Shown piece by piece: positions 1 to 64,000 of a DNA stretch of 64,000 bases. Location of the stretch: assembly GCF_016863015.1 (NCBI RefSeq), contig NZ_BOOB01000016.1:62001-126000 (forward strand), read 5' to 3'. Both the position numbers and the translations under genes were made by a program. The notes below the pieces were generated by a model. It did not search any database. It saw nothing but the letters and a program-made list of their open reading frames with translations, and had not been told where the DNA came from. How positions within the stretch are numbered: position 1 is the first letter of the stretch; each line of letters opens with the position of its first letter. Origin of the DNA: Microbispora amethystogenes (GTDB lineage Bacteria; Actinomycetota; Actinomycetes; Streptosporangiales; Streptosporangiaceae).

Positions 1-276
1 CATACGGCGGCGACGCTCGGAAGCGCGCTCGTCCTCGTTGAGACCGCCCCAGGTGCCGTACTTCTCGGGCCGCGAGAGCGCGTAGTCGAGGCACTCCGCG
101 CGCACAGGACACTGAGCACAGATGGCCTTGGCCTTGCGCTCCCGGATGTCGCGCTCGGGCTGACGCTCGCCGTCAGGACCGAAGAACAGCACCAGGTCCT
201 CTCCCCGGCACGCGGCATCATCCTGCCAACCCCAGCTGGGGCGCGGGCGGGCGAGCTGCCGACGTACCTGAGACAT
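1..276 (-). CDS. WhiB-family iron-sulfur transcription factor (3' end cut by window)
   Basis: The 92 visible codons run off the left edge of the window. The product starts MSQVRRQLARP and carries the four cysteines of the WhiB [4Fe-4S] cluster: one in the DDAACRGED segment, a CAQC pair and a further Cys in AECLDYAL. These are followed by the GTWGG turn (YGTWGGLNEDER) and a basic tail (ERRRRM) that would contact DNA. WhiB proteins are actinobacterial redox-sensing or sigma-factor-binding regulators of development, redox balance or drug resistance. An AAAGGTGG ribosome binding site precedes the ATG at 276. The subclass cannot be fixed without the missing C-terminus. The 115 bp upstream (277-391) separate it from the sucrase/ferredoxin-like gene on the same strand and probably hold its own promoter. 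Confidence 0.93.
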   Translation of the reverse strand, partial: MSQVRRQLARPRPSWGWQDDAACRGEDLVLFFGPDGERQPERDIRERKAKAICAQCPVRAECLDYALSRPEKYGTWGGLNEDERASERRRRM

Positions 277-391
277 GAGAAACCACCTTTGGTGAGAGGT
301 ATTTCAGTGTTTGTGCCGCTTTGGACGCTTGTGGCGTCCCTTGTGCCAACGCCGGGATGAGCCGTGGTGTTCCCGGCTTCTCGCGAAGCCC

Positions 392-1297
392 TCAGGTCGA
401 AACCGGCGTGAGCGGACTCAGTTCGGCCAACCTGTAGGTCGGGATTCCGTCGGCGCAGGTCATCCCGCACGGCGCCGAGAACACCGTGGGTTCGACCACG
501 ACCCGGAAACGCGACGTCCCACGCCCCGTCGTGCACCGCACGACGCAGACGGTGGAGTCGCCGACCGACCGGGAGGATTCCACGGCCACCCCGCCGACCG
601 AGATCTCGCCCGTATGCGCCCGGACGAAGTGCTCGGCGGCCTGCAGTGGCTCAGGGATACCCGCGCGTCCCCGGAAACGGTCGAGGACGACCTCGCCGTG
701 CCGGTACGCGTTTGCCGCCGCGATCGCAGCAGCCTGAGACATGCTGCCGTAGTAAAGCCCGTGTGGCAAGCATACGAGGTTGGCGGCGTATCGATCGCCG
801 CCAACATGTGTGGTTTCCCACACTTCGCCGGGCAGGTTCTCGCTCAGGAACCGGGCCAGCGGCAGTCCGAGCCGAGCACAGCAGGCGTTGTGCCTGCCGT
901 GGGTGCAGACCAGGAACATCGGCTCGTTCACCAGTATGCAGGACTCCGGAACCACTCCGTGCACGAGAGACCGCAGGTCAAGATCGTCCGGGCTCTCCGG
1001 GAACGCCTCCGCGAGCCACGGGTCGTCCACCGCTGCGGCGGCCAGGTAGACGTGCAACGGGCCGCTCCGGGCCTCCCGGCGGCCGGGGCGGCGGATAAGC
1101 TGCGGCCGGATCCCGAGTTTTCGCGCGCGGGCGACCAGCGTGCGGACGTCGTCCGGCAGCCGGGACTCCTCGATCTCCGCGGCCCAGGGCCCCGCGTGCT
1201 CGATGAGCAGCCAGAACCGGCCCTTCTTGGTCGCGCTCGCCAGGACGGGAGCCTCCCCCGTGTGGCAGGCGGCGGGGTGCTCGCACCCGTTGGCCAT
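392..1297 (-). CDS. Sucrase/ferredoxin-like family protein
   Basis: The 301-aa product matches the actinobacterial sucrase/ferredoxin-like family. It has an N-terminal domain starting MANGCEHPAAC and a C-terminal thioredoxin-like ferredoxin domain with VCTHGRHNACCARLG at about residues 130-144 and HVGGDRYAANLVCLPHG further on. These Cys/His-rich motifs are where such proteins are thought to bind a [2Fe-2S] cluster. A near-consensus iron box sits 27-45 bp upstream of the start, so expression is probably repressed by a DtxR/IdeR/DmdR-type regulator when iron is sufficient. This suggests a redox role in iron or siderophore handling; that role is inference, and no siderophore genes are in view. 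A GGGAGG motif precedes the ATG. Confidence 0.85.
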   Translation of the reverse strand: MANGCEHPAACHTGEAPVLASATKKGRFWLLIEHAGPWAAEIEESRLPDDVRTLVARARKLGIRPQLIRRPGRREARSGPLHVYLAAAAVDDPWLAEAFPESPDDLDLRSLVHGVVPESCILVNEPMFLVCTHGRHNACCARLGLPLARFLSENLPGEVWETTHVGGDRYAANLVCLPHGLYYGSMSQAAAIAAANAYRHGEVVLDRFRGRAGIPEPLQAAEHFVRAHTGEISVGGVAVESSRSVGDSTVCVVRCTTGRGTSRFRVVVEPTVFSAPCGMTCADGIPTYRLAELSPLTPVST

Positions 1298-1323
1298 CAG
1301 GTCCCGTCCCTCCCGTGCGTTTC

Positions 1324-1342
1324 TTAGGTAAGACTAACCTTA
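1324..1342 (-). promoter_or_regulatory. Iron box (DtxR/IdeR/DmdR-type operator)
   Basis: TTAGGTAAGACTAACCTTA matches the 19-bp iron-box consensus TTAGGTTAGGCTAACCTAA at 16 of 19 positions and is itself an imperfect dyad. It lies 27-45 bp upstream of the sucrase/ferredoxin-like start codon, where a bound repressor would block the promoter. The match is direct observation; regulation by iron is inferred from the known DtxR family site. Confidence 0.87.
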
Positions 1343-1406
1343 TCCAATGAGGTCAAGAGTCGGGTGACTTCCCCCGCGAATCAGGACCAAACACTCTCGC
1401 GGCGGG

Positions 1407-2906
1407 TCAGGCGGACCGGAGGGCGGCCTCGGCGGCGGGCAGGGCGGCCGCCCGATCCTCCGGCACGAGGCCGATCCTGGTCCGCCGGTCCAGCAGGTCG
1501 CCGGCGTCGAGCGCGCCCTCGTGGCGGACCGCCCAGACCAGGTCGGCCAGGGTGATCCCCGCCGCCACCGGCTCGGCCAGCGCCGGGTCGCGCCGCGTCA
1601 GGTCCAGCACCGCCCCGGCCTCCGCGCCGTACCGCTGGACCAGCCTCCGGGGGAGGCCGGGCGGCACCGGTCCGGCCCCGGCCAGCGGAAGCCGCGCCGT
1701 ACGGCTCGCGGGCGCGTGGGGGCAGGCGGCCCCGACCGCGTCCTCGGCCATCCGGCGGTAGGTGGTGAGCTTGCCGCCGACGACCGTGACCACGCCGTCC
1801 GGCGAGCGCAGCACGGCGTGGCGGCGGGACAGGTCCGCGGTGGCCCCGCCCGCCCCGCCCGGGCCCTCGACCAGCGGCCGCAGGCCGGCGAAGGCGCCTG
1901 CCACCTGGTCGCGGCCGAGCGGCCGGTCCAGCACGCCGCCGAGGACCTCCAGCAGGAAGGCCACGTCGCTCTCGGGCGCTTCGGGGACGTCCGGCACCGG
2001 GCCGTCCAGCGGCTCGTCCGTCAGCCCCACGTAGACCCGCCCGTCGGCCTGGGGGAGCACCAGCGCGAAGCGGGCGCGCCCGCCCGGGATCGGCACGTGC
2101 AGCCCCGCGCGCAGCGCGCCCAGGGCTCCCGGCCGCAGCACGAGATGGGTGCCCCGCGACGGACGCAGCGTCACCGAGGGCACCAGCCCGCCGGCCCACA
2201 CGCCGGTCGCGTTGACCACCGCCCGCGCCCGGATGTCGAACTCCGCGCCGGTCAGTTCGTCGCGCACCTGGGCGCCGTCCCCGGCGAGCGCGAGGGCCCG
2301 GCACCGGGTGAGCACCCGCGCGCCGTGGGCGGCGGCCGTACGGGCGATCGCGACCACCAGGCGGGCGTCGTCCGTCACCCGGCCGTCCCAGGACAGGAGC
2401 GCGCCGCGCAGGCCGTGCGGGCGCAGGGGCGGGGCGAGGGCGAGCGCCCGCGCGGCGGTCAGGCGGGACGGCCCGGGCAGCAGGCTCCTCGGCGTGCCCG
2501 CGGCGGCCCGCAGTGCGTCGCCCAGCCGGTAACCGGTCATCACCGTCGCGGCCTCGCCCGGGCCGACGTCGGACGTCAGCGGCAGCAGGTACGGGTGCGC
2601 GGCCACGAGGTGGGGGGCGGTGCGGCGGAGCAGGGCGCCCCGCTCCACGGCGCTCTCCCAGGCCACGCCGACCTGGCCGCTCGCGAGGTAGCGCAGCCCG
2701 CCGTGGACCAGCTTGGAACTCCACCGCGAGGTGCCGAAGGCCAGGTCGTGGGCGTCCACGGCGGCCACCGAGAGGCCCCGTGAGGCGGCGTCGAGCGCGG
2801 CCCCGGCCCCCGTCACGCCCAGGCCCACCACGAGCACGTCGACGACGGCCGTGCGCGCCTCGTCGAGTTCCCGGGCCCGCCGGGCGGCGTTCAGTGACGA
2901 TCGCAT
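1407..2906 (-). CDS. glpD: FAD-dependent glycerol-3-phosphate dehydrogenase
   Basis: The 499-aa product oxidises sn-glycerol 3-phosphate to dihydroxyacetone phosphate and passes electrons to quinone at the membrane. An N-terminal Rossmann motif (VVGLGVTGAGAALDAASRG, residues about 26-44) binds FAD. The GlpD signature region TSRWSSKLVHGGLRYL follows, and the C-terminal part keeps the GGKLTTYRRMAEDAV segment typical of the family. It is divergent from the AGPS-like FAD oxidase, with only 57 bp between the two starts, so the pair probably shares a control region. Pairing of GlpD with an AGPS-like oxidase recurs in actinomycetes and may link glycerol-3-phosphate and ether-lipid or alkyl-DHAP chemistry; that link is inference. 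Confidence 0.95.
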   Translation of the reverse strand: MRSSLNAARRARELDEARTAVVDVLVVGLGVTGAGAALDAASRGLSVAAVDAHDLAFGTSRWSSKLVHGGLRYLASGQVGVAWESAVERGALLRRTAPHLVAAHPYLLPLTSDVGPGEAATVMTGYRLGDALRAAAGTPRSLLPGPSRLTAARALALAPPLRPHGLRGALLSWDGRVTDDARLVVAIARTAAAHGARVLTRCRALALAGDGAQVRDELTGAEFDIRARAVVNATGVWAGGLVPSVTLRPSRGTHLVLRPGALGALRAGLHVPIPGGRARFALVLPQADGRVYVGLTDEPLDGPVPDVPEAPESDVAFLLEVLGGVLDRPLGRDQVAGAFAGLRPLVEGPGGAGGATADLSRRHAVLRSPDGVVTVVGGKLTTYRRMAEDAVGAACPHAPASRTARLPLAGAGPVPPGLPRRLVQRYGAEAGAVLDLTRRDPALAEPVAAGITLADLVWAVRHEGALDAGDLLDRRTRIGLVPEDRAAALPAAEAALRSA

Positions 2907-2963
2907 GACCCTGCCTCTATGGTCGCGTTACCCTTGAGTAACCTATCTGGAGGCGCACCGGTC

Positions 2964-4586
2964 ATGGAATCCCCTCTCCTGCCCGCCGAACCCATGCTCT
3001 GGTCGGGCTGGGGTGATCCCGCCAGGGCCGCCGAGCTGCCCGCGCCGGTGCGCGACCTGCTCACGGAGCTTCTCGGCGTCCGCGCGCCCGCCACTCCGCC
3101 CGCGACGTTCGGCGAGGTGCGGCTGCCCCCGGTGGCCCTGCCGCCACCCGTCCTCGCCGCGCTGGCCGCCGTGACCGGGGAGGAGCACGTGCGGGCCGAC
3201 GACGACGCCCGCATCCGGCACACCCGGGGCAAGTCCACGCCCGACCTGCTGCTGATGCGCGCGGGGGACGCCTCCGACGCGCCCGACGCCGTCGTGCTCC
3301 CCGGCTCGCACGAGGAGGTCGCCGAGGTGCTGCGCCTGTGCGCGGAGCACCGGGTGGCCGTGGTGCCGTTCGGCGGGGGCACGTCGGTGGTCGGCGGGCT
3401 CACCGCCGCGCGGCGGGGCTACGCCGGAGTGGTCGCCCTCGACCTCGGCAGGCTCGCCCGGCTGCGGTCGGTCGACCCCGTCTCGATGACCGCCGTCCTG
3501 GAGCCGGGCCTGCGCGCGCCGCAGGCGGAGCGGCTGCTCGCCGGGCACGGGCTGACGCTCGGGCACTTCCCCCAGTCGTACGAGTACGCGACGCTCGGCG
3601 GGTTCGCGGCGGCCAGGTCCAGCGGGCAGGCCTCGGCCGGATACGGCAGGTTCGACGACATGGTCGTGGGCATGACCGTGGCGACGCCGCGCGGCACGCT
3701 GGAGATCGGCCGGGCCCCCAGGTCGGCCGCCGGGCCCGACCTGCGCCAGGTGTTCCTGGGCTCGGAGGGCGCCTTCGGGGTGATCACCTCGCTGCGGCTG
3801 CGGGTCCACCCGGCCCCGGCCGTCCGGGCGTACGAGGGCTGGCGGTTCGAGAACTTCGCCGCCGGGACGGCCGCGCTGCGCCGGCTCGCGCAGGAGGGCG
3901 CCCCGCCCGCCGCGCTGCCCACCGTGCTGCGCCTGTCCGACGAGACCGAGACGATGGTCGGGCTGGCGAAGCCCACGGATCTCGGAGCGCCCGGGAGCGA
4001 CTCGGGCTGCCTGGTCGTGGCCGGCTTCGAGGGAGTCCCGGGCGAGGTGGCCCGCCGCCGGGAACTCGCCGCCGCTCTGCTCCTGGAGGCCGGCGGCGTG
4101 CATCTCGGGCCGGAGCCGGGGGAGAAGTGGGCGCAGGGCCGGTTCTCGGCCCCCTACCTGCGCGACTCCCTGCTGGCCGCCGGGGCGACCGTGGAGACGC
4201 TGGAGACCGCCTGCTTCTGGGCGGACCTGCCGCGCCTGTACGACGCCGTACGGCTGGCCCTGCACGGCGCACTCGGCTCACCGCTGGTGATGTGCCACAT
4301 CTCCCACGTGTACGCCACGGGGGCGTCGCTCTACTTCACGGTGGTGACGGCGCAGACCGGCGACCCGCTGGCGCAGTGGGCGGCGGCCAAGCGCGCGGCG
4401 GGCGAGGCGATCATCGGGGCGGGCGGCACGATCTCGCACCACCACGGCGTCGGCCGCGACCACCTGGAGGCGTACGCCAGGGAGATCGGCGACCTGGGCG
4501 GCGAGATCCTGCGCGGGATCAAGGAACGGCTCGATCCCGCCGGGATCCTCAACCCGGGTGTGCTGATCGCCGGAGAACGCCGATGA
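2964..4586 (+). CDS. FAD-binding oxidase, alkyldihydroxyacetonephosphate synthase-like
   Basis: The 540-aa product belongs to the PCMH/VAO flavoprotein family, closest in layout to alkyl-DHAP synthases. It opens with PMLWSGWGDP, has a PCMH FAD-binding core (GSHEEVAEVLRLCAEH, then VPFGGGTSVVGG), a TLGGFAAARSSGQASAGYG stretch, and an H-rich C-terminus (GGTISHHHGVGRDH) followed by LDPAGILNPGVL. The ATG at 2964 is chosen over an upstream in-frame start at 2919 because CTGGAGG sits 10 nt before it. The substrate may be an acyl-DHAP or another hydroxy acid. The last ~80 bp are repeated almost exactly at 6218-6299, on the far side of the lipase gene. Confidence 0.85.
   Translation: MESPLLPAEPMLWSGWGDPARAAELPAPVRDLLTELLGVRAPATPPATFGEVRLPPVALPPPVLAALAAVTGEEHVRADDDARIRHTRGKSTPDLLLMRAGDASDAPDAVVLPGSHEEVAEVLRLCAEHRVAVVPFGGGTSVVGGLTAARRGYAGVVALDLGRLARLRSVDPVSMTAVLEPGLRAPQAERLLAGHGLTLGHFPQSYEYATLGGFAAARSSGQASAGYGRFDDMVVGMTVATPRGTLEIGRAPRSAAGPDLRQVFLGSEGAFGVITSLRLRVHPAPAVRAYEGWRFENFAAGTAALRRLAQEGAPPAALPTVLRLSDETETMVGLAKPTDLGAPGSDSGCLVVAGFEGVPGEVARRRELAAALLLEAGGVHLGPEPGEKWAQGRFSAPYLRDSLLAAGATVETLETACFWADLPRLYDAVRLALHGALGSPLVMCHISHVYATGASLYFTVVTAQTGDPLAQWAAAKRAAGEAIIGAGGTISHHHGVGRDHLEAYAREIGDLGGEILRGIKERLDPAGILNPGVLIAGERR
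4487..4568 (+). repeat. First copy of an 82-bp direct repeat (3' end of the FAD oxidase)
   Basis: This segment, coding for GDLGGEILRGIKERLDPAGI and onward, is repeated at 6218-6299 with a single mismatch (C at 4538, G at 6269). Similarity resumes after a 14-bp indel (4565-4581 against 6310-6326, 15 of 17). The two copies bracket the LCAT-like lipase gene. Confidence 0.95.
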
Positions 4587-4827
4587 CCTGAACGAGTCGC
4601 CGGCGTGCCACGATCAACGGCGCCGGCGCACGGTCGCCCCGTCGCGTCTCGTCGCCCTGGTCCGCGCCGCGACGACTTCGTCAAGGGCGGGCTCGTCGAG
4701 CGGTCCGAGGAGTCATCGGTTTCGAGGACAGGTCGAGCGCAGCTTATAACTTTTTGGTTCACTGGTATCGGCGATTTCCTGGAAAGGCATCATGCTTATC
4801 GCGATGACACGCATCGAGGAGAAAGCC

Positions 4828-6138
4828 GTGCCCATGTCTCGTCCCCTGTTTCGGGCTCTCGTCGCATTACAGTTGTCCCTGGTGGCGGTGCTGGGGTTGA
4901 CCGTCGGCGCCGCCCCTGCTGAGGCCAGTCCGGCGCGGACGCCGATCGTCCTGTTCCCCGCCTTCCACTTCACCAGACTCCTGGTGAAGTGGCGAGACCA
5001 GCAGGTCGATTCTTCCTGCCCGGTATCCGGGAGCTTCGAGGACTGGTATTCGAACCCCGTGCCGAACAAGGCCGTCAGTCAGGTCTGCCGGGACAAGCTC
5101 ATGACCCTGCGTTATGGCGGTGACCCGAAACTGCCGATGCCGGACCGATTCTCCAACCAGCACGGAGTGACCGTCACCATTCGCGAATACGGCAGGACCT
5201 CCAGCGCGCCGATGTACGAACAGATGTACGCCACGCTCGAGCAGGCCGGGTGGAAGAGGGACAAGAGCATCCGCGTCGCGGGATACGACTCGCGCCTTAC
5301 TCCCGACATGGGTGGTTTTCTCGCCCGGACGCAGAAGCTCATCGAGCAGACCTACGCGGCCAACGGCAACCGCCCCGTGCACCTGGTCGGCCACTCCAAC
5401 GGTCCGCTGTACGCCCAGTACCTGCTCACCCACTCATCGGAGGGGTGGAAGCGGAAGTACATCCAGGGATTCACCCCGATCGCCGGAAACTTCCCTGGTC
5501 AGGGCGCGCTGTACGGGTACCTGTTCACCGGGCTCAACATCACCGCGTTCACCCTGCCCAGCACGAAGGAGAACGCGGAAAGCAGTGCGCGGATGTACAT
5601 CTCCGCACCGTCGACCTACATGAGCAGCGCGACGCCCTCGACCTTCGGCGCCGGTGAAGTCGTCATCGCCGACGCCAGCACGGGGAAACAGTACACACCG
5701 GCTGACTACCACGCGATCGTGACCGCTCCCGGCATGCCGCCGGAGGCCGCCGACATCGCCGAATACTACATCGGCTTCGTACGTTTCGATGATGGGAATC
5801 CCTCGAGCATCCGCCCTTCCTCGACAAACCTCCCGAATGTCGACGTCTACGCCGAGAAAGGGTCGGGAATACCGACCGTCGTCGGCGTCACCCTGCAGGA
5901 TCTGACCATCGGTCAGGTGTACGACCCCGCCCTGCCGACCTTCACCAGGGACGGTGACGTGAACCAGGAGGACATCACCAACAACGCGATCCAGGTGTGG
6001 AGCGCGATGCCCTGTCACCATTTCTCGCTCACCGACAACCCTGGGGTGGACCATTTCTCCCTGCCGTTCGACCCGGCAGTTCTGGGTCGCCTGAAGGTCA
6101 ACGCCCAGAAGGCCCCCACGATCTGCCCCGTGAACTGA
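4828..6138 (+). CDS. Secreted LCAT-like lipase/acyltransferase
   Basis: The product (~436 aa) has a signal peptide with basic residues, a hydrophobic stretch (ALVALQLSLVAVLGLTVGAAPAEA) and a likely Ala-X-Ala cleavage site. The mature part resembles lecithin:cholesterol acyltransferase-type alpha/beta hydrolases: an entry motif PIVLFPAFHFTRLLVKW, a nucleophile elbow GHSNG, a late Asp (TRDGDVNQED) and a late His (GVDHFSLPF) as a plausible Ser-Asp-His triad. It probably acts outside the cell on lipid esters. GTG 4828 is preferred because GAGGAGAAA lies just upstream; ATG 4834 or 4792 are alternatives. Its codons look less GC-rich than those of its neighbours, and it sits between duplicated 3' ends of the FAD oxidase, so it was probably inserted. 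Confidence 0.8.
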   Translation: MPMSRPLFRALVALQLSLVAVLGLTVGAAPAEASPARTPIVLFPAFHFTRLLVKWRDQQVDSSCPVSGSFEDWYSNPVPNKAVSQVCRDKLMTLRYGGDPKLPMPDRFSNQHGVTVTIREYGRTSSAPMYEQMYATLEQAGWKRDKSIRVAGYDSRLTPDMGGFLARTQKLIEQTYAANGNRPVHLVGHSNGPLYAQYLLTHSSEGWKRKYIQGFTPIAGNFPGQGALYGYLFTGLNITAFTLPSTKENAESSARMYISAPSTYMSSATPSTFGAGEVVIADASTGKQYTPADYHAIVTAPGMPPEAADIAEYYIGFVRFDDGNPSSIRPSSTNLPNVDVYAEKGSGIPTVVGVTLQDLTIGQVYDPALPTFTRDGDVNQEDITNNAIQVWSAMPCHHFSLTDNPGVDHFSLPFDPAVLGRLKVNAQKAPTICPVN

Positions 6139-6152
6139 TTTTTTTTCACGGG
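6127..6152 (+). terminator. Stem-loop at the end of the lipase gene
   Basis: CCCGTGAA pairs with TTCACGGG (8 bp) around a 10-nt loop containing the stop codon and part of an eight-T run. It may help end or stabilise the lipase mRNA. It is not a textbook terminator, because the T-run lies in the loop and on the 3' arm rather than after the stem. Confidence 0.45.
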
Positions 6153-6217
6153 TCCGGTGGTGATTCAGGCCGGTCTTTTCCCCGCACGCCGCACGACGCG
6201 CCCAGGTCGCCGTGGGA

Positions 6218-6326
6218 CGGCGACCTGGGCGGCGAGATCCTGCGCGGGATCAAGGAACGGCTCGATCCGGCCGGGATCCTCAACCCGGGTGTGCTGATCC
6301 CCATGTACTGATCCCCGGAAAACGCC
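6218..6326 (+). pseudogene. Duplicated 3' fragment of the FAD oxidase gene
   Basis: This holds the second copy of the 82-bp repeat, then a different ending (GVLIPMY, stop) and a short stretch still matching the sequence after the first copy. It has no start or upstream part of the gene, so it is a remnant. It lies directly before the phosphoesterase gene. It may be the ancestral gene end, displaced when the lipase segment entered, or a duplicate made by the same recombination. Confidence 0.85.
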
Positions 6327-6338
6327 AAGATTGTCCCC

Positions 6339-7838
6339 ATGGTCGATGTGGGCACGGCGGCGGCGCGGGGAAAGCAGGTATCGTCACGGGTTTCCGAGGC
6401 GGGAGCGGGCTGGGACTGCTCGCAGATCGGCACGTTCCAGGCACTGCGCCCCAACCAGGACTCCTTCAGCTGGCTGAGCCCGGCGACGCTGTGGCGGTCG
6501 CGCAACGAGGTGATCGCCCAGCTGTTCGGCGATCCCTCGCCGCGGGTGCGCCGCCGCTGGGTGGCGGCCCAGCGCGACCGCGGCGCCGATCCCGACTTCC
6601 GGGTCAGGCTCGACCTGGGGGAGGAGTTCTCGTTCCTGCTGCTCGGCGACACCGGCGAGGGCGACGCCTCGCAGTACGCGGTGGTGCCCGGGCTGCTCAG
6701 GCTCGGCGAGGGCACGTCGTTCGCCGTCGTCGCCAGCGACGTGATCTACCCGACCGGCTCGGGCAACGAGTACTGCGACAAGTTCTTCCGGCCCTACAAG
6801 GACTATCCGGCCCCGATCTTCGCGATTCCCGGCAACCACGACTGGTACGACGGGCTCGGCGGCTTCATGCGGGTCTTCTGCGACGCCCGCCCCCTGTCCG
6901 CCGAACGGCGCGGCTTCCGCCTGTCGCCCGGCGGGCTGCGCGGGCTGCTGTGGAAGAAGCCGGAGACGATCGACGAGGACGCCCTGGCCGAGGCGAGGAA
7001 GATGCGCCCGGACCCCGGCCCGGCCCTGCCCGGGCCGTACTGGGTGATCGACACCGGCCGCCTGCTGCTGGTCGGCATCGACACCGGGATCAAGGGCACC
7101 CTCGACCGTGAGCAGGGCGAGTGGCTGCGCCGGGTCTCCGCCGACCCCCGGCCCAAGGTCCTGATCACCGGCAAGCCGATCTACGTCAACAACGCCTACC
7201 ACCCGTGCCAGATCGAGGGCGGCGGCACGGTGGACGACGTCGTCCGCGACCCGGCGAACAACTACGTGGCCGCCGTCGGCGGCGACGTCCACAACTACCA
7301 GCGCTATCCCGTACGGGTGGACGGCCGGCTCATCCAGTACGTGGTCTCCGGGGGCGGCGGGGCGTTCATGCACGCCACGCACACCATCCCCCGGGTGGAC
7401 GTGGCCGGGGTCCACGAGGACGACTTCAAGTGCTATCCGCTGCGCGGCGACTCGCTGTCTTTCTACAGCCTCCTCTACAGCAGGCGGCTGCGGCTGCGCG
7501 GGCTCTACGTCACCCCGGAGGAGGGCCTCGCCCTGATGTCCCGTCAGATCGGGAACCTCCCGCCCCGGCCCACGCCCGGGGCGCCGATCGGCGCGCGGGT
7601 GAAGTGGGCGGCCCGGCTCCTCGGCGGCTGGCCGATGCCGTTCCGCCTGCCGGTCGGGCGGGTCTTCCACCGGTACATCTCGGAGCTGTCCGACTGGGAC
7701 ACCCCGCCCTTCTTCAAGAGCTTCCTGCACATGTCGGTGACCGGCGACACGCTGCGGCTGCGCTGCTTCGCCGCCACCGGCTGCCTCCCCCAGGAGCAGG
7801 AGCCCCCACTGGAGGACGAGGTCGAGATTCCCCTCTGA
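6339..7838 (+). CDS. Calcineurin-like metallophosphoesterase
   Basis: The 499-aa product carries the motifs of the dimetal phosphoesterase fold in order: GDTGEGD (about residue 105), SDVIYPTG, GNHDW and GGDVHNYQ. The central GNHD and GDVH blocks supply metal ligands. There is no signal peptide, so it is probably cytoplasmic; the substrate is unknown. An N-terminal region of ~90 aa (FQALRPNQDSFSWLSPATLW and on) and a C-terminal extension after the catalytic core are characteristic of an actinobacterial subgroup. The start at ATG 6339 is tentative, because no strong ribosome binding site precedes it. It follows the duplicated FAD-oxidase fragment and reads into the PolA-like gene 34 bp downstream. 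Confidence 0.85.
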   Translation: MVDVGTAAARGKQVSSRVSEAGAGWDCSQIGTFQALRPNQDSFSWLSPATLWRSRNEVIAQLFGDPSPRVRRRWVAAQRDRGADPDFRVRLDLGEEFSFLLLGDTGEGDASQYAVVPGLLRLGEGTSFAVVASDVIYPTGSGNEYCDKFFRPYKDYPAPIFAIPGNHDWYDGLGGFMRVFCDARPLSAERRGFRLSPGGLRGLLWKKPETIDEDALAEARKMRPDPGPALPGPYWVIDTGRLLLVGIDTGIKGTLDREQGEWLRRVSADPRPKVLITGKPIYVNNAYHPCQIEGGGTVDDVVRDPANNYVAAVGGDVHNYQRYPVRVDGRLIQYVVSGGGGAFMHATHTIPRVDVAGVHEDDFKCYPLRGDSLSFYSLLYSRRLRLRGLYVTPEEGLALMSRQIGNLPPRPTPGAPIGARVKWAARLLGGWPMPFRLPVGRVFHRYISELSDWDTPPFFKSFLHMSVTGDTLRLRCFAATGCLPQEQEPPLEDEVEIPL

Positions 7839-7872
7839 CGGGATTGTCGGTGCGGGCTGGCACGCTGGGGGG

Positions 7873-9498
7873 ATGCACGTCGTGGTCGCGGCCGGCGCCG
7901 AGGGGGGCGGGACGATCCGGCCGCTCGGCGGGACGGCGGACCGGGTGCCCGACCTCGCCGCGGCCGTCCGGTCGCTGGAGGCCGCCGAGCGGCCCCGCTG
8001 GGTCTTGGCCGACGCGCGCCGCGTCTACCCGGCCCTCCTGGCGGCCGGCGTACGGCTGTCGCGGTGTCACGACGTCGCGCTGACGGAGGGGCTGCTGCTG
8101 GGGGCCGACGCCCGCTATGGGGAGCCCCGGCAGGCACGGGCGGCCCACGCGCGCCTGCACGGCCTTCCGGTGCCCGAGGACCCGCACGAGGCCGCGGAGG
8201 GCCACCAGCCGGGCGGCACGCAGGCGAGCCTGTTCGAGCCCGCGCCGGCCGAGGACCCCGCGTCGGAGGCCGCCATGGTCGCCGAGGTGTTCGAGGATCA
8301 ACTGCGACGTGTCGCCCGCACGCCCGATCCCGGGCGGTTCCGCCTGCTCGTCGCCGCCGAGTCGGCCGGGGCGCTGGTCGCGGCCGAGATGCGGCACGAC
8401 GGCATGCCGTGGCGCGAGGACGTCCACGACGAGCTGCTGACCGGCCTGCTCGGGCCGCGCCCCGCCCACGGCATGCGGCCCGCGAAGCTCCAGGCGCTGG
8501 CCGACGAGGTGGCGGCCGCCTTCGGGCAGCCGGTGAACCCCGACTCCCCGCAGCAGATCGTCCGGGCGTTCAAGGCGGCGGGGATCGAGGTCCCGTCAAC
8601 TCGTTCGCACGTGCTCAAGGCGGTCGATCATCCGGCCGTCGCGCCGCTGCTCGCGTACAAGGAGCTGGCCCGCCTGCACAGTGCCCACGGCTGGGCCTGG
8701 GCCGCGCAGTGGGTCGGCGGCGGCCGCCTGCGCCCCGAATACGTCGTGGGCGGGGTGGTGAGCGGCCGGTGGGCCACCAGCGGCGGGGGCGCGCTGCAGA
8801 TCCCCAAGGTGATGCGCCGGGTCGTGGTGGCCGACGACGGCTGGACGCTCGTGGTCGCCGACGCCGCGCAACTCGAACCCCGGGTGCTGGCGGCGCTGTC
8901 CGGCGACCGGGGGCTCGCGCGGGCGGCCGGGGAGATCGACCTGTACGCCGCGCTGGCCGGGGCCTTCGGCGGCGCCCGCGACTCGGCCAAGGTCGCCATG
9001 CTGTCCGCGATGTACGGCGGGACCAGCGGCGACGCCTCCAAACTGCTGCCCGTGATGCGGCGGCGCTTCCCGAAGGCGTACGCGTTCGTGGAGGACGCCG
9101 CCCGCGCGGGGGAGGAGGGGCGGATCGTCCGGTCGTGGCTCGGCCGCACCTGCCCGCCGCCCTCGGAGCGGTGGCGCCGCCTGGTGGCCGGGCCGGAGGG
9201 CGCGCGGGCGGCCCGGGACCGGGGGAGGTTCACCCGCAACTTCGTCGTGCAGGCGACGGCGGCCGAGTGGGCGCTGACGCTCCTCGCGGTGCTGCGCGGG
9301 CAGCTTCCGGACCCGGCGCGGCTGGTGTTCTTCCAGCACGACGAGGTGATGGTGCACTGCCCGCTCGGCCTGGCCACCGAGGTCCGCGCGGCCGTCGGCC
9401 GGGCGGCGGACGAGGCCACCCGCCTGCTGTTCGGCGACACCCCGGTCCGCTTCCCGATGGAGGCGGCGGCGGTCGCCTGCTACGCCGACGCCAAGTGA
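7873..9498 (+). CDS. Bifunctional 3'-5' exonuclease/DNA polymerase (PolA-like)
   Basis: The 541-aa product is the short actinobacterial family-A polymerase. It has a degenerate N-terminal exonuclease-like region (residues ~1-230) and a polymerase domain. Motif A reads VVADAAQLEPRVLAAL, the O-helix (motif B) RDSAKVAMLSAMYGGTSG, and motif C FFQHDEVMVH, which keeps the catalytic HDE. It lacks the 5'-3' exonuclease domain of full-length Pol I, so an accessory repair or gap-filling role is likely. Its stop faces the kinase gene across 37 bp that hold a short CACACGGGCCGGAT tandem repeat. Confidence 0.88.
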   Translation: MHVVVAAGAEGGGTIRPLGGTADRVPDLAAAVRSLEAAERPRWVLADARRVYPALLAAGVRLSRCHDVALTEGLLLGADARYGEPRQARAAHARLHGLPVPEDPHEAAEGHQPGGTQASLFEPAPAEDPASEAAMVAEVFEDQLRRVARTPDPGRFRLLVAAESAGALVAAEMRHDGMPWREDVHDELLTGLLGPRPAHGMRPAKLQALADEVAAAFGQPVNPDSPQQIVRAFKAAGIEVPSTRSHVLKAVDHPAVAPLLAYKELARLHSAHGWAWAAQWVGGGRLRPEYVVGGVVSGRWATSGGGALQIPKVMRRVVVADDGWTLVVADAAQLEPRVLAALSGDRGLARAAGEIDLYAALAGAFGGARDSAKVAMLSAMYGGTSGDASKLLPVMRRRFPKAYAFVEDAARAGEEGRIVRSWLGRTCPPPSERWRRLVAGPEGARAARDRGRFTRNFVVQATAAEWALTLLAVLRGQLPDPARLVFFQHDEVMVHCPLGLATEVRAAVGRAADEATRLLFGDTPVRFPMEAAAVACYADAK

Positions 9499-9535
9499 CG
9501 GAGCCGGTCACACGGGCCGGATCACACGGGCCGGA

Positions 9536-11665
9536 TCACGCGGGGCGGAAGGTGTTCCACAGGGCCTGCCGCACCGGCGCGGCGGCCTCGGTCCAGTCGA
9601 AGTCGGGAGAGGCGAACATGACCGCGAAGGCCCGCCCGTCCGCCTCCAGGTAGCGGATGACCGCGTGGACGGTGACCTGGCTGGAGTTGGTGTAGGTGTA
9701 CTCCCAGTCGGCGGCGGGATAGTAGTAGTCCGCCGCCCCGAGCTGGATCTGCGTGTAGTCCGGGTAGTCCTTGATGTTCAGGTTCTGCTCCGCGGCCCGC
9801 AGCGCCTCCAGGCCGCCGTCGGGGATCTTCTTGACGGTGATGCTCTGCCCGGTGTCCTTGGGGCCGGAGAACCGGACGGTCCCGCCGTCGTCGGTCGTCG
9901 AGGTCCACGCCTGGGGCACCGCTATCGAGACTCCGCCCTCGGTCATGAGCCGGTAACCCTCGGGCACGCGTACGGCGGGCAGCGTGGCGGGCAGGGAGCG
10001 CCCGGCCGCTTTGGAGCCCGAAGCAGCGCCGGAGGCCGCCAGGCCGCGCGCCCCGGCCGTCTCTCCCGGATCCTCGGAACCACCCGGCAGCAGGACGAGC
10101 GCGATCGTGACGATCACCACGAGCACGGCGACGCCGGCCACGACGAGCAGCAGCCGGGCGCGGGGGTCGCGGTCCGCCCCGCGCTGGGTCTGCTCCTTGC
10201 GCCTGCGCCCCACCCGTGGACGCTGCGGGCCCGTGGCGACGGCGCCGGCGGCGCGGCCGGACCTCCGGCCGTTCCGCGTGCTCGTCTCGGGCGGTCCCGA
10301 GTCCTGGCCGGAAGCCGGTCCGGCGCCGTGACCGGAGCCGGGGTCGCCGCCGAGGTCGCCGGGCATGTCGCCCGGCGCGGGGGCCGGCCACATGCCCTCC
10401 TTCCGCCGCTCCGGCGCGTACGACGACCCGGACGGAGACGACAGCGGGTCGAACGCCGGAGCCTGGCCGAAGGGCGTGGCGGGCCCGAAGGCGGCGAAAG
10501 GCTCGAAGGCGGGCTCGGCGGCCGGACCCGGCGCCGAGGCGCCCGGTGTCCCGTTCACCGTGCCGTTCTGGACGCCGCCGGAGAGGCCGTTCTGGGTGAG
10601 CGGCACGCGGACCGGGCCCGAGGGCGTCTCGACGATGCGCGAGGGCAGCGGCCCGGAAGGGATGTCCAGCGGCGGCAGCAGCCCCGCCGGCATGGAGTTC
10701 TGCGGGGTCGGCATCGACGAGGGCGTGCCCGCCCGTCCGGGCAGCACGGCGCCGTGGCTGTGCAGGATCCGCTCCAGCATCTCCGCGACCTGCGCCGCCG
10801 GGAGGCGGTCGGCCGGGTTCTTGCGGAGCAGGCCCTCGATGACCGGCAGCAGCGCGCCCGCCCGGCGGGGCCGGCTGGGCTCCTGCGTCAGCACCGCGCC
10901 GAGGACGGCGACCGCGTCGGGTCCCTCGTACGGCGGGCGGCCCTCCACGGCGGCGTACAGAGTGGCCCCGAAGGACCACAGGTCGGCGGCGTGGGTGATC
11001 GTGCGGCCCTGCAGGCGCTCCGGCGGGATGTAGGCGGGCGAGCCCATCAGCAGGCCGGTCTGGGTGATCGTGACGTCGCCCTCGATGGCGGCGATGCCGA
11101 AGTCGGTGAGCACCACCCGGTCGGCGGTGAGCAGCACGTTGCCGGGCTTCACGTCCCGGTGCAGGATGCCGGCGGCGTGGGCGTGGCGCAGGGCGTCGAG
11201 CACCCGGACGCCGATCTCGGCGGCCTGCACGACGGGCAGCGGCCCGCCCTGCCGCACGGCCTGTTCGAGGGACCAGGCGCGGACCAGCTCCATGACGATC
11301 CACGGCCGCCCGTCCTCCTCGACCACGTCGTGGACGGTGACGATGCCGGGGTGGCTGAGGCGGGCCGCCGACCGCGCCTCGCGCAGCATGCGCCGGTGCG
11401 CCGACTGGGCGCCCGCCTGGTCGAGCCCGAACGGCATGAGCAGCTCCTTGACCGCGACGTCGCGGTCGAGCAGCACGTCGTGGGCGTGCCACACCATCCC
11501 CATGCCGCCGCGGCCCACGGGGGACAGCAGCCGGTAACGCCTCCCGACGAGACGGCCCTGCCCGTCGGGAACGCCGGCCGGGGGGCGCCCCGCGGGTCCC
11601 TGACCCTCTGGCATAGGGGGGACCATACCGAGCAGGCGATCGGTCGTCATAGAAAAGGTCCCCAA
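9536..11665 (-). CDS. Membrane-anchored Ser/Thr protein kinase (PknB-type)
   Basis: The 709-aa product has an N-terminal eukaryotic-type kinase domain with GRGGMG (P-loop), VAVKE (ATP-binding Lys), HRDVKPGN (catalytic loop), DFGIA and GSPAYIPPE. A Pro/Gly/Ser-rich linker follows, then one transmembrane helix (RLLLVVAGVAVLVVIVTIAL, residues about 503-525) and an extracellular domain of ~180 residues. That domain has no PASTA repeats; it begins near VRVPEGYRLMTEGGVSIAVP and looks like a mixed alpha/beta sensor. The kinase probably couples an outside signal to phosphorylation inside the cell. Starts at 11650 or 11614 are possible. It lies 101 bp downstream of the DUF1116 gene on the same strand and may be transcribed separately. 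Confidence 0.92.
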   Translation of the reverse strand: MGTFSMTTDRLLGMVPPMPEGQGPAGRPPAGVPDGQGRLVGRRYRLLSPVGRGGMGMVWHAHDVLLDRDVAVKELLMPFGLDQAGAQSAHRRMLREARSAARLSHPGIVTVHDVVEEDGRPWIVMELVRAWSLEQAVRQGGPLPVVQAAEIGVRVLDALRHAHAAGILHRDVKPGNVLLTADRVVLTDFGIAAIEGDVTITQTGLLMGSPAYIPPERLQGRTITHAADLWSFGATLYAAVEGRPPYEGPDAVAVLGAVLTQEPSRPRRAGALLPVIEGLLRKNPADRLPAAQVAEMLERILHSHGAVLPGRAGTPSSMPTPQNSMPAGLLPPLDIPSGPLPSRIVETPSGPVRVPLTQNGLSGGVQNGTVNGTPGASAPGPAAEPAFEPFAAFGPATPFGQAPAFDPLSSPSGSSYAPERRKEGMWPAPAPGDMPGDLGGDPGSGHGAGPASGQDSGPPETSTRNGRRSGRAAGAVATGPQRPRVGRRRKEQTQRGADRDPRARLLLVVAGVAVLVVIVTIALVLLPGGSEDPGETAGARGLAASGAASGSKAAGRSLPATLPAVRVPEGYRLMTEGGVSIAVPQAWTSTTDDGGTVRFSGPKDTGQSITVKKIPDGGLEALRAAEQNLNIKDYPDYTQIQLGAADYYYPAADWEYTYTNSSQVTVHAVIRYLEADGRAFAVMFASPDFDWTEAAAPVRQALWNTFRPA

Positions 11666-11766
11666 TTCACGCTCGATCCGCAGGATCCCCCGTCCGGACC
11701 GTGCGAATTGCTCCGGATATCTGAGACTGACGACGATATTACGGTCTGATGACGGTCAAAGGGAAT

Positions 11767-13152
11767 TCATGCGGCGGCCAGCGCGTCGAGGGCGGCCGTG
11801 AAGACCCCGGCCGGTGGGCTGACCAGCCCCGCCCCCACCTGCCCCGTCCCGGCGACGCGGCCCGCGATGCCGGTGTTCACGACCGGCAGCACACCGGTCC
11901 TCGCCACGAGGGCGACGTCGATGCCGGCGGGCGTGCCCCGGAAGCCCAGCCCCGGGATCTGGTACGCCGGGTGCTCGGCCAGCGTGATCTCGTACATCGA
12001 GGTCGTGGCCGCGACGGCGTCGGCCACCTCGCCGCCGACGAACCGGACGATCGCCGGGGCCGCCGCCATCGCGAAGCCGCCGAGCCCGACGGTCTCGGTG
12101 ATCGTGGAGTCGCCGATGTCGGGGTTGGCGTCGTCCGGCCCGTATCCGCCGAGGTAGAGCCCGTCGGGCACCCCGGCCGGCCCGGTGAACCACCGGTCGC
12201 CGAGCCCCGACACCTGTATTCCGAAATCCGTTCCGTTGCGGGCCATCGCCACGACCAGGCTCGATCCCGGCACGCCGCGCGCCGCGTCGGCCGCGGCTTT
12301 CGCCGCCGCCATTCCCGCGTTCAGGAAGAAATGATCGTTTCCATTGACGAAACGCAGCACCTCCGCCGCGCGGCCCGGGGCGGCCTCCACGACCGCGGGG
12401 GCGATCTCCCGTACCAGCAGGGAGGTCGCCGCCCGGTTCCGGTTGTGCAGCTCGTCGCCCATCTGCAGGGCCTGCGCGACCAGCGTGCGCAGGTCGAGGG
12501 GCCCGCACCGCTCCAGGGCCGCCGCGAGCGCCGGCCCGAGCACCTCGCCCATCCAGCGCAGCCGCTCGATCACCTCGGGTCCGTACGCGCCGTACCGGAG
12601 GACCTTGCCCAGGCCCTCGTTGAGGGAGCAGTAGGCCGTGGCGCCGTGCTCGGCGTCGGCGACCTCCAGCATCCACATGGACGGGCTGACCACCCCCGCC
12701 ATCGGGCCGACCGTGCGGTGGTGGTGGCAGGAGTCCAGGGTGATCCCCGCGCCGGAGGCGAGGCGCTCCGCCGCCTCCTCCGGGGTGGCGGCGAGGCCCT
12801 CGAAGAGCATCGCGCCGATGAGCGCCCCCCGCATCGGCCCGGAGGCCCGTTCCCAGGTGATCGGCGGACCGGCGTGGAAGAACGTCCCGGCCTCCAGGCC
12901 CAGCGCCTCGCGGGCCGGCCGTACGCCGGTGAGCATGGGCCGCGCGGACAGCATCCTCCCCACGGCCGTCGCGTTGGCCTGTACGCGCCGGGGGTCGGCG
13001 AGCACCCGGGCGAGTGACGCGGCGACACCCGGGGCCGGCGGGCGCCAGTCGACCCGCCGCTGCGGCACGGCCTGCCGGTCCAGCGCCTCGGCGAGCACCT
13101 CGGCGCCCACGGTGATGACGCGCGGCTCGCCGTACAGCATGGAGAGGGTCAT
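11767..13152 (-). CDS. allG: DUF1116 (YlbE/AllG-like) subunit of a carbamoyltransferase-type complex
   Basis: The 461-aa product matches the DUF1116 family. Recognisable segments are AGTFFHAGPPITWERASGPM, GITLDSCHHHRTVGPMAGVVSPSMWM, NEGLGKVLRYGAYG, NRNRAATSLL, VNGNDHFFLN, and DIGDSTITETVGLGGFAMAAAPAIVRFVGG. In E. coli the homologue sits with fdrA and a DUF2877 gene; that trio has been assigned oxamate carbamoyltransferase activity in allantoin fermentation (recalled, not checked here). It is the third gene of a minus-strand unit (DUF2877, FdrA, DUF1116), 47 bp after FdrA, so co-transcription is likely. The true substrate in this organism may be another N-carbamoyl compound. Confidence 0.88.
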   Translation of the reverse strand: MTLSMLYGEPRVITVGAEVLAEALDRQAVPQRRVDWRPPAPGVAASLARVLADPRRVQANATAVGRMLSARPMLTGVRPAREALGLEAGTFFHAGPPITWERASGPMRGALIGAMLFEGLAATPEEAAERLASGAGITLDSCHHHRTVGPMAGVVSPSMWMLEVADAEHGATAYCSLNEGLGKVLRYGAYGPEVIERLRWMGEVLGPALAAALERCGPLDLRTLVAQALQMGDELHNRNRAATSLLVREIAPAVVEAAPGRAAEVLRFVNGNDHFFLNAGMAAAKAAADAARGVPGSSLVVAMARNGTDFGIQVSGLGDRWFTGPAGVPDGLYLGGYGPDDANPDIGDSTITETVGLGGFAMAAAPAIVRFVGGEVADAVAATTSMYEITLAEHPAYQIPGLGFRGTPAGIDVALVARTGVLPVVNTGIAGRVAGTGQVGAGLVSPPAGVFTAALDALAAA

Positions 13153-13199
13153 CGGCTACCTCCGGTGAACCGGGTGGGACTGCTGGGCGGCACGGCCCG

Positions 13200-14582
13200 T
13201 CAGCCGTCCGCCAGGCGGCGGGCGTGCCGCGCCGCCGCCGCGTTGGAGGTGAAGACGGCCGCGCCGGCCTCGTTCAGGCGCGCGGCCTGGGCGCGCAGCC
13301 CCTGCGGGTCGCCGTCCGCGCCGACCAGCGCGACCACCACGTCCACCCCCCGGGCGACGGCGTCGCGGACCTCGGGCGCGAGCCAGGAGGACGGATCGGG
13401 GTCGGCGCCGTGCCCGAGCACCACGTCGAGCAGCACGACGCCCGAGGCGACGCCGCGCAGCGCCTCCCGGCGCAGCGACGGGTCGATCATGGGATGGGCC
13501 CGACCCCGCGTGTACGCGTCGTCCCCGAAGTCGACGAAACCCGCCTCCGTGGCCGTGTCCGCACCGGCGATGAGGGCGGCCTCGGCACACAGCGTGCCGC
13601 CGGAGTAGAGCCCCCGCAGCGGGCGCCGCCCCTCGCGGGCGGGCGCCTCGCCGGCGGGCCAGCACGGCCACTCGGGCACGTCCCGGCCGAGGGCGCGCAG
13701 CGCCTTCTCCGCGACGGCGGTCAGGTCGTCCTCCCCCGGCCCGAGCAGCGCGGCGACGACCGGGGTGGCCAGGCCGAGGTCCCGTACGGCGCGGGCCGCC
13801 TCGGGGGCGGGCGGCTTGGAGACCAGCACGATCAGCTCGGTCGCCGGGTCCTCGTCCAGCGCGCGCAGGGCCTGCACGGCCGAGCGCCCGCCCACCTCGG
13901 CGGACAGGTCCCGGCCGCCCACGCCGAGCACGTGCGACACGCCGACGCCGGCGATGTCGAGCAGGCAGGTCACCTGCTGGGCGCCGGTGCCCGAGGCCGC
14001 CACGACCCCCACCGGGCCGGGCCGCAGCACGTTGGCGAAGCCCAGACCGGCCCCGCCCACGACGGCGGTGCCGCAGTCGGGGCCCATGACGAGCACGCCC
14101 CTGGCCCGCGCCCGGTCCTTGAGCAGGATCTCCTGCTCGACGGGCACGTTGTCACTGAAGATCATGACCGAGAGCCCGGCCTCCACGGCGTCGAGCGCCT
14201 CGGCGAAGGCGTGCTCGCCGGGCACGCTCACCAGCGCCACGGTCGCCTCCCACGACCGCGCCGCCGACCGGACGGTGCGGGGCGGCGCCTCGTCACGGGC
14301 CTTCCCGCCCCCACTCCCGGTCGTGGCGAGCTGCCGCTCCAGCTCGGCGGCGGCCTCGCCGAGATCGGCGGACGTGGCCGCCCTGATCGCCACCAGCAGG
14401 TCGCCGGGGGTCGTGGGCGGGACCTCGAAGCCGAGGTCGCGGGCGAGACCGGCGTTGAGATCCGTGCCCATCGCGACGACGGCGACGGCCACCTCCGGCC
14501 GGGCGGTGAGCGCCTGGCTCACCCGCATCAGCGTCACCGAGTCGTGGTAGACGCCGGGGCGGACCTCGACGAGATCGGTCAC
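13200..14582 (-). CDS. fdrA: FdrA (AllF-like) subunit, acyl-CoA synthetase fold carbamoyltransferase
   Basis: The 460-aa product aligns by eye with E. coli FdrA along its length: YHDSVTLMRVSQAL, SVPGEHAFAEALDA, VMIFSDNVPVEQEILLKDRA, VLVMGPDCGTA, GVVAASGTGAQQVTCLL, GVGGRDLSAEVGG, LVSKPPAPE, GLYSGGTLCAEAAL, and FVDFGDDAYTRGRAHPMIDP. The fold is that of succinyl-CoA synthetase, which uses phospho-intermediates, fitting transfer between carbamoyl phosphate and an amide or ureido acid. GTG 14582 is chosen because it overlaps the DUF2877 stop in a 4-bp GTGA, showing translational coupling; the reading frame stays open upstream, but that part has no family similarity. The protein is shorter than the E. 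coli homologue at the C-terminus. Confidence 0.9.
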   Translation of the reverse strand: MTDLVEVRPGVYHDSVTLMRVSQALTARPEVAVAVVAMGTDLNAGLARDLGFEVPPTTPGDLLVAIRAATSADLGEAAAELERQLATTGSGGGKARDEAPPRTVRSAARSWEATVALVSVPGEHAFAEALDAVEAGLSVMIFSDNVPVEQEILLKDRARARGVLVMGPDCGTAVVGGAGLGFANVLRPGPVGVVAASGTGAQQVTCLLDIAGVGVSHVLGVGGRDLSAEVGGRSAVQALRALDEDPATELIVLVSKPPAPEAARAVRDLGLATPVVAALLGPGEDDLTAVAEKALRALGRDVPEWPCWPAGEAPAREGRRPLRGLYSGGTLCAEAALIAGADTATEAGFVDFGDDAYTRGRAHPMIDPSLRREALRGVASGVVLLDVVLGHGADPDPSSWLAPEVRDAVARGVDVVVALVGADGDPQGLRAQAARLNEAGAAVFTSNAAAARHARRLADG

Positions 14583-15526
14583 GGCCGCTCCCGGCGGGCC
14601 GGGCCGGTCGGGCCGCCGGCGGCACCGGTGCCGAGAAGCGACAGGACGGCCGACACGCCGATCTGGACGCCCCACGCCAGGTCGGCGCCGGAGGTGTGGC
14701 CGAGGCGGAGCAGGCGGTTGACGGCGGGTTCCGGCGGTTGGTGCCCGGCCGCCGCCCGCAGCACGCCGAGGACTTCCGGGCTCGCCTCGCCCCTGGCCGC
14801 GCAGTGCAGCAGGGTCGCCGAGATGGAGGTGGTCCTGGTGCGGGCGTCGAAGGTGACCGCGGCGGCGAGCCAGTCCGCCAGCCACACCGCGCGCGGGGCC
14901 CCGGCGGCCCGGCCGAGGTGGCGCAGCGCGACCAGCAGCCCCGCGAGCATGTCGTCGCCGCTCGGCGTGAGCCCGGGGCCGAGGCCGATGAGCTGCTCGG
15001 CCGCCGTGATGCTCTCCACCAGCGAGCCGCGCAGGCAGCCCCGCTCCAGCAGCGCCGGGGCCCCGGCCGGGTCCAGCCCCGGCCGCCTCGGCGAGGCCGC
15101 GCGGATCCCGGCCAGCACCGCGGGGGCGGCCGCCAGCCGTGCGGGGTCGGCGGGAGCGAGCGCGGGAGCGGGGTCCCACCAGCGGCGGACGCCGACGGAC
15201 AGGCCGCCGATCTCGATGGAGCCGTCGCCGACCCAGCCGTCGTCGCCGGCCGACACCCCGTCGAGGGACTCGCCGAGCAGCACCGCGTTGGGCAGGCGGA
15301 CGCCCTCACCCGTGACCACGGCGATCACGTGCGGCTCGCACTCGCTCCTGACCTCCAGGTAGAGCGCGAGCGGGAAGGCCGCGAGCACCCGTGCCGGGCG
15401 GCGGGGGGACTCCAGGGCGGGCCGTACGGCGACGCTCGCCGCGCCGCTCACATAGGACGGGGCCGCCGGGGGACGGGGAGCGGGCGCCGCCGTCCGCCGC
15501 CCCTTCTGGCGCGTGCCAACACTCAC
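14579..15526 (-). CDS. allH: DUF2877 (YlbF/AllH-like) subunit of the carbamoyltransferase-type complex
   Basis: The 315-aa product belongs to DUF2877, the third partner that accompanies FdrA and DUF1116 proteins. The hallmark GLGPGLTPSGDDMLAGLLVALRH lies around residues 178-200, followed by TSISATLLHCAARGE and LLRLGHTSGADLAWGVQIG. The first ~40 residues are low-complexity (Pro/Ala/Arg-rich), so a later start is possible. It is the first gene of the unit and is divergent from the PucR regulator. The 168-bp gap carries a 12-bp perfect palindrome. PucR regulators control purine and ureide catabolism, so this complex probably acts in N-compound breakdown. Confidence 0.86.
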   Translation of the reverse strand: MSVGTRQKGRRTAAPAPRPPAAPSYVSGAASVAVRPALESPRRPARVLAAFPLALYLEVRSECEPHVIAVVTGEGVRLPNAVLLGESLDGVSAGDDGWVGDGSIEIGGLSVGVRRWWDPAPALAPADPARLAAAPAVLAGIRAASPRRPGLDPAGAPALLERGCLRGSLVESITAAEQLIGLGPGLTPSGDDMLAGLLVALRHLGRAAGAPRAVWLADWLAAAVTFDARTRTTSISATLLHCAARGEASPEVLGVLRAAAGHQPPEPAVNRLLRLGHTSGADLAWGVQIGVSAVLSLLGTGAAGGPTGPARRERP

Positions 15527-15575
15527 CGGGACCTCCCTCGCCAGTCGTTGCCGACGCTAAGGCCCGCTTTCCCCC

Positions 15576-15587
15576 CTCCGTACGGAG
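15576..15587. promoter_or_regulatory. 12-bp palindrome in the divergent DUF2877-pucR region
   Basis: CTCCGTACGGAG is a perfect palindrome 50 bp upstream of the DUF2877 start and 108 bp before the PucR start. It is flanked by CCCCC on one side and AAAGG on the other. It is a plausible regulator-binding site, possibly for PucR itself. No second copy was found upstream of the permease or the carbamate kinase operon. Confidence 0.4.
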
Positions 15588-15694
15588 AAAGGTGCCAACA
15601 GTCGGCCGAATGCTTGGCTCTTCCTGACAGGACCGGCGTCGGGCAGAATCACCGTGAGACGTCCCGAGCACGTCGACACTCCCCGGAGACGCCC

Positions 15695-17290
15695 TTGCGC
15701 AACGACCCCGCTCCGCCCGCGATGCGGCTGGCCAGCACCGGCACGATCCTGCACGGGGTGTCGGTGGGCGAGGTGCTCGGTGTGTCCACGCTCGCGGACG
15801 CCCGCCTGATCGCCGGCGGGGACGGGCTCGGCCGCATCGTGCAGCGCCTCAACGTGATGGAGGTGCCCGACATCCTCGCCTGGGTGAAGCCGCACGAACT
15901 GCTGCTCACCACGGGCTACCCGCTGCGCAACACCCCGCAGTCGCTCGACCGGCTCGTGACCGACCTGGACGAGCGGGGTCTCGCGGCCCTGGCGATCAAA
16001 CTCGGGCGCTACCTGGACGAACTGCCGGGGGAGATGGTCGAGCAGGCCGACCGGCTGGGCTTCCCGCTGATCCTGCTCCCCAATGACGTGGGGTTCGACG
16101 ACATCCTCAACCAGGTGCTCACCGACATCCTCAACCGGCAGGCCGCGATCCTCGCCAGGACCGAGGAGGCCCACCGGGCGCTCGTGCAGATCGTGCTGGC
16201 CGGGGGCGGGATGCGGGAGGTCACCGCCGAGGTGGCCGGGCTGCTCCGGGTGGCGGTGGGCGCGATCGACGCCTCCGGGCACTTCCTCGCGGCGGCCGGG
16301 GAGGCGCCCCAGGTGGCGCGGCTGCGGGAGATCAACGCCCCGGGACGGACGCCCGCGCAGCCCTCCGGGAACGGCCACCACGCGAGCGTGCCGATCGTCG
16401 CGGGCGGCCACCACCACGGGAGGATCGCGGCCTACAGCGTCCACGGCACGCTCACCCCGAGCGACGTGGGCATCCTGGAGAGGGCCGCGACCGTGGCCGC
16501 GCTGGTGATCACCAAGCAGGAGGCGGTCACCGCCGTCGAGAGCAAGTACCGCGCCGACTTCCTGCGGGACGTGCTGACCGGCCGGGGCGGGCTGCGGGTG
16601 GCCGAGCGCGCCCAGGCGTTCGGCTGGGACCTGGAGCGCCCAGTGAGCGTGATGGTGGCGGAGATCGACCCGGACGCCGAGGAGCGGCCCCTCCAGGACC
16701 GCATGTGCGCGGCCTGGCAGGCGTCGGTGCGCAAGCACGACCCGCGCGGCGCGGTGGCGGGCTTCTCCCACGAGGTCGTGGCGATCGTCGGGGCGTCCGC
16801 CGACCCCGCGCGGGTGGCGCGTGACGCGCTCGCGGGGATCTCCGACGGCACGTTCTCCACCGGGCTCAGCCGGGTCGCCTCCGGGGTGGACTCGCTGCCC
16901 GGCGCGTACAACCAGGCGCTGAAGGCCGCCCGGGTGGGCCGCCAGCTGCACGGGGCGGGCGCGGTCGCCCACTTCGACGAGCTGGGGGTCTACCGGCTGC
17001 TGTCGCTCGTCAGCGACACCGACGAGCTGCACTCCTTCGTACGGGAGACCCTGGGCCCGCTCGCGTCGGACGACGACGCCGAGAACGCCGACCTGCGCCG
17101 CACCCTGCAGGCGCTGCTGGAGACCAACCTCAACGTCGCCGAGACCGCCAGGCGGCTGCACTTCCACTACAACACCCTGCGTTACCGCATCGGGAAGCTG
17201 GAGCGCCTGCTCGGCAACTTCACCGAGGACGCGCACCTGCGGCTCAACCTCACCCTCGCCCTGCACGTGCTGCGCATGCGCGGCATCTGA
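15695..17290 (+). CDS. pucR: PucR-family transcriptional regulator
   Basis: The 531-aa product has the PucR layout. An N-terminal purine-catabolism domain reads GVSVGEVLGVSTLADARLIAGG through VMEVPDILAWVKPHELLLTTGYPL. A middle GAF-like region follows, and the C-terminal helix-turn-helix reads LRRTLQALLETNLNVAETARRLHFHYNTLRYRIGKLERLLG. PucR proteins are usually activators of purine, ureide or related catabolic genes. TTG 15695 is chosen because CGGAGA sits 6-7 nt upstream; ATG 15722 is an alternative. It is divergent from the FdrA complex and precedes the permease and Mo hydroxylase genes, so it is the obvious candidate controller of both. Confidence 0.92.
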   Translation: MRNDPAPPAMRLASTGTILHGVSVGEVLGVSTLADARLIAGGDGLGRIVQRLNVMEVPDILAWVKPHELLLTTGYPLRNTPQSLDRLVTDLDERGLAALAIKLGRYLDELPGEMVEQADRLGFPLILLPNDVGFDDILNQVLTDILNRQAAILARTEEAHRALVQIVLAGGGMREVTAEVAGLLRVAVGAIDASGHFLAAAGEAPQVARLREINAPGRTPAQPSGNGHHASVPIVAGGHHHGRIAAYSVHGTLTPSDVGILERAATVAALVITKQEAVTAVESKYRADFLRDVLTGRGGLRVAERAQAFGWDLERPVSVMVAEIDPDAEERPLQDRMCAAWQASVRKHDPRGAVAGFSHEVVAIVGASADPARVARDALAGISDGTFSTGLSRVASGVDSLPGAYNQALKAARVGRQLHGAGAVAHFDELGVYRLLSLVSDTDELHSFVRETLGPLASDDDAENADLRRTLQALLETNLNVAETARRLHFHYNTLRYRIGKLERLLGNFTEDAHLRLNLTLALHVLRMRGI

Positions 17291-17319
17291 GTCCCTAAGC
17301 CGGCCCCTAAGCTGGCGCC

Positions 17320-17535
17320 GTGAACGAGGCCATAACCTTCGAGCTCGACGGCGACCACATCCCGCTCTGCGATCTCCTCAAGTTCTGCCAGATCGCCGAC
17401 AGCGGCGGCGCGGCCAAACACCTCGTCGCCGAGGGCCTGGTCCGCGTCGACGGACAGGTGGAACTACGCAAGGCCTGCAAAATCAGGGCGGGCCAGGTCG
17501 TCACCGGCGACGACTACACGATCCGCGTGGTGTAG
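17320..17535 (+). CDS. Small S4-domain RNA-binding protein (YbcJ-like)
   Basis: The 71-aa product is a single S4 domain: LCDLLKFCQIADSGGAAKHLVAEGLVRVDGQVELRKACKIRAGQVV. It resembles E. coli YbcJ, a free-standing S4 protein thought to bind structured RNA. A TAAGCT hexamer at 17308-17313 lies 6 nt before the GTG, which suggests a leaderless transcript independent of pucR. Its exact role is unknown. Confidence 0.88.
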   Translation: MNEAITFELDGDHIPLCDLLKFCQIADSGGAAKHLVAEGLVRVDGQVELRKACKIRAGQVVTGDDYTIRVV

Positions 17536-17689
17536 GTCCGCGCGGTGTAGACGCTCCGGTGGCCGCCGTTTTGGCAGATCATGCCCATGTCTGTCGAGCA
17601 CGCCGGTCCTAAAGTGCCCCAAACGGTCAAGGAAGTACGCGGGACGCCTGCGGGGTGGCCGAGCCCACGGCCCAGCTGGAGGGACGTAC

Positions 17690-19072
17690 ATGGCTTTCAG
17701 ATGGACGGTGCACGGAGACGGCAGAGGGCTGGCCCCCGGCGAGGTCGTCAAACCCGGCGAGAGGCTGAGCTGGCCGCGGATGGCCGGGATCGGCGCGCAG
17801 CACGTGATCGCGATGTTCGGCGCGACCTTCGTGTTCCCCCTCGTGATGGGGCTCGACCCGAACACCGCGGTGATGATGTCGGGCGTCGCGACGATCCTGT
17901 TCCTGCTGATCACCCGGGGCCGGATCCCCAGCTATCTCGGCACCTCGGCGTCGTTCGTCGGCGGCGTGGTGGCGGTGCGCGCGGCGTTCGGCGGCGACAC
18001 CCCGGGGGCCGACCAGGTCGTCACCGGGGCGATCCTCGTCGCGGGTCTCGTGCTCGCGGTGTGCGGCGTGGTCATCCACGTCCTCGGCGTGCAGGTCATC
18101 CACCGGATCTTCCCGCCGGTCGTGACCGGTGCGGTGGTCATGCTGATCGGGTTCGGCCTGGCGTACGTCGTGGCCGACGTGTACTGGCCGCAGGACCCGT
18201 GGATCGCGCTGGTCACGATGGTCGCGACGTTCGTGTTCATCGTGCTGTTCCGCGGCTTCCTCGGCCGGATCGGCGTGCTGCTCGGGCTGGTCTTCGGGTT
18301 CGTCCTGTCGTGGCTCGCCGACCGGGTGTTCGGGAACATCACCGCCTACAACGCGGGCACCGGCGCGGTCGACACCCATCCCCGGGTGAGCTTCCAGGCC
18401 GTCGCCGACGCCGGCTGGATCGGGCTGCCGCACTTCCACGCGCCGTCGTTCCAGGCGTCGGCCGTGCTGGTCGTGCTGCCCGCCGTGATCGCCCTGATCG
18501 CGGAGAACGTCGGCCACGTCAAGGCGGTCGGCCAGATGACCGGCGCCGACGTCGACCCCATGATGGGCCGGGCGATCGTCGCCGACGGCGTCGGCACCGC
18601 GGTCGCGACCGCCGTCGGCGGCTCGCCGACGACGACGTACGCCGAGAACATCGGCGTCATGGCGGCCACGCGGGTCTACTCGACGGCCGCCTACTACATC
18701 GCCGCGGTCATCGCGATCCTGTTCGGCCTGTGCCCGAAGTTCGGCGCGCTGGTCGCCGCCACGCCCGGCGGCGTGCTCGGCGGCGTCACGGTCATCCTGT
18801 ACGGCATGATCGGGCTGCTCGGCGCGAAGATCTGGGTGGAGAACCGGGTGGACTTCGCCGACCCGGTCAACATGGTCCCGGTCGGCGCGGGGATCATCCT
18901 CGCGATCGGGCCGGTCACGCACCAGATCACCGGGGACTTCTCGCTCGCCGGGATCGCGCTGGGCACGATCGTGGTTCTCGCCGGCTATCACCTGCTCCGC
19001 GCCATCGCGGGCAGGCCCGCGAAGGAGGTCACAGGTGGGGAGATCGGGCTCGAACGCGACCCGGCCGTCTGA
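17690..19072 (+). CDS. NCS2 (uracil/xanthine permease) family transporter
   Basis: The 460-aa product is a nucleobase:cation symporter-2 with about 14 membrane segments. Family motifs are QHVIAMFGATFVFPLVMGLDPN near the N-terminus, GTSASFVGG, the substrate/cation region AENVGHVKAVGQMTG and SPTTTYAENIGVMAATRVYST. The UraA/RutG-like signature favours a pyrimidine such as uracil, though xanthine or barbiturate cannot be excluded. GTG and other starts were rejected because ATG 17690 follows a GGAGGGACGTAC context. It reads directly into the Mo hydroxylase genes 24 bp later, so imported substrate and hydroxylase are probably linked. Confidence 0.93.
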   Translation: MAFRWTVHGDGRGLAPGEVVKPGERLSWPRMAGIGAQHVIAMFGATFVFPLVMGLDPNTAVMMSGVATILFLLITRGRIPSYLGTSASFVGGVVAVRAAFGGDTPGADQVVTGAILVAGLVLAVCGVVIHVLGVQVIHRIFPPVVTGAVVMLIGFGLAYVVADVYWPQDPWIALVTMVATFVFIVLFRGFLGRIGVLLGLVFGFVLSWLADRVFGNITAYNAGTGAVDTHPRVSFQAVADAGWIGLPHFHAPSFQASAVLVVLPAVIALIAENVGHVKAVGQMTGADVDPMMGRAIVADGVGTAVATAVGGSPTTTYAENIGVMAATRVYSTAAYYIAAVIAILFGLCPKFGALVAATPGGVLGGVTVILYGMIGLLGAKIWVENRVDFADPVNMVPVGAGIILAIGPVTHQITGDFSLAGIALGTIVVLAGYHLLRAIAGRPAKEVTGGEIGLERDPAV

Positions 19073-19096
19073 TCGGCGCGCGTCCCGGACGACGCG

Positions 19097-19972
19097 GTGA
19101 AGCCGCCGCCGTTCGACTACCACCGCCCGGCCACCCTCGGTGAGGCGCTCGACGTCCTCGCCGAGGCGGGCCCGGGCGGGAAGGTCCTCGCGGGCGGCCA
19201 GAGCCTGATCCCGCTGCTCAACATGCGCCTCGCCGCGCCCGCGCGCGTCGTCGACGTCAACCGCGTGCCCGGCCTGGACGGCATCGAGGCCGGGCCGTCC
19301 GGCGTACGCGTCGGGGCGCTCGCCCGCCACGCCGCCGTCGAGCGCTCGCCCGGGGCCGCGGCGGCCCAGCCGCTGCTGCGGCAGGCGCTGCGCCTGGTCG
19401 CCCACCCCGTGATCCGCAACCGGGGCACCGTGGTGGGCAGCCTCGTCCACGCCGACCCCGCCGCCGAGATGCCCGCCGTCCTCGCCCTGCTCGGCGGGGC
19501 CGTACGGCTGGCGAGCCTGGACGGGGAGCGGGAGGTGCCGGCCGCGGAGTTCTTCACCGGCCCGATGGAGTCGGCGGCGCGGCCCGGCGAACTGGCCGTG
19601 TCGGCGTTCTTCCCGGCGCTGCCGGCGCGGTCGGGCACGGCCTTCCACGAGGTGGCCCGGCGGCACGGCGACTACGCGGTGGCCGGGGTCGCCGCCGCCG
19701 TCACCCTGGACGACGACCTCCGGATCTCCGCCGCCCGCGTCGCCTGCGTGAGCGTGGGACCGGTCCCGGTGGTCGCGGACGTGACGGCGGTCTGCGGCCC
19801 ACGCCCGGCGGCGTCGGTGGCCTGGGACGCGGTGGCGGCCGCCGTACGGGACCTGGTCGAGCCGGAGGGCGACATCCACGCGACGGCGGACTACCGCCGC
19901 CATCTCACGGGCGTGCTCGCCGTACGGGCGCTGCGGGACGCCGCCTCCGCGGCCCACGGGGAGGAATCGTGA
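19097..19972 (+). CDS. Molybdenum hydroxylase FAD-binding subunit (CoxM/XdhB-like)
   Basis: The 291-aa product is the medium subunit of a xanthine dehydrogenase-family enzyme. It has MKPPPFDYHRPATLGEAL, the FAD-binding VLAGGQSLIPLLNMRLA near residue 32 and NRGTVVGSLVHADPAAEMPAVLALL. It carries electrons between the FeS subunit and an acceptor. GTG 19097 starts it. The stop overlaps the FeS subunit start by 4 bp. All three subunits are present in the common order medium, small, large. Confidence 0.93.
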   Translation: MKPPPFDYHRPATLGEALDVLAEAGPGGKVLAGGQSLIPLLNMRLAAPARVVDVNRVPGLDGIEAGPSGVRVGALARHAAVERSPGAAAAQPLLRQALRLVAHPVIRNRGTVVGSLVHADPAAEMPAVLALLGGAVRLASLDGEREVPAAEFFTGPMESAARPGELAVSAFFPALPARSGTAFHEVARRHGDYAVAGVAAAVTLDDDLRISAARVACVSVGPVPVVADVTAVCGPRPAASVAWDAVAAAVRDLVEPEGDIHATADYRRHLTGVLAVRALRDAASAAHGEES

Positions 19973-20490
19973 ACGAGACACACCATCGCGTGACGCTGAC
20001 GGTCAACGGGGTCGTGCGGGAGGCGACGGTGCCCGGGCGGCGGCTGCTGTCCGACTGCCTGCGCCACGACCTCGGCCTCACCGGCACCCACGTGGGCTGC
20101 GAGCACGGCGTCTGCGGCGCGTGCACGGTGCTGCTGGACGGCGAGCCGGTGCGGTCGTGCCTGACGTTCGCCGTCACGGTGGACGGCCAGGAGATCACGA
20201 CGGTCGAGGGGCTGGCCCAGGGCGGCGCGCTGTCGCCGGTCCAGCGGGCCTTCACCGAGTGCCACGCCCTGCAGTGCGGGTTCTGCACGCCGGGGTTCCT
20301 GTGCACGGTCACCGCGTTCCTGCGGGACAACCCCGCGCCGTCGGAGGAGGAGGCGCTGGAGGCCGTGGCGGGCAACCTGTGCCGGTGCACCGGCTACCAG
20401 AACATCCTCAAGGCGGTCCACCGCGCCGCCGAGATCCAGGCCGCCGAGATCCAGGCCGCCGAGCTTCAGGCCGAGGAGGGCGGGGCATGA
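19969..20490 (+). CDS. Molybdenum hydroxylase 2Fe-2S subunit (CoxS-like)
   Basis: The 173-aa product has both [2Fe-2S] motifs: the plant-ferredoxin type GCEHGVCGACTVLLDGEPVRSCL and the helical type CGFCTPGFL with NLCRCTGYQNI. It relays electrons from the Mo site to FAD. The C-terminus carries a 15-bp tandem repeat encoding AAEIQ-AAEIQ-AAELQ (20430-20470), a recent slippage expansion in a tail that is not needed for clusters. ATG of the large subunit overlaps its stop (ATGA at 20487-20490). Confidence 0.94.
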   Translation: MNETHHRVTLTVNGVVREATVPGRRLLSDCLRHDLGLTGTHVGCEHGVCGACTVLLDGEPVRSCLTFAVTVDGQEITTVEGLAQGGALSPVQRAFTECHALQCGFCTPGFLCTVTAFLRDNPAPSEEEALEAVAGNLCRCTGYQNILKAVHRAAEIQAAEIQAAELQAEEGGA

Positions 20491-22871
20491 CCACGAGGCT
20501 GTTCGGCGAGCCGGTCCAGCGGCGCGAGGACCCCCGGCTGATCACCGGGCGGGGGCGTTACCTCGACGACCTGGGCGCGGGCGCGCTGGCCGCCGCCTTC
20601 GTCAGGTCGCCGCACGCCCACGCGCGGATCCTCGACGTCGACGTGTCGGACGCCCTCGACGTGGACGGCCTGGTCGCGATCTACACCTGGGAGGACCTGC
20701 CGGGCGCGCTGGCCGAGCCGCTGCCGCTGCTGATCCCGCACCCGGCGCTCACCCACGGCCGCACGGCGTACCCGCTGGCCCGGGAGATCGTGCGGCACGT
20801 CGGGGAGCCGGTCGTCATGGTCGTCGCCCGCGACCGCTACCTCGCCGAGGACGCCTGCGCGCTGATCCGGGTCGGCTACGAGGTGCTCAAGCCGGTCGTG
20901 GGCCTGGAGGAGGCCGCCGGGGGCGCGCACCTGGTGCACGACGACGTGCCGGGGAACATCGGCGCGCACCTCGTGCAGGAGGTGCCCGGCCCCGGGGGCG
21001 AGACGGCGCGGGAGGCGGTCGACGCGGCCCCGCACCGGCTGGAGTTCCGCCTCGACGTGGAACGCAGCGCGTGCACGCCCCTGGAGGGGAAGGGGGTGTA
21101 CGCCCGGTGGGACGCCGACGACGCGTCGCTGCGCGTCTACTCCTCCACGCAGACCTCCACCAGCGTGCGAATGGCCATCGCGGCCAAGCTGGGGCTGCCG
21201 CTGCCCAAGGTGGAGGTCGTCGCGCCCGACGTCGGCGGCGGCTTCGGCGTCAAGATCGTTCATCCCTGGCCCGAGGAGATCCTCGTCCCGTGGGCGGCCC
21301 GGCTGTTGAACCGGGAGCTCAAGTGGACCGAGGACCGGCGCGAGCACTTCGTCTCCTCCTCCCACGAGCGCGGGCAGGTGCAGCACGTGCGAGTGGGCTT
21401 CGACGACGACGGCCGCCTCCTCGGCCTGGAGGTGGAGATCCTGCACGACCACGGCGCCTACACGCCGTACGGGATCATCGTGCCGATCATCACCTCGACC
21501 CAGCTGCTCGGGCCGTACAAGGTGGGCGCCTACCGGGTCGAGTTCTCCTCGGTCTACACCAACACCGTGCAGGTCACGCCGTACCGCGGCGCGGGCCGCC
21601 CGCAGGGCGTCTTCTGCATGGAGCGCACGATGGACAAGATCGCCGCCTACCTCGGCCGGGACCGTACGGAGGTCAGGGCGGCCAACTTCGTCCAGCCGGA
21701 CGAGTTCCCCTACGACCAGGGCCTGACGTTCCAGGACGGGCGCCCGCTGATCTACGACAGCGGCGACTACCCAGAAGCGCTGCGCATGCTCAAGGAGCTG
21801 ATCGGCTGGGACTCCTTCCCGGAGGAGAAGGCGCGGGCGGCGGCCGAGGGCCGCAGGATCGGCATCGGCGTCGGCTGCTACGTCGAGGGCACCGGCGTCG
21901 GGCCGTACGAGGGCGGCCACGTGCAGATCACCTCCGACGGCCGGGTGCACGTGTCGACCGGCCTCACCTCCCAGGGTCAGGGCCACGAGACGGTGTTCGC
22001 GCAGATCGCGGCGACCGAGCTCGGCGTGCCGATCGAGAGGGTGTCGGTCGTCACCGGCGACACCCGGCGCTTCGGCTACGCGGTGGGCACCTTCGCCTCC
22101 CGCGCGGCCGTGATGAGCGGCAACGCGATCGCGCTCGCCTGCCGGAAGGTCAGGGAGAAGGCGCTGCGGATCGCGGCCGAGGCGCTGGAGGCCGACCCGC
22201 GCGACCTGGAGATCACCGACGGGATGGTCCACGTGGCCGGCGCGCCGTCGGCGTCGATCCCGCTGGCGACCGTCGCCGTGCTGTCCAACCCGCTGCGGTA
22301 CGCCTTCGACGAGGAGGCCAAGCGGGCCACCCAGTTCGCCGGGCCCGCCTCCGACGACCGGCCGCCGGTGGCGGAGGGGGAGGAGCCCGGCCTGGAGGGC
22401 CGCGACTACTACTCGCCGGTCAGGTCGACCTTCGCGGCCGGCATGCACGCCGCGATCGTGGAGACCGACCCGGACACCGCCGAGATCAGGATCCTGCGGT
22501 ACGCCGTCGTGCACGACTGCGGCAGGCTGATCAACCCGATGATCGTCGAGGGGCAGATCCACGGCGGGGTCGCCCAGGGCGTCGGCGGCGCGCTGTACGA
22601 GAAGATGGTCTACGACGAGCACGGCCAGTTGCTGAACGCCTCGTTCATGGACTTCCTGATGCCGTACGCCACGGAGATCCCGCGCATCGAGACGGCCCAC
22701 CTGGAGACGCCCTCGCCGCTCAACCCCCTGGGGATCAAGGGAGCCGGGGAGGCCGGGGTCATCCCGGTCTCCGCCGTCCTCGCCGCCGCGATCGAGGACG
22801 CCGAGGGCATCCCAATCGACCGGATGCCCATCTCCCCCTCCGACCTCCACACCCTGCGGCGCTCTCGGTGA
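20487..22871 (+). CDS. Molybdenum hydroxylase large (molybdopterin) subunit (CoxL/XdhA-like)
   Basis: The 794-aa product binds the molybdenum cofactor. It begins RLFGEPVQRREDPRLITGRGRYLDDL and carries VVAPDVGGGFGVK, PYRGAGRPQG, QGQGHETVFAQIAATELG, and the catalytic-Glu motif GIKGAGEAGVIPVSAVLAAAIEDA. The active-site loop reads PYRGAGRP, not the AYRCSFR of form-I CO dehydrogenase, so it is not a CO dehydrogenase. Context (pyrimidine-type permease, PucR) suggests a uracil/thymine-type, xanthine-type or other N-heterocycle hydroxylase. No Mo-cofactor maturation gene is in view. It ends 6 bp before the convergent vapC. Confidence 0.93.
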   Translation: MTTRLFGEPVQRREDPRLITGRGRYLDDLGAGALAAAFVRSPHAHARILDVDVSDALDVDGLVAIYTWEDLPGALAEPLPLLIPHPALTHGRTAYPLAREIVRHVGEPVVMVVARDRYLAEDACALIRVGYEVLKPVVGLEEAAGGAHLVHDDVPGNIGAHLVQEVPGPGGETAREAVDAAPHRLEFRLDVERSACTPLEGKGVYARWDADDASLRVYSSTQTSTSVRMAIAAKLGLPLPKVEVVAPDVGGGFGVKIVHPWPEEILVPWAARLLNRELKWTEDRREHFVSSSHERGQVQHVRVGFDDDGRLLGLEVEILHDHGAYTPYGIIVPIITSTQLLGPYKVGAYRVEFSSVYTNTVQVTPYRGAGRPQGVFCMERTMDKIAAYLGRDRTEVRAANFVQPDEFPYDQGLTFQDGRPLIYDSGDYPEALRMLKELIGWDSFPEEKARAAAEGRRIGIGVGCYVEGTGVGPYEGGHVQITSDGRVHVSTGLTSQGQGHETVFAQIAATELGVPIERVSVVTGDTRRFGYAVGTFASRAAVMSGNAIALACRKVREKALRIAAEALEADPRDLEITDGMVHVAGAPSASIPLATVAVLSNPLRYAFDEEAKRATQFAGPASDDRPPVAEGEEPGLEGRDYYSPVRSTFAAGMHAAIVETDPDTAEIRILRYAVVHDCGRLINPMIVEGQIHGGVAQGVGGALYEKMVYDEHGQLLNASFMDFLMPYATEIPRIETAHLETPSPLNPLGIKGAGEAGVIPVSAVLAAAIEDAEGIPIDRMPISPSDLHTLRRSR

Positions 22872-22877
22872 GTGCCG

Positions 22878-23270
22878 TCAGAGCGCCGGTGTCACGTCCG
22901 TGTGGACGAAGTCGTCGCCCGTGAACAGCAGCGGTTCCTGACACTCTCTCGCGAGCGCGTAGGAGAAGCAGTCACCGAAGTTCAGTCCCGCCTTGTGCCC
23001 GCTGCCCTTGCCGAAGTCCCAGTAGGCCCGGCGCGCAGTCCGGGCCTGATCGGCTGTCACCGGCATGATCTGCACTCTTATACGGGTGAGGAGGTCGTCC
23101 AGCAGCCGCGAGGCGGCGGGATCGCGGGCGCGCTCGACCACCGCCGCCAACTCCAGGTAGGTCCCCGCCGACATCCGTCGCGCCGGTGCGTCCCTGATCG
23201 CTCTGGCGAGGTCGACGGCATCCGGCTCCCCTCTGAGGATCGCGACGATCGCGCTGGTGTCGATGATCAC
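22878..23270 (-). CDS. vapC: VapC-type PIN-domain ribonuclease toxin
   Basis: The 130-aa product is a PIN-domain nuclease. It has the metal-binding acidic residues in MIIDTSAIVAIL (Asp4), YLELAAV (Glu), NFGDCFSYALA (Asp) and FTGDDFVHTD. VapC toxins cleave specific RNA sites when freed from their antitoxin. GTG 23270 overlaps the antitoxin stop (GTGA), the usual translational coupling. A shorter or longer start is unlikely. Confidence 0.9.
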   Translation of the reverse strand: MIIDTSAIVAILRGEPDAVDLARAIRDAPARRMSAGTYLELAAVVERARDPAASRLLDDLLTRIRVQIMPVTADQARTARRAYWDFGKGSGHKAGLNFGDCFSYALARECQEPLLFTGDDFVHTDVTPAL

Positions 23271-23527
23271 GCTGGAAGTCCGGTCTCAGGGTCGTAGAGA
23301 AAGTCGCTGGACAGCTCAAGCCCGCCCACCCGAGAGCGGATCTTCGCGGCAAGCGTGAGAATGTCGTCTGCCATCGTGGCGTCCTCAAGCTGCTGACGCT
23401 TCGTGAGCAGCCGCTCGTGCCGTTCCCGCAGGGCGGAGATGACGGCGGCGGTCTTGCTCTCACCGGTGAGGGCTCCGATCTCGGCTGCCAGGCGTTCGGC
23501 CTCGGGATTCTTGATGTTCAAGCTCAT
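23267..23527 (-). CDS. vapB: VapB-type antitoxin (Rv0623-like)
   Basis: The 86-aa product starts MSLNIKNPEAERLAAEIGALTGESKTAAVISALRER. This is the ribbon-helix-helix N-terminus of the Rv0623-like antitoxin family, with a C-terminal tail (SDFLYDPETGLPA) that should wrap the toxin. ATG 23527 is preferred over TTG 23533 because AAAGGGG lies 6 nt upstream. It probably represses its own promoter with VapC. The module is an island between the Mo hydroxylase and cydB. Confidence 0.88.
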   Translation of the reverse strand: MSLNIKNPEAERLAAEIGALTGESKTAAVISALRERHERLLTKRQQLEDATMADDILTLAAKIRSRVGGLELSSDFLYDPETGLPA

Positions 23528-23585
23528 GACCAACCCCTTTCTGCCCTGTCTGCCTTCGGAGTCTACCTTTTCTGCCGCGCCTGAG

Positions 23586-24497
23586 TCAGGACACCTGGGC
23601 GGTGAGGCGCTTGCGGAACACCCAGTAGGTCCAGGCCTGGTAGGCGAGGACGCCCGGCAGGGCGATCAGGCCGATCCAGGTGAGGAGCGTCAGCGTGTAC
23701 GGCGCGGAGGCCGCCTCGGCCAGGGTCAGGCCGGGCAGGGGCGCCGCCGACAGCACGCCGAAGACGGTGGCGGTGGTGGCGGTGATCGCCGTGGCGGTCG
23801 CGGTGAAGGCCCAGCCCTCTCGTCGGCCCCACACCAGCGTCACCCCGGCCGCGAGCGCGGCGGCGGCGAGCAGGGCCGTCCCGAGTGTCCACAGGGGCCC
23901 TCTGCCGGGCACGGACGGCAGCGTGCTGAGCGCGACCGGCACCGCGCCGACCGCCGCCAGCAGGGCGGCGCGGCGGGCGCGGGCCCGCACCGCGCCGGTC
24001 GTCTTGAGCGCCACGAACACCGCGCCGTGCAGCACGGCCACCGACAGCGACAGGGCCCCGCCGAGCACGGTCGCGAGGGCCGTGCCGAACAGCAGGTTGC
24101 CGAAGATCGCGCCCCACAGGAACGCGGGCAGCACGCTGCCGGCGACGATCCCGGCGTCGCACAGGGCGACCTCGCGCCGGGAGTGGACCTTGCCGCGCCA
24201 CTCCAGGCCGACGCCGCGCACGATCAGGCCCGTGACCACCAGGAAGACCGGCAGGTAGAAGCCGCTCAGCAGGCCGGAGTACCACGCGGGGAAGGCGGCG
24301 AACATCGCCCCGATCGCGGTGATCAGCCAGACCTCGTTGCCGTCCCACACCGGGCCGATGGTGCCGAGCACCTGCCTGCGGTCCGCCTCCGAGCGCGACA
24401 GCAGCGGCAGCAGGGCGCCCACGCCGAAGTCGAACCCCTCCAGGACGAAGTAGCCCGTCCAGAGGAAGGCGATCACGATGAACCAGAAGGTCGTCAT
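23586..24497 (-). CDS. cydB: Cytochrome bd ubiquinol/menaquinol oxidase subunit II
   Basis: The 303-aa product is an integral membrane protein with MTTFWFIVIAFLWTGYFVLEGFDFGVGALLPLL at the N-terminus and GPVWDGNEVWLITAIGAMFAAFPAWY, both typical of CydB. With CydA it forms the high-affinity terminal oxidase used under low oxygen. It follows cydA by 11 bp and has its own GAGGAG-like ribosome binding site. No cydDC transporter genes follow; vapBC lies downstream instead, so assembly functions must be elsewhere. Confidence 0.95.
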   Translation of the reverse strand: MTTFWFIVIAFLWTGYFVLEGFDFGVGALLPLLSRSEADRRQVLGTIGPVWDGNEVWLITAIGAMFAAFPAWYSGLLSGFYLPVFLVVTGLIVRGVGLEWRGKVHSRREVALCDAGIVAGSVLPAFLWGAIFGNLLFGTALATVLGGALSLSVAVLHGAVFVALKTTGAVRARARRAALLAAVGAVPVALSTLPSVPGRGPLWTLGTALLAAAALAAGVTLVWGRREGWAFTATATAITATTATVFGVLSAAPLPGLTLAEAASAPYTLTLLTWIGLIALPGVLAYQAWTYWVFRKRLTAQVS

Positions 24498-24508
24498 CTC
24501 GTGGCTCC

Positions 24509-26008
24509 TCAGTACATGAGGGTCGGGGTGAGCCGGGTCTCCTCCGCGCGCGCCGGCGGGACCGCGCCGGGGGGCACGGTGGCCGGGGCGGGCAGTTCGG
24601 GGCCGGCCTTGACGTGCCGCAGCAGCAGCGCGCCCTCGGCGAGCGCGAGCACGCCGTACAGGACCGTGAAGACGGCCAGGGTGATCGCGACCTCGCCGAG
24701 CGAGACGCCGGGCGACACGCTGGCGGCCGTCATGAGCTCGCCCTGCACGGTCCACGGCTGGCGGCCGATCTCGCTGAGCAGCCAGCCGGCGATGATCGCG
24801 GCGGTCGGCAGCGGGAGCGCCAGCACGCACAGGCGGGCGAACCAGGCGGGCAGGGGCTCGCCCGATCCGCCATACTGTCCGGCGCGCTGCCCGCCGCGCC
24901 GCCCGCGGCGCTTCCTGGTCAGCCAGAGGCCGAGGACGGACAGGCCCACCGTGGCCATGCCAAAGTTGATCATCACACGGAACGACCAGAAGACGACCGG
25001 CAGGTTCGGGGTGTAGTCGGCCGGGCCGAAGGCCTTCTCGTACCTCGCCTGGATGTCGTCCACGCCCTGGACCGTCGCGGCGGGGTCGTGCGCGGCGAGC
25101 AGGCTGAGCAGGCCGGGCACCTCGACGCCGGGCGCGATCGAGAACGGCGCGCCGGCCGTGTCGTGCCGCAGGCCCTCCGCCGCGGCGAGCTTCATCGGCT
25201 GCTGCTCACGCAGGAGCTGACCGGACAGGTCGCCGGTGCCCGCGACCACGGCTCCCGCGATCGCGGTCATCACGAGCGCGGCGCGCAGGGCGGTCCGCCA
25301 CATGTCCGGGAGGCGGCGCATCGGGGTGGTGGCGTCCTCGGCGGTGATCGTGCGGGCCGGGCGGCCGGGCAGCACGCCGAGGCCGCGCTCGCGCAGGACG
25401 CGGTAGCCGATGACGGCGATGACGAACCCGCCGGCCACGACGAACGAGGCGGCCACGACGTGCGGCACCTGGGCGAGCGCGGTCGAGTTGGTCAGCACGG
25501 CCCACAGGTCGGTCATCCGGGCCCGGCCGTCCACGACCTCGTAGCCGACCGGGTGCTTCATCCAGGCGTTGGCCGCGAGGATGAAGTAGGCCGACAGGTT
25601 GGAGCCGATCACCGCCGCCCACAGGCAGGCGAGGTGGACCCGCTTGGGCAGCCGGTCCCAGCCGAAGATCCACAGGCCGAGGAACGTCGACTCCAGGAAG
25701 AAGGCGAGCAGCGCCTCCAGCGCCAGCGGCGCGCCGAACACGTCGCCGACGAAGGTCGAGTAGTCGCTCCAGTTCATCCCGAACTGGAACTCCTGCACGA
25801 TGCCGGTGACCACGCCCATGGCGAAGTTGATCAGGAAGAGCTTGCCGAAGAACTTCGTGAGCCGCAGGTAGTGCTCCCGGCCCGTACGGAGCCAGGCGGT
25901 CTGCAGACCGGCCACGTAGACGCCGAGCCCGATCGTCAGGGGCACGAAGAGAAAGTGGTAGACGGTGGTCACCCCGAACTGCCACCGTGCCAGGTCAAGC
26001 GCGTCCAT
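24509..26008 (-). CDS. cydA: Cytochrome bd oxidase subunit I
   Basis: The 499-aa product begins MDALDLARWQFGVTTVYHFLFVPLTIGLG. The heme ligands are visible: His18, a His in QVPHVVAASF (about residue 181) and Met in FWSFRVMINFG. The GRQPW motif follows, and the Q-loop (GQLLREQQPMKLAAAEG) is short. It oxidises quinol and reduces O2 without proton pumping. The upstream region holds paired palindromes at 26028-26070 and a further dyad at 26198, so expression is probably tightly regulated. Confidence 0.95.
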   Translation of the reverse strand: MDALDLARWQFGVTTVYHFLFVPLTIGLGVYVAGLQTAWLRTGREHYLRLTKFFGKLFLINFAMGVVTGIVQEFQFGMNWSDYSTFVGDVFGAPLALEALLAFFLESTFLGLWIFGWDRLPKRVHLACLWAAVIGSNLSAYFILAANAWMKHPVGYEVVDGRARMTDLWAVLTNSTALAQVPHVVAASFVVAGGFVIAVIGYRVLRERGLGVLPGRPARTITAEDATTPMRRLPDMWRTALRAALVMTAIAGAVVAGTGDLSGQLLREQQPMKLAAAEGLRHDTAGAPFSIAPGVEVPGLLSLLAAHDPAATVQGVDDIQARYEKAFGPADYTPNLPVVFWSFRVMINFGMATVGLSVLGLWLTRKRRGRRGGQRAGQYGGSGEPLPAWFARLCVLALPLPTAAIIAGWLLSEIGRQPWTVQGELMTAASVSPGVSLGEVAITLAVFTVLYGVLALAEGALLLRHVKAGPELPAPATVPPGAVPPARAEETRLTPTLMY

Positions 26009-26027
26009 GTCTTCCTCACGCCGAGCT

Positions 26028-26070
26028 CTACGACTTGTAGTTCTATATTCAGTAGTACTACAAGCTGTAG
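26028..26070 (-). promoter_or_regulatory. Paired 13-bp palindromes upstream of cydA
   Basis: CTACGACTTGTAG (26028-26040) and CTACAAGCTGTAG (26058-26070) are copies of the same dyad with centres 30 bp apart, about three helical turns. The second extends to TACTACAAGCTGTAG, close to the BlaI/MecI-type operator TACTACA-N-TGTAGTA. The pair begins 20 bp upstream of the cydA start, over an AT-rich promoter-like segment, and would suit cooperative repressor binding. The regulator is not in view. Confidence 0.65.
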
Positions 26071-26197
26071 AGCATTAGGGCCCCGCGAGGTGCGATCTTC
26101 GTCACAGCCTCAGGCACGCCGAAGCGGCCCGGTTCGCGGTGCCGGATCCCCGTTCCTTGCAGTACGGACGATGCCTGCCGGGTGGTCCCGGTGACCA

Positions 26198-26211
26198 GGG
26201 ACAGATGTCCC
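26198..26211. promoter_or_regulatory. GGGAC-N4-GTCCC dyad upstream of cydA (DosR/DevR-like)
   Basis: GGGACAGATGTCCC has the GGGAC/GTCCC half-sites and spacing of the DosR (DevR) hypoxia box GGGACTWWAGTCCC, lacking only the preferred centre. It is 190 bp upstream of cydA, whose product suits hypoxic induction. A further GTCCC occurs at 26184. The flanking 382 bp between the cydA and old-yellow-enzyme genes hold no convincing gene. Confidence 0.4.
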
Positions 26212-26365
26212 GTCCCGCCGGGGCGTGCCCGGCCGGGGCACACGACCAAGAGTGGCCGGACGGCGGCGCGCGCGGCGTCCGCCGCGCGGCTGATTCCGCC
26301 GTACGCCGCGCGGTTGACCCTGGAGGCGCCCCTGTCGCGGCCGCCCTGCGATTGCGCATGGAAAC

Positions 26366-26404
26366 GGCGAGGACCTCCGGTTCCGTGTACCGGAGGTCCT
26401 CGCC
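26366..26404 (-). terminator. Strong 15-bp stem-loop after the old yellow enzyme gene
   Basis: GGCGAGGACCTCCGG and CCGGAGGTCCTCGCC form a perfect 15-bp stem with a 9-nt loop, 49 bp downstream of the old yellow enzyme stop. Only a weak T-tract (GTTTCC) follows on the minus strand. It is probably a terminator that isolates the gene from the cydA promoter region. Confidence 0.8.
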
Positions 26405-26452
26405 CGATCTTCTGTGGTCCTTTCCGTGCTCCTGCGCGCCTTGCCCCGGGGG

Positions 26453-27514
26453 TCAGGCGCCGGCCGGGTGGAGGGCCAGCGTGGGGTAGTCGGTGTAGCC
26501 GCGGTGGTCGCCGCCGAAGGCCGTGCTCAGGTCCGGCTCGTTCAGCGGAGCGCCGACGCGCAGGCGCAGCGGCAGGTCGGGGTTGGCCAGGAAGGACTTG
26601 CCCAGCGCGACGAGATCGGCGCCCCAGCGCAGCCGTTCCGCGGCGGCGGCCCCCGGGTCGGTCGCGGCGGGGTCGTTGACGATCAGGGTGTTCGGCCACA
26701 GGTCCCGGATGCGAGCGTCCAGCTCGGTGCCGGTGGCCAGCAGGTGCAGGTAGACCAGGTCGAGGCCGGCGAGCGCGGACACCAGCGCGGGATAGACCTC
26801 GTGCGCGTCCTCCTCCACCAGCCCCTGGGCGCCGTTCAGGGGGGAGAGCCGGATGCCCACCCGGGACGGGCCGATCTCGTCCGTGACGGCCTTGGCGGTC
26901 TCCACGGCGAACCGGATCCGGCCCTCCACCGACCCGCCGTACCGGTCGTCGCGCAGGTTGGCGTTCTGCGACAGGAACTGGTGGATCAGGTAGCCGTTGG
27001 CGCCGTGCAGTTCGACGCCGTCGAACCCGGCGTCCACGGCGCGGCGGGCGGCGGCGGCGAAGTCGCCGACCGTGGCCTCCACCTCATCCGTGGACAGCTC
27101 CACGGCCACCGGCGTGTCCTGCGGGCCGGTGGGCGTGAAGATCTGCTCGCCGAGCCGTACGGCGGAGGGGGCGACCGGCAGGCGTCCGCTGTTGTCGGGG
27201 TGGCCCACCCCGCCCGCGTGCATGATCTGGGCCACGATCCGGCCGCCCGCCGCGTGGACGGCGTCGGTCACCTCCCGCCACCCCGCGACCTGCTCGTCGG
27301 TGTGCAGCCCCGGGGTGTTCATGTAGCCCTGTCCCGCCGCGCTGGGCTGGACGCCCTCCGTCACGATCAGACCGGCCGAGGCGCGCTGGGCGTAGTAGAG
27401 CGCGGTCAACGGTGAGGGGATCCCCTCCACGTACGCCCGTGACCGCGTCATGGGCGCCATGACGAGACGGTTCGGCAGGCGGAGGGAACCGAGGTCGTGG
27501 GGTGTGAACAGCAT
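26453..27514 (-). CDS. Old yellow enzyme-family alkene reductase (NemA-like)
   Basis: The 353-aa product is an FMN-dependent ene-reductase. It has LRLPNRLVMAPMTRSRA at the N-terminus, RIVAQIMHAGGVGHPDNSG, FDGVELHGANGYLIHQFLSQNANLRDDRYGGS and ADLVALGKSFLANPDLPLRL. The HGANGYL segment matches the His-X-X-Asn substrate-binding pair. It reduces activated C=C bonds or detoxifies electrophiles with NAD(P)H. ATG 27514 is chosen because GGGAGG lies 8 nt upstream. It is divergent from a MarR regulator across 113 bp with three operators, so it is probably derepressed by an electrophilic or oxidative signal. Confidence 0.93.
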   Translation of the reverse strand: MLFTPHDLGSLRLPNRLVMAPMTRSRAYVEGIPSPLTALYYAQRASAGLIVTEGVQPSAAGQGYMNTPGLHTDEQVAGWREVTDAVHAAGGRIVAQIMHAGGVGHPDNSGRLPVAPSAVRLGEQIFTPTGPQDTPVAVELSTDEVEATVGDFAAAARRAVDAGFDGVELHGANGYLIHQFLSQNANLRDDRYGGSVEGRIRFAVETAKAVTDEIGPSRVGIRLSPLNGAQGLVEEDAHEVYPALVSALAGLDLVYLHLLATGTELDARIRDLWPNTLIVNDPAATDPGAAAAERLRWGADLVALGKSFLANPDLPLRLRVGAPLNEPDLSTAFGGDHRGYTDYPTLALHPAGA

Positions 27515-27536
27515 GGTCAAGTCCTCCCGAAGTTAC

Positions 27537-27589
27537 TTGGTCGGCCAACTTGGTCGGCCAATAGATACTCATACAACTTGGCCGACCAA
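27537..27589. promoter_or_regulatory. Three 12-bp operator repeats between OYE and marR genes
   Basis: TTGGTCGGCCAA occurs at 27537-27548 and 27550-27561, and its reverse complement TTGGCCGACCAA at 27578-27589. Each copy is a near-perfect dyad. The centres are 13 bp and 28 bp apart. They sit between the divergent old yellow enzyme and MarR genes, where binding would control both promoters. Confidence 0.85.
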
Positions 27590-27627
27590 TTTGCAAGCGG
27601 TAGGCTGATCGGCGAGGAGGCGGCGTG

Positions 27628-28194
27628 ATGACGGAGACACGGACCGGCGGCGCGGGGGCGTGCGGAACGACTGCCGGGGCGGGCTCGGGGTCGGGGTGCG
27701 GAGCGGCGCCCGGAGAGGACCCGGACAGCCTGAGCTGCCTGATGGCCCAGGCGGCCCTCGGGCACCGTGTCCTGCTCGCCGCGCTGCTCGCCGAGATCGG
27801 CCTTTATCCCGGTCAGGACCGGGTGCTCAACGCGTTGTGGGCCAACGGGCCCATGTCCCAGAACCGGCTCGCCGCGGCGGTGGGCATCGACATGTCCACG
27901 ATGACCAAGAGCCTGCAACGGCTGGAGCGCGGTGGGTTGGTGAGCCGCGCTCCGTCCCCCGGAAACCGGCGGATCAGTGTGGTGAGCACGACGCCGGAGG
28001 GCGACGCCCTGCGGCCCGAGGTCCGCCGGGTCGAGGAGGAGCTCCACCGGCGGCTGTCCGACGGTCTGACGCCGGAACAGGTCGAGACCCTCCGCTCCCT
28101 GCTGGGGGTGGTCCGCCGCAACATCTGCCGCGAGACCGCGTCGTCCCCGCTCTCCGGGACGGAGCTTCCCGTCACGGTCACGGCCTCCCGGTAA
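27628..28194 (+). CDS. MarR-family transcriptional regulator
   Basis: The 188-aa product has a Gly/Ala-rich N-terminus of ~30 residues and a MarR winged helix. The wing region reads GPMSQNRLAAAVGIDMSTMTKSLQRLERGGLVSRAPSPGNRRISVVSTTPEG, with the usual DxRxxxVxLT segment altered to GNRRISVVSTT. ATG 27628 is preferred over GTG 27625 because GAGGAGG is 7 nt upstream. It probably represses itself and the old yellow enzyme through the TTGGTCGGCCAA sites. Cysteines (ACGTTA, GCGAA, LSCLM) could sense electrophiles; that is inference. Confidence 0.9.
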   Translation: MTETRTGGAGACGTTAGAGSGSGCGAAPGEDPDSLSCLMAQAALGHRVLLAALLAEIGLYPGQDRVLNALWANGPMSQNRLAAAVGIDMSTMTKSLQRLERGGLVSRAPSPGNRRISVVSTTPEGDALRPEVRRVEEELHRRLSDGLTPEQVETLRSLLGVVRRNICRETASSPLSGTELPVTVTASR

Positions 28195-28297
28195 CCGGCC
28201 GGGTGAGGTCCGCGTCACCGCCACGCCGAGGCCGGGCACATCTTGCCGTTCTCGCCGTACGGGTGATTTTCTGGTGTGCTTCGCATCGGAGGTGGCC

Positions 28298-28999
28298 ATG
28301 AAGGTCTCGGGCAGCGCGCTGGTCGCGGCGGAGCGCAAGCGGGTCTGGGACGCCCTCCAGGACCCCGGCGTCCTGGTGCGGACGATCCCCGGCTGCGAGC
28401 GCCTGGAGACGGTCGGGGAGAACGTGTACGCGATGACGGTCACGGCGGGGGTCGCCTCGGTCAGGGGCGTCTACCAGGGTGAGGTCGCCCTGCGCGACCA
28501 GGAGGAGCCGGACCGGTTCACGCTCGGCGCGCGCGGCCAGGGCGCCCCCGGCACCGTCGAGGCCACCGTGGCCGTACGGCTGAGCGACGCCGAGGGCGGC
28601 ACCCGGGTCGACTTCGACGCCGAGGCCGTCGTCGGCGGCATGATCGGCGGCGTGGGGCAGCGGATGCTCGCCTCGGTGGCCAAGAAGACCGCCGGGGAGT
28701 TCTTCTCCGCCGTCGAGCGGCACCTGCTGTCCGCCTCCGCCGTTCCCGCCACGGTGACCGCCGCGGTGTCCGCCGCTGTGTCCGGAGCCGTGCCGGAAGC
28801 CGTGTCCGGAGCAGTTCCGGCGGCGACGGCCGCGGCCGGTGACACGACGCCCCGGGTGTTCACCCGAGAGGCCCCCGCCGCGCCCCGCCAGGGCGTGCCG
28901 GCCTGGACGATGCTCGCGGCCTTCGGCACGGGCGCCGGGGTGGCCCTCGGCAGCGCCGTCATCGGCTGGCTCCTCGGCCGCGACTCCCGCCGCCGTTAG
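28298..28999 (+). CDS. coxG: CoxG-like SRPBCC protein with C-terminal membrane anchor
   Basis: The 233-aa product starts MKVSGSALVAAERKRVWDALQDPGVLVRTIPGCERLE, a classic CoxG SRPBCC fold, and includes GVYQGEVALRDQEEP and MIGGVGQRMLASVAKKTAGEFF. A Val/Ala/Ser-rich linker leads to a C-terminal membrane segment, AWTMLAAFGTGAGVALGSAVIGWLLG, and a basic tail. CoxG proteins attach Mo hydroxylases to the membrane and handle quinone. It is 5.4 kb from the Mo hydroxylase genes, so a shared function is plausible but unproven. ATG 28298 follows CGGAGG. Confidence 0.85.
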   Translation: MKVSGSALVAAERKRVWDALQDPGVLVRTIPGCERLETVGENVYAMTVTAGVASVRGVYQGEVALRDQEEPDRFTLGARGQGAPGTVEATVAVRLSDAEGGTRVDFDAEAVVGGMIGGVGQRMLASVAKKTAGEFFSAVERHLLSASAVPATVTAAVSAAVSGAVPEAVSGAVPAATAAAGDTTPRVFTREAPAAPRQGVPAWTMLAAFGTGAGVALGSAVIGWLLGRDSRRR

Positions 29000-29051
29000 C
29001 TCGTGTCTGAGCGGGGGAATCGCCTGGAGGGCGCACCGGTTGGGACATGTC

Positions 29052-29711
29052 GTGAAAGTCGAGATCTTCTCTGATGTCGTGTGTCCCTGGTGCTACATCG
29101 GGCACCACCGGCTCCAGCAGGCCGTACGCCTCTTCGAGGGGGACGTCGAAGTGGAGCACCGCCCCTTCCAGCTCGACCCGGACGGCGTCTCCACCGGTGA
29201 GCCGCTGCTGCGCGCGCTGGAGCGCAAGTTCGGCGGCGCCGCACAGGTGGCCCAGATGACCGCTCGCGTCGCGGGCGTGGCGGCCGAGGACGGGCTGGAC
29301 CTCCGCTTCGACCGGGCGCTGCAGGCCGGCACGTTCGAGGCGCATCGGCTGATCTGGCTGGCCGAACGGGCCGGACGCGGAGCGGCGATGGCCGAGCGGC
29401 TCTTCCGGGCCCACTTCACCGACGGCCTGAACGTGGGGGACTCCGGCACGCTGGCCGGGCTCGCCGCCGAGACCGGCGTCGAGGACACCGGGGAGGGTGC
29501 CGAGCAGGTGCGCGCGGAGCTGGCCCGCGCCCGCGCGCTGGGCGTGCGCTCCGTCCCGCTGTTCCTGTTCGAGGAGAAGTTCGCCGTCTCGGGCGCGCAG
29601 CCCGTCGAGACGCTCGTGGCCGCGCTGCGGGAGGTCGAGGCCCGTACGGCCCAGGAGACGGCGGCAGAGAAGGCGGGCGCGGGGTGTGACGACGGCGCCT
29701 GCGCGGTCTGA
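29052..29711 (+). CDS. DsbA-family FrnE-like oxidoreductase
   Basis: The 219-aa product has VKVEIFSDVVCPWCYIGHHRLQQA, with the CPWC redox motif of FrnE-type thioredoxin-fold proteins, and VRSVPLFLFEEKFAVSGAQP with the cis-Pro segment. It has no signal peptide, so it acts in the cytoplasm, as 2-hydroxychromene-2-carboxylate isomerase-like FrnE proteins do. The C-terminus ends GAGCDDGACAV with two extra cysteines. The start at GTG 29052 matches family length; the upstream part of the open frame lacks similarity. Confidence 0.85.
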   Translation: MKVEIFSDVVCPWCYIGHHRLQQAVRLFEGDVEVEHRPFQLDPDGVSTGEPLLRALERKFGGAAQVAQMTARVAGVAAEDGLDLRFDRALQAGTFEAHRLIWLAERAGRGAAMAERLFRAHFTDGLNVGDSGTLAGLAAETGVEDTGEGAEQVRAELARARALGVRSVPLFLFEEKFAVSGAQPVETLVAALREVEARTAQETAAEKAGAGCDDGACAV

Positions 29712-29840
29712 GTCCCGCAGGCGGCCCGGGCGGGCGGCTCGGGTAGGCAGGTCGGGTAGGCAGGGTCTGACGACGGTGTCCGGATTCTTCGGCAGAGTGC
29801 GCCGGTTCTTCCCGGTGGCGGCGCTCGGTAGACACTGAGC

Positions 29841-31883
29841 ATGTCCATCCGCATCGGGGTAGACACCGGCGGCACCTTCACCGACGTCGTTCTCGTCGAC
29901 GAGGAGTCCGGCCGCGTCGTCACGACCAAGACTCCCTCCACTCCTGCCAACCCGGCCGATGGTTTCATGGCAGGCGTGCACAAGGTGCTGGAGGCCCACG
30001 GGGGGTCCCGCGACCTCGATGCCGTCGCCGCCCTCGTCCACGGCACGACCGTCGCCACGAACCAGTTGCTGGAGGACCGCCCGGACGGCACCGCCCACCT
30101 GGGGTTCGTCACCACCGAGGGGTTCGAGTCCGTCCTGGAGATCGCCCGGCAGAGCGTGCCGGACGGCTACGGCAACTCCTACTTCTGGGTGAAACCGCCG
30201 CGGATCGTGCCCGCCCACCGGGTGCGTACCGTGGGAGGACGGCTCGACCACCTCGGTGGGGAGATCCGGCCGTTCGACGAGAAGCAGGCCGCGGACGCCG
30301 CGCGGTGGTTCAGGGAGCGGGGCGTCACCGCGATCGGCGTGTGCCTCCTGCACTCCTACGCCAACCCCGCCCACGAGCGGCGGATGCGGGAGGTGCTGGA
30401 GCGCGAGCACCCGGAGGCCGTCGTGTCGCTGTCGAGCGACGTGCTGCGGGAGTACCGGGAGTACGAGCGGTCGGTCACCACGCTGGTGGACGCGGCGGTC
30501 AAGCCGATCATGCGGCGCTACATCGGGAACCTGTCCGAGCGGCTCGGCCGGCCCTTCTCGGTCATGAAGAGCAACGGCGGCGTGCTCTCGGCGGCCGAGG
30601 TGGTGCACCAGCCGATCACGACCGTCCTGTCCGGCCCGGCCGCGGGCGCGCTCGGCGCCGCCCTGGTGGCCGGGGCCGCCGGGCATCCGAGCGCGATCAC
30701 CCTCGACGGCGGCGGCACCTCGACCGACGTGGCCGTGGTGGTCGACGGAGAGCCCTCGCTGACGACCGAGGGCAGGATCGGCCGTTATCCCTGCAAGATC
30801 CCGATGATCGACATCGTCACGGTCGGGGCGGGCGGCGGGTCGATCGCGTGGGTCTCCCCGGAGGGCACGCTGAAGGTGGGCCCCCGCTCCGCGGGCGCGG
30901 ACCCCGGGCCGATCTGCTACGGCGGAGGCGGCGCCGAGGTGACGGTGACCGACGCGCACGTCTTCCTCGGCCGGGTGCCGCCGCACCTGCTCGGCGGGGA
31001 GATCCGCCTCGACGTCTCCGCCGCGCGGGCGGGCGTCGAGGCGCTCGCCGCCCGGCTCGGGCTGACCCCCGAGCGCTGCGCCACCGGGATCCTGGAGATC
31101 AGCGCCTTCAACCAGTCGAACGCGATCCGGCAGATCACCGTGCAGCGCGGGCTCGACGTGCGGGACTTCCCGCTGGTCGCGTTCGGCGGGTCCGGCCCGC
31201 TGCTGGCCTGCCGCCTGATCGACGTCCTCGGGCTGCCCGCCGCGATCATCCCGCCCGACCCGGGGAACGTGTCCGCGTTCGGCCTGCTCACCGTGGACGT
31301 GAAGAACGACTACGTCCGCACGCACGTCACCCGTGAGCCGTCGCCGCGGGTGCTCGGCGAGATCCTCGCCGACCTGGAGGCCGAGGCGGCGGACGCGCTC
31401 GGCCGCGAGGGCTTCGCCGAGCACGTGTACGCGCGCAGCGCCGACCTGCGCTACTACGGCCAGGCGTACGAGGTGCGGGTGGCCGCGCCGGACGGTCCCG
31501 TGGACGACGCGTGGCTCGCCGTGGTCGCCGGCCGGTTCCACGCCGAGCACGAGAGGCTCTACGGGTACGGCTACCGCGACGATCCCCGGCACGCCGTCGA
31601 ATGGGTCAACCTCCGGGTGTCCGGCATCGGCCCGATCACCCGGCCGAAGCTCGCGCGCAAGCCGTACCAGCCGGACGAGCCGAGCCCGGTCGGCACCCGC
31701 GACGTGTACTACGAGCGGTGGGGCAGGACCGTCGTCTACCGCCGCGACGACCTCGGCGCGGGCGCCGTCGTCCGCGGCCCCGCCGTCGTCGAGGAGTACG
31801 GCTCGACCCTGCCGGTGCATCCCGGCTTCACGGCGACCATGGACGACTACGGCAACCTCGTGGTGGTGAGCGATGACCGGTAG
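29841..31883 (+). CDS. hyuA: Hydantoinase/oxoprolinase family protein, subunit A
   Basis: The 680-aa product carries IRIGVDTGGTFTDVVLVDEESG, VHGTTVATNQLLE, GVCLLHSYANPAHERRM, MKSNGGVLSAAE, SGPAAGALGAALVA, LDGGGTSTDVAVV and GGSIAWVSPEGTLKVGPRSAGADPGPICYGGGG. These are ASKHA-type ATP-binding motifs of HyuA, the ATP-dependent subunit of N-methylhydantoinase, oxoprolinase or acetone carboxylase-like complexes. It acts with HyuB, whose gene overlaps by 11 bp. The substrate is not set by sequence. Confidence 0.92.
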   Translation: MSIRIGVDTGGTFTDVVLVDEESGRVVTTKTPSTPANPADGFMAGVHKVLEAHGGSRDLDAVAALVHGTTVATNQLLEDRPDGTAHLGFVTTEGFESVLEIARQSVPDGYGNSYFWVKPPRIVPAHRVRTVGGRLDHLGGEIRPFDEKQAADAARWFRERGVTAIGVCLLHSYANPAHERRMREVLEREHPEAVVSLSSDVLREYREYERSVTTLVDAAVKPIMRRYIGNLSERLGRPFSVMKSNGGVLSAAEVVHQPITTVLSGPAAGALGAALVAGAAGHPSAITLDGGGTSTDVAVVVDGEPSLTTEGRIGRYPCKIPMIDIVTVGAGGGSIAWVSPEGTLKVGPRSAGADPGPICYGGGGAEVTVTDAHVFLGRVPPHLLGGEIRLDVSAARAGVEALAARLGLTPERCATGILEISAFNQSNAIRQITVQRGLDVRDFPLVAFGGSGPLLACRLIDVLGLPAAIIPPDPGNVSAFGLLTVDVKNDYVRTHVTREPSPRVLGEILADLEAEAADALGREGFAEHVYARSADLRYYGQAYEVRVAAPDGPVDDAWLAVVAGRFHAEHERLYGYGYRDDPRHAVEWVNLRVSGIGPITRPKLARKPYQPDEPSPVGTRDVYYERWGRTVVYRRDDLGAGAVVRGPAVVEEYGSTLPVHPGFTATMDDYGNLVVVSDDR

Positions 31884-33705
31884 GACCGCCGACCCCGTGC
31901 TCGTGGAGATCGTGGAGGGCACGCTCGCCTCAGTCGAGACGGAGGTGGAGACCGCGATCGCGCGGACCGCCCGGTCGCCGATGATCCGCGACGCGCACGA
32001 CTTCCGGGCCGGCATCCACGACGCGCGGCTGCGCAAGCTGACCGGCCGTTCCTATTCGGCGCTGGTGCAGCCGGTCGTGCGCGACTTCCCGATCGGGACG
32101 ATGCGGCCCGGCGACGTGTTCTTCCACAACGACGTCTATCTCTCCGAGGGGGGCATCGGCCACCTGCCCGACCTGTGCGTGACGGTGCCCGTCTTCCACG
32201 ATGGCGAGGTCGTCGCGTTCGTCCAGGCGTTCGGCCACCACGACGACATCGGCGGCGCGGTGCCGGGATCGATGCCGTCGCACGCGCGCAGCGCGTTCGA
32301 GGAGGGCCTGATGGTCCCGCCGATCAGGCTCTGGGATCAGGGGGTGCCCAACCGCGCCGCTCTCACGATCATGACGCGCAACTCCCGCATGCCCGACGCG
32401 CTGGCCGGGGACCTCGACGCCGAGTGCTCTGCCTGCCTCATGGGGGCCCGGCGGCTCGGCGAGCTGTTCGGCCGGTACGGCCGGGAGGCGGTCGAGGCCT
32501 GCTTCGACGCGATCATCTCCAAGACGACCGAGACCTTCCGGCGGGAGCTGCTGGCGAAGATCCCCGAGGGCGTCCACGTCTGGGAGGACTACGCCGAGCA
32601 CGACGGCGTGGACGAGCCGCGCCTGCACACCCAGCGGATCACGCTGACCGTCGACCACTCCTCGGACACCCCGCTGACCATCGATTTCACCGGCACCTCG
32701 GCACAGGCCAAGGGGCCGATCAACCACGCCGGCGACTACGCCGGCGGCGTCTTCCTGAAGAAGTGGCTGGCGCCGATCCTGCGCAACCTCGCCGACACCC
32801 CCGAGCGGATGGCCGAGCTCGACGTCAACGAGGGCGTCGTGCCGCTGATCAGGATGGTCTTCCCGGAGAAGGGCACCCTGCTCACGCCGATCTTCCCCGC
32901 GCCCACCAACGCCCGTACGTTCGTGATCCTCCGCCTGCTCGGCGTGCTGGCGGGCGTGCTGGCCAAGGCGACCGGCGGCCGGATGCCGGCCGACCAGGAG
33001 ACGATCCGCTACACCGGCGTGTACGGCGAGTCGGACGACGGGCCGTACCTCATGCGCGAGGTGCTGGGCGGCGGGTCGGGCGGGCGCTGGTACGCCGACG
33101 GGGAGGACACCATTCACGTCGTGCCCGACAGCCGCAACATCCCCGCGGAGTTCGCCGAGGCGCGCTGGCCGTTCCGGGTCGAGCGGCTGGGCCTGGCGGT
33201 GGACAGCGGCGGGCCGGGGGAGTTCCGCGGCGGTCTCGGCTACGACAAGCACATCCGGATGCTGCGGGACGCCTCGTTCATGTCGATCGCCGACCGCTCG
33301 ATCCTGTCGTGCTGGGGCGTCAACGGCGGCCGGGCCGGCCGGCCCTTCCAGGTCACGGTCGACGGCGTGGAGATGGAAGGCCTGGTTGACGACTTCCCCG
33401 TACGCGCCGGGCAGGTCATCCGCATCCGCACGACCGGGGGAGGCGGCTGGGGCTCGCCGTACGACCGGCCGGCCGAACGCGTCGCCGCCGACGTCCGCGA
33501 CGGGAAGGTCTCCTTCGAGGGCGCGCGTGAGGACTACGGCGTCGTCCTCACCGGCACCCGCGACGACGTCGTCGTGGACGCCGAGGCGACCGCGCGCCTG
33601 CGGGAGCGGCTGCGGGAGACGACGCCTGCGGCCTTCTTCGACCGCGGCCCCGGTTATCCCCGGCTCTCCGGCGGCCTCCCCCACGCCGAGGTCGACACCG
33701 TGTGA
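31873..33705 (+). CDS. hyuB: Hydantoinase/oxoprolinase family protein, subunit B
   Basis: The 610-aa product has DPVLVEIVEGTLASVETEVETAIARTARSPMIRDAHDF, the FFHNDVYLSEGGIGHLPDL metal/substrate region, QAFGHHDDIGGAVPGSMP, and a C-terminal GGGGWGSPYDRPAERVAADVRDGKVS typical of HyuB. With HyuA it would open a hydantoin-like or oxoproline-like ring using ATP. The start ATG lies inside the hyuA reading frame, giving an 11-bp overlap. Context with a Mo hydroxylase and a pyrimidine-type permease points to N-heterocycle use. Confidence 0.92.
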   Translation: MTGRTADPVLVEIVEGTLASVETEVETAIARTARSPMIRDAHDFRAGIHDARLRKLTGRSYSALVQPVVRDFPIGTMRPGDVFFHNDVYLSEGGIGHLPDLCVTVPVFHDGEVVAFVQAFGHHDDIGGAVPGSMPSHARSAFEEGLMVPPIRLWDQGVPNRAALTIMTRNSRMPDALAGDLDAECSACLMGARRLGELFGRYGREAVEACFDAIISKTTETFRRELLAKIPEGVHVWEDYAEHDGVDEPRLHTQRITLTVDHSSDTPLTIDFTGTSAQAKGPINHAGDYAGGVFLKKWLAPILRNLADTPERMAELDVNEGVVPLIRMVFPEKGTLLTPIFPAPTNARTFVILRLLGVLAGVLAKATGGRMPADQETIRYTGVYGESDDGPYLMREVLGGGSGGRWYADGEDTIHVVPDSRNIPAEFAEARWPFRVERLGLAVDSGGPGEFRGGLGYDKHIRMLRDASFMSIADRSILSCWGVNGGRAGRPFQVTVDGVEMEGLVDDFPVRAGQVIRIRTTGGGGWGSPYDRPAERVAADVRDGKVSFEGAREDYGVVLTGTRDDVVVDAEATARLRERLRETTPAAFFDRGPGYPRLSGGLPHAEVDTV

Positions 33706-33709
33706 GCGA

Positions 33710-34012
33710 TCACCGCACCTGGGGGCGGCCCGACGGAATGGCCCGGGAAATTCTTGCCGGCGTCGCCCGGAGCTCCGCTTCCAGCTCGGCGACCAGGTGC
33801 TGAATCGTCGCCTTCATCCGGAGGCGGCGTCCGTTCAGTTCCTCGCCGAAGGCGCGGGCCGTCGACCCCACCCACACCGGGTGCCCTCCGAACAGCGCAC
33901 AGACCTGGTCGAGTGACGTCTCCAGGACCCCGGCGTGCTCACGTACCAACGCGAGCACGGTCTGGAGATCGCGGTATTCGGGATTTGCCACCAGATCATC
34001 ATCTGTGGGCAC
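33710..34012 (-). CDS. WXG100-size protein of unknown function
   Basis: The 100-aa product (GTG start, GGGAG 8 nt upstream) is predicted helical, with a central VWVGSTARAFGEEL matching the W-X-G turn of WXG100 proteins and a helix LRMKATIQHLVAELEAEL after it. WXG100 proteins are substrates or partners of type VII secretion. No ESX core genes are nearby. Longer starts at 34144 and 34027 lack good ribosome binding sites. It lies close to a frameshifted gene that may have been its partner. Confidence 0.55.
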   Translation of the reverse strand: MPTDDDLVANPEYRDLQTVLALVREHAGVLETSLDQVCALFGGHPVWVGSTARAFGEELNGRRLRMKATIQHLVAELEAELRATPARISRAIPSGRPQVR

Positions 34013-34119
34013 GTTTCGGGCTCCCATATCGAATGGCCGAAAGTCAGGTGGCCGCACGGTGCTGACACCTGAGATTATGTGGTCGCATAAGGTTCCGGCC
34101 AGACACGGAGGCGGATTCG

Positions 34120-34581
34120 ATGCCCGGCGCGCCCCTTTCCGCACGGATATGCCCTATCGCCGGCGCGCTCCTTCTGACGCTTCTTGCTCCGGTGGCCTGC
34201 TCCTCGGAAGAAACTCCTACGGCAGCGGAAGCGGGTCAAACGCTCAGAACGCATATTCTGCAACTATTGAAGGAACGCAACGCGCAGGACGTGACCATCA
34301 CCGACCCCGGCGGCAAAGACATCCCCTGCGGCGACGGCAGAGCCAAACAAACCTTCGCCGCCACAGGAGAAGATCTACCGACGCGCGGTTCGGATGCGCT
34401 GACAGATGCCCTTCTGGGGGCCCTGAAGCGAGTCGCTCCATATGGGCTCGTCACCTCCGGGAGGCCGGGCGAGCCGATGCGGGTACGGAACTCTGCGTCT
34501 CATACCTCTCTGACGCTCGCTTCTTCTGAGAGCGGTCAGTACGTCGTTCGCGGCGAGACCGAGTGCCTCACGAGTCACTAG
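34120..34581 (+). CDS. Putative secreted lipoprotein, unknown function
   Basis: The 153-aa product begins with a hydrophobic signal segment (ICPIAGALLLTLLAPVACSSEE). The Cys after PVA could be lipidated, though the lipobox is weak at -3 (Pro). The mature part has CGDGRAKQTFAATG and a late ECLTSH, so a disulfide is possible. Base composition is lower in GC than the neighbours. The stop overlaps the end of the convergent pseudogene by 14 bp. I do not recognise the family. Confidence 0.6.
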   Translation: MPGAPLSARICPIAGALLLTLLAPVACSSEETPTAAEAGQTLRTHILQLLKERNAQDVTITDPGGKDIPCGDGRAKQTFAATGEDLPTRGSDALTDALLGALKRVAPYGLVTSGRPGEPMRVRNSASHTSLTLASSESGQYVVRGETECLTSH

Positions 34582-35990
34582 AGCGATGCGCGAACAGACG
34601 TGCACGGCTCAACGCCGCCGTCTTCCGGCCATCGAAACGATCTCCCAGGAACCTGCTCACGTCTCCCAGCGATTTCTTGTCACCGCCCATGCCGTTGGTG
34701 ATGAACCATTGGTCGAGGGCACGCAGGCATCGACGTCGTCCAGACGTGAGGGGTCCCCGGCCTTCAGCATCGGCGGCACGTTCACCCCGACGAGCCGCCT
34801 GGCGAGGTCGCCCATGCCCCGGTCGAAGGGCCTGCGGTCCCGCGCGTCTCCGGCGAAGGCGAGCAGGAACCGGAAGGTGTCCTCCGGGCTGAGCCGGAAC
34901 GCCGGTGACAGGCCAGGCACCCGTGACTCGACCGGGCCGAAGGCGCTGGGCAGCAACTGGTTGGAGTCGCCGAGGTTCGCGCCCTCGGCCATCTCCGTGG
35001 CGTACGCGCCCGCTGTCTCGGCGAGATGGACACGCGTGGGTGGGGCGAAGCGGAAGCCCGAGGTGCCGGTGACGACGGCGTACGCGAACCGCGCCGCGAC
35101 GTCGCTGTGCGCCCCGTCCCTCTCGTCGTACGCGCCGGACGGCGAGGAGGCGTCCGAACGCGTCCGCGGGCTCAGCGTCCCCGGACGTACGGCGGTTCAG
35201 GTCCCGCAGGAACGCCACCAGGCCGGGCCGCCGGTCGCGCGTCCCGCCCGCGTGGGCGAGCAGCGACATGGCGTCCCGGGGAAGCGGGCTGTCCCCGGTC
35301 GCCGGCGCGATCGCGAGCCGTGCCGCCGCCGGGTTCTCGCTCAGCGCCTTGAGGTACGGCGTCAGCGTGGCGCCGTTCGACTCGTCGCCGGGCAGGAACA
35401 TCTGGGTGACCACCACCTCGGCCAGCCACTCGGTGGGCAGGTGCGCGGCGGACAGCAGGTCGCCGATGCTCATGCGGTCCTCGTCCCGGTCCGCTCTGGC
35501 GCGCACGGCGGCGGCGACGGCCGCGAACCCGGGGACCACCGGCCCGCCGCTCACCGCCGAGCCGAACGCCCGGCTCACGGTCCGTACGGCGTCGTCCACG
35601 TTCTCCTGCAGGATGTGGCGCAGGCGCCGGGGGGAGCTCCACCGTGCGGCGCGCACCGATGCCGGCGAAGGAGGCGGCGGTGAACTCGGCGTCGTCGGCG
35701 TGGGCGGCCAGCCTCTCGACGATCTCGCGGTACTCGTCCACGAGATGGACGTCGAACGGCGCGTCCAGATCGACGTCCCGGTACGCCGCGGCGAGCGCGC
35801 CGCCCAGCCGGCGGGCCTCGGCCGCGCCGAGGAGGCTCGTCTCGTCGTACGGGACGAGCGCCGACGAGGCCGTGAGCCGAGCGGGCGACCAGCCGGTCGT
35901 GTTGGCGAGGCTCACCGCCAGGCGGTGGCGGCGGCGCAATACCTCCCATCGTGCCGGGCCGTCCGGGATTGGCGGCGGTGCCGTTGGGTA
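34568..35990 (-). pseudogene. Frameshifted helical protein gene, unknown family
   Basis: Coding potential on the minus strand switches frame at least three times. The first part (ARWEVLRRRHRLAVSLANTT through FAGIGARRTVELPP) breaks near 35640. The second (HILQENVDDAVRTVSRAFGS through RRTSGDAEPADAFGRLLA) breaks near 35150. The third (FAYAVVTGTSGFRFAPPTRVHLAETAGAYATEMAEG through VPPMLKAGDPSRLDDVDA) breaks near 34735. The end (LRALDQWFITNGMGGDKKSLGDVSRFLGDRF) finishes at 34568. The fragments read as one alpha-helical protein of about 470 residues. The 5' end is unclear and may be lost near 36000. Sequencing errors could mimic some of this; several independent shifts favour decay. Confidence 0.7.
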
Positions 35991-36029
35991 GCCGTCCAGT
36001 AACGGCACAAACAGGATGGTGAGTTCGAA

Positions 36030-36185
36030 ATGGCGAATATCGTCCAGCGCATCCGGGACTACCTGCAGACCCCCAAGGGCCGCGAGAACATGGAGAAGGC
36101 CAAGACGATGGCCCGTGATCCCGAGAACCAGCAGCGGCTGCGCCGCCTGATGGACCAGGTGCGCGGGCACCGTACGCCGCGCTGA
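36030..36185 (+). CDS. Small 51-aa basic protein
   Basis: MANIVQRIRDYLQTPKGREN continues to MDQVRGHRTPR. It is a highly charged helical peptide with a conserved look (PKGRENMEKAKTMARDPENQQRLRRL). It starts where the upstream pseudogene probably began, on the opposite strand. Codon use is normal for this genome. The function is unknown; small proteins of this type are widespread in actinomycetes. Confidence 0.65.
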   Translation: MANIVQRIRDYLQTPKGRENMEKAKTMARDPENQQRLRRLMDQVRGHRTPR

Positions 36186-36261
36186 GCCTTCCGGTCGTAC
36201 GGCGGAGCGGCGGGGCCGATGGGGGACCACGGCTGGACATCGGCCCCGAAGTACCGAAAAT

Positions 36262-36363
36262 ATGCGTCACAAGGATAGGTTCGCGTATCGGGAAGAGCTG
36301 ATCGCCGAGATGGAGAAGGCGCCTGCGGCGTACGGGCACCGGCGCGTGGCGCCGGGGCGGTGA
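36262..36363 (+). CDS. 33-aa ORF translationally coupled to the carboxyltransferase gene
   Basis: This short ORF (MRHKDRFAYREELIAEMEKA, ending VAPGR) stops in a 4-bp GTGA overlap with the next start at 36360. The overlap suggests coupled translation. It is too short for an acetyl-CoA carboxylase epsilon subunit as usually described, but might be a small partner or leader. Evidence is positional only. Confidence 0.35.
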   Translation: MRHKDRFAYREELIAEMEKAPAAYGHRRVAPGR

Positions 36364-37853
36364 CCGCCGTGACCAGGCCGGACGCGCGCACCCTGATCGC
36401 GCGGGTGCTCGACCCGCACTCGTGGAAATCGTGGGACGGGCCGCCGCTCGACCGGGCCACGCCGGGGTCGGAGTACGCGGCCGAGCTCGCCCGGGTGCGG
36501 GCGAGGACGGGATACGACGAGTCGGTCGTCACCGGGGAGGGAACTCTCGACGGCCGCCGCGTCGCCGTGATGGCCTGCGAGTTCTCCTTCCTGGCCGGTT
36601 CGATCGGGGTGGCGGCGGCCGAACGGCTCGTGCGGGCGGTCGAGCGGGCAACCTCCGAACGGCTGCCGCTGCTCGCCGCCCCGGCCAGCGGCGGCACCCG
36701 GATGCAGGAGGGCGCCCTGGCCTTCACCCAGATGGTGAAGATCACCGCCGCGGTCGGCGCGCACCGCGCCGCGGGGCTGCCGTACGTCGTCTACCTGCGC
36801 CATCCGACCACGGGCGGGGTGTTCGCGTCGTGGGGCTCGCTCGGGCACGTGACCGCCGCGGAGCCGGGCGCGCTGATCGGCTTCCTCGGGCCACGGGTGT
36901 TCGAGTCGCTGCACGGCTACCCGTTCCCGGAAGGCGTCCAGGTCGCGGAGAACCTCCACGCCCACGGGCTGGTCGACGCCGTGGTCTCGGCCGAGGACGC
37001 CCGGGAGATCGCCGTCAGGGCGCTGGCCGTGCTCTGCGCGCCCCGCTCGGGGCTGTCGCCCGGCCCGGAGCCCGAGGAGGCGGCCGAGCCGGTCCCGGCG
37101 TGGGAGGCGGTGACGCGTTCCCGGCGCGACGACCGGCCCGGCATCCGCGAACTGCTGAAGCACGGGGCGCGCGACGTCACCCCGCTGCACGGCACCGGCA
37201 CCGGCGAGCGCGACCCCGGGCTGCTGCTCGCGCTGGCCAGGTTCGGCACGGCGCCCGCCGTCGTCCTCGGCCAGGACCGGCGGCGGCGCGGCGGCAGCGG
37301 ACTCGGCCCCGCCGGTCTGCGGGTGGCCCGGCGCGGCATGCGCCTGGCCAGCGAACTGGGCCTTCCCCTGGTCACGGTCATCGACACGGCCGGAGCGGCG
37401 CTGTCGAGGGCGGCCGAGGAGGGCGGCCTCGCCGCCGAGATCGCCCGCTGCCTGGCCGACCTCGTCATGCTCGACGCGCCGACCGTGTGCCTGCTCCTTG
37501 GGGAGGGCGCCGGCGGCGCGGCGCTGGCCCTGCTCCCGGCCGACCGGGTCGTCTGCGCGCAGCACGCCTGGCTGTCCCCGCTTCCGCCCGAAGGCGCGTC
37601 GGCGCTGCTGTACCGGACCGTCGACTTCGCCCCCGAGATCGCCGCGGCCCAGGGCGTCCGCGCCACCGACCTGCGGCGGAACGGGATCGTCGACCGGGTG
37701 GTCCCGGAGCGTCCCGACGCGGCGTACGAGCCGGAGGCGTTCTGCGGCCGGGTCGCCGCGACGCTGGAGCACGAGATCGCCGGCCTGCTCGCCCGCCCGG
37801 CGGACGAGCGGACGGCCGCCCGATCCGCCCGCTACCGCGCCCTCGGCCTCTGA
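36360..37853 (+). CDS. Fused alpha/beta carboxyltransferase (acyl-CoA carboxylase type)
   Basis: The 497-aa product contains both halves of a carboxyltransferase. The N-terminal beta-like half has YDESVVTGEGTLDGRRVAVMACEFSFLAGSIGVAAAERLVRAVERA, SGGTRMQEGALAFTQM and TTGGVFASWGSLGHV. The C-terminal alpha-like half has LGLPLVTVIDTAGAALSRAAEEGGLAAEIARCLADL and LLLGEGAGGAALALLPADRV. It lacks the N-terminal zinc ribbon of AccD. It moves a carboxyl group from biotin to an acyl-CoA; no biotin carrier or carboxylase gene is adjacent. GTG 36360 is set by the overlap with the preceding ORF. Confidence 0.9.
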   Translation: MTAVTRPDARTLIARVLDPHSWKSWDGPPLDRATPGSEYAAELARVRARTGYDESVVTGEGTLDGRRVAVMACEFSFLAGSIGVAAAERLVRAVERATSERLPLLAAPASGGTRMQEGALAFTQMVKITAAVGAHRAAGLPYVVYLRHPTTGGVFASWGSLGHVTAAEPGALIGFLGPRVFESLHGYPFPEGVQVAENLHAHGLVDAVVSAEDAREIAVRALAVLCAPRSGLSPGPEPEEAAEPVPAWEAVTRSRRDDRPGIRELLKHGARDVTPLHGTGTGERDPGLLLALARFGTAPAVVLGQDRRRRGGSGLGPAGLRVARRGMRLASELGLPLVTVIDTAGAALSRAAEEGGLAAEIARCLADLVMLDAPTVCLLLGEGAGGAALALLPADRVVCAQHAWLSPLPPEGASALLYRTVDFAPEIAAAQGVRATDLRRNGIVDRVVPERPDAAYEPEAFCGRVAATLEHEIAGLLARPADERTAARSARYRALGL

Positions 37854-37877
37854 CCGGCTGCTACCCGGAAGGCGGCG

Positions 37878-38366
37878 TCACCGGTCGCCCGGCTCCTGGC
37901 CGTCCGGCCGGTCGGGACCGAGCGGCACGGGCACCCGTTCCACCCGGACGGCGTGCACCTCGTCGCGGGGCACCACCACCTCGTACGCGCCGTGGTCCAC
38001 CAGCCAGTAGCCGAGCGTCTCGGCCTTGAGGCCGTTGTGGCCGGTGTAGGCGATGTGGAGGCCGCCCTCCCCGCCGTCGCCTCCGTCGTCCTCGTCCAGC
38101 ACCAGGCAGGGCTCCCCGCCGAACGCCCCGACCGTGCGCAGCAGGGTGAGCCGGTCCAGCGCGGACCGGTCCACCCGCAGCCGCCAGTAGCCGCCGGCGG
38201 CGGTGAAGCCCTCCTGCGGCGCCTCGCTGAACAGCACCACGTCGTCGCTGCCCGGCCCGAGCGCCGCCGCGTACTCCCGGTCGCGGTAGAGGGCGACGAA
38301 CCCCAGGCCGACCGGTTCGCCGCCGTTCGCCGGGCCGGTCACAGGGCCGGTCACAGGGCCGCTCAT
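37878..38366 (-). CDS. Unknown protein, second gene of a pair
   Basis: The 162-aa product has VGLGFVALYRDREYAAALGPGSDDVVLFSEAPQEGFTAAGGYWRLRVDRSALDRLTLLRTVGAFGGEPCLVLDED and ends with a basic and acidic tail. The start ATG overlaps the stop of the upstream gene (ATGA at 38363-38366), so the two are coupled. An acidic Asp/Gly-rich loop (DEDDGGDGGEGG) lies in the middle. I do not recognise the family. Earlier in-frame starts would overlap the upstream gene extensively. Confidence 0.6.
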   Translation of the reverse strand: MSGPVTGPVTGPANGGEPVGLGFVALYRDREYAAALGPGSDDVVLFSEAPQEGFTAAGGYWRLRVDRSALDRLTLLRTVGAFGGEPCLVLDEDDGGDGGEGGLHIAYTGHNGLKAETLGYWLVDHGAYEVVVPRDEVHAVRVERVPVPLGPDRPDGQEPGDR

Positions 38367-38821
38367 CGGGCCGGCCGCCAGGTCAGGCCGTCGTACGCGG
38401 CGAAGGGACGCGCGCCGGCCGGCGTGAGGTGCACGATCTCCGCGCCCGCGGGGATCGGCATCGGCATCGTGTGGAACTGCGGCACCACCTGCTCGCGCGA
38501 GGCGGTGAACCCGTTCCCCGTGAAGGGCGGTGCATCGCTCCAATCTCCGCCCATGTGCTGGCCGTACGGGACGACATAGGTGTCGATGTCCCGGGCGTCC
38601 CACCGCATGACGTACAACTCGGGCACGTCCGGCGTGAGCTCCGACCCGTCGAAGCCCAGATCGAGGGCTTCGACGAGCGCGGCGGGCGAGGTGAGGCGGT
38701 CGCAGTCCTGCACCCGGTAAACGTACCCGGAGATGATCGTGCGCCGGCCCGACAGGTACGGCACGAGCAGCCGCGGCGGAATCACCTTCTGCATCCGCGT
38801 CCTGTGTCCCGGCTCGTTCAT
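38363..38821 (-). CDS. Unknown protein, first gene of a pair
   Basis: The 152-aa product starts MNEPGHRTRMQKVIPPRLLVPYLSGRRTIISGYVYRVQDCDRL and has LYVMRWDARDIDTYVVPYGQHMGGDWSDAPPFTGNGFTAS. A TAAACT hexamer on the minus strand at 38834-38829 lies 7 nt before the ATG and overlaps the stop of the amidase gene, which suggests a leaderless transcript. No family is recognised. The coupling to the next gene implies a joint role. Confidence 0.6.
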   Translation of the reverse strand: MNEPGHRTRMQKVIPPRLLVPYLSGRRTIISGYVYRVQDCDRLTSPAALVEALDLGFDGSELTPDVPELYVMRWDARDIDTYVVPYGQHMGGDWSDAPPFTGNGFTASREQVVPQFHTMPMPIPAGAEIVHLTPAGARPFAAYDGLTWRPAR

Positions 38822-38831
38822 GGGGGGTAGT

Positions 38832-39623
38832 TTACGATCTGTTGACACCCAGCCGTCGGTGTTCCAGCGAGGGGACGGTGGCGCGTGCGGTCGCCGTCCA
38901 GGCGGGGTCGATCTCCGCGACCAGCACGCCGGGGCCGGGGCCCAGGTCGTGGCGGGCCACGCCCATCGGATCGACGAGCATGCTGCGGCCGACACCGAAC
39001 CCGTCCGGTATGGCGGGGTTGGGAGCCTGGCCGACGGCGATCGTGCAGGTGGTGTTCTCGATGGCCCTGGCCCTGACGAGGGTCGTCCAGTGGTCCTCCT
39101 TGAGCGGCCCCGAGCCCCAGGCGGCGATCACCGCGAACGTGTCCGCGCCCTGGTCCACCAGTGCTCGCGCGAGCTCGGGGAACCGGACGTCGTAGCAGGT
39201 GACCAGGCCGATCCTGAGCCCGGCGAGCTCCACGACCACCGGTTCGTCCCCCGGCGCGACCAGGCTCGACTCCTTCGCGCCGAAGGAGTCGAATAGGTGG
39301 ATCTTGCGGTAGGCCGCGGCGAGCGAGCCGTCCGCCCGCAGGGCGACGGCGGTGTTCCACACCCGGCCGTCCTCGGCGGGTTCGAAGACGCCGGCGATGA
39401 CGGCGACGCCGTGCTCACGCGCCGCCTCGGCGAGGCCGGTGACGAACGGTCCGTCGAGCGGTTCGGCCGTGTGCGTCACGCCGCGCCCGAACCGGGTGAG
39501 CGTGGCCTCGGGGAACACGGCGAGGTCCGCTCCCGGCACCCGGGCGAGGGCGTCACGCACGGTCTCGAGGTTGGTCTTCGGGTCGTGGTCGACGGGGATC
39601 TGGCACAGCGCTATGCGGGTCAC
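38832..39623 (-). CDS. Carbon-nitrogen hydrolase (nitrilase superfamily amidase)
   Basis: The 263-aa product has the Glu-Lys-Cys triad of the family: Glu in LAVFPEATLTRF, Lys in AAYRKIHLFDSFG, and Cys in GLVTCYDVRFPELARAL. The FDSFGAKES and GVGRSMLVDPMG segments fit omega-amidase or deaminated-glutathione amidase (Nit1-like) proteins. It hydrolyses a carboxamide and is probably cytoplasmic. Its start overlaps the end of the DUF418 gene by 71 bp. Confidence 0.88.
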   Translation of the reverse strand: MTRIALCQIPVDHDPKTNLETVRDALARVPGADLAVFPEATLTRFGRGVTHTAEPLDGPFVTGLAEAAREHGVAVIAGVFEPAEDGRVWNTAVALRADGSLAAAYRKIHLFDSFGAKESSLVAPGDEPVVVELAGLRIGLVTCYDVRFPELARALVDQGADTFAVIAAWGSGPLKEDHWTTLVRARAIENTTCTIAVGQAPNPAIPDGFGVGRSMLVDPMGVARHDLGPGPGVLVAEIDPAWTATARATVPSLEHRRLGVNRS

Positions 39624-40542
39624 GGCTCCCAGTCTGCCCGGCGGGCGGCTCTCCCCACCAGGTGAGCGTCCGCCAGACCTGCTCCAGCGGGCCGTACCGG
39701 TGACGGGCCAGCCACCACCGGCTGAAGGCGGCCTGCGCGGCCAGGGTCACGAGGGTGAGCCCCACGACGACGACGGCGCCGGAGCCGCCGCCGGCCGGTG
39801 GCGGGAGCACCGCCGCGATCACCAGCGTGCCCGTGACGTAGTTGGTCAGCGCCATCCGTCCCAGGGCCTCGAACAGGGCCGTCCGGCGGGCGAGCAGCAG
39901 GAACGCCGCCGCGTAGGCGGCCGCGCCGCTCACCGCCGCCGCCTGGTAGACGCCGCCCTCGGGCGGCGCGTGGTTCCACCACCAGGTCAGCCCGGCCGTG
40001 AGCGCTCCCGCCGCCGCGCAGACGGCCGCGAGGACCCACGTCCGGCCCGCGCCTCCCGTGCCGTCCGCCACGTTCGGGGCGGCGGCCAGACCGAGCAGGA
40101 ACAGCGCCGTGATCAGCACGTACGGCTCGGAGTCGAGCAGGGAGGCGGCCAGCGTGCCGCAGCCGAGCAGCAGCACCGTCCAGCGGGGCAGCAGGCTCGC
40201 CGGGAGCAGGACCGCCACCCCCAGCAGCGCGTACGGCAGCAGCACCCCGCCGGGATGCACCAGGGTGTGCGCCGCGCCCAGCACGGCCAGCACCGCGAGG
40301 CGCCGGAGCAGGACGACCCGGGGGCGGGCAGCGCGCTTCCGCGCCGAGCGGAGGAACAGCGCGAAGGACAGGCCGAACAGGAACGCGAAGATCGGGTAGA
40401 AGCGGCTCTGGACCAGGTTCTCCATCACCCAGCCGAAAGGGGACGGGTCGCGCCGCTCCGCCGTCCACTGCCAGGTGTTCACGAGCATGATCCCGCAGAC
40501 GGCGAACCCGCGCAGCGCGTCGACCCGCCGGATCCTGCCCAC
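39553..40542 (-). CDS. DUF418-family membrane protein
   Basis: The ~329-aa product has the family start RIRRVDALRGFAVCGIMLVNTWQ and a YPIFAFLFGLSFALFL segment, followed by about eight hydrophobic helices. The C-terminus carries ALGRMALTNYVTGTLVIAAV and SRWWLARHRYGPLEQVWRTLTW, the DUF418 signature. GTG 40542 is preferred because GGGAG is 7 nt upstream; GTG 40548 or 40560 are possible. The function is unknown; the fold is related to membrane acyltransferases. Confidence 0.87.
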   Translation of the reverse strand: MGRIRRVDALRGFAVCGIMLVNTWQWTAERRDPSPFGWVMENLVQSRFYPIFAFLFGLSFALFLRSARKRAARPRVVLLRRLAVLAVLGAAHTLVHPGGVLLPYALLGVAVLLPASLLPRWTVLLLGCGTLAASLLDSEPYVLITALFLLGLAAAPNVADGTGGAGRTWVLAAVCAAAGALTAGLTWWWNHAPPEGGVYQAAAVSGAAAYAAAFLLLARRTALFEALGRMALTNYVTGTLVIAAVLPPPAGGGSGAVVVVGLTLVTLAAQAAFSRWWLARHRYGPLEQVWRTLTWWGEPPAGQTGSRDPHSAVPDPRRPRPEDQPRDRA

Positions 40543-40625
40543 CGTCACGCTCCCTGTCACACCCCGTACGTCGGCGGCTCCGGCCGTTCGAACGGCATCA
40601 GGTGCACCTGCCGCGCGACCGTGAA

Positions 40626-42923
40626 CTACTGCCCATCGTCCAGCCGGTGCTGGTCCGCCAGGCATTCACGCACCCCGTTCTCGGCCGCGGCGAAGGACGG
40701 ATGGCTTTCACCCACGACCTGCCGAGCCAGTCTCAGCGACTCTTCGTACAGTTGGAGGGCAGGGGTCGTGTCGCCGAGCAGCCGCATGACCCGGGCGAGG
40801 TTGTTCATGGAGACGATGTTCGCCGGATGGGTCTCGCCCAGAACCTTGCGCCGCAGCGCGAGAACCTTCTGATGGAGCTCACGTGCCTCTTCCAGATCCC
40901 CTCGCGCGCGCAACACCTCCGCAAGGTTGTTCATCCATACGAGATTGTCGGGATGCTCCTCTCCCAGCAGCTCGCTCCCAACCCTTACTACCTCGGTAGC
41001 GAGACTATGGGCTGTGGAAAGGTCGCCGAGACGGCGGCACACCTTGCCGAGATTGTTCATGGCGATCAGAGTGTGATTGTCGCGTTTACCAGATGTGCGT
41101 AACCGCGTCGAAACAATCTGCTCGTACAGGTGTCTCGCTTGGGGCAGATGCTCCTCCTGTTCCATGAGGACACCGCCCAGATCATTCATCGTCTGGATGG
41201 TGTTCGGATGGTCCTCTCCGAAACCCCGGCGGTAGACAGGGAGAATCTGCTCATAAAGGTTCTTCGCTTCGTCCAAATTCCCGAGCCCGTGAGCAACCAG
41301 GGCAAGACAGTTCGTCAGGCGCAGCAGGCGTGGGTCCGTGTCGGAGAGTTTCTCCTGACCGATGCGCCAGGCTCGGCGGCACAACTCTTCGGCCACCGCG
41401 TAGTCGCCGCTCCGGAAGAGCCGAATGCCAAGCTCGCCGAATAGTTGTGCGGCGAGAACCAACTCTTTCTCGCGAGACGTCGCCACTCCGTTCGTGAGTT
41501 GGGTCCAGACCTTCTCCGCATGGGGAAGCAGGGTGGAAGCGCGTCTCCAGCCATCCGGGTGCCGTTCATCTACCTGGACTCCTGCCCACAGAAGAGCCAA
41601 AGCTGCGTTCAGCCAGCGTGCGACGCTCCAGGATGAGGACGGGTCTCTCCTCGGTACGGCTTTCGCCTGTAAGACGCGTAGCCATCGCGAACTGCGGTTG
41701 CCATCGGCTGTGATCCTGTCCCGGAGCACATCGGAGATCAACTGGTGAACGCGAATGTGCTCGGCGGTGGCCGAGGTGAGAAGGGACGCCTGGAGGAGTG
41801 TCGCGATGGTCTGATCGAGCCCCACGACATCGGTACAAGCGCGCGCGAGCGCGCGAGGAAGCGCGGACGGGCTCATCGCGGGCAGTCCTCGGGGAACCTC
41901 CGTCGGCGCCATTACCGAGAGAACGCGAAGGAGTTGCATGGCCGCGGTGTCGCGTCGCGAGACCCAGTCGAAGGAAAGCTCGAGAGTCGCCTCCACGCTG
42001 ACGCGATTGAGGCCTGAGCCATGCCGAAGCAGGCGTGCCCGACTGGAGTCGTAGCGCTGCAGGTAGTCGCGGAGACCGATGCCGGAGTCACGGCAATACG
42101 CGCCCGCCTGTTCCAGCGCGAGAGGCAGGCCGCCAAGTCTCGCCGCCAGTTTCGCGGAGGAGTCCTGGTCGGTGTCGCCGGCGCGGTTGCGCAGGAAGCG
42201 AGAGGCCTCTTCCTGTGGGAAAACCTGTAGGAGCAGCGTCTCCGCGAGGCGATCGAACTGAGGGTTCCTGGACGTTATGAGGACCTGGCCGCCTGACGTG
42301 ACGGGTACCAGATCCAGCAGGTCCTCGACGATCCTGGCGTCGTCGAATATGAGTAGCCATCCTGCTCGCTCGCTGAGCAGTCCCACGACTTTCTTCGCTG
42401 TGGACTCGGCGGTTGTGGAGGACAGGTTCAGTTGGCGGCCGAGCTCTGCCAGGGAAGAGATTACCGACGTTCGGCTCCCCGCCGGGATCCACCATCCCAA
42501 AGTGACCGACGGGCGTTGGCGATGCGCGTAAGCGAGAGCGAGCTGTGTTTTCCCGACGCCTCCCATGCCGCACAGCAGTAGCGCCCGGCCGCTTCCGCGC
42601 ATCAATATCGTGCCGATCCTGCGAAACTCCGCTCTCCGGTTGCTGAATTCCTTCGCAGGAGCTGGGATGTTCCAGAGCTGGGCATCGCCGTTCGGGACGA
42701 CCGTAACCGGGGAAGTTGAATGTCCGGCTGGCATGCCGTGCCGTGTGCGTAACTCCATCACCAGTACGGGAATCGCGAGCAGTATGCAGATGGGCCATGC
42801 AAGCCACAGACTCGATCGCCAGGAGTCGGGAAGGGCGTTCGACGCGACATTGGTCGTCGCCGGCAGCAGGACGATGGCGATGACCGAAGTGGTCAGAAGC
42901 CAGGAGGTCCGACGAGGTGGCAA
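40626..42923 (-). CDS. Membrane-anchored STAND NTPase with TPR repeats
   Basis: The 765-aa product has two N-terminal membrane helices (about residues 9-24 and 38-56), an NB-ARC-type NTPase with P-loop GMGGVGKT (119-126), Walker B WLLIFDDA, VLITSRN and GLPLALEQAGAY, a linker, and C-terminal TPRs. These are of the kinesin-light-chain type (GEDHPNTIQTMNDLGGVL and repeats of ~42 residues). STAND proteins are signal-triggered switches used in regulation, defence or cell death. TTG 42923 has AAGGAG 6 nt upstream. Codons are less GC-rich than the neighbours, suggesting transfer. No effector domain is fused; an effector may be encoded elsewhere. Confidence 0.88.
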   Translation of the reverse strand: MPPRRTSWLLTTSVIAIVLLPATTNVASNALPDSWRSSLWLAWPICILLAIPVLVMELRTRHGMPAGHSTSPVTVVPNGDAQLWNIPAPAKEFSNRRAEFRRIGTILMRGSGRALLLCGMGGVGKTQLALAYAHRQRPSVTLGWWIPAGSRTSVISSLAELGRQLNLSSTTAESTAKKVVGLLSERAGWLLIFDDARIVEDLLDLVPVTSGGQVLITSRNPQFDRLAETLLLQVFPQEEASRFLRNRAGDTDQDSSAKLAARLGGLPLALEQAGAYCRDSGIGLRDYLQRYDSSRARLLRHGSGLNRVSVEATLELSFDWVSRRDTAAMQLLRVLSVMAPTEVPRGLPAMSPSALPRALARACTDVVGLDQTIATLLQASLLTSATAEHIRVHQLISDVLRDRITADGNRSSRWLRVLQAKAVPRRDPSSSWSVARWLNAALALLWAGVQVDERHPDGWRRASTLLPHAEKVWTQLTNGVATSREKELVLAAQLFGELGIRLFRSGDYAVAEELCRRAWRIGQEKLSDTDPRLLRLTNCLALVAHGLGNLDEAKNLYEQILPVYRRGFGEDHPNTIQTMNDLGGVLMEQEEHLPQARHLYEQIVSTRLRTSGKRDNHTLIAMNNLGKVCRRLGDLSTAHSLATEVVRVGSELLGEEHPDNLVWMNNLAEVLRARGDLEEARELHQKVLALRRKVLGETHPANIVSMNNLARVMRLLGDTTPALQLYEESLRLARQVVGESHPSFAAAENGVRECLADQHRLDDGQ

Positions 42924-43396
42924 GATCGACTCCTTCGAACGCCCTTCGGGGACGGCCTCCGCTGCCCCTCACAGATTACTTGGGGAGAGCGTCCGTGACG
43001 ACATTGCCGGGCAGGTGAAGAGTCACAAATCGGGCAGTGCTGGCGGACGAGTCGGGAGGTGGTCTCTGAGCCGAAGGTAGCGAGTCTTTCGGCCGATCTG
43101 CACGAGAGCGAACTCTTAATCGTGGTAACGGCCGGCCGCACCTCCGGTGCTACGTTGGTCCGGTCGGCAGCTGAATGCGTAATATGGGACGTCTTTCACA
43201 GAATGCCTTCTAGGCCTTACCAAGGGAGTCTGCGGGCGTGCGGCGGAGGAGTACGCCGGCTGGATTATGTGTACCGCGCTAATGTCCTGAGAGCTCGGCG
43301 CACGTCGGGTGATTAATTTTCTTATCGTTTTCATTGCGCTATCAAGGTTTCTTACCTCATTGCCTGCATCTTGAAGGCTTCAGGTAGGCTCACGGC
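42924..43396. other. 473-bp intergenic region
   Basis: No convincing gene is seen. On the minus strand a TAATCT hexamer at 42978-42973 lies ~50 nt before the STAND start. On the plus strand TAGGCT (43385-43390) lies 6 nt before the aminotransferase start. The segment is relatively AT-rich, especially 43310-43360. Confidence 0.5.
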
Positions 43397-44560
43397 GTGA
43401 GGGAGCCTCTGGTGCGGCGGATGCGGGAGTTTGGCACGACCGTGTTCGCCACGATGACGAAGCTGGCCGTGGAGACGGGCTCGATCAACCTGGGTCAGGG
43501 TTTCCCGGACACCGACGGGCCGGAGCGCATGCTGGAGCGGGCGGCGGAGGCCGTCCGGGGCGGCCTCAACCAGTACCCGCCCGGTCCCGGCCTGCCCGAG
43601 TTGTGCCAGGCGGTGGCCGAGCACCGCAAGCAGTGGTACGGCCTCTCCTACGACCCCGACGGCGAGATCCTCGTGACCGTCGGCGCCACCGAGGCGATCG
43701 CCGCGGCGGTCCTCGCGCTCTGCGAACCCGGTGACGAGGTCATCGTCTTCGAACCGTACTACGACTCCTACGCCGCGGCCGTCGCACTGGCGGGAGCCGT
43801 ACGCAGGGCGGTGACGCTGCGCGTGGACGCGGGGCGGTTCACCTTCGACCCGGCGGAGCTGAAGGCGGCGGTCACTCCCCGCACCCGCGCGATCCTGGTC
43901 AACTCGCCGCACAACCCCACCGGGACCGTGTTCACCCGGGGGGAGCTGGAGTGCGTCGCCCGCGTGTGCCGCGAGCACGACCTGGTCGCCGTCACCGACG
44001 AGGTCTACGAGCACCTCGCCTTCGACGGCGTCGAGCACGTGCCGCTGGCCACCCTGCCCGGCATGCGCGAGCGCACGATCATGATCTCGTCGGCGGGCAA
44101 GACGTTCAGCGTCACCGGCTGGAAGACCGGATGGGTGTGCGCCCCGGCGCCCCTCACCGGCGCGGTGCGGACGGTCAAGCAGTTCCTCACCTACACGGCG
44201 AGCGCCCCCTGGCAGGCCGCGACCGCGTACGCGCTGCGCGAGGAGATGGACTGGGTCGAGGCCCAGCGAGTGTCCCTGCAGGCCAAGCGTGACCGGCTGA
44301 TCGCCGGGCTGGAGGAGGCGGGGTTCGGGGTGCTGCGCCCCGCCGGCACCTACTTCGTGCAGACCGACATCCGGCCGCTCGGCTTCACCGACGGGCTCGA
44401 CCTCGCCCGGCGGCTGCCCGAGCTGGCGGGAGTCGTCGCCATCCCCACCCAGGTCTTCTACGACCACCCGGACCGTGGCCGCCACTTCCTGCGGTTCGCC
44501 TTCTGCAAGCGGGACGAGGTCATCGACGAGGCCGTCACCCGCCTCCGCCGCCTCTCCTGA
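43397..44560 (+). CDS. dapC: PLP-dependent aminotransferase (DapC-like)
   Basis: The 387-aa fold-type I aminotransferase has INLGQGFPDTDGPERML, a GATEAIAAAVLAL turn, NSPHNPTGTVFT, VTDEVYEHLAFDG, and the PLP lysine in SSAGKTFSVTGWKTGW. This pattern matches the N-succinyldiaminopimelate aminotransferase of lysine/peptidoglycan synthesis in actinobacteria, but kynurenine-oxoglutarate or methionine-type aminotransferases share it. The transcript appears leaderless (TAGGCT 6 nt before GTG). Confidence 0.85.
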   Translation: MREPLVRRMREFGTTVFATMTKLAVETGSINLGQGFPDTDGPERMLERAAEAVRGGLNQYPPGPGLPELCQAVAEHRKQWYGLSYDPDGEILVTVGATEAIAAAVLALCEPGDEVIVFEPYYDSYAAAVALAGAVRRAVTLRVDAGRFTFDPAELKAAVTPRTRAILVNSPHNPTGTVFTRGELECVARVCREHDLVAVTDEVYEHLAFDGVEHVPLATLPGMRERTIMISSAGKTFSVTGWKTGWVCAPAPLTGAVRTVKQFLTYTASAPWQAATAYALREEMDWVEAQRVSLQAKRDRLIAGLEEAGFGVLRPAGTYFVQTDIRPLGFTDGLDLARRLPELAGVVAIPTQVFYDHPDRGRHFLRFAFCKRDEVIDEAVTRLRRLS

Positions 44561-44799
44561 AGGCGCCGCGTCAGTTCAGCACCTGAACCTGCGTCAGGCG
44601 CACTCCCTTGTCGCTGACGAAGTAGACGCTGGACGCAGACTCACCCGGTCCCCTTGTGAAATACCTGGCGCTTGTCCACCTCAGCATCCGGCGGGTCGAA
44701 CTCGCCCGCGTAAGGGCGTGGCTGTCCGAAAACCCAATGCCGCCGGACCTTTTTTCATGGCAAATCTTGTCGTAGACGGACCGGGCCTCAGGCACGCAT

Positions 44800-44814
44800 C
44801 TTGTCACTGACAAG
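44800..44814. promoter_or_regulatory. 15-bp palindrome upstream of the 81-aa ORF
   Basis: CTTGTCACTGACAAG is a perfect dyad (7-bp arms, one-base centre) 51 bp before the ATG at 44865. A further CTTGTC half-site lies at 44765-44770. It looks like a TetR- or MarR-type operator. Confidence 0.5.
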
Positions 44815-44864
44815 TTCGGTCGGGCGACGCGGGAGCGCCGGACCACCCCCGAACGGAGACGCAC

Positions 44865-45110
44865 ATGACCGAAGCCCAGGCCCTGCCCGGCGTGGCCTCT
44901 ACGTCCCGGCTCGTGTGCAGCGTGGAGATGGTGCATCGGATGGGCCCGCGTGACAGCGATGCGGGATCTCGAACGCCGGCGACTCGATCACCGACGGCCG
45001 GTGCTTCCCGCCGGTCTCCGTCCGCTCGCGGCGGGCACATCACCTCGCCGGTAGTGAGAGAGCGATCGAGGGCCGTGAGCGCACCGGCCGCAGGACACCG
45101 CCTCCGCTGA
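44865..45110 (+). CDS. Short 81-aa ORF, unknown
   Basis: The ORF follows ACGGAGAC at a good distance and begins MTEAQALPGVASTSRLVCSVEMVHRMGPRDSDAG. Its later part is Arg/Ser/Pro-rich and looks like out-of-frame GC-rich DNA, so the gene may be truncated by a frameshift near 44960. It sits just before the GNAT-methyltransferase gene. It could be a small peptide gene or a remnant. Confidence 0.35.
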   Translation: MTEAQALPGVASTSRLVCSVEMVHRMGPRDSDAGSRTPATRSPTAGASRRSPSARGGHITSPVVRERSRAVSAPAAGHRLR

Positions 45111-45167
45111 CAGGGCAGCGGCCGGGGCCGAGTCTGCCCGAATCAGCCGAATGTGGAGGAGACCTGA

Positions 45168-46607
45168 GTGGACGTCAGAAACGGCCTTGAAGTGCGGTGG
45201 CTGTCCTGGGCAGACGCCGGGGAGGAGATCCTCGACCTGCGCAGGCGCGTCTTCACCGACGAACTGGGCTGGCAGGAGGACAGAGTGCGTCACGGCAGGG
45301 ATGCGGACGGCCTCCATCTCTGCGCCCTGTCGAACGGGAAAATCGTGGCTGCCCTGTCCGCCTATGTCTACGAGCCGGGCGCCCCCGAGCTGGCCGCCAT
45401 GCGGCTTCCGGAGATACAGGGAGTCACCGTCGAGATCGGTAAGCGCGTAGGTCTCGCGACTCATCGGGGCAACCTCATCAGCGCCCAGATCGCCAGTTGG
45501 ATGGTGCGTCAGATCTGCGAGGCGCTGCGGCCGTCCCGTTTCTTTCTCATCGTGCGGGTGAGCGAGCATCGGCATCTGATCGACACGTACGCGAGACACG
45601 GTTTCACGTATCACACCGAGGTCGGCTCCGGCGATGACGCGATCGGGGTGATGACGACAACGGGGAAGAAAGCCCTGGAGGAGTTCTACCTCATTCACCG
45701 GGAGTCCACCCGGGAAGGCGCAGCCGGCCCCAGCCCTCTGTCGGTTCCCTCGCTTGTCCGGTTCCTGGCCGATGGCGGGCGCGGAAGTCTCCTGGCGGTG
45801 GACCGCCTCGCGACCGAGAACCACTACACGGAGTCGTTCACCCTCCAGGCGGAGGTGCCCCGTCTGACGGCTCAGGGGAAGCTCATACTGGCCGAGCAGA
45901 GACCGCGCCTGGCCGCGACGCCGTTCCCACCCGCGCCCGCGTCGCTGCTGGACATCGGTACGGGGCCCGGAGACTATCTCGCGGCGGTCTCCGAGGAGGG
46001 GCCACTGAAGGGTTACCGTGTGCGAGGGGTCGAGCCCGCTCCTCAACTGCTCGCCAGGGCTCGTTCGGCCTTCCCCGAGCACGACTTCAGCGACGGCAGT
46101 GCCTATGCCACGGGGGAGGCGGAGTCGTCGCACGACGTGGTCACGGCGAACTTCGTGTTCATTCATCTTCGCAGCCCGGATCTGGCGCTTCTGGAGATGC
46201 GCCGAATACTGCGTCCTGGCGGGCTGCTGTACGTCGTCGACGTCAACGACGCCACCTTCTCCGGACCCGAGGTGGTCCGGCGAGTCCTGCGTGCCTACGA
46301 CCGCGACTACCCCGGCGATCGGCAACTCCTCGGCGACCTTCCCCGGCGCGCGCGTGAGTTCGGCTTCGAGCTCGTCCGGCGTTTCTCGACGACACTCCGC
46401 GGCGCGGGAGTCCCTGAGCCGGTCTTCGGTCCGGACGAAATCCGGATCGGGAAGGCCCACGCATGGAGCCTGCTGTCCTTCATCGGCTCTCAGCGCGGGC
46501 TCGAAGAGGCGTTCGAAGAGGCCGAGAACCACTACTTCGCCACTGAGTGCGAGATCGGGCTGGATCTCGAAACCCAGGTCTACCGGCTCTCGACTGACCG
46601 TCGCTGA
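45168..46607 (+). CDS. GNAT acyltransferase-methyltransferase fusion protein
   Basis: The 479-aa product joins two domains. Residues ~1-165 are GNAT-like (LEVRWLSWADAGEEILDLRRRVFTDELGWQED, then VTVEIGKRVGLATHRGNLISAQIASWMV and RFFLIVRVSEHRHLIDTYARHGFTYH), with similarity to LuxI-type acyl-homoserine lactone or N-acyl amino acid synthases. Residues ~255-400 are a class I SAM methyltransferase with LLDIGTGPGDYLAAVSEEG (261-279), VVTANFVFIHL and LRPGGLLYVVDVND. GTG 45168 has GGAGGA 7 nt upstream. It might acylate and methylate a small molecule; the substrate is unknown. Confidence 0.8.
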   Translation: MDVRNGLEVRWLSWADAGEEILDLRRRVFTDELGWQEDRVRHGRDADGLHLCALSNGKIVAALSAYVYEPGAPELAAMRLPEIQGVTVEIGKRVGLATHRGNLISAQIASWMVRQICEALRPSRFFLIVRVSEHRHLIDTYARHGFTYHTEVGSGDDAIGVMTTTGKKALEEFYLIHRESTREGAAGPSPLSVPSLVRFLADGGRGSLLAVDRLATENHYTESFTLQAEVPRLTAQGKLILAEQRPRLAATPFPPAPASLLDIGTGPGDYLAAVSEEGPLKGYRVRGVEPAPQLLARARSAFPEHDFSDGSAYATGEAESSHDVVTANFVFIHLRSPDLALLEMRRILRPGGLLYVVDVNDATFSGPEVVRRVLRAYDRDYPGDRQLLGDLPRRAREFGFELVRRFSTTLRGAGVPEPVFGPDEIRIGKAHAWSLLSFIGSQRGLEEAFEEAENHYFATECEIGLDLETQVYRLSTDRR

Positions 46608-46728
46608 ACGGGCGTTGCCGGCGCCTGCCGGCGCGCTCCGGACGCCCCTGAACTCGACGTGCTGCTGCATCGCTGACGGCTGAGCAGCTCGGTGATGGGA
46701 TCGGTTGCCGAAGAATGGGCGATCGATG

Positions 46729-46741
46729 GGCGATATTCGCC
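46729..46741. promoter_or_regulatory. Palindrome upstream of the carbamate kinase operon
   Basis: GGCGATATTCGCC is a 13-bp dyad overlapping a tandem repeat of ATGGGCGAT (46715-46734). It lies 37-49 bp before the carbamate kinase start and upstream of the TAGTTT hexamer. It is a candidate operator; the regulator is unknown. Confidence 0.4.
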
Positions 46742-46777
46742 AATGAAGGCCTGTGTAGGGCTGGATAGTTTCCGGAT

Positions 46778-47713
46778 GTGGGCGGACGCGTACTGATCGC
46801 ACTCGGCGGCAACGCCATGACGGCTCCGGACGGGAGCGCGTCACCGGCGGACCAGCACCGGGCGGTCGGCGAGGCGATGACCCACGTGGCGGCGCTCATC
46901 CGGGCCGGGCACGAGGTGGTGCTGACGCACGGCAACGGCCCGCAGGTCGGCAACATCCTGCTGAAGAACCAGCTCAGCGCGGGCGTCGTGCCGCCCGTGC
47001 CCCTCGACTGGTGCGTGGCGCAGACGCAGGGCACGATCGGCACGCTCGTGATGAACGCCCTCCAGCGGGAACTGGGCCACGCGCGGGTCGCCGCCGTCGT
47101 CACGCGCACGCTGGTGGACGCGGACGACCCCGCCTTCCGGGACCCGGTCAAGCCGATCGGGCGCTACTTCGGCGAGGATGAGGCGCACCGGTTCGAGGGG
47201 GAGGGCCAGGTCTGGCGGCGCTTCGACCGCGGCTGGCGGAGAGTGGTCGCCTCGCCCCAGCCGGTGGAGATCCTCGACGCCGCCGCGGCCGTCACGCTGA
47301 TCGAGGCCGGGTTCACGGTCGTCGCCGCCGGAGGCGGGGGAGTGCCGGTCGTACGCCGGCCGGACGGCGTGCTGACCGGGGTCGAGGCGGTGGTCGACAA
47401 GGACCTCGCCGCCGCCGCGCTCGCCGTCGCCGTCGGCGCCACCGACCTCGTGATCGCGACCGACGTGCCGTACGCCTCGCTGGACTTCGGCACGCCCCGG
47501 GCCCGCCCGATCGGGGACGTCGACGTCGCCGCGCTGCGCGCGCTGCAGGCGGCGGGTCACTTCGCCGGAGGCAGCATGGGCCCCAAGGTCGAGGCCGCGC
47601 TGCGCTTCGCCGAGGCGGGCGGCAACCAGGCGGTGATCACCTCGCTGCACCACATCGGGGCGGCGTTGTCGGGAAATATCGGGACCAGGGTGTCCAGAGG
47701 GGTGGAGGGATAG
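46778..47713 (+). CDS. arcC: Carbamate kinase
   Basis: The 311-aa product begins [20 protein letters not shown] and has [68 protein letters not shown] and [13 protein letters not shown], the full carbamate kinase signature. In catabolism it converts carbamoyl phosphate and ADP into ATP, ammonia and CO2. TAGTTT lies 6 nt before the GTG, so the mRNA is probably leaderless. No arginine deiminase or ornithine transcarbamylase gene is nearby. Its partner is the ring-opening amidohydrolase, whose start overlaps the stop by one base. Confidence 0.93.
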
Positions 47714-48819
47714 TGCCGGATCCGATCGAGGTACGGAAGATTCCCATCGAGAGCGTCACCGACGCGTCGGGGCTCGCGAAGCTGATCGACGACGGGGTGA
47801 TCGAGGCCGACCGGGTGCTGGCGGTCGTCGGCAAGACCGAGGGCAACGGCGGGGTCAACGACTACACGCGGATCCTCGCCGACCGCGCGTTCCGCGAGGT
47901 GCTGGCCGCGAAGGGCACCCGTACGCCGGAGGAGATCGCGCAGGTACCGCTCGTGTGGTCCGGCGGGACCGACGGCGTGCTCAGCCCGCACGCGACCGTC
48001 TTCGCGACGATCGACCCCGCGACGGCCGTACGCACCGACGAGCCGAGGGTGAGCGTCGGCGTGGCGATGAGCGAGGTGATCCTGCCCGAGGACATCGGCC
48101 GTCCCGCGATGGTCGAGAAGGTCGCCGCCGGGGTGCGGGAGGCAATGAAGCTCGCGGGGATCGACGACCCGGCCGACGTCCACTACGTGCAGACCAAGAC
48201 CCCGCTGCTCACGCTGTCGACGATCACCGACGCGAAGGAACGCGGGCAGACGGTCGTCACCGAGGACACGCTCAAGTCGATGGACATCTCCAACTCGACC
48301 ACCGCGCTCGGCATCGCGGTCGCGCTCGGCGAGATCGGGATGCCGTCGGCCGAGCAGATCCACAAGGACCTGTCGCTCTACTCGTCGGTGGCCTCGTGCT
48401 CCAGCGGCGTGGAGCTCGATCGGGCCCAGATCGTCGTGGTGGGCAACGTCCGCGGGATCGGCGGGCGCTACCGCGCCGGTCATTCGGTCATGCGGGACGC
48501 CCTGGACAGCGACGGCATCTGGGAGGCCGTCGCGAACGCCGGGATCGACCTGCCCGAGCGTCCCCGTACGGACGACCTCGGCGGACGGCTGGTCAACCTG
48601 TTCATCAAGTGCGAGGCCGACCCGTCGGGCCGCGTACGCGGGCGGCGCAACATCATGCTCGACGACTCCGACGTGCACTGGCACCGCCAGATCAAGGCGA
48701 CGGTGGGCGGGGTGGCCGCGAGCGTGACCGGAGACCCGGCCGTCTTCGTCTCCGTGGCGGCCGTCCACCAGGGACCGTCCGGCGGAGGCCCGGTCATCGC
48801 CATCGCGGACCTGGGCTGA
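47713..48819 (+). CDS. Ring-opening amidohydrolase (barbiturase/cyanuric acid hydrolase family)
   Basis: The 368-aa product is a three-repeat AtzD/barbiturase enzyme. The Lys-Ser pairs are visible: Lys in [16 protein letters not shown] with Ser in VWSGGTDG, Lys in VQTKTPLLT with Ser in SCSSGVELD, and Lys in LFIKCEAD with Ser in [11 protein letters not shown]. The family opens barbiturate to ureidomalonate or cyanuric acid to carboxybiuret. In actinomycetes the barbiturase role is more usual. The start overlaps carbamate kinase by one base (TAGTG), so the two are co-expressed. Confidence 0.93.
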
Positions 48820-48856
48820 CATCCGGCGCCCGGCCCGAAAGGTAGGGTCGGGAGAC

Positions 48857-49438
48857 GTGCCATCGATTCCGCAGCCCCTGCGCCCCGACGACGAGGGCGG
48901 CGCCGACCCGGCCGTGGCGGCGGCGCTGTCGGCGTTCGAGGCCGGTACGGCGACCGCCGCCGACGTCCTGGCGGCGCTCGCCGGGAGCCGGCTGCTGGTG
49001 CCCGTGGTCGCGCTGCTCACCGAGTCGGAGGTCGGCGAGCACGGCCTGCGCCAGGAGAAGGAGAGCGAGATGGCCCTCCCCAAACTGGTGGGTAAGGACG
49101 GCCGCGAGGCGGTGCTCGCCTTCACGGGCGCCGAGCCGATGCGCCGGTGGCGGGCGGACGCCCGGCCGGTGCAGGCGACCGCCCCCCAGGTGTGCCAGGC
49201 CGCGCGCCACGAGAACGCCGCCGCGGTGGTCGTGGACGTGGCCGGGCCGGTCCCGTTCGTGATCGAGGGCGGCATGTTGCAGGCCCTCGCGACGGTGGAG
49301 GAGGCGAGGCGCGACGCCGGTGCCGTCGACCGCCTCACCCGGGAGGTGCCGGACGCGACGGTCGCCCGGTTCGGCGCCACGGAGGAGGTCGCGGAGGACG
49401 CACCCCGCCGCCGCTGGTGGAGCCGCCGCCGCGCCTGA
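48857..49438 (+). CDS. SseB-family protein
   Basis: The 193-aa product has the SseB N-terminal domain (ADVLAALAGSRLLVPVVALL, MALPKLVGKDGREAVLAFTGAEPMRRW, ENAAAVVVDVAGPVPFVIEG), followed by a C-terminal helix and a basic Arg-rich tail. Its function in actinomycetes is unknown. TAGGGT (48843-48848) lies 8 nt before GTG. Confidence 0.88.
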   Translation: MPSIPQPLRPDDEGGADPAVAAALSAFEAGTATAADVLAALAGSRLLVPVVALLTESEVGEHGLRQEKESEMALPKLVGKDGREAVLAFTGAEPMRRWRADARPVQATAPQVCQAARHENAAAVVVDVAGPVPFVIEGGMLQALATVEEARRDAGAVDRLTREVPDATVARFGATEEVAEDAPRRRWWSRRRA

Positions 49439-49442
49439 CTCC

Positions 49443-49682
49443 TCAGCGGAAGGGATTGCGCCCGGTGACGGTCAGGTAGAGCGGGAAGAAGACGACCCAC
49501 AAGATGAGGCATCCCGCGAACCATGCCTCGGGCGTCGCTATGCGTACCGACCCGAGGGCGAAGACGGCCGGTTCACCCCGCCTGAGGTGCTTCCTGGCAT
49601 CGGCATAAACCCAGCTGTCAACCGCCAGCGCCACCAGCAGCACGAGAAGCGGTACCGCCACGGTGAGGGATGGACCGGTCAT
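49443..49682 (-). CDS. Small membrane protein
   Basis: The 79-aa product has two hydrophobic segments (SLTVAVPLLVLLVALAVDSWVYADARKHL and WFAGCLILWVVFFPLYLTVTG) and a short soluble link. GAAGGA lies 7-8 nt before the ATG. It is convergent with the SseB gene, leaving 4 bp. The function is unknown. Confidence 0.65.
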   Translation of the reverse strand: MTGPSLTVAVPLLVLLVALAVDSWVYADARKHLRRGEPAVFALGSVRIATPEAWFAGCLILWVVFFPLYLTVTGRNPFR

Positions 49683-49845
49683 TTCGCCATCCTTCCGGAT
49701 AGGCCGGTCGGAACCTGTCGCGATCACCGTACCCATCCCGGCCGCCGCAGGCCGGGCCGCGTCCGTTCTCCACAGGAGAGCGGTCGTCCACAGGGACGTA
49801 CGCGGATCGGGCGGCGGCCGGCGTGCGGGCGTTAGGGTCGGCCGC

Positions 49846-50652
49846 GTGTCCCTCCCCGTCATCGTCGTCGCCGCCGTCCTCGGCCTGATCGCGGGCGCGT
49901 ACGCCCGGGCCTTCGCCACCGGCTTCGACGTGGCATCCGATGAGGGATCAGACGCACCACCTGAGGCGCGGCCGCAGGCTGACGCAGGCCCCGAGGCGGA
50001 GCCGGCCCCGTGCCCTCAGGTGCCTGGCGACACCCGAGCCGACGCTGATCCCCAGGGGCGGGGCGGGGTGGAGCCGGGCGATCGCTGGGGCGAGATGGTC
50101 CGCGCGTTCGCGGCGGCGGTGCGCGCGGCGCCTCTGCCCCGACCGCCGTACCTGCTCGAAGGCGTGACCGCGCTCGCGGCCGCCCTGGCCGCCTGGCGGA
50201 TCGGCGACGGCTGGGTCCTGGCGGCGTGGGCGTACGCCGTGCCGGTCGGCGCCGCGCTCGCGGAGATCGACCGGAGGACCTGGCGGCTGCCCGACGCGAT
50301 CACGCTGCCGTCGTACCCGATCCTGCTGGTCCTGCTCGCGCCGTCGGGCCGCCTGCTGCCGGCCCTGGCGTCGGGGTGCGCGCTCGGGGCCGTCTACGCC
50401 GTGCTGTGGTTCATTCGCCCGGCCGGTCTCGGGCTCGGCGACGTCAAGCTGGCCGGGCTGATCGGCCTGCTGACCGGCGCGCTCGGCGCGCAGTCCGTGA
50501 TCGTCGCCGGGATGGCCGGGCAGGTGCTCGGCGCGCTGTACGCCGTGGGGCTGCTCCTGGCGCGCAGGGCCACCCGGACGACCGAGTTCCCGTTCGGCCC
50601 GTTCATGCTCGCGGGCGCGCTGGTCGCGCTGTGTCTCACCAACTGGGCCTGA
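49846..50652 (+). CDS. A24-family prepilin peptidase, short form
   Basis: The 268-aa product is a multi-pass membrane aspartic peptidase. The two catalytic Asp residues lie in AEIDRRTWRLPDAITLP and GLGLGDVKLAGLIGLL, the GxGDxKL motif. It lacks the N-terminal methylase domain of PilD. An N-terminal helix is followed by a ~60-residue acidic/Pro-rich insert. It would process type IV-like or Tad pilins; none is encoded here. TAGGGT (49833-49838) lies 7 nt before GTG, suggesting a leaderless start. Confidence 0.88.
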   Translation: MSLPVIVVAAVLGLIAGAYARAFATGFDVASDEGSDAPPEARPQADAGPEAEPAPCPQVPGDTRADADPQGRGGVEPGDRWGEMVRAFAAAVRAAPLPRPPYLLEGVTALAAALAAWRIGDGWVLAAWAYAVPVGAALAEIDRRTWRLPDAITLPSYPILLVLLAPSGRLLPALASGCALGAVYAVLWFIRPAGLGLGDVKLAGLIGLLTGALGAQSVIVAGMAGQVLGALYAVGLLLARRATRTTEFPFGPFMLAGALVALCLTNWA

Positions 50653-50791
50653 CGAATCGGGCCCGACGAGCTGTGCCCGATCAACTGTGTCCGACGTACT
50701 GGGCCGGGCGGACCTGGCCTGATGTGCGGGGAACGCGCACATGGGTGTCGGGGTGACGCCGCAGTCGGGCGCACATGGAAGACTGGTCGTC

Positions 50792-51970
50792 ATGCTGCGC
50801 TGGTTGACCGCCGGGGAGTCACACGGCCCCGAGCTTCTCGCGATCCTGGAAGGCCTCCCCGCCGGGGTGTCCGTGACCACCGCCGACCTCGCCGAGGCGC
50901 TGCGCCGCCGCCGCCTCGGATACGGCCGCGGGGCACGGATGAAGTTCGAGCAGGACGTGGTGACGATCTCCGGAGGCGTACGGCACGGCCGCACCCTGGG
51001 GTCGCCCGTCGCCATCCGCGTCGGCAACACCGAATGGCCGAAGTGGGAGACCGTGATGGCCGCCGACCCGGTGGACCCGGCCGTTCTGGAGGGCCAGGCG
51101 CGCAACGCGCCGCGGTCCCGTCCCCGTCCCGGTCACGCCGACCTCGCGGGCATGCAGAAGTACGGCTTCGACGACGCGCGGCCGGTGCTCGACCGGGCCA
51201 GCGCGCGTGAGACGGCCGCCCGGGTGGCGCTGGGCCAGGTCGCCCGTTCCTTCCTCAAGCAGGCACTCGGCGTCGACATCGTCAGCCACGTGGTCTCGAT
51301 CGGCGAGGCCGTCGCGCCCCGCGACGTGATCCCCGGCCCGGCCGACCTGGAGGCGGTGGACGCCGACCCGGTGCGCTGCTTCGACCCGGACGGGAGCGCC
51401 GCCATGATCGCCGAGATCGACAAGGCGCACAAGGACGGCGACACCCTCGGCGGTGTCGTCGAGGTCGTCGCCTACGGCCTGCCGCCGGGCCTCGGCAGCT
51501 ACACGCACTGGGACCGGCGCCTCGACGCCCGTCTCGCCGCCGCGCTGATGGGCATCCAGGCGATCAAGGGCGTCGCGGTCGGCGACGGCTTCGAGACCGC
51601 CCGCCGCCCCGGGTCGCGGGCCCACGACGAGATCGAGAACACGGCCGAGGGCGTCCGCCGGATCACCAACCGGGCCGGCGGCGTCGAGGGCGGCATGACC
51701 AACGGCGAGCCGCTCCGGGTCAGCGCCGCGATGAAGCCGATCTCCACGGTGCCCCGGGCGCTCGCCACGGTCGACGTGCTGACCGGCGAGGCGGCCAAGG
51801 CCCACCACGAGCGCTCGGACGTGTGCGCCGTACCGGCCGCCGGGATCGTCGCCGAGGCCATGGTCGCGCTGGTGCTCGCGGACGCGGCGGTCGAGAAGTT
51901 CGGCGGCGACTCCGTCGAAGAGGTGGCGCGCAACCTGGCGGGCTACCTGTCCTCCCTGGTGATCAAGTAA
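50792..51970 (+). CDS. aroC: Chorismate synthase
   Basis: The 392-aa enzyme catalyses the last step of the shikimate pathway, EPSP to chorismate. It has [75 protein letters not shown] and [23 protein letters not shown] 50792 is the family start. It is the first gene of an aro operon, followed after 14 bp by aroK. Confidence 0.97.
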
Positions 51971-51984
51971 TAAGGTCAGTGATC

Positions 51985-52497
51985 ATGCAATCGGCGTCCA
52001 ACGGCCCGGCCGCGGTCCTCATCGGCCCGCCAGGCTCGGGCAAGTCAACGGTCGGTCTGCTCCTCGCGGACCGTCTCGGCCTGCCGTTCCGCGACACCGA
52101 CGCCGACGTCGAGGCCGCCGCGGGCAAGACCGTCAGCGACGTCTTCGTGGAGGACGGCGAGGAGCGGTTCCGCGAGCTGGAGGCGGAGGCCGTGCGGTCC
52201 GCGCTGGCCGATCACCCCGGGGTGCTCGCGCTCGGGGGCGGTGCGATCCTGCACGAGGCCACCCAGGAGCTGCTGGCCGGCCACCGGGTCGTCTACCTCC
52301 AGGTCGGGCTCGACCAGGCGGTCAGGCGGGTCGGGCTGGCCTCGGCCCGGCCGCTGCTCGTGCTGAACCCCCGCAGCCGCCTGCGGACGCTGATGGAGGA
52401 GCGCCGCCCGATCTACGAGCGGCTCGCCGCGGTCGTCGTGAAGACCGACGACCGCGAGCCGGAGGACGTCGTGGCCGAGATCGAGGCGGCGCTGTGA
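51985..52497 (+). CDS. aroK: Shikimate kinase
   Basis: The 170-aa P-loop kinase phosphorylates shikimate. It has LIGPPGSGKSTVGLLLADRLGLPFRDTDADVE, FRELEAEAV and LALGGGAILHE. GTG 51979 is an in-frame alternative. Its stop overlaps the aroB start in GTGA. Confidence 0.95.
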   Translation: MQSASNGPAAVLIGPPGSGKSTVGLLLADRLGLPFRDTDADVEAAAGKTVSDVFVEDGEERFRELEAEAVRSALADHPGVLALGGGAILHEATQELLAGHRVVYLQVGLDQAVRRVGLASARPLLVLNPRSRLRTLMEERRPIYERLAAVVVKTDDREPEDVVAEIEAAL

Positions 52498-53570
52498 CGG
52501 CGACCCGGATCACCGTGCGCGGTGACAACCCCTACGACGTCGTGGTCGGCACCGGCGTGCTGCCGGAGCTGCCGGGCCTGCTCGACCCGAAGGTCCGCAC
52601 GGTCGCCGTGATCCATCCCGCCGGGCTGCCGGAGATCGCCCGGCCCGTACGCGAGGCCCTGGAGGCCGCCGGGCTGGAGGTCGTCGCGCTGCCCGTGCCG
52701 GACGGCGAGGAGGCCAAGACGGTGCACGTCGCGGCCGAGCTGTGGTCGGCCTTCGGCCGTTACGGCATCACCCGGTCGGACGCGGTCGTCGGAGTCGGCG
52801 GGGGAGCGACCACCGACCTGGCCGGGTTCGCGGCGGCGACGTGGCTGCGCGGGGTGCAGGTCGTCCAGGTGCCGACCACGCTGCTGGCGATGGTCGACGC
52901 GGCCGTCGGCGGCAAGACCGGCATCAACACCCCCGAGGGCAAGAACCTGGTCGGGTCCTTCCACCCGCCCAAGGGCGTGCTGTGCGACCTGGCCACGCTG
53001 GCGAGCGTGCCGCGCGACGACTACGTCGCGGGGCTCGCGGAGATCATCAAGGGCGGGTTCATCGCCGATCCGACGATCCTGCTGCTCGTCGAGGACGACC
53101 CCGCCGCCGCCCGCACCCCCGAGGGCGAGCACACCCGTGAGCTGGTCGAGCGCAAGATCCGGGTGAAGGCCGACGTCGTGGGCGCCGACCTGCGCGAGAG
53201 CGGTCTGCGGGAGATCCTCAACTACGGCCACACCCTCGGCCACGCCATCGAGCGGGTCGAGGACTACCACATCAGGCACGGCGAGGCGGTGGCCATCGGG
53301 CTCGTCTACGCCGCCGAGCTGTCCCGGCTCGACGGCCGGGTCGGCCGCGACGTGGTGGACCGGACGCGCTCCATCCTGGAGTCGGTCGGGCTTCCCACCA
53401 CCTACCGGGCCGGGGCCTGGCCGCGCCTGCGCGAGCACATGCGGGTCGACAAGAAGGCCAGGGGAGCCGTGCTGCGGTTCGTCGTGCTCGACGACGTCGC
53501 GCGGCCGGCCCGCCTGGAGAACCCCTCCGAGGAGCTCCTGGAGGCGGCGTACCAGGAGGTGGCCCGATGA
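52494..53570 (+). CDS. aroB: 3-dehydroquinate synthase
   Basis: The 358-aa enzyme converts DAHP to 3-dehydroquinate using NAD and a metal. It has [60 protein letters not shown], and the metal His in [12 protein letters not shown] and RHGEAVAIG. It overlaps aroK and aroQ by 4 bp each. Confidence 0.97.
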
Positions 53571-54001
53571 GGCCGGTGCTCGTCCTGAACGGCCCCAACC
53601 TGGGGCGGCTCGGCAGCCGGGAGCCCGACGTCTACGGCGCGCAGACCTTCGAGGACCTGTCGGCCCTGTGCCGCGACGCCGGCCGCGAGCTGGGCCTGTC
53701 GGTCGAGGTCAGGCAGACCGACGACGAGGCCGAGCTGGTCGGCTGGATCCACGAGGCCGCCGACAGCAAGACCCCGGTGGTGCTCAACCCCGCCGCGTTC
53801 ACGCACTACTCCTACGCGCTGCGCGACGCGATCGCGCAGCGTACGGCGCCGCTGGTGGAGGTGCACATCTCCAACCCGAACGCGCGGGAGGAGTTCCGCC
53901 ACACCTCGGTCGTGGCGGCGGTGGCCACCGGGACGATCGCGGGATTCGGCATGCGGTCGTACGAGCTGGCGCTGCGCGCGATCGCCGACATGGGCGAGTG
54001 A
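53567..54001 (+). CDS. aroQ: Type II 3-dehydroquinate dehydratase
   Basis: The 144-aa product has [21 protein letters not shown] with the catalytic Arg/Tyr, [16 protein letters not shown] and [20 protein letters not shown]. It dehydrates 3-dehydroquinate. Family length and overlap (ATGA) with aroB support the call. Confidence 0.96.
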
Positions 54002-54014
54002 CGAAAGAAGGATC

Positions 54015-54812
54015 ATGGGGTACCGGTCGTACGTGGCGGTCGGAGACAGCTTCACCGAGGGACTGGGCGACCCCCTCCCGGACGCGCCGCCTCCGGCGCC
54101 GGGAGAGGTGGTCCGCTACCGGGGGTGGGCCGACCGGGTCGCCGAGCGGCTCGCGTCGCTGGAGCCGGAGTTGCGCTACGCCAACCTGGCCGTGCGGGGC
54201 AAGCTGATCGACCAGATCGTCGCCGACCAGGTGCCCCTGGCCGTCGAGATGAAGCCCGACCTGATCAGCTTCTGCGCGGGTGGCAACGATCTCATCCGTC
54301 CCGGCAGCGATCCCGACCGGATGGCCAAGAAGGTCGCCGCGGCCGTGCGCGACCTGCGGGCCACCGGCGCGGACGTCGTGCTGTTCACCGGTACCGACCC
54401 CCGCGACACGCCCATCATGCGGCGCGTGCGCGGCAGGTTCGCGATCTTCTACCTGCACGTCCGCTCGATCGCCGACCTGTACGGCTGCCACCTGGTGGAC
54501 ATGTGGTCGATGCAGGGGCTGCGCGACTGGCGGGCCTGGAGCGGGGACCGGCTGCACATGAACGAGGAGGGCCACCGCCTGGTCGCGGCCAGGGTCCTGC
54601 ACGTGCTCGGCCTGCCCGGCGAGGACGACTGGCGCAAGACCTGGCCGCCCCGGGACGCGGTGCACCCGAGGGCCAAGCGCCAGGAGGACGTCCAGTGGGT
54701 TAGGGAGCACTTCGGCCCCTGGATCGGCCGGAGGCTCCGCGGCACCTCCTCGGGCGACGGACTCGCCCCGAAACGCCCCGATCTCAGCCCCCTGCCCCCG
54801 TTCACCCCCTGA
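54015..54812 (+). CDS. SGNH/GDSL hydrolase
   Basis: The 265-aa product has the SGNH blocks: AVGDSFTEGLGDP (Ser), NLAVRGKL (Gly), CAGGNDLIRPG (Asn) and WSGDRLHMNEEGH (Asp and His). It is a cytoplasmic esterase or acyl hydrolase by lack of a signal peptide. It follows aroQ by 13 bp with GAAAGAAGG upstream and may be transcribed with the operon. The C-terminal tail is basic and Pro-rich. Confidence 0.9.
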   Translation: MGYRSYVAVGDSFTEGLGDPLPDAPPPAPGEVVRYRGWADRVAERLASLEPELRYANLAVRGKLIDQIVADQVPLAVEMKPDLISFCAGGNDLIRPGSDPDRMAKKVAAAVRDLRATGADVVLFTGTDPRDTPIMRRVRGRFAIFYLHVRSIADLYGCHLVDMWSMQGLRDWRAWSGDRLHMNEEGHRLVAARVLHVLGLPGEDDWRKTWPPRDAVHPRAKRQEDVQWVREHFGPWIGRRLRGTSSGDGLAPKRPDLSPLPPFTP

Positions 54813-54828
54813 CCACGACGTCCCGACC

Positions 54829-55644
54829 ATGATGCCGAAGTGGCGGCGCGCGGGCTCGCGTGGCGGTACGGCCCGGCGCGGACGGGTGTGGCTGCTCGCC
54901 GCGCTCGCGGCGCTGCCGATCGCGACGGCCGCCGTCGTGGCCGTGGCCTATCCCTCGCTCGCCGCCACCACCTGCCCCGGCTGTTACGGACTGGAACGGC
55001 TGGCGGAGGGCGTGTATGCGGAACCCGGCCTGCCGCCGCACCGGAAGCGGCAGGTTGTCTCGGCCGTGGAGGAGGCGGAGCGGCGGGTCCGCGACTTCTA
55101 CGGCGGCAGGCGGGCCTCGCCGCGGATCCTCGCCTGCCTCAGTGACGGCTGCTACCGGCGCATCGGCGGTGGCGGGGAGCGGGGTGTCGCGGTGCTGAAC
55201 CGCGCCGTGATGCTGTCGCCCTCCGGCGTGGACCCGGTCATCGCCTCGCACGAGATGTCGCACGTCGAACTGCACGTCCGGCTGGACTCGGGTGCGCAGG
55301 TGCCGCAGTGGTTCGACGAGGGCCTGGCCGTCCTGGTCTCCGGCGACCCGCGTTATCTCGCCCCGGCCACCGCGCCCGGCACTCTCGTCGAGACGACGCC
55401 CGGCACCACGCCCGGCACGGCGGCCGGCGCCCCGGCCGAGCGCTGCCTCGTTAGTACGGACGGCCCGCTGCCGACGACGCTGGACGCCTGGTTGCGGGCC
55501 GCCGGCGCCGACCGGAACACCTACGCCCGGGCGGCGTGCCGCGTGAGTCGGTGGGTGACCGCCAACGGCGGGCCGCATGTCGTGCTCGACCTCGTCCGGC
55601 GGCTCAACGAGGGCGAGACGTTCGGCGCCGTCACAGGCATGTGA
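54829..55644 (+). CDS. Membrane-anchored or secreted HExxH metalloprotease-like protein
   Basis: The 271-aa product has a positively charged N-terminus and a hydrophobic segment (VWLLAALAALPIATAAVVAVAYP), then ASHEMSHVELHV with an HExxH zinc motif and WFDEGLAVLVSG with the downstream Glu of gluzincins. Cysteines (CPGC, CLSDGC) suggest disulfides. A Thr/Pro/Gly repeat (ETTPGTTPGTAAG) lies in the later part. It likely acts outside the membrane on an unknown substrate. Confidence 0.75.
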   Translation: MMPKWRRAGSRGGTARRGRVWLLAALAALPIATAAVVAVAYPSLAATTCPGCYGLERLAEGVYAEPGLPPHRKRQVVSAVEEAERRVRDFYGGRRASPRILACLSDGCYRRIGGGGERGVAVLNRAVMLSPSGVDPVIASHEMSHVELHVRLDSGAQVPQWFDEGLAVLVSGDPRYLAPATAPGTLVETTPGTTPGTAAGAPAERCLVSTDGPLPTTLDAWLRAAGADRNTYARAACRVSRWVTANGGPHVVLDLVRRLNEGETFGAVTGM

Positions 55645-55789
55645 GGGGCGCCCGCGCATCACAGCGCTCGCGCATCACATAGGGCGAGTGGTGGACTCGG
55701 GCCGCCGGTCCTCCTCTGGAAAGTCGACGGCGACTGCTTCGGGGCACCGCACGCGCGCCGGGTGAGGTGCGGGCCGGGCTGCGGTGGGA

Positions 55790-57871
55790 TCAGAGGTCGG
55801 CGGTCAGACGGCGCAGGGCCTCGCGGACCTTGCCGGGGTCGGTGGTGCGCCAGTAGGGCGGCAGCGAGTTCAGCAGGAACCCGCTGTAACGGGCCGTGGC
55901 CAGCCGGGGATCGAGCACCGCGACGACGCCGCGGTCGTCCATCGAGCGCAGCAGTCGGCCCGCCCCCTGGGCCAGCAGCAGCGCGGCGTGGGTGGCCGCG
56001 ACCGCCATGAAGCCGTTGCCTCCCGAGGCCGCGACGTGCCGCTGCCGCGCCGAGGCGAGCGGGTCGTCGGGGCGCGGGAACGGAATCCTGTCGATGATCA
56101 CCAGGGTCAGCGACGGCCCCGGCACGTCGACGCCCTGCCACAGGGAGAGCGTGCCGAACAGGCAGGTGGCGGGGTCGCCCGAGAACTGCTTCACGAGCTG
56201 CCCGGTCGAGTCGTCGCCCTGGCAGAGCAGGGGCACGTCCAGCCGTTCGCGCAGGGCCTCCGTCGCGGCCTTGGCCGCCCGCATGGAGGAGAACAGGCCG
56301 AGCGTGCGCCCGCCGGCCGCCTCGATCAGCTCGGCGATCTCGTCGACGTACGCCTCCGGCAGCCCGTCACGGCCGGGCTGGGGGAGATGCGTGGCGACGT
56401 AGAGGATGCCGCGGCGCGGATGGTCGAACGGGGAGCCGACGTCCAGGCCGGTCCACTCGCCCGGCCGCAGGCCCCACTGCCGGGCCAGGCTGTCGAACGT
56501 GCCGCCGAGCGCGAGCGTGGCGCTGGTGAGGACGACGGTCCGGTCACCGAACAGCTTGTCCCGGAGCATGCCGCCCACCGACAGCGGCGCGACCCGCAGG
56601 GTGGGAGGGACGCGGCCGCGCCCCTCCTCCAGCCAGACGACCTCCGCCCGGTGGATCTCCTCGGCCTCCGCGTCGCCGCCCGCGCGGCCCGCCGGCCCCT
56701 TGGACGCCGCGGCCCCGGAGTCCGGATCATCGGAGTCGTCGGCGCTGAGGCCCGAGCCGGTCCCGCCGGCCGCCGGGCCGAAGGCGTCGAGCATCCGCTG
56801 CGCGGTGTCGTGGACGTCGTCGAGCACAGTGAAGGCGGCCTTGCGCAGCCCGGCGTTCTCCGGGTCGTCCTTGTCCTTGTTGCGTGGCCCGAGCGCCGTG
56901 ATGCACGCGAACGCGGAGTCCCGCACCAGCGCGAGCGTCATCCCGAGCGACTGCGGCAGCGTGTCGACGCGGCCGGGCGGCGCGGCGGCCAGCAGGGCGC
57001 GCAGATCCTCGCCCGCCTCCTGCAGCCGGTCGGCCACCCCCTGCTCGATGAGCCGTCCCGCCCGGCGCACCGCCAGGCTCACCGTGGCCTCCGACAGCTC
57101 GCCGGTGACCACGGAGGTGACGCGGTCGGCGAGCTCGTGCGCCTCGTCCACGACGACCACGTCGTGCTCGGGCAGGACGGCGAAGTCCTCCATCGCGTCG
57201 ATCGCCAGCAGCGCGTGGTTGGTCACCACGACGTCGGCCTTGCCCGCCCGCTCCCGGGCGAGCTCCGCGAAGCATTCGGCGCCGCTGGGGCAGCGCTGCG
57301 CGCCCAGGCACTCCCGGGCGGTCACCGAGAACTGCCGCCAGGCCTGGTCGCTGACCCCCGGCACGATCTCGTCGCGGTCACCGGTCTCGGTGTCGTTGGC
57401 CCAGTCCTGGATCCGCTGCACCATCCGGCCGGTCGCGCTGACCTCACGCGGGTCGAAGAGCTGGTCGTCCTCGTCCTCGGGCATGCCCGCCGCCATCTTG
57501 TGGCGGCAGAGATAGTTGCGGCGCCCCTTGAGGATCGCGAACTCGGGGCGGTGCGGCAGCAGGCCCTCCAGGGCGTCGGCCAGCCGGGGCAGGTCGCGGT
57601 CGACGAGCTGGCGTTGCAGCGCGATGGTGGCGGTGGACACCACCACGGCCTCCCCGCTCTCGGCGGCGTGCCTGATCGCGGGCACCAGGTAGGCCAGGGA
57701 CTTGCCGGTGCCCGTGCCCGCCTGCACGGCGAGGTGCTCCTCGCTCTCGACGGCGTCGCGCACCGCCTGCGCCATCTTGACCTGGCCCGGGCGCTCGACA
57801 CCGCCCACCGCGGTCACCGCGGCGGTGAGGAGTTCTTCGACGGGCGGAAGCTCGGGACGGTCCTTTGGCAC
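55790..57871 (-). CDS. dinG: DinG-family ATP-dependent DNA helicase
   Basis: The 693-aa XPD-like helicase has Walker A GTGTGKSLAYLVPAIRH, DEAH box VVVVDEAHELADRV, an Fe-S region with Cys in YLCRHKM, ECLGAQRCPSGAECF, and C-terminal motifs FGTLSLWQGVDVPGPSLTLVIIDRIPFPRPDDP and QGAGRLLRS. It unwinds DNA or R-loops during repair. TAGCGT on the minus strand lies 6 nt before the GTG, indicating a leaderless start. Confidence 0.93.
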   Translation of the reverse strand: MPKDRPELPPVEELLTAAVTAVGGVERPGQVKMAQAVRDAVESEEHLAVQAGTGTGKSLAYLVPAIRHAAESGEAVVVSTATIALQRQLVDRDLPRLADALEGLLPHRPEFAILKGRRNYLCRHKMAAGMPEDEDDQLFDPREVSATGRMVQRIQDWANDTETGDRDEIVPGVSDQAWRQFSVTARECLGAQRCPSGAECFAELARERAGKADVVVTNHALLAIDAMEDFAVLPEHDVVVVDEAHELADRVTSVVTGELSEATVSLAVRRAGRLIEQGVADRLQEAGEDLRALLAAAPPGRVDTLPQSLGMTLALVRDSAFACITALGPRNKDKDDPENAGLRKAAFTVLDDVHDTAQRMLDAFGPAAGGTGSGLSADDSDDPDSGAAASKGPAGRAGGDAEAEEIHRAEVVWLEEGRGRVPPTLRVAPLSVGGMLRDKLFGDRTVVLTSATLALGGTFDSLARQWGLRPGEWTGLDVGSPFDHPRRGILYVATHLPQPGRDGLPEAYVDEIAELIEAAGGRTLGLFSSMRAAKAATEALRERLDVPLLCQGDDSTGQLVKQFSGDPATCLFGTLSLWQGVDVPGPSLTLVIIDRIPFPRPDDPLASARQRHVAASGGNGFMAVAATHAALLLAQGAGRLLRSMDDRGVVAVLDPRLATARYSGFLLNSLPPYWRTTDPGKVREALRRLTADL

Positions 57872-58085
57872 GGCAGAACGCTACCCCCTGCCACCGACAT
57901 CTCGTGCGTGACGCGTTCACCACATCCTGGCGTTCCAGGAACTCCCTCTCGGCCCGCATGGCACACTGGATACCAGTGCTCTCAAGGTCAACGGCGATCT
58001 TCCCAGTGAGGTCAAAGAGGACGAAGCGGATGTTGCGCCAGGGTTCCCGGGATCGAGTGGACGAAAAAGGGCTGGTAAAGGCACT

Positions 58086-59459
58086 ATGACTGCCATGTCG
58101 GAAGTTGTCCCATTGCCATCGTTCGGCGAGGTGTTCTTCGACGCACGGGGTCAGGACCGCGTGCTCCGGGTCACCTGGCACGACGGCACGCTGGTGCTGA
58201 GTCTGTGGCGGGGCGAGATGTGCACGGCCAGTTTCCGTATGCCCATGGACGACGTGGGACGTCTGATCGACACCCTGGACGACGGGTACACCGAGGCGGA
58301 CGTTCCGGACCAGGACGCCGGCACCGGACCCTTCCCCCGGCAGGCGCCCGACCAGGACGGCTACGTCGCCGCCGGCCGGGAGGGATACCCGCCGCACGCC
58401 GCCCAGCTCCAGGAGCAGGTTCAGGAGCACGGCCAGGAGCAGGCGCGGGAGGCCCGGGGCCGGGACGCCTATCCCGCACAGGACCCCTACGCCGCCCCGG
58501 ATCCGTACGCCACGCAGGCCCCGGACGCCTATCCCGCCCACGACCCGTACACCGCCCAGGTCAGGGACGCGTACGGCGCGCAGGCGCAGGACGCCTACCC
58601 CGCTCAGGACGCCTACCCCGTACAGGACCCCTACGCCGTCCCGGCGCGGGACGCCTACCCGGCGCAGGCCGCGGACCCCTACGCCGCTCCGGCGCAGGAC
58701 GCCTACGCGGCCCAGGCCCAGGACGGCTACGCCACGCCGCCCGACGGATACGCCGCCGGCCTTCCCGGCCAGGCCGCGGACGGCTACGCCCCGCGCGACC
58801 CGTACACCGCCGACGATCCCTACGTCGCGCCGCAGCACTCCTACGGCCAGGCCCAGGACGGCTACGGCGCCGCCCACGACGCGTACGCGCGGGGCGAGAA
58901 CGCCGCGCCGGACACCCACCGGGGACAGGAGGCCGGCTACCCCGAGCAGCCCGCGCGTGGCGACTACCGGGGCGGTTACCAGAGCACCTACGAGGGCGAC
59001 TACCAGGGCGACTACGAGTATCCCGACTTTCCCGGCACGGGGCAGTACGCCCGGCCGCCGGTGCCGCCGCCCGCTCCGGCCGCCGACGCCCACCCCGCTC
59101 CGGCCGCGCTCGGCCCCAACGACGTGCTCGTCGCCCGGGGGACCCCCACGCAGGACCGCCTCGTCGCGTCCTCCGCGACCCAGACCGGGCCCCTGGCGGA
59201 CCCCCGCCAGCAGCCTCCGGCGGTCGACCCGAACGATCCCCTCGGCCTCGGCGCCGTCCGGCCGTACGTGAACGAACCGCCGCTCTATCACACGGGCGAG
59301 CGGCTGCGGCCGGACCAGTGGCCGGCGGACCAGGTCCCCGGCCCGCACGCGGAGCAGGAGCGTCAGGGAAGACGGCGTTCCGGGCGGGCCACCGGGGAGA
59401 GCCAGGCCCAGTGGCCGGACGACGGCCAGGAGACGTGGGAGGACGCGCGGGGCTGGTAG
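58086..59459 (+). CDS. Tyr/Ala/Gln-rich repeat protein with conserved N-terminal domain
   Basis: The 457-aa product has a folded N-terminus (VVPLPSFGEVFFDARGQDRVLRVTWHDGTLVLSLWRGEMCTASFRMPMDDVGRLIDTLDDGY, residues ~5-70). Then a long disordered part with irregular YPAQDPYA-type repeats (residues ~125-300), and a Pro-rich C-terminus with TPTQDRLVASSA. The N-terminal domain is known in actinomycetes without clear function. The repeats suggest a phase-separating or wall-associated role, but this is inference. ATG 58095 is an alternative start. Confidence 0.75.
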   Translation: MTAMSEVVPLPSFGEVFFDARGQDRVLRVTWHDGTLVLSLWRGEMCTASFRMPMDDVGRLIDTLDDGYTEADVPDQDAGTGPFPRQAPDQDGYVAAGREGYPPHAAQLQEQVQEHGQEQAREARGRDAYPAQDPYAAPDPYATQAPDAYPAHDPYTAQVRDAYGAQAQDAYPAQDAYPVQDPYAVPARDAYPAQAADPYAAPAQDAYAAQAQDGYATPPDGYAAGLPGQAADGYAPRDPYTADDPYVAPQHSYGQAQDGYGAAHDAYARGENAAPDTHRGQEAGYPEQPARGDYRGGYQSTYEGDYQGDYEYPDFPGTGQYARPPVPPPAPAADAHPAPAALGPNDVLVARGTPTQDRLVASSATQTGPLADPRQQPPAVDPNDPLGLGAVRPYVNEPPLYHTGERLRPDQWPADQVPGPHAEQERQGRRRSGRATGESQAQWPDDGQETWEDARGW

Positions 59460-59517
59460 GCCGGTTTACGGGCCGGTGGTCAGCAGGGGTTCCAGCTGTA
59501 AGTAATCTCGTCCTCTG

Positions 59518-61107
59518 ATGGACACCTCAACGGCACTGCAGTTCCTCCTCCTTCCCGCCGGCGCTCTCGCCGTCGCCGCCCTGGCCCGATGGCGGGACTG
59601 GTCGTCCCCGCTGCTCCTGGTCTTCGCCGGGCTGGCCGTCTCGTACCTGCCCGGCGTCCCCGACTACAGCCTCGACCCCCATATCGTCCTGCTGGTCTTC
59701 CTGCCGCCGATGCTCTACTCGGCGGCGCTGGACAGCTCCTATCTGCGGCTGCGCGACGCCGCCCGGCCCGTCGGACTCCTCGCGGTCGGGCTCGTCCTGA
59801 TGACCACCGTGGTGGTCGGCTTCGTCACGCACGCCATGGTGCCGCAGCTTCCCCTGGCCGCGGCCTTCGCGCTCGGCGCGATCATCGCGCCGCCCGACGC
59901 GGTGTCCGCGGTCGCCATCGGACGCCGGCTCGGCCTGCCGCGGCGGGCGCTGACCATCCTGGTCGGCGAGAGCCTGTTCAACGACGCCACCGCGCTGACC
60001 GCCTACCGGGTCGCGATCGGCGCCGTGGCCGGCACGGCCGGGGGAGTGCTCGACATCGGCGGGCAGTTCCTCCTGGCCGCCGGGCTCGGCCTGGTCATCG
60101 GCCTCGCCATCGCGCGGATCGCGGGCATCGTGCTGCGGCGGCTCGGCGACGCGCTGATCGCCAACGGCGTCTCGCTGCTCGTGCCGTACGCCGCCTATCT
60201 CGCGGCCGAGGCCGTGCACGCCTCCGGCGTGATCGCCGTGGTGATCGTCGGTATCTACCTGGGGCACCAGCTCAGCCGCAGCTCGTACGGCACGCGCCTG
60301 CTGTCCGGGGCGGTCTGGAGGGTGGCCGACCTGGTGCTGGAGTCGATCGTGTTCGCGCTGATCGGCCTGCAGCTGCGCCCGATCCTCGCCGGGCTGGACG
60401 GCCAGCGGCCCGCGCAGCTCGTGACGTACGCCGTTGTGCTGTTCCTGGTGGTGATCCTCGTACGCGCCGTCTGGGTGCCGCCCAGCACCTACCTCCCGCG
60501 GATGCTGTCGAAACGGGTGCGCACCCGGGAGCCGAAGACGCCGTCATGGCAGAACGTGGTGGTGACGAGCTGGGCGGGGATGCGCGGGGTGGTGTCGCTG
60601 GCCGCGGCCTTCGCCCTGCCCGAGGACTTCCCCCAGCGCAACCTGCTGCTGTTCCTGACGTTCGCCGTCGTCGTCGGCACCCTGATCGTGCAGGGCCTGT
60701 CGTTCCCCTGGCTGATCAGGAAGCTCGGCGTCTCCACGGCCAGGGAGCGGTACGCCGACGACCTGGCGGAGGCGGGGGCCCAGCAGGCCGCCGCGTCGGC
60801 GGCGCTGTCCCGCTTGGAGGAGCTCACCTCCGACGGCGTGCGCGACGTCCACGAGGAGGTCGTCGACCAGTTGCGCACCCGCGCCGAGCGCCGGGCCATG
60901 CACGCCTGGGAGCGGCTCGGCGGCGGCACCGGCCAGGAGGGCGAGGAGACGCCCGCCGCGCTCTACCGGCGGCTGCGCCGGGAGATGCTCGCCGCCGAGC
61001 GCGACGTGTTCGTACGGCTGCGCGACGAGCGCCGCATCGACGACGAGGTGCTCCACCGGGTGATGCAGGAACTCGACTTCGAGGAGGCGACGCTCGAACG
61101 CGGCTGA
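59518..61107 (+). CDS. nhaP: Na+/H+ antiporter, CPA1 family
   Basis: The 529-aa product has about 12 membrane segments and the CPA1 core: FLPPMLYSAALDSS, GAIIAPPDAVSAVAIGRRL with the PPD motif, VGESLFNDATAL and TSWAGMRGVVSLAAAFALP. A C-terminal cytoplasmic domain of ~150 residues is rich in Arg/Glu and probably regulates exchange. TAATCT lies 9 nt upstream of ATG. Confidence 0.94.
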   Translation: MDTSTALQFLLLPAGALAVAALARWRDWSSPLLLVFAGLAVSYLPGVPDYSLDPHIVLLVFLPPMLYSAALDSSYLRLRDAARPVGLLAVGLVLMTTVVVGFVTHAMVPQLPLAAAFALGAIIAPPDAVSAVAIGRRLGLPRRALTILVGESLFNDATALTAYRVAIGAVAGTAGGVLDIGGQFLLAAGLGLVIGLAIARIAGIVLRRLGDALIANGVSLLVPYAAYLAAEAVHASGVIAVVIVGIYLGHQLSRSSYGTRLLSGAVWRVADLVLESIVFALIGLQLRPILAGLDGQRPAQLVTYAVVLFLVVILVRAVWVPPSTYLPRMLSKRVRTREPKTPSWQNVVVTSWAGMRGVVSLAAAFALPEDFPQRNLLLFLTFAVVVGTLIVQGLSFPWLIRKLGVSTARERYADDLAEAGAQQAAASAALSRLEELTSDGVRDVHEEVVDQLRTRAERRAMHAWERLGGGTGQEGEETPAALYRRLRREMLAAERDVFVRLRDERRIDDEVLHRVMQELDFEEATLERG

Positions 61108-61131
61108 GCGCCTATCGGGGCGGCTGCCGGC

Positions 61132-61401
61132 TTACTGACCGAGGCGCTGGTCCAGGTAGCACCAGCGCCAGTTCTCGCCCGGCTCGTAGGAGCGGACCAC
61201 CGGGTGGTCCGTCTCCTTGTAGTGGGCGGTGGCGTGCTTGCCCGGAGAGGAGTCGCAGCAGCCGATGTGGCCGCAGGTCAGGCACTTGCGCAGGTGGACC
61301 CAGTGCATGCCGAGGTCCAGGCACTCCTGGCAGCCCTGCGGCGTGAGCGCCTCGGCCTCGGCGGTTTCGGCGGTCGCGAGCAGATGTTCACACGTTCCCA
61401 T
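61132..61401 (-). CDS. UBP-type zinc finger protein
   Basis: The 89-aa product has Cys and His spacing of the ZnF-UBP domain: GCQECLDLGMHWVHLRKCLTCGHIGCCDSSPGKHATAHYKETDHPVVRSYEPGENWRWCYLD. In bacteria the domain's partner is unknown, as there is no ubiquitin. It is convergent with the antiporter gene. Confidence 0.9.
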   Translation of the reverse strand: MGTCEHLLATAETAEAEALTPQGCQECLDLGMHWVHLRKCLTCGHIGCCDSSPGKHATAHYKETDHPVVRSYEPGENWRWCYLDQRLGQ

Positions 61402-61507
61402 GCCGCAGATGCTATGACCCCCGTTCGACCGGCCTGGCCGTGTCCTCCACCAAACCTCTACAAACCCGCCCCTGGAATCTGCACCCCCGGCCCGTAGGTT
61501 CCCGGCC

Positions 61508-62383
61508 ATGACGGTCGACATCGGTGACTTAACGGCAGACCCGGCGGCTGATTTCACGGCCTGGTTACGCGACTTCGAGGGCGCCGCGCTGCTCCGCCGC
61601 ACGTGGGGCGACCCCGACTGGAGCCGGGGCGCGCGGCTGGACCCCGCCCTGGTCCGCAGCCTCCAGCGGTTCCAGGTGGGCGAGGACGGCGACGGAGCCT
61701 TCCTCACGGGCAAGGCGGCCCGGGCCGGAGACCCGGTGTACGCGGCCGCGGTCCGCCTGTTCGTCGCGGAGGAACGCGAGCACGCCCGCCTGCTGGCCCG
61801 GCTGCTCGAGGCGGCGGGCGCGGCGACCCTCCGGGGCCACTGGTCCGACGCCGTCTTCGTCCGGCTGCGGCGGCTTCTCGGGCTGCGCATGGAACTGATG
61901 GTCCTCATGCTGGCCGAGGTGGTCGCGCTGGCCTACTACCGGGCCGTGCGCGACGGCGCCGGTGATCCGCTGACCTCGGAGGTCGCCGGGCGGATCCTCG
62001 CGGACGAGCTCCGGCACGTGCCGTTCCACCGCGACCGGCTGCGGTGGTCCTTCCGGAGGTCGTCCCGGCTGACGCGGGCCGCGGCCGCGGCCCTGTGGTG
62101 GGCCCTGCTGGCCGGCGTGGTCACCGTGGTCGTGGCCGACCACGGCGGGGCGCTGCGCGAGGTGGGGGTTTCGGGCGCCGCCTTCGTCCGGGAGGTGGCG
62201 GCGAGCTTCGGCGGCGTCGTCGCCGGCGTCATGTGGCCGGCCGGGCGGACGGCCGGGGCCCGGACAGCTGAGGCCCAGGCGACTGAGGTCCGGACGACTG
62301 GGGCCCGGACGGCCGGGGCGCCGGCGGCGGGTGAGGGAAACGGCGCCGCTCGGAGCCGCGGCGATCGGGGAACGGTTGGGTAG
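61508..62383 (+). CDS. Ferritin-like diiron protein with membrane segment
   Basis: The 291-aa product has acidic/His motifs spaced as in ferritin-like four-helix proteins: FVAEEREHARLLARLLE, MLAEVVALAYYRAVRD, and ILADELRHVPFHRDRL. After the helical core, a hydrophobic stretch (AAAAALWWALLAGVVTVVVADHG) suggests a membrane anchor, and the C-terminus has a degenerate AGARTAEAQATEVRTTGART repeat. TAGGTT (61495-61500) lies 7 nt before ATG. The function is unknown; an oxygenase or oxidase role is inference. Confidence 0.7.
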   Translation: MTVDIGDLTADPAADFTAWLRDFEGAALLRRTWGDPDWSRGARLDPALVRSLQRFQVGEDGDGAFLTGKAARAGDPVYAAAVRLFVAEEREHARLLARLLEAAGAATLRGHWSDAVFVRLRRLLGLRMELMVLMLAEVVALAYYRAVRDGAGDPLTSEVAGRILADELRHVPFHRDRLRWSFRRSSRLTRAAAAALWWALLAGVVTVVVADHGGALREVGVSGAAFVREVAASFGGVVAGVMWPAGRTAGARTAEAQATEVRTTGARTAGAPAAGEGNGAARSRGDRGTVG

Positions 62384-62393
62384 GGTGATCGGC

Positions 62394-62759
62394 ATGCGAC
62401 TCCTCCCGCTCGCCGCCGCCTGTGCCGCCGCCGTCCTGTTCGCCTCGGGCTGCGCGACCGCGGACAAGGCCCAGTCGTGCGCAGAGGCGACGAAGGTGAT
62501 CAGCAGCACCGTCAGCGAGATCGGCAAGGTCGCCGACGACCCCGCCGCGATGCGCAAGAAGATCGAGGACGGTGCCGCCGACCTGGAGAACATGGCGAAC
62601 AAGGCGGCCGACACCACTCTCAGGGACGCCCTGCAGGGGCTGGCCGAGAGCCTCCAGAAGCTGAACGTCGACGACGCCAACGCGGCGGTGGACGCGGCCC
62701 AGAGGGTGGCGACCGACGGCGCGAAGTACCTCCGCCAGGTCAGCGAGGCCTGCATCTGA
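62394..62759 (+). CDS. Small lipoprotein
   Basis: The 121-aa product has a lipoprotein signal (LLPLAAACAAAVLFASGC, with Cys after ASG) and a mature part of amphipathic helices (SCAEATKVISSTVSEIGKVADDP through TDGAKYLRQVSEACI). TAGGGT (62381-62386), overlapping the stop codon of the previous gene, lies 7 nt before ATG. The function is unknown. Confidence 0.85.
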   Translation: MRLLPLAAACAAAVLFASGCATADKAQSCAEATKVISSTVSEIGKVADDPAAMRKKIEDGAADLENMANKAADTTLRDALQGLAESLQKLNVDDANAAVDAAQRVATDGAKYLRQVSEACI

Positions 62760-62760
62760 C

Positions 62761-62779
62761 CCGGCCGCCGAAAGGCCGG
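62761..62779 (+). terminator. Short hairpin after the lipoprotein gene
   Basis: CCGGCC pairs with GGCCGG (6 bp) around a GCCGAAA loop just after the stop. There is no T-tract. It may be a weak terminator or mRNA end. Confidence 0.35.
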
Positions 62780-62830
62780 CACGGCAACCCGGGAAATCTG
62801 CCGGAAAAGGGGCAGAATTAGCGTTCTCCC

Positions 62831-63172
62831 ATGAGAGGGAACGAGAACGAGCCAGACCCCCGCTTCGTGCTCGCCAACGAGCGCACGTTCCTCACCTGGA
62901 TCAGCACCGCCCTCGCGCTGAGCGCGGGCGGCATCGCCATGGCGGTCGTCCCCGAGGACGTCTTCGTCCCGTGGGTGCGCACGCTGCTCGCCCTCGTGCT
63001 CGTGCTGCTGTCCGCCCTGGCGGCGGGCTCGGCCTACCCACGCTGGCGGCACATCGACCGCGCGCTGCGCGAGGACCGCGCGCTCCCGCCGCCCGCCCTG
63101 GCCCCCATGTTCGGGTACGGCGTCGCCGGGGTGGCCGTCCTCGCCCTGCTCCTCATCCTCGTGCCGAGGTGA
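62831..63172 (+). CDS. DUF202 (YidH-like) membrane protein
   Basis: The 113-aa product has DPRFVLANERTFLTWISTALALSAGGIAMAVV, the DUF202 signature with a LANERTFLTW start, and three membrane segments. It is followed 4 bp later by a second DUF202 gene, so the products may form a heteromer. The function is unknown. Confidence 0.9.
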   Translation: MRGNENEPDPRFVLANERTFLTWISTALALSAGGIAMAVVPEDVFVPWVRTLLALVLVLLSALAAGSAYPRWRHIDRALREDRALPPPALAPMFGYGVAGVAVLALLLILVPR

Positions 63173-63176
63173 TCGC

Positions 63177-63509
63177 GTGACCACATCCGGCGGCGACCCC
63201 AGGCCGGGCCTGCACGGTGAGCGGACCCGGCTGGCCTGGGTGCGGACGGCCGTCCTGATGTCGGGGTCCGGCATCGGGGCGGCGGGGGCGGCGGTGCGGG
63301 ACGACCTGCCCGGCCTCGCCGTTCCCTTCGGGGTGGTGGCGCTCGCCGGGGCCGTCCTGCTCGTGCGCACCGGGCTGCGGCACAGCGCCCTGGAACGGGC
63401 GCTGCGGCACGGGCGCCCGCTCGGCGCCGGGCTGGACGCCCGCGTCGCCTGGGCCGGGGCGCTCGCCGCCGCGGCCGGAGCACTGGTCCTGGTGCTCCGC
63501 CTCGCCTGA
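63177..63509 (+). CDS. DUF202-family membrane protein, second of a pair
   Basis: The 110-aa product has GLHGERTRLAWVRTAVLMSGSGIGAAGAAV, the shorter DUF202 variant with GERTRLAWVRT, and three hydrophobic segments. GTG 63177 follows the upstream stop by 4 bp. Such pairs are usual in actinomycetes. Confidence 0.88.
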   Translation: MTTSGGDPRPGLHGERTRLAWVRTAVLMSGSGIGAAGAAVRDDLPGLAVPFGVVALAGAVLLVRTGLRHSALERALRHGRPLGAGLDARVAWAGALAAAAGALVLVLRLA

Positions 63510-63564
63510 CGAGACCCCGGCCCGTGCGCCGGTGCCAGTTCAGCCGGTGTCAGTTCAGCCGGTG

Positions 63565-64000
63565 TCAGTACCAGTTGTGGGACCGGAAGTGGCCCCACGC
63601 GCCGCACGGCGAGCCGTAACGGCCTTTGATGTACCGCAACCCCCACCTGATCTGGGTCTGCGGGTTGAACCGCCAGTCGCGGGCGACGTAGCCCATCTTG
63701 TCGCCGGGCAGCGCCTGCGGGATGCCGTAGGCGCCGGATCCGGAGTTGTAGGCCCGATGGTCCCAGTTGCTCTCCCTGGTCCAGAGGCTGTCCAGGCACT
63801 GGAACTGCTCGCCCGACCATGTGCGGCGGGTGACGAGCCGGAAGGCGTAGGCCTTGCTGAGCACCTTCGCCGGCGCCCGGAACCTGGGTGCCTCGGGCGC
63901 CGCCCGCATCGTCCACACCCCGAGGTGCGTGACCCGGGCGTTCTGCCCGGCCGACGCACCGGCCGACTCACTGGCCGACTCATTAGCCGCCTCGCCGGTC
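63565..64000 (-). CDS. Transglycosylase-like secreted protein (5' end cut by window)
   Basis: The 145 codons in view continue through the right edge. The C-terminal domain reads FQCLDSLWTRESNWDHRAYNSGSGAYGIPQALPGDKMGY through PQTQIRWGLRYIKGRYGSPCGAWGHFRSHNWY. It matches the SLT-type lysozyme-like domain with catalytic Glu in TRESNW. The N-terminal part in view is a low-complexity Ala/Ser/Glu stretch. It cleaves or remodels peptidoglycan, probably outside the cell. Two Cys may form a disulfide. Confidence 0.9.
   Translation of the reverse strand, partial: TGEAANESASESAGASAGQNARVTHLGVWTMRAAPEAPRFRAPAKVLSKAYAFRLVTRRTWSGEQFQCLDSLWTRESNWDHRAYNSGSGAYGIPQALPGDKMGYVARDWRFNPQTQIRWGLRYIKGRYGSPCGAWGHFRSHNWY

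Follow-up and report, generated by a model that had tools for sequence, protein, structure and literature searches.

In the window, by which we mean the whole stretch of 64,000 nucleotides analysed from Microbispora amethystogenes, homologues of AllF, AllG and AllH are encoded together in one operon (table 1), which the spacing marks as a tight unit (a gap of 47 between AllG and AllF, an overlap of 4 between AllF and AllH). This operon is divergent from the gene of a pucR-family regulator, and the gap between allH and pucR holds a perfect palindrome which occurs only once in the window, is identical in 11 aligned sequences of the gap from the same genus and constitutes a candidate operator; no common site could be established in the region upstream of carbamate kinase. 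The permease gene lies 24 bases before the first of three Mo hydroxylase genes, which overlap each other by 4 bases, and carbamate kinase and barbiturase form a further tight unit with an overlap of 1. A reading of the sequence alone had described the FdrA/DUF1116/DUF2877 complex, divergent pucR, permease and three-subunit Mo hydroxylase at 11767-22871, together with a carbamate kinase and a barbiturase-family enzyme at 46778-48819; the open reading frames and families are confirmed for both loci.

Table 1. Features of the window discussed in the text, with supporting family models
Feature	Position	Strand	Evidence
allG (DUF1116), AllFGH transcarbamylase-type complex subunit	11767..13152	-	PF06545 331 bits (cut-off 27)
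allF (FdrA) subunit	13200..14582	-	NF004760 362 bits (below its cut-off, 433); PF00549
allH (DUF2877) subunit	14579..15526	-	PF11392 98 bits (cut-off 25)
Perfect 12-base palindrome CTCCGTACGGAG, candidate operator, allH/pucR divergent gap	15576..15587	.	
pucR-family regulator	15722..17290	+	PF07905, PF17853, PF13556 (HTH_30)
NCS2 nucleobase permease	17690..19072	+	PF00860 250 bits; best NCBIfam model RutG
Mo hydroxylase FAD (medium) subunit	19097..19972	+	PF00941, PF03450
Mo hydroxylase 2Fe-2S (small) subunit	19969..20490	+	PF01799, PF00111
Mo hydroxylase large (molybdopterin) subunit, predicted uracil dehydrogenase	20487..22871	+	PF02738, PF20256
CoxG-like Mo hydroxylase accessory protein	28274..28999	+	PF06240 82 bits (cut-off 22)
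HyuA subunit, ATP-dependent cyclic-amide hydrolase family	29841..31883	+	PF01968 297 bits
HyuB subunit	31873..33705	+	PF02538 454 bits
Carbamate kinase	46778..47713	+	TIGR00746 337 bits (below cut-off, 358); NF009007 295 bits (above cut-off, 266)
Barbiturase	47713..48819	+	TIGR02714 547 bits (cut-off 153)

The solved protein nearest to the barbiturase-family enzyme is the barbiturase 5hwe (602 bits; 272 of 368 residues identical, 74%), with cyanuric acid hydrolases following at 324 bits or less. The enzyme also lies above the cut-off of NF052395, a model named cyanuric acid amidohydrolase (472 bits vs. 360), a match that we do not take as decisive because the model may not tell the two enzymes apart. 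According to the accessible part of PMC4051656, Arg188 of the Azorhizobium cyanuric acid hydrolase is a glutamine in the barbiturase subgroup; the equivalent position, mapped by eye to the SRGAS motif, is Asn in the window protein and in 5hwe, neither Arg nor Gln. Judged from its sequence, the product is a probable barbiturase within the AtzD/TrzD family, its nearest characterised relative being barbiturase. The large subunit of the Mo hydroxylase passes NF040766, a model named CO dehydrogenase (1528 bits, cut-off 950). The active site of aerobic CO dehydrogenase carries the Cys motif AYRCSFR, and that identity was rejected because the motif is absent, with PYRGAGR in its place; the three-subunit architecture and the linkage predict instead a uracil dehydrogenase. 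The permease reaches 361 bits against the RutG model TIGR03616, short of the curated cut-off of 758. HyuA is N-methylhydantoinase/caprolactamase-like, matching the N-methylhydantoinase 7hk5 of the PDB with 479 bits while remaining far from the equivalog cut-offs (479 vs. 1000 bits), and HyuA and HyuB are 61% and 73% identical, respectively, to the proteins of locus L149. AllF has FdrA (3dmy, 220 bits) as its nearest solved protein, and 30 aligned rows including E. coli retain 89 invariant columns in AllG and 58 in AllF.

The clusters of relatives, mapped by tblastn, bear upon the earlier suggestion that the two loci belong together, which is borne out by single clusters elsewhere in the phylum, by collinearity and by near-exact co-occurrence in the order; the proposed search for adjacent fdrA and barbiturase-family genes was likewise positive. 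From 17 barbiturase genomes of the phylum sample other than our own, 14 barbiturase stretches were fetched, and nine of these (eight outside the class plus G211) contain barbiturase, AllF and AllG together, with carbamate kinase in 8/9 and Mo hydroxylase subunits in 8/9. A compact cluster of about 18 to 27 kb is present in four (G755, G767, G480 and G701) of 16 class genomes fetched, which were hand-picked and not random; the window runs collinear with this compact form, also in its CoxG and HyuAB genes. The interval 11767-22871 and the distant operon are therefore well supported, at the level of sequence, as the two ends of one conserved cluster. Its extent had been drawn too small, since CoxG and HyuAB belong to it as well and, in relatives, often an amidase: a CoxG-like gene follows the Mo hydroxylase in loci L113 and L116, as does a homologue in L167, and HyuAB occurs in most clusters with enough sequence in view, the window among them. 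Cytosine deaminase (579 bits, cut-off 483) is found in the Embleya cluster; no family was found for 42088-42972 of the window, considered as a gene. In 80 named loci, no match to AllFGH, PucR, permease or Mo hydroxylase appeared within up to 10 kb on each side of barbiturase.

Across 150 genomes of the order, a barbiturase-family gene is present in 91 and AllG with at least 290 bits in 89, all of which also have barbiturase; the two other genomes with any PF06545 match (91 in total), G095 with 250 bits and G120 with 237 bits, have no barbiturase. Among the best candidates in each genome (up to six), the large Mo subunit has an orthologue with at least 69% identity in 90 genomes, corresponding to 90 of the 91 with barbiturase and 0 of the 59 others. 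Carbamate kinase follows less closely: among the best candidates (up to 15 per genome), an orthologue was found in 59 of the 89 AllG genomes, with a weak match at most in G077, pieces alone in G121 and no match in G110, G134 and G135. With these limits on the number of candidates, some orthologues of either protein may have escaped. In the class (n = 394), 81 genomes have barbiturase, a count that takes in a 25-residue fragment (G463) and five divergent relatives of 35-41% identity (G199, G517, G521, G535 and G732), 78 have AllG with at least 280 bits, and 72 have both; in the phylum (n = 296), 14 genomes share the two, with 1.3 expected. The AllG cut-offs (280, 290 or 300 bits) and those for orthologues (an identity of 69% in the case of the Mo subunit and of 57% in that of carbamate kinase) were chosen after the score gaps had been seen, and the genomes counted are not independent, so that Fisher values are indicative at most. 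Exceptions run in both directions. AllFGH is without barbiturase in 7 of the 21 phylum genomes with high-scoring AllG, including G306, G284 and G181, which have Mo hydroxylase-HyuAB-AllF-AllG and no barbiturase match; 9 of the 81 class genomes have barbiturase without high-scoring AllG. G020 retains barbiturase and Mo hydroxylase without AllG, and the open reading frames near its barbiturase (one P450 and two without family) are uninformative. The low-scoring class of AllG is unsupported as part of the cluster, for barbiturase is absent from all 15 genomes of the phylum sample that have this class alone.

Barbiturase belongs to the oxidative pyrimidine pathway of Rhodococcus, which reportedly comprises uracil dehydrogenase, barbiturase and ureidomalonase (Soong and others, cited in PMC3758960); we know of no gene sequence for the last. 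The window resembles it in its barbiturase and in having a Mo hydroxylase in place of uracil dehydrogenase, but differs in that AllFGH and carbamate kinase, joined in relatives by a malonamidase-like amidase, would replace ureidomalonase, a change that would conserve energy. Rubrobacter is an aerobic actinobacterium. According to the available part of PMC4016543, R. xylanophilus has a ureidoglycine carbamoyltransferase that cleaves a ureide phosphorolytically to carbamoyl phosphate and whose gene adjoins that of carbamate kinase, as proposed here; unlike AllFGH, it is of an ATCase-like family and serves allantoate in purine breakdown. An FdrA-type phosphorolysis in an aerobe had been called unusual: given this precedent, an aerobic host is in itself nothing new; the Rubrobacter transferase is not of the FdrA type. 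For the chemistry, the precedent is E. coli AllFGH, which acts on oxalurate (PMC11326118, as far as its accessible text goes). The anaerobic allantoin route of E. coli (AllFGH/AllK) shares with the window homologous subunits (AllG 45% and AllF 38% identical), a carbamate kinase partner and, in the role proposed, an N-acylurea substrate. In contrast, AllFGH of the window is coupled to barbiturase, Mo hydroxylase and HyuAB, its carbamate kinase lies in the barbiturase operon, and its AllG falls outside the E. coli group, within a clade (support 99/96) formed with the AllG of barbiturase clusters. E. coli-type AllD, the supplier of oxalurate in that route, has no match in the own genome, so that an E. 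coli-type allantoin route was rejected there, and among 17 genomes searched six gave weak matches and none reached the cut-off. No link between barbiturase and AllFGH was found in the open-access papers searched (PMC).

In metabolic terms, this arrangement raises a question: What would a transcarbamylase-type complex do in company with a barbiturase? The explanation that we favour, and consider fairly probable, is that of one ancestral cluster for the breakdown of the pyrimidine ring. Uracil would be imported by the NCS2 permease and oxidised at C6 to barbiturate by the Mo hydroxylase, after which ring opening by barbiturase would give ureidomalonate (3-oxo-3-ureidopropanoate), an N-acylurea that exceeds oxalurate by one CH2 group. 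With phosphate, the AllFGH complex would convert ureidomalonate to malonamate and carbamoyl phosphate, from which carbamate kinase would yield ATP, ammonia and CO2; an amidase would release malonate and ammonia from malonamate, and the route would probably be sensed by PucR. A malonamidase-like amidase, present in six clusters outside the class, fits malonamate as the product of phosphorolysis. That of the G158 cluster has malonamidase E2 as its nearest relative (276 bits) and GatA as the second (138), with homologues of at least 56% identity in five other clusters; those of L134, L123 and L142 lie above no NCBIfam cut-off. In the compact clusters of the same class the amidase is from a different subfamily, not near malonamidase, and none of the cluster amidases was matched in the window, the best in the own genome being 35% identical over 458 columns. 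Nitrilase-family genes lie near the cluster in the window (38832-39623) and in L113, L119 and L131; we do not claim them for malonamate because the window copy has deaminated glutathione amidase as its nearest match (224 bits, short of the cut-off of 355).

Phosphorolysis has to be set against a carbamoyltransferase equilibrium that is said to lie strongly toward carbamoylation (PMC4016543, in its accessible portion), and against the urease and dihydropyrimidinase-family enzyme also encoded in the own genome, which would allow for a route through urea or a reductive one. AllFGH could be an ordinary oxamate transcarbamylase, working on oxalurate from purine or hydantoin, next to a separate hydrolytic barbiturase pathway through ureidomalonase, urea and urease. 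Oxalurate/oxamate is the sole proven AllFGH substrate found (in the part of PMC11326118 available), and the classical route ends in malonate and urea (likewise from part of PMC3758960); we nevertheless regard this as unlikely, given the missing match to AllD, a cluster AllG that tracks barbiturase and lies outside the E. coli group, the single clusters outside the class and a malonamidase-like gene that would have no purpose if the products were urea and malonate. A mere coincidence of neighbouring loci inherited together with no functional tie is disfavoured already and seems very improbable indeed. The two genes share a contig in 47 of the 72 class genomes with both and lie within 134 kb in 46 of these 47, so that joint loss is possible; yet single clusters of conserved order occur outside both order and class, G490 has kept both genes 1.74 Mb apart on one contig, and plasmids group AllFGH and carbamate kinase with a further enzyme of the barbiturase/cyanuric acid hydrolase family.

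HyuAB is not accounted for by the uracil and barbiturate route. Its presence in the window and most clusters, its resemblance to N-methylhydantoinase/caprolactamase and the three genomes that have it with Mo hydroxylase, AllF and AllG but not barbiturase might indicate that a second cyclic ureide is also degraded, such as thymine via 5-methylbarbiturate or hydantoin via parabanate, HyuAB being the ATP-dependent ring opener and AllFGH serving both acylureas. This we deem doubtful, with HyuA so far under the equivalog cut-offs, although it is compatible with the pyrimidine route.

Cyanuric acid hydrolase is grouped with fdrA, DUF1116, DUF2877 and carbamate kinase in one Aminobacter (L114) and two Klebsiella plasmids (L111 and L112); these groups resemble the window in joining a ring-opening amidohydrolase to AllFGH and carbamate kinase, but cyanuric acid hydrolase replaces barbiturase. 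No Mo hydroxylase match was found on their fetched stretches. Allophanate hydrolase lies close by in L111 and L112, and the available text of PMC12625717 contains both 'fdra' and 'cyanuric acid'. In light of these groups, AllFGH may represent N-acylurea phosphorolases in general, paired with varied ring openers, a proposal that we hold with as much doubt as conviction. Besides acting on oxalurate in E. coli, the family would turn ureidomalonate into malonamate after barbiturase and carboxybiuret into allophanate after cyanuric acid hydrolase, and would follow HyuAB in the case of another ring; pyrimidines and triazines, once opened, would then yield carbamoyl phosphate and ATP, not just ammonia or urea.

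Retaining some of the energy in carbamoyl phosphate, a step so far known for an allantoin product, is probably achieved here in the breakdown of uracil via barbiturate. If this is true, oxidative pyrimidine breakdown would gain a set of genes that is widespread in one actinomycete order (the barbiturase-family gene is present in 91 of 150 genomes sampled), with the ureidomalonase step replaced there by an energy-conserving one, and a likely role would emerge for a family of Mo hydroxylases that a curated model calls CO dehydrogenase. The known scope of AllFGH, whose link to oxalurate at the gene level dates from 2024, would then widen to include pyrimidines and perhaps cyanuric acid, a residue of pool water and herbicides.

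All the genes named in the sequence-only reading are found in the window by ORF and family searches. From a common gap of 195 bases, the genes of the AllFGH complex (allG, allF and allH, for DUF1116, FdrA and DUF2877 proteins) run leftward, and pucR, an NCS2 permease and three Mo hydroxylase genes (for the FAD, 2Fe-2S and large subunits, MoM, MoS and MoL) run rightward. Control of the cluster by PucR is proposed from this gene position. The sequence-only reading had tentatively assigned these genes and the distant pair for carbamate kinase (CK) and barbiturase (Bar) to one possible pathway. That the two loci belong together is now borne out by gene order shared with compact clusters of the same class, by single clusters outside the class and by co-occurrence across genomes; we consider their link almost certain.

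Within the class, 16 genomes were hand-picked for cluster comparison. Four of them (G755, G767, G480 and G701) have a compact cluster of about 18 to 27 kb, in which AllG-AllF-AllH is divergent from permease-MoM-MoS-MoL-amidase-HyuA-HyuB-CK-Bar, PucR being present in three; in the other chosen genomes the parts lie apart, on short or different contigs, or a divergent barbiturase relative stands by itself. The ORFs of three compact clusters fall on the window in the same order, namely AllG, AllF, AllH, PucR, permease, MoM, MoS, MoL, CoxG-like, HyuA, HyuB, CK and Bar, and by this shared order the window contains one cluster in stretched form with other genes interspersed (see table). The cluster amidases found no match when their sequences were searched against the window.

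Features of the window and of related loci (positions refer to the window unless a sampled genome, G, with its contig, C, or a fetched locus, L, is named)
Feature	Position	Strand	Remark
AllG-AllF-AllH, pucR, permease and Mo hydroxylase locus	11767-22871		
Palindrome	15576		candidate operator only
Large Mo hydroxylase subunit	20487-22871		
PIN-domain toxin-like gene	22878-23270	minus	by eye; between Mo operon and CoxG-like gene
Cytochrome bd oxidase subunit-like gene	23586-24830	minus	by eye; between Mo operon and CoxG-like gene
Cytochrome bd oxidase subunit-like gene	24509-26008	minus	by eye; between Mo operon and CoxG-like gene
CoxG-like gene	28274-28999		matched by one of three compact clusters
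HyuA	29841-31883		matched by compact-cluster ORFs
HyuB	31873-33705		matched by compact-cluster ORFs
Nitrilase-family hydrolase	38832-39623		aminotransferase gene some 4 kb away; nearest NCBIfam model deaminated glutathione amidase, below cut-off
CK and Bar	46778-48819		1-base overlap
Cytosine deaminase, Embleya cluster	L113:9471-11078		between HyuAB and CK
CK match	G002:C7:53522-54454		one in-frame TAG; possibly broken
CK match	G121:C50		in pieces; possibly broken
Barbiturase match	G611:C1:430503-431631		split in two; possibly broken

In the phylum sample, the barbiturase stretch was fetched for 14 of the 17 barbiturase genomes other than the window's own (not for G341 and G418, and G235 is represented by its AllG contig only). 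The comparative search for fdrA near barbiturase-family genes, which the sequence-only reading had proposed, returned single clusters with AllF and AllG on nine of these 14 stretches, eight outside the class (G158, G173, G200, G224, G257, G267, G375 and G428) and one within it (G211). CK is present in eight of the nine, being absent from G428, and so are Mo hydroxylase subunits, absent from G257, the contig of which ends before these genes could appear. G158, G173, G200, G267 and G375 share the order pucR and then, on the opposite strand, Bar, permease, CK, AllH, AllF, AllG and Mo hydroxylase, with extra genes interspersed in some and a permease of 29-33% identity to that of the window. As to the remaining five stretches, AllG lies 44 kb off in G234 and on another contig in G246, and the phylum search gave no AllG match in G199, G330 and G340. 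The same parts are found within about 40 kb in the Embleya plasmid locus L113 and in G060 (L131, L132); the cytosine deaminase of the Embleya cluster would feed uracil.

Co-occurrence was counted in samples of the order, the class and the phylum, with Fisher values that are only indicative because the sampled genomes are related. Among 150 genomes of the order, barbiturase-family genes occur in 91; AllG of at least 290 bits occurs in 89 and the Mo large subunit in 90 (at least 69% identity, the next matches listed reaching at most 45%), all of them with barbiturase. Two further genomes have low-scoring AllG only, both without barbiturase. The exceptions are G004 and G020, which lack AllG of at least 290 bits (G020, without an AllG match, has kept barbiturase and Mo hydroxylase), and G006, without the Mo orthologue in a genome 77% complete. 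The CK orthologue occurs in 60 genomes of the order, all with barbiturase and 59 with AllG; since three AllG genomes gave no match in the CK search, and that of G077 is weak and that of G121 in pieces only, the carbamoyl phosphate of such genomes may go into making pyrimidines or arginine. Among 394 genomes of the class, 81 have barbiturase-family genes and 78 AllG of at least 280 bits, with both in 72, barbiturase alone in nine and AllG alone in six; the two share a contig in 47 of the 72, at a median distance of 30 kb (1.74 Mb in G490). In the phylum sample (296 genomes), 18 have barbiturase-family genes and 21 AllG of at least 300 bits, and 14 have both versus 1.3 expected. In 80 named barbiturase loci, covering up to 10 kb each side, CK lies upstream of barbiturase in 49 (that of L013 having 54 residues only), and AllFGH, PucR, permease and Mo hydroxylase are found in none.

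The large Mo subunit is named aerobic CO dehydrogenase by NCBIfam NF040766 (CODH_aero_grp5). CO dehydrogenases carry a Cys motif in this subunit; inspection of the window sequence found the motif absent, and the gene tracks barbiturase across genomes. Among 80 named relatives compared, those closest to the window Bar are from Microbispora (94% identity), which places the window (G000:C16:62001-126000) in an actinomycete of Streptosporangiaceae type. Against solved proteins, barbiturase 5hwe comes first with 602 bits (272 of 368 residues identical) and cyanuric acid hydrolases reach at most 324 bits. The protein scores 472 bits with an NCBIfam model named for cyanuric acid amidohydrolase as well, above the cut-off of 360, so its assignment as a barbiturase is based on 5hwe as the closer relative. 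At the position equivalent to Arg188 of the Azorhizobium cyanuric acid hydrolase, both the window Bar and 5hwe have Asn; Arg is lost, but without the Gln which PMC4051656 names for the barbiturase subgroup.

In an AllG tree of 34 rows, rooted for drawing only and including four rows of odd composition and a long E. coli branch, the window, eight further order members, 11 barbiturase-cluster rows and the long-branched L137 of G095 form one clade (99/96). G095 has no match to barbiturase, the Mo orthologue or CK; AllFGH, PucR and permease remain. A second group (93/97) holds E. coli AllG, two other rows and those plasmid rows that neighbour a cyanuric acid hydrolase, and a third (99/97) three rows adjoining HyuAB without barbiturase plus two more. 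The first clade is associated with barbiturase and stands apart from the E. coli group. Over 30 aligned rows, E. coli among them, 89 columns of AllG and 58 of AllF are invariant, which makes it probable that the complex encoded in the window is active. Two loci of the window genus, L139 and L140, encode an additional AllG that has diverged (49%); an amidase gene adjoins it and an NCS2-like permease gene lies near, making up a paralogous system.

What does the complex do in these clusters? According to PMC11326118, E. coli AllFGH interconverts oxalurate and phosphate with oxamate and carbamoyl phosphate, the purified complex being assayed in the carbamoylating direction. Judging from their structures, oxalurate, ureidomalonate and carboxybiuret share the same N-acylurea end. 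The classical oxidative pyrimidine route ends with ureidomalonase, giving malonate and urea (PMC3758960), and ureide breakdown offers a precedent for a carbamoyltransferase, of another family, with a carbamate kinase gene (PMC4016543). If ureidomalonate were hydrolysed, urea and malonate would result; its phosphorolysis would give malonamate, requiring a malonamidase-like enzyme. For the G158 cluster amidase, the only one compared with solved structures, the best match is malonamidase E2 with 276 bits (138 for the next family, GatA), and homologues of at least 56% identity to it lie in the clusters of G200, G224, G235, G267 and G375. Malonamidase E2 hydrolyses malonamate. This amidase is the best indirect pointer to the phosphorolytic direction. 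Against it count the amidase of the compact same-class clusters, which belongs to another subfamily (L168 was examined), and the window genome, which has only distant matches. As that genome encodes urease and a dihydropyrimidinase-family enzyme, a hydrolytic or reductive route is possible as well. Nor does the route from uracil via barbiturate to AllFGH account for HyuAB, which accompanies the cluster in the window and in Embleya, G060, G158, G211, G224, G235, G267, G375, G428, G480, G490, G544, G701, G741, G755 and G767, and not found on the fetched stretches of G200, G234 and G770. On balance, we hold phosphorolysis of ureidomalonate by the AllFGH of the window to be fairly likely, and uracil to be about equally likely as the entry substrate.

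AllFGH also accompanies other ring openers. One Aminobacter and one Klebsiella quasipneumoniae plasmid have fdrA and DUF1116 genes beside a ring-opening amidohydrolase (in Aminobacter identical to TrzD 5t13 over 370 residues) and CK, the DUF2877 gene following some 7 to 9 kb later, and the K. pneumoniae plasmid pHS08204 has consecutive genes for a cyanuric acid hydrolase-like protein (6bum, 582 bits), NCS2 permease, DUF2877, fdrA, DUF1116 and arcC. These are the plasmid loci L111 and L112 of Klebsiella and L114 of Aminobacter (TrzD in L114), with allophanate hydrolase near in L111 and L112; their gene grouping suggests a conversion of carboxybiuret and phosphate to allophanate and carbamoyl phosphate, a possible phosphorolytic cyanurate route. 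In comammox, allFGHK adjoins triuret genes, a set interpreted as oxalurate breakdown in PMC12625717. Seven phylum genomes have AllG of at least 300 bits without a barbiturase match: G306, G284 and G181 combine Mo hydroxylase (54-55%), HyuA, HyuB, AllF and AllG, G214 and G187 have AllF, AllG and CK, and G162 and G177 have permease with AllF and AllG. The groups of Mo hydroxylase, HyuA, HyuB, AllF and AllG in L148 (with HyuB matches in two pieces), L149 and L150, from genomes without a barbiturase match, suggest that yet another ring opener is paired with AllFGH.

The cluster would be a new variant of two known kinds, joining the oxidative pyrimidine route to AllFGH. The wider generalisation, that AllFGH may be a family of N-acylurea phosphorolases paired with several ring openers, is bolder and testable.
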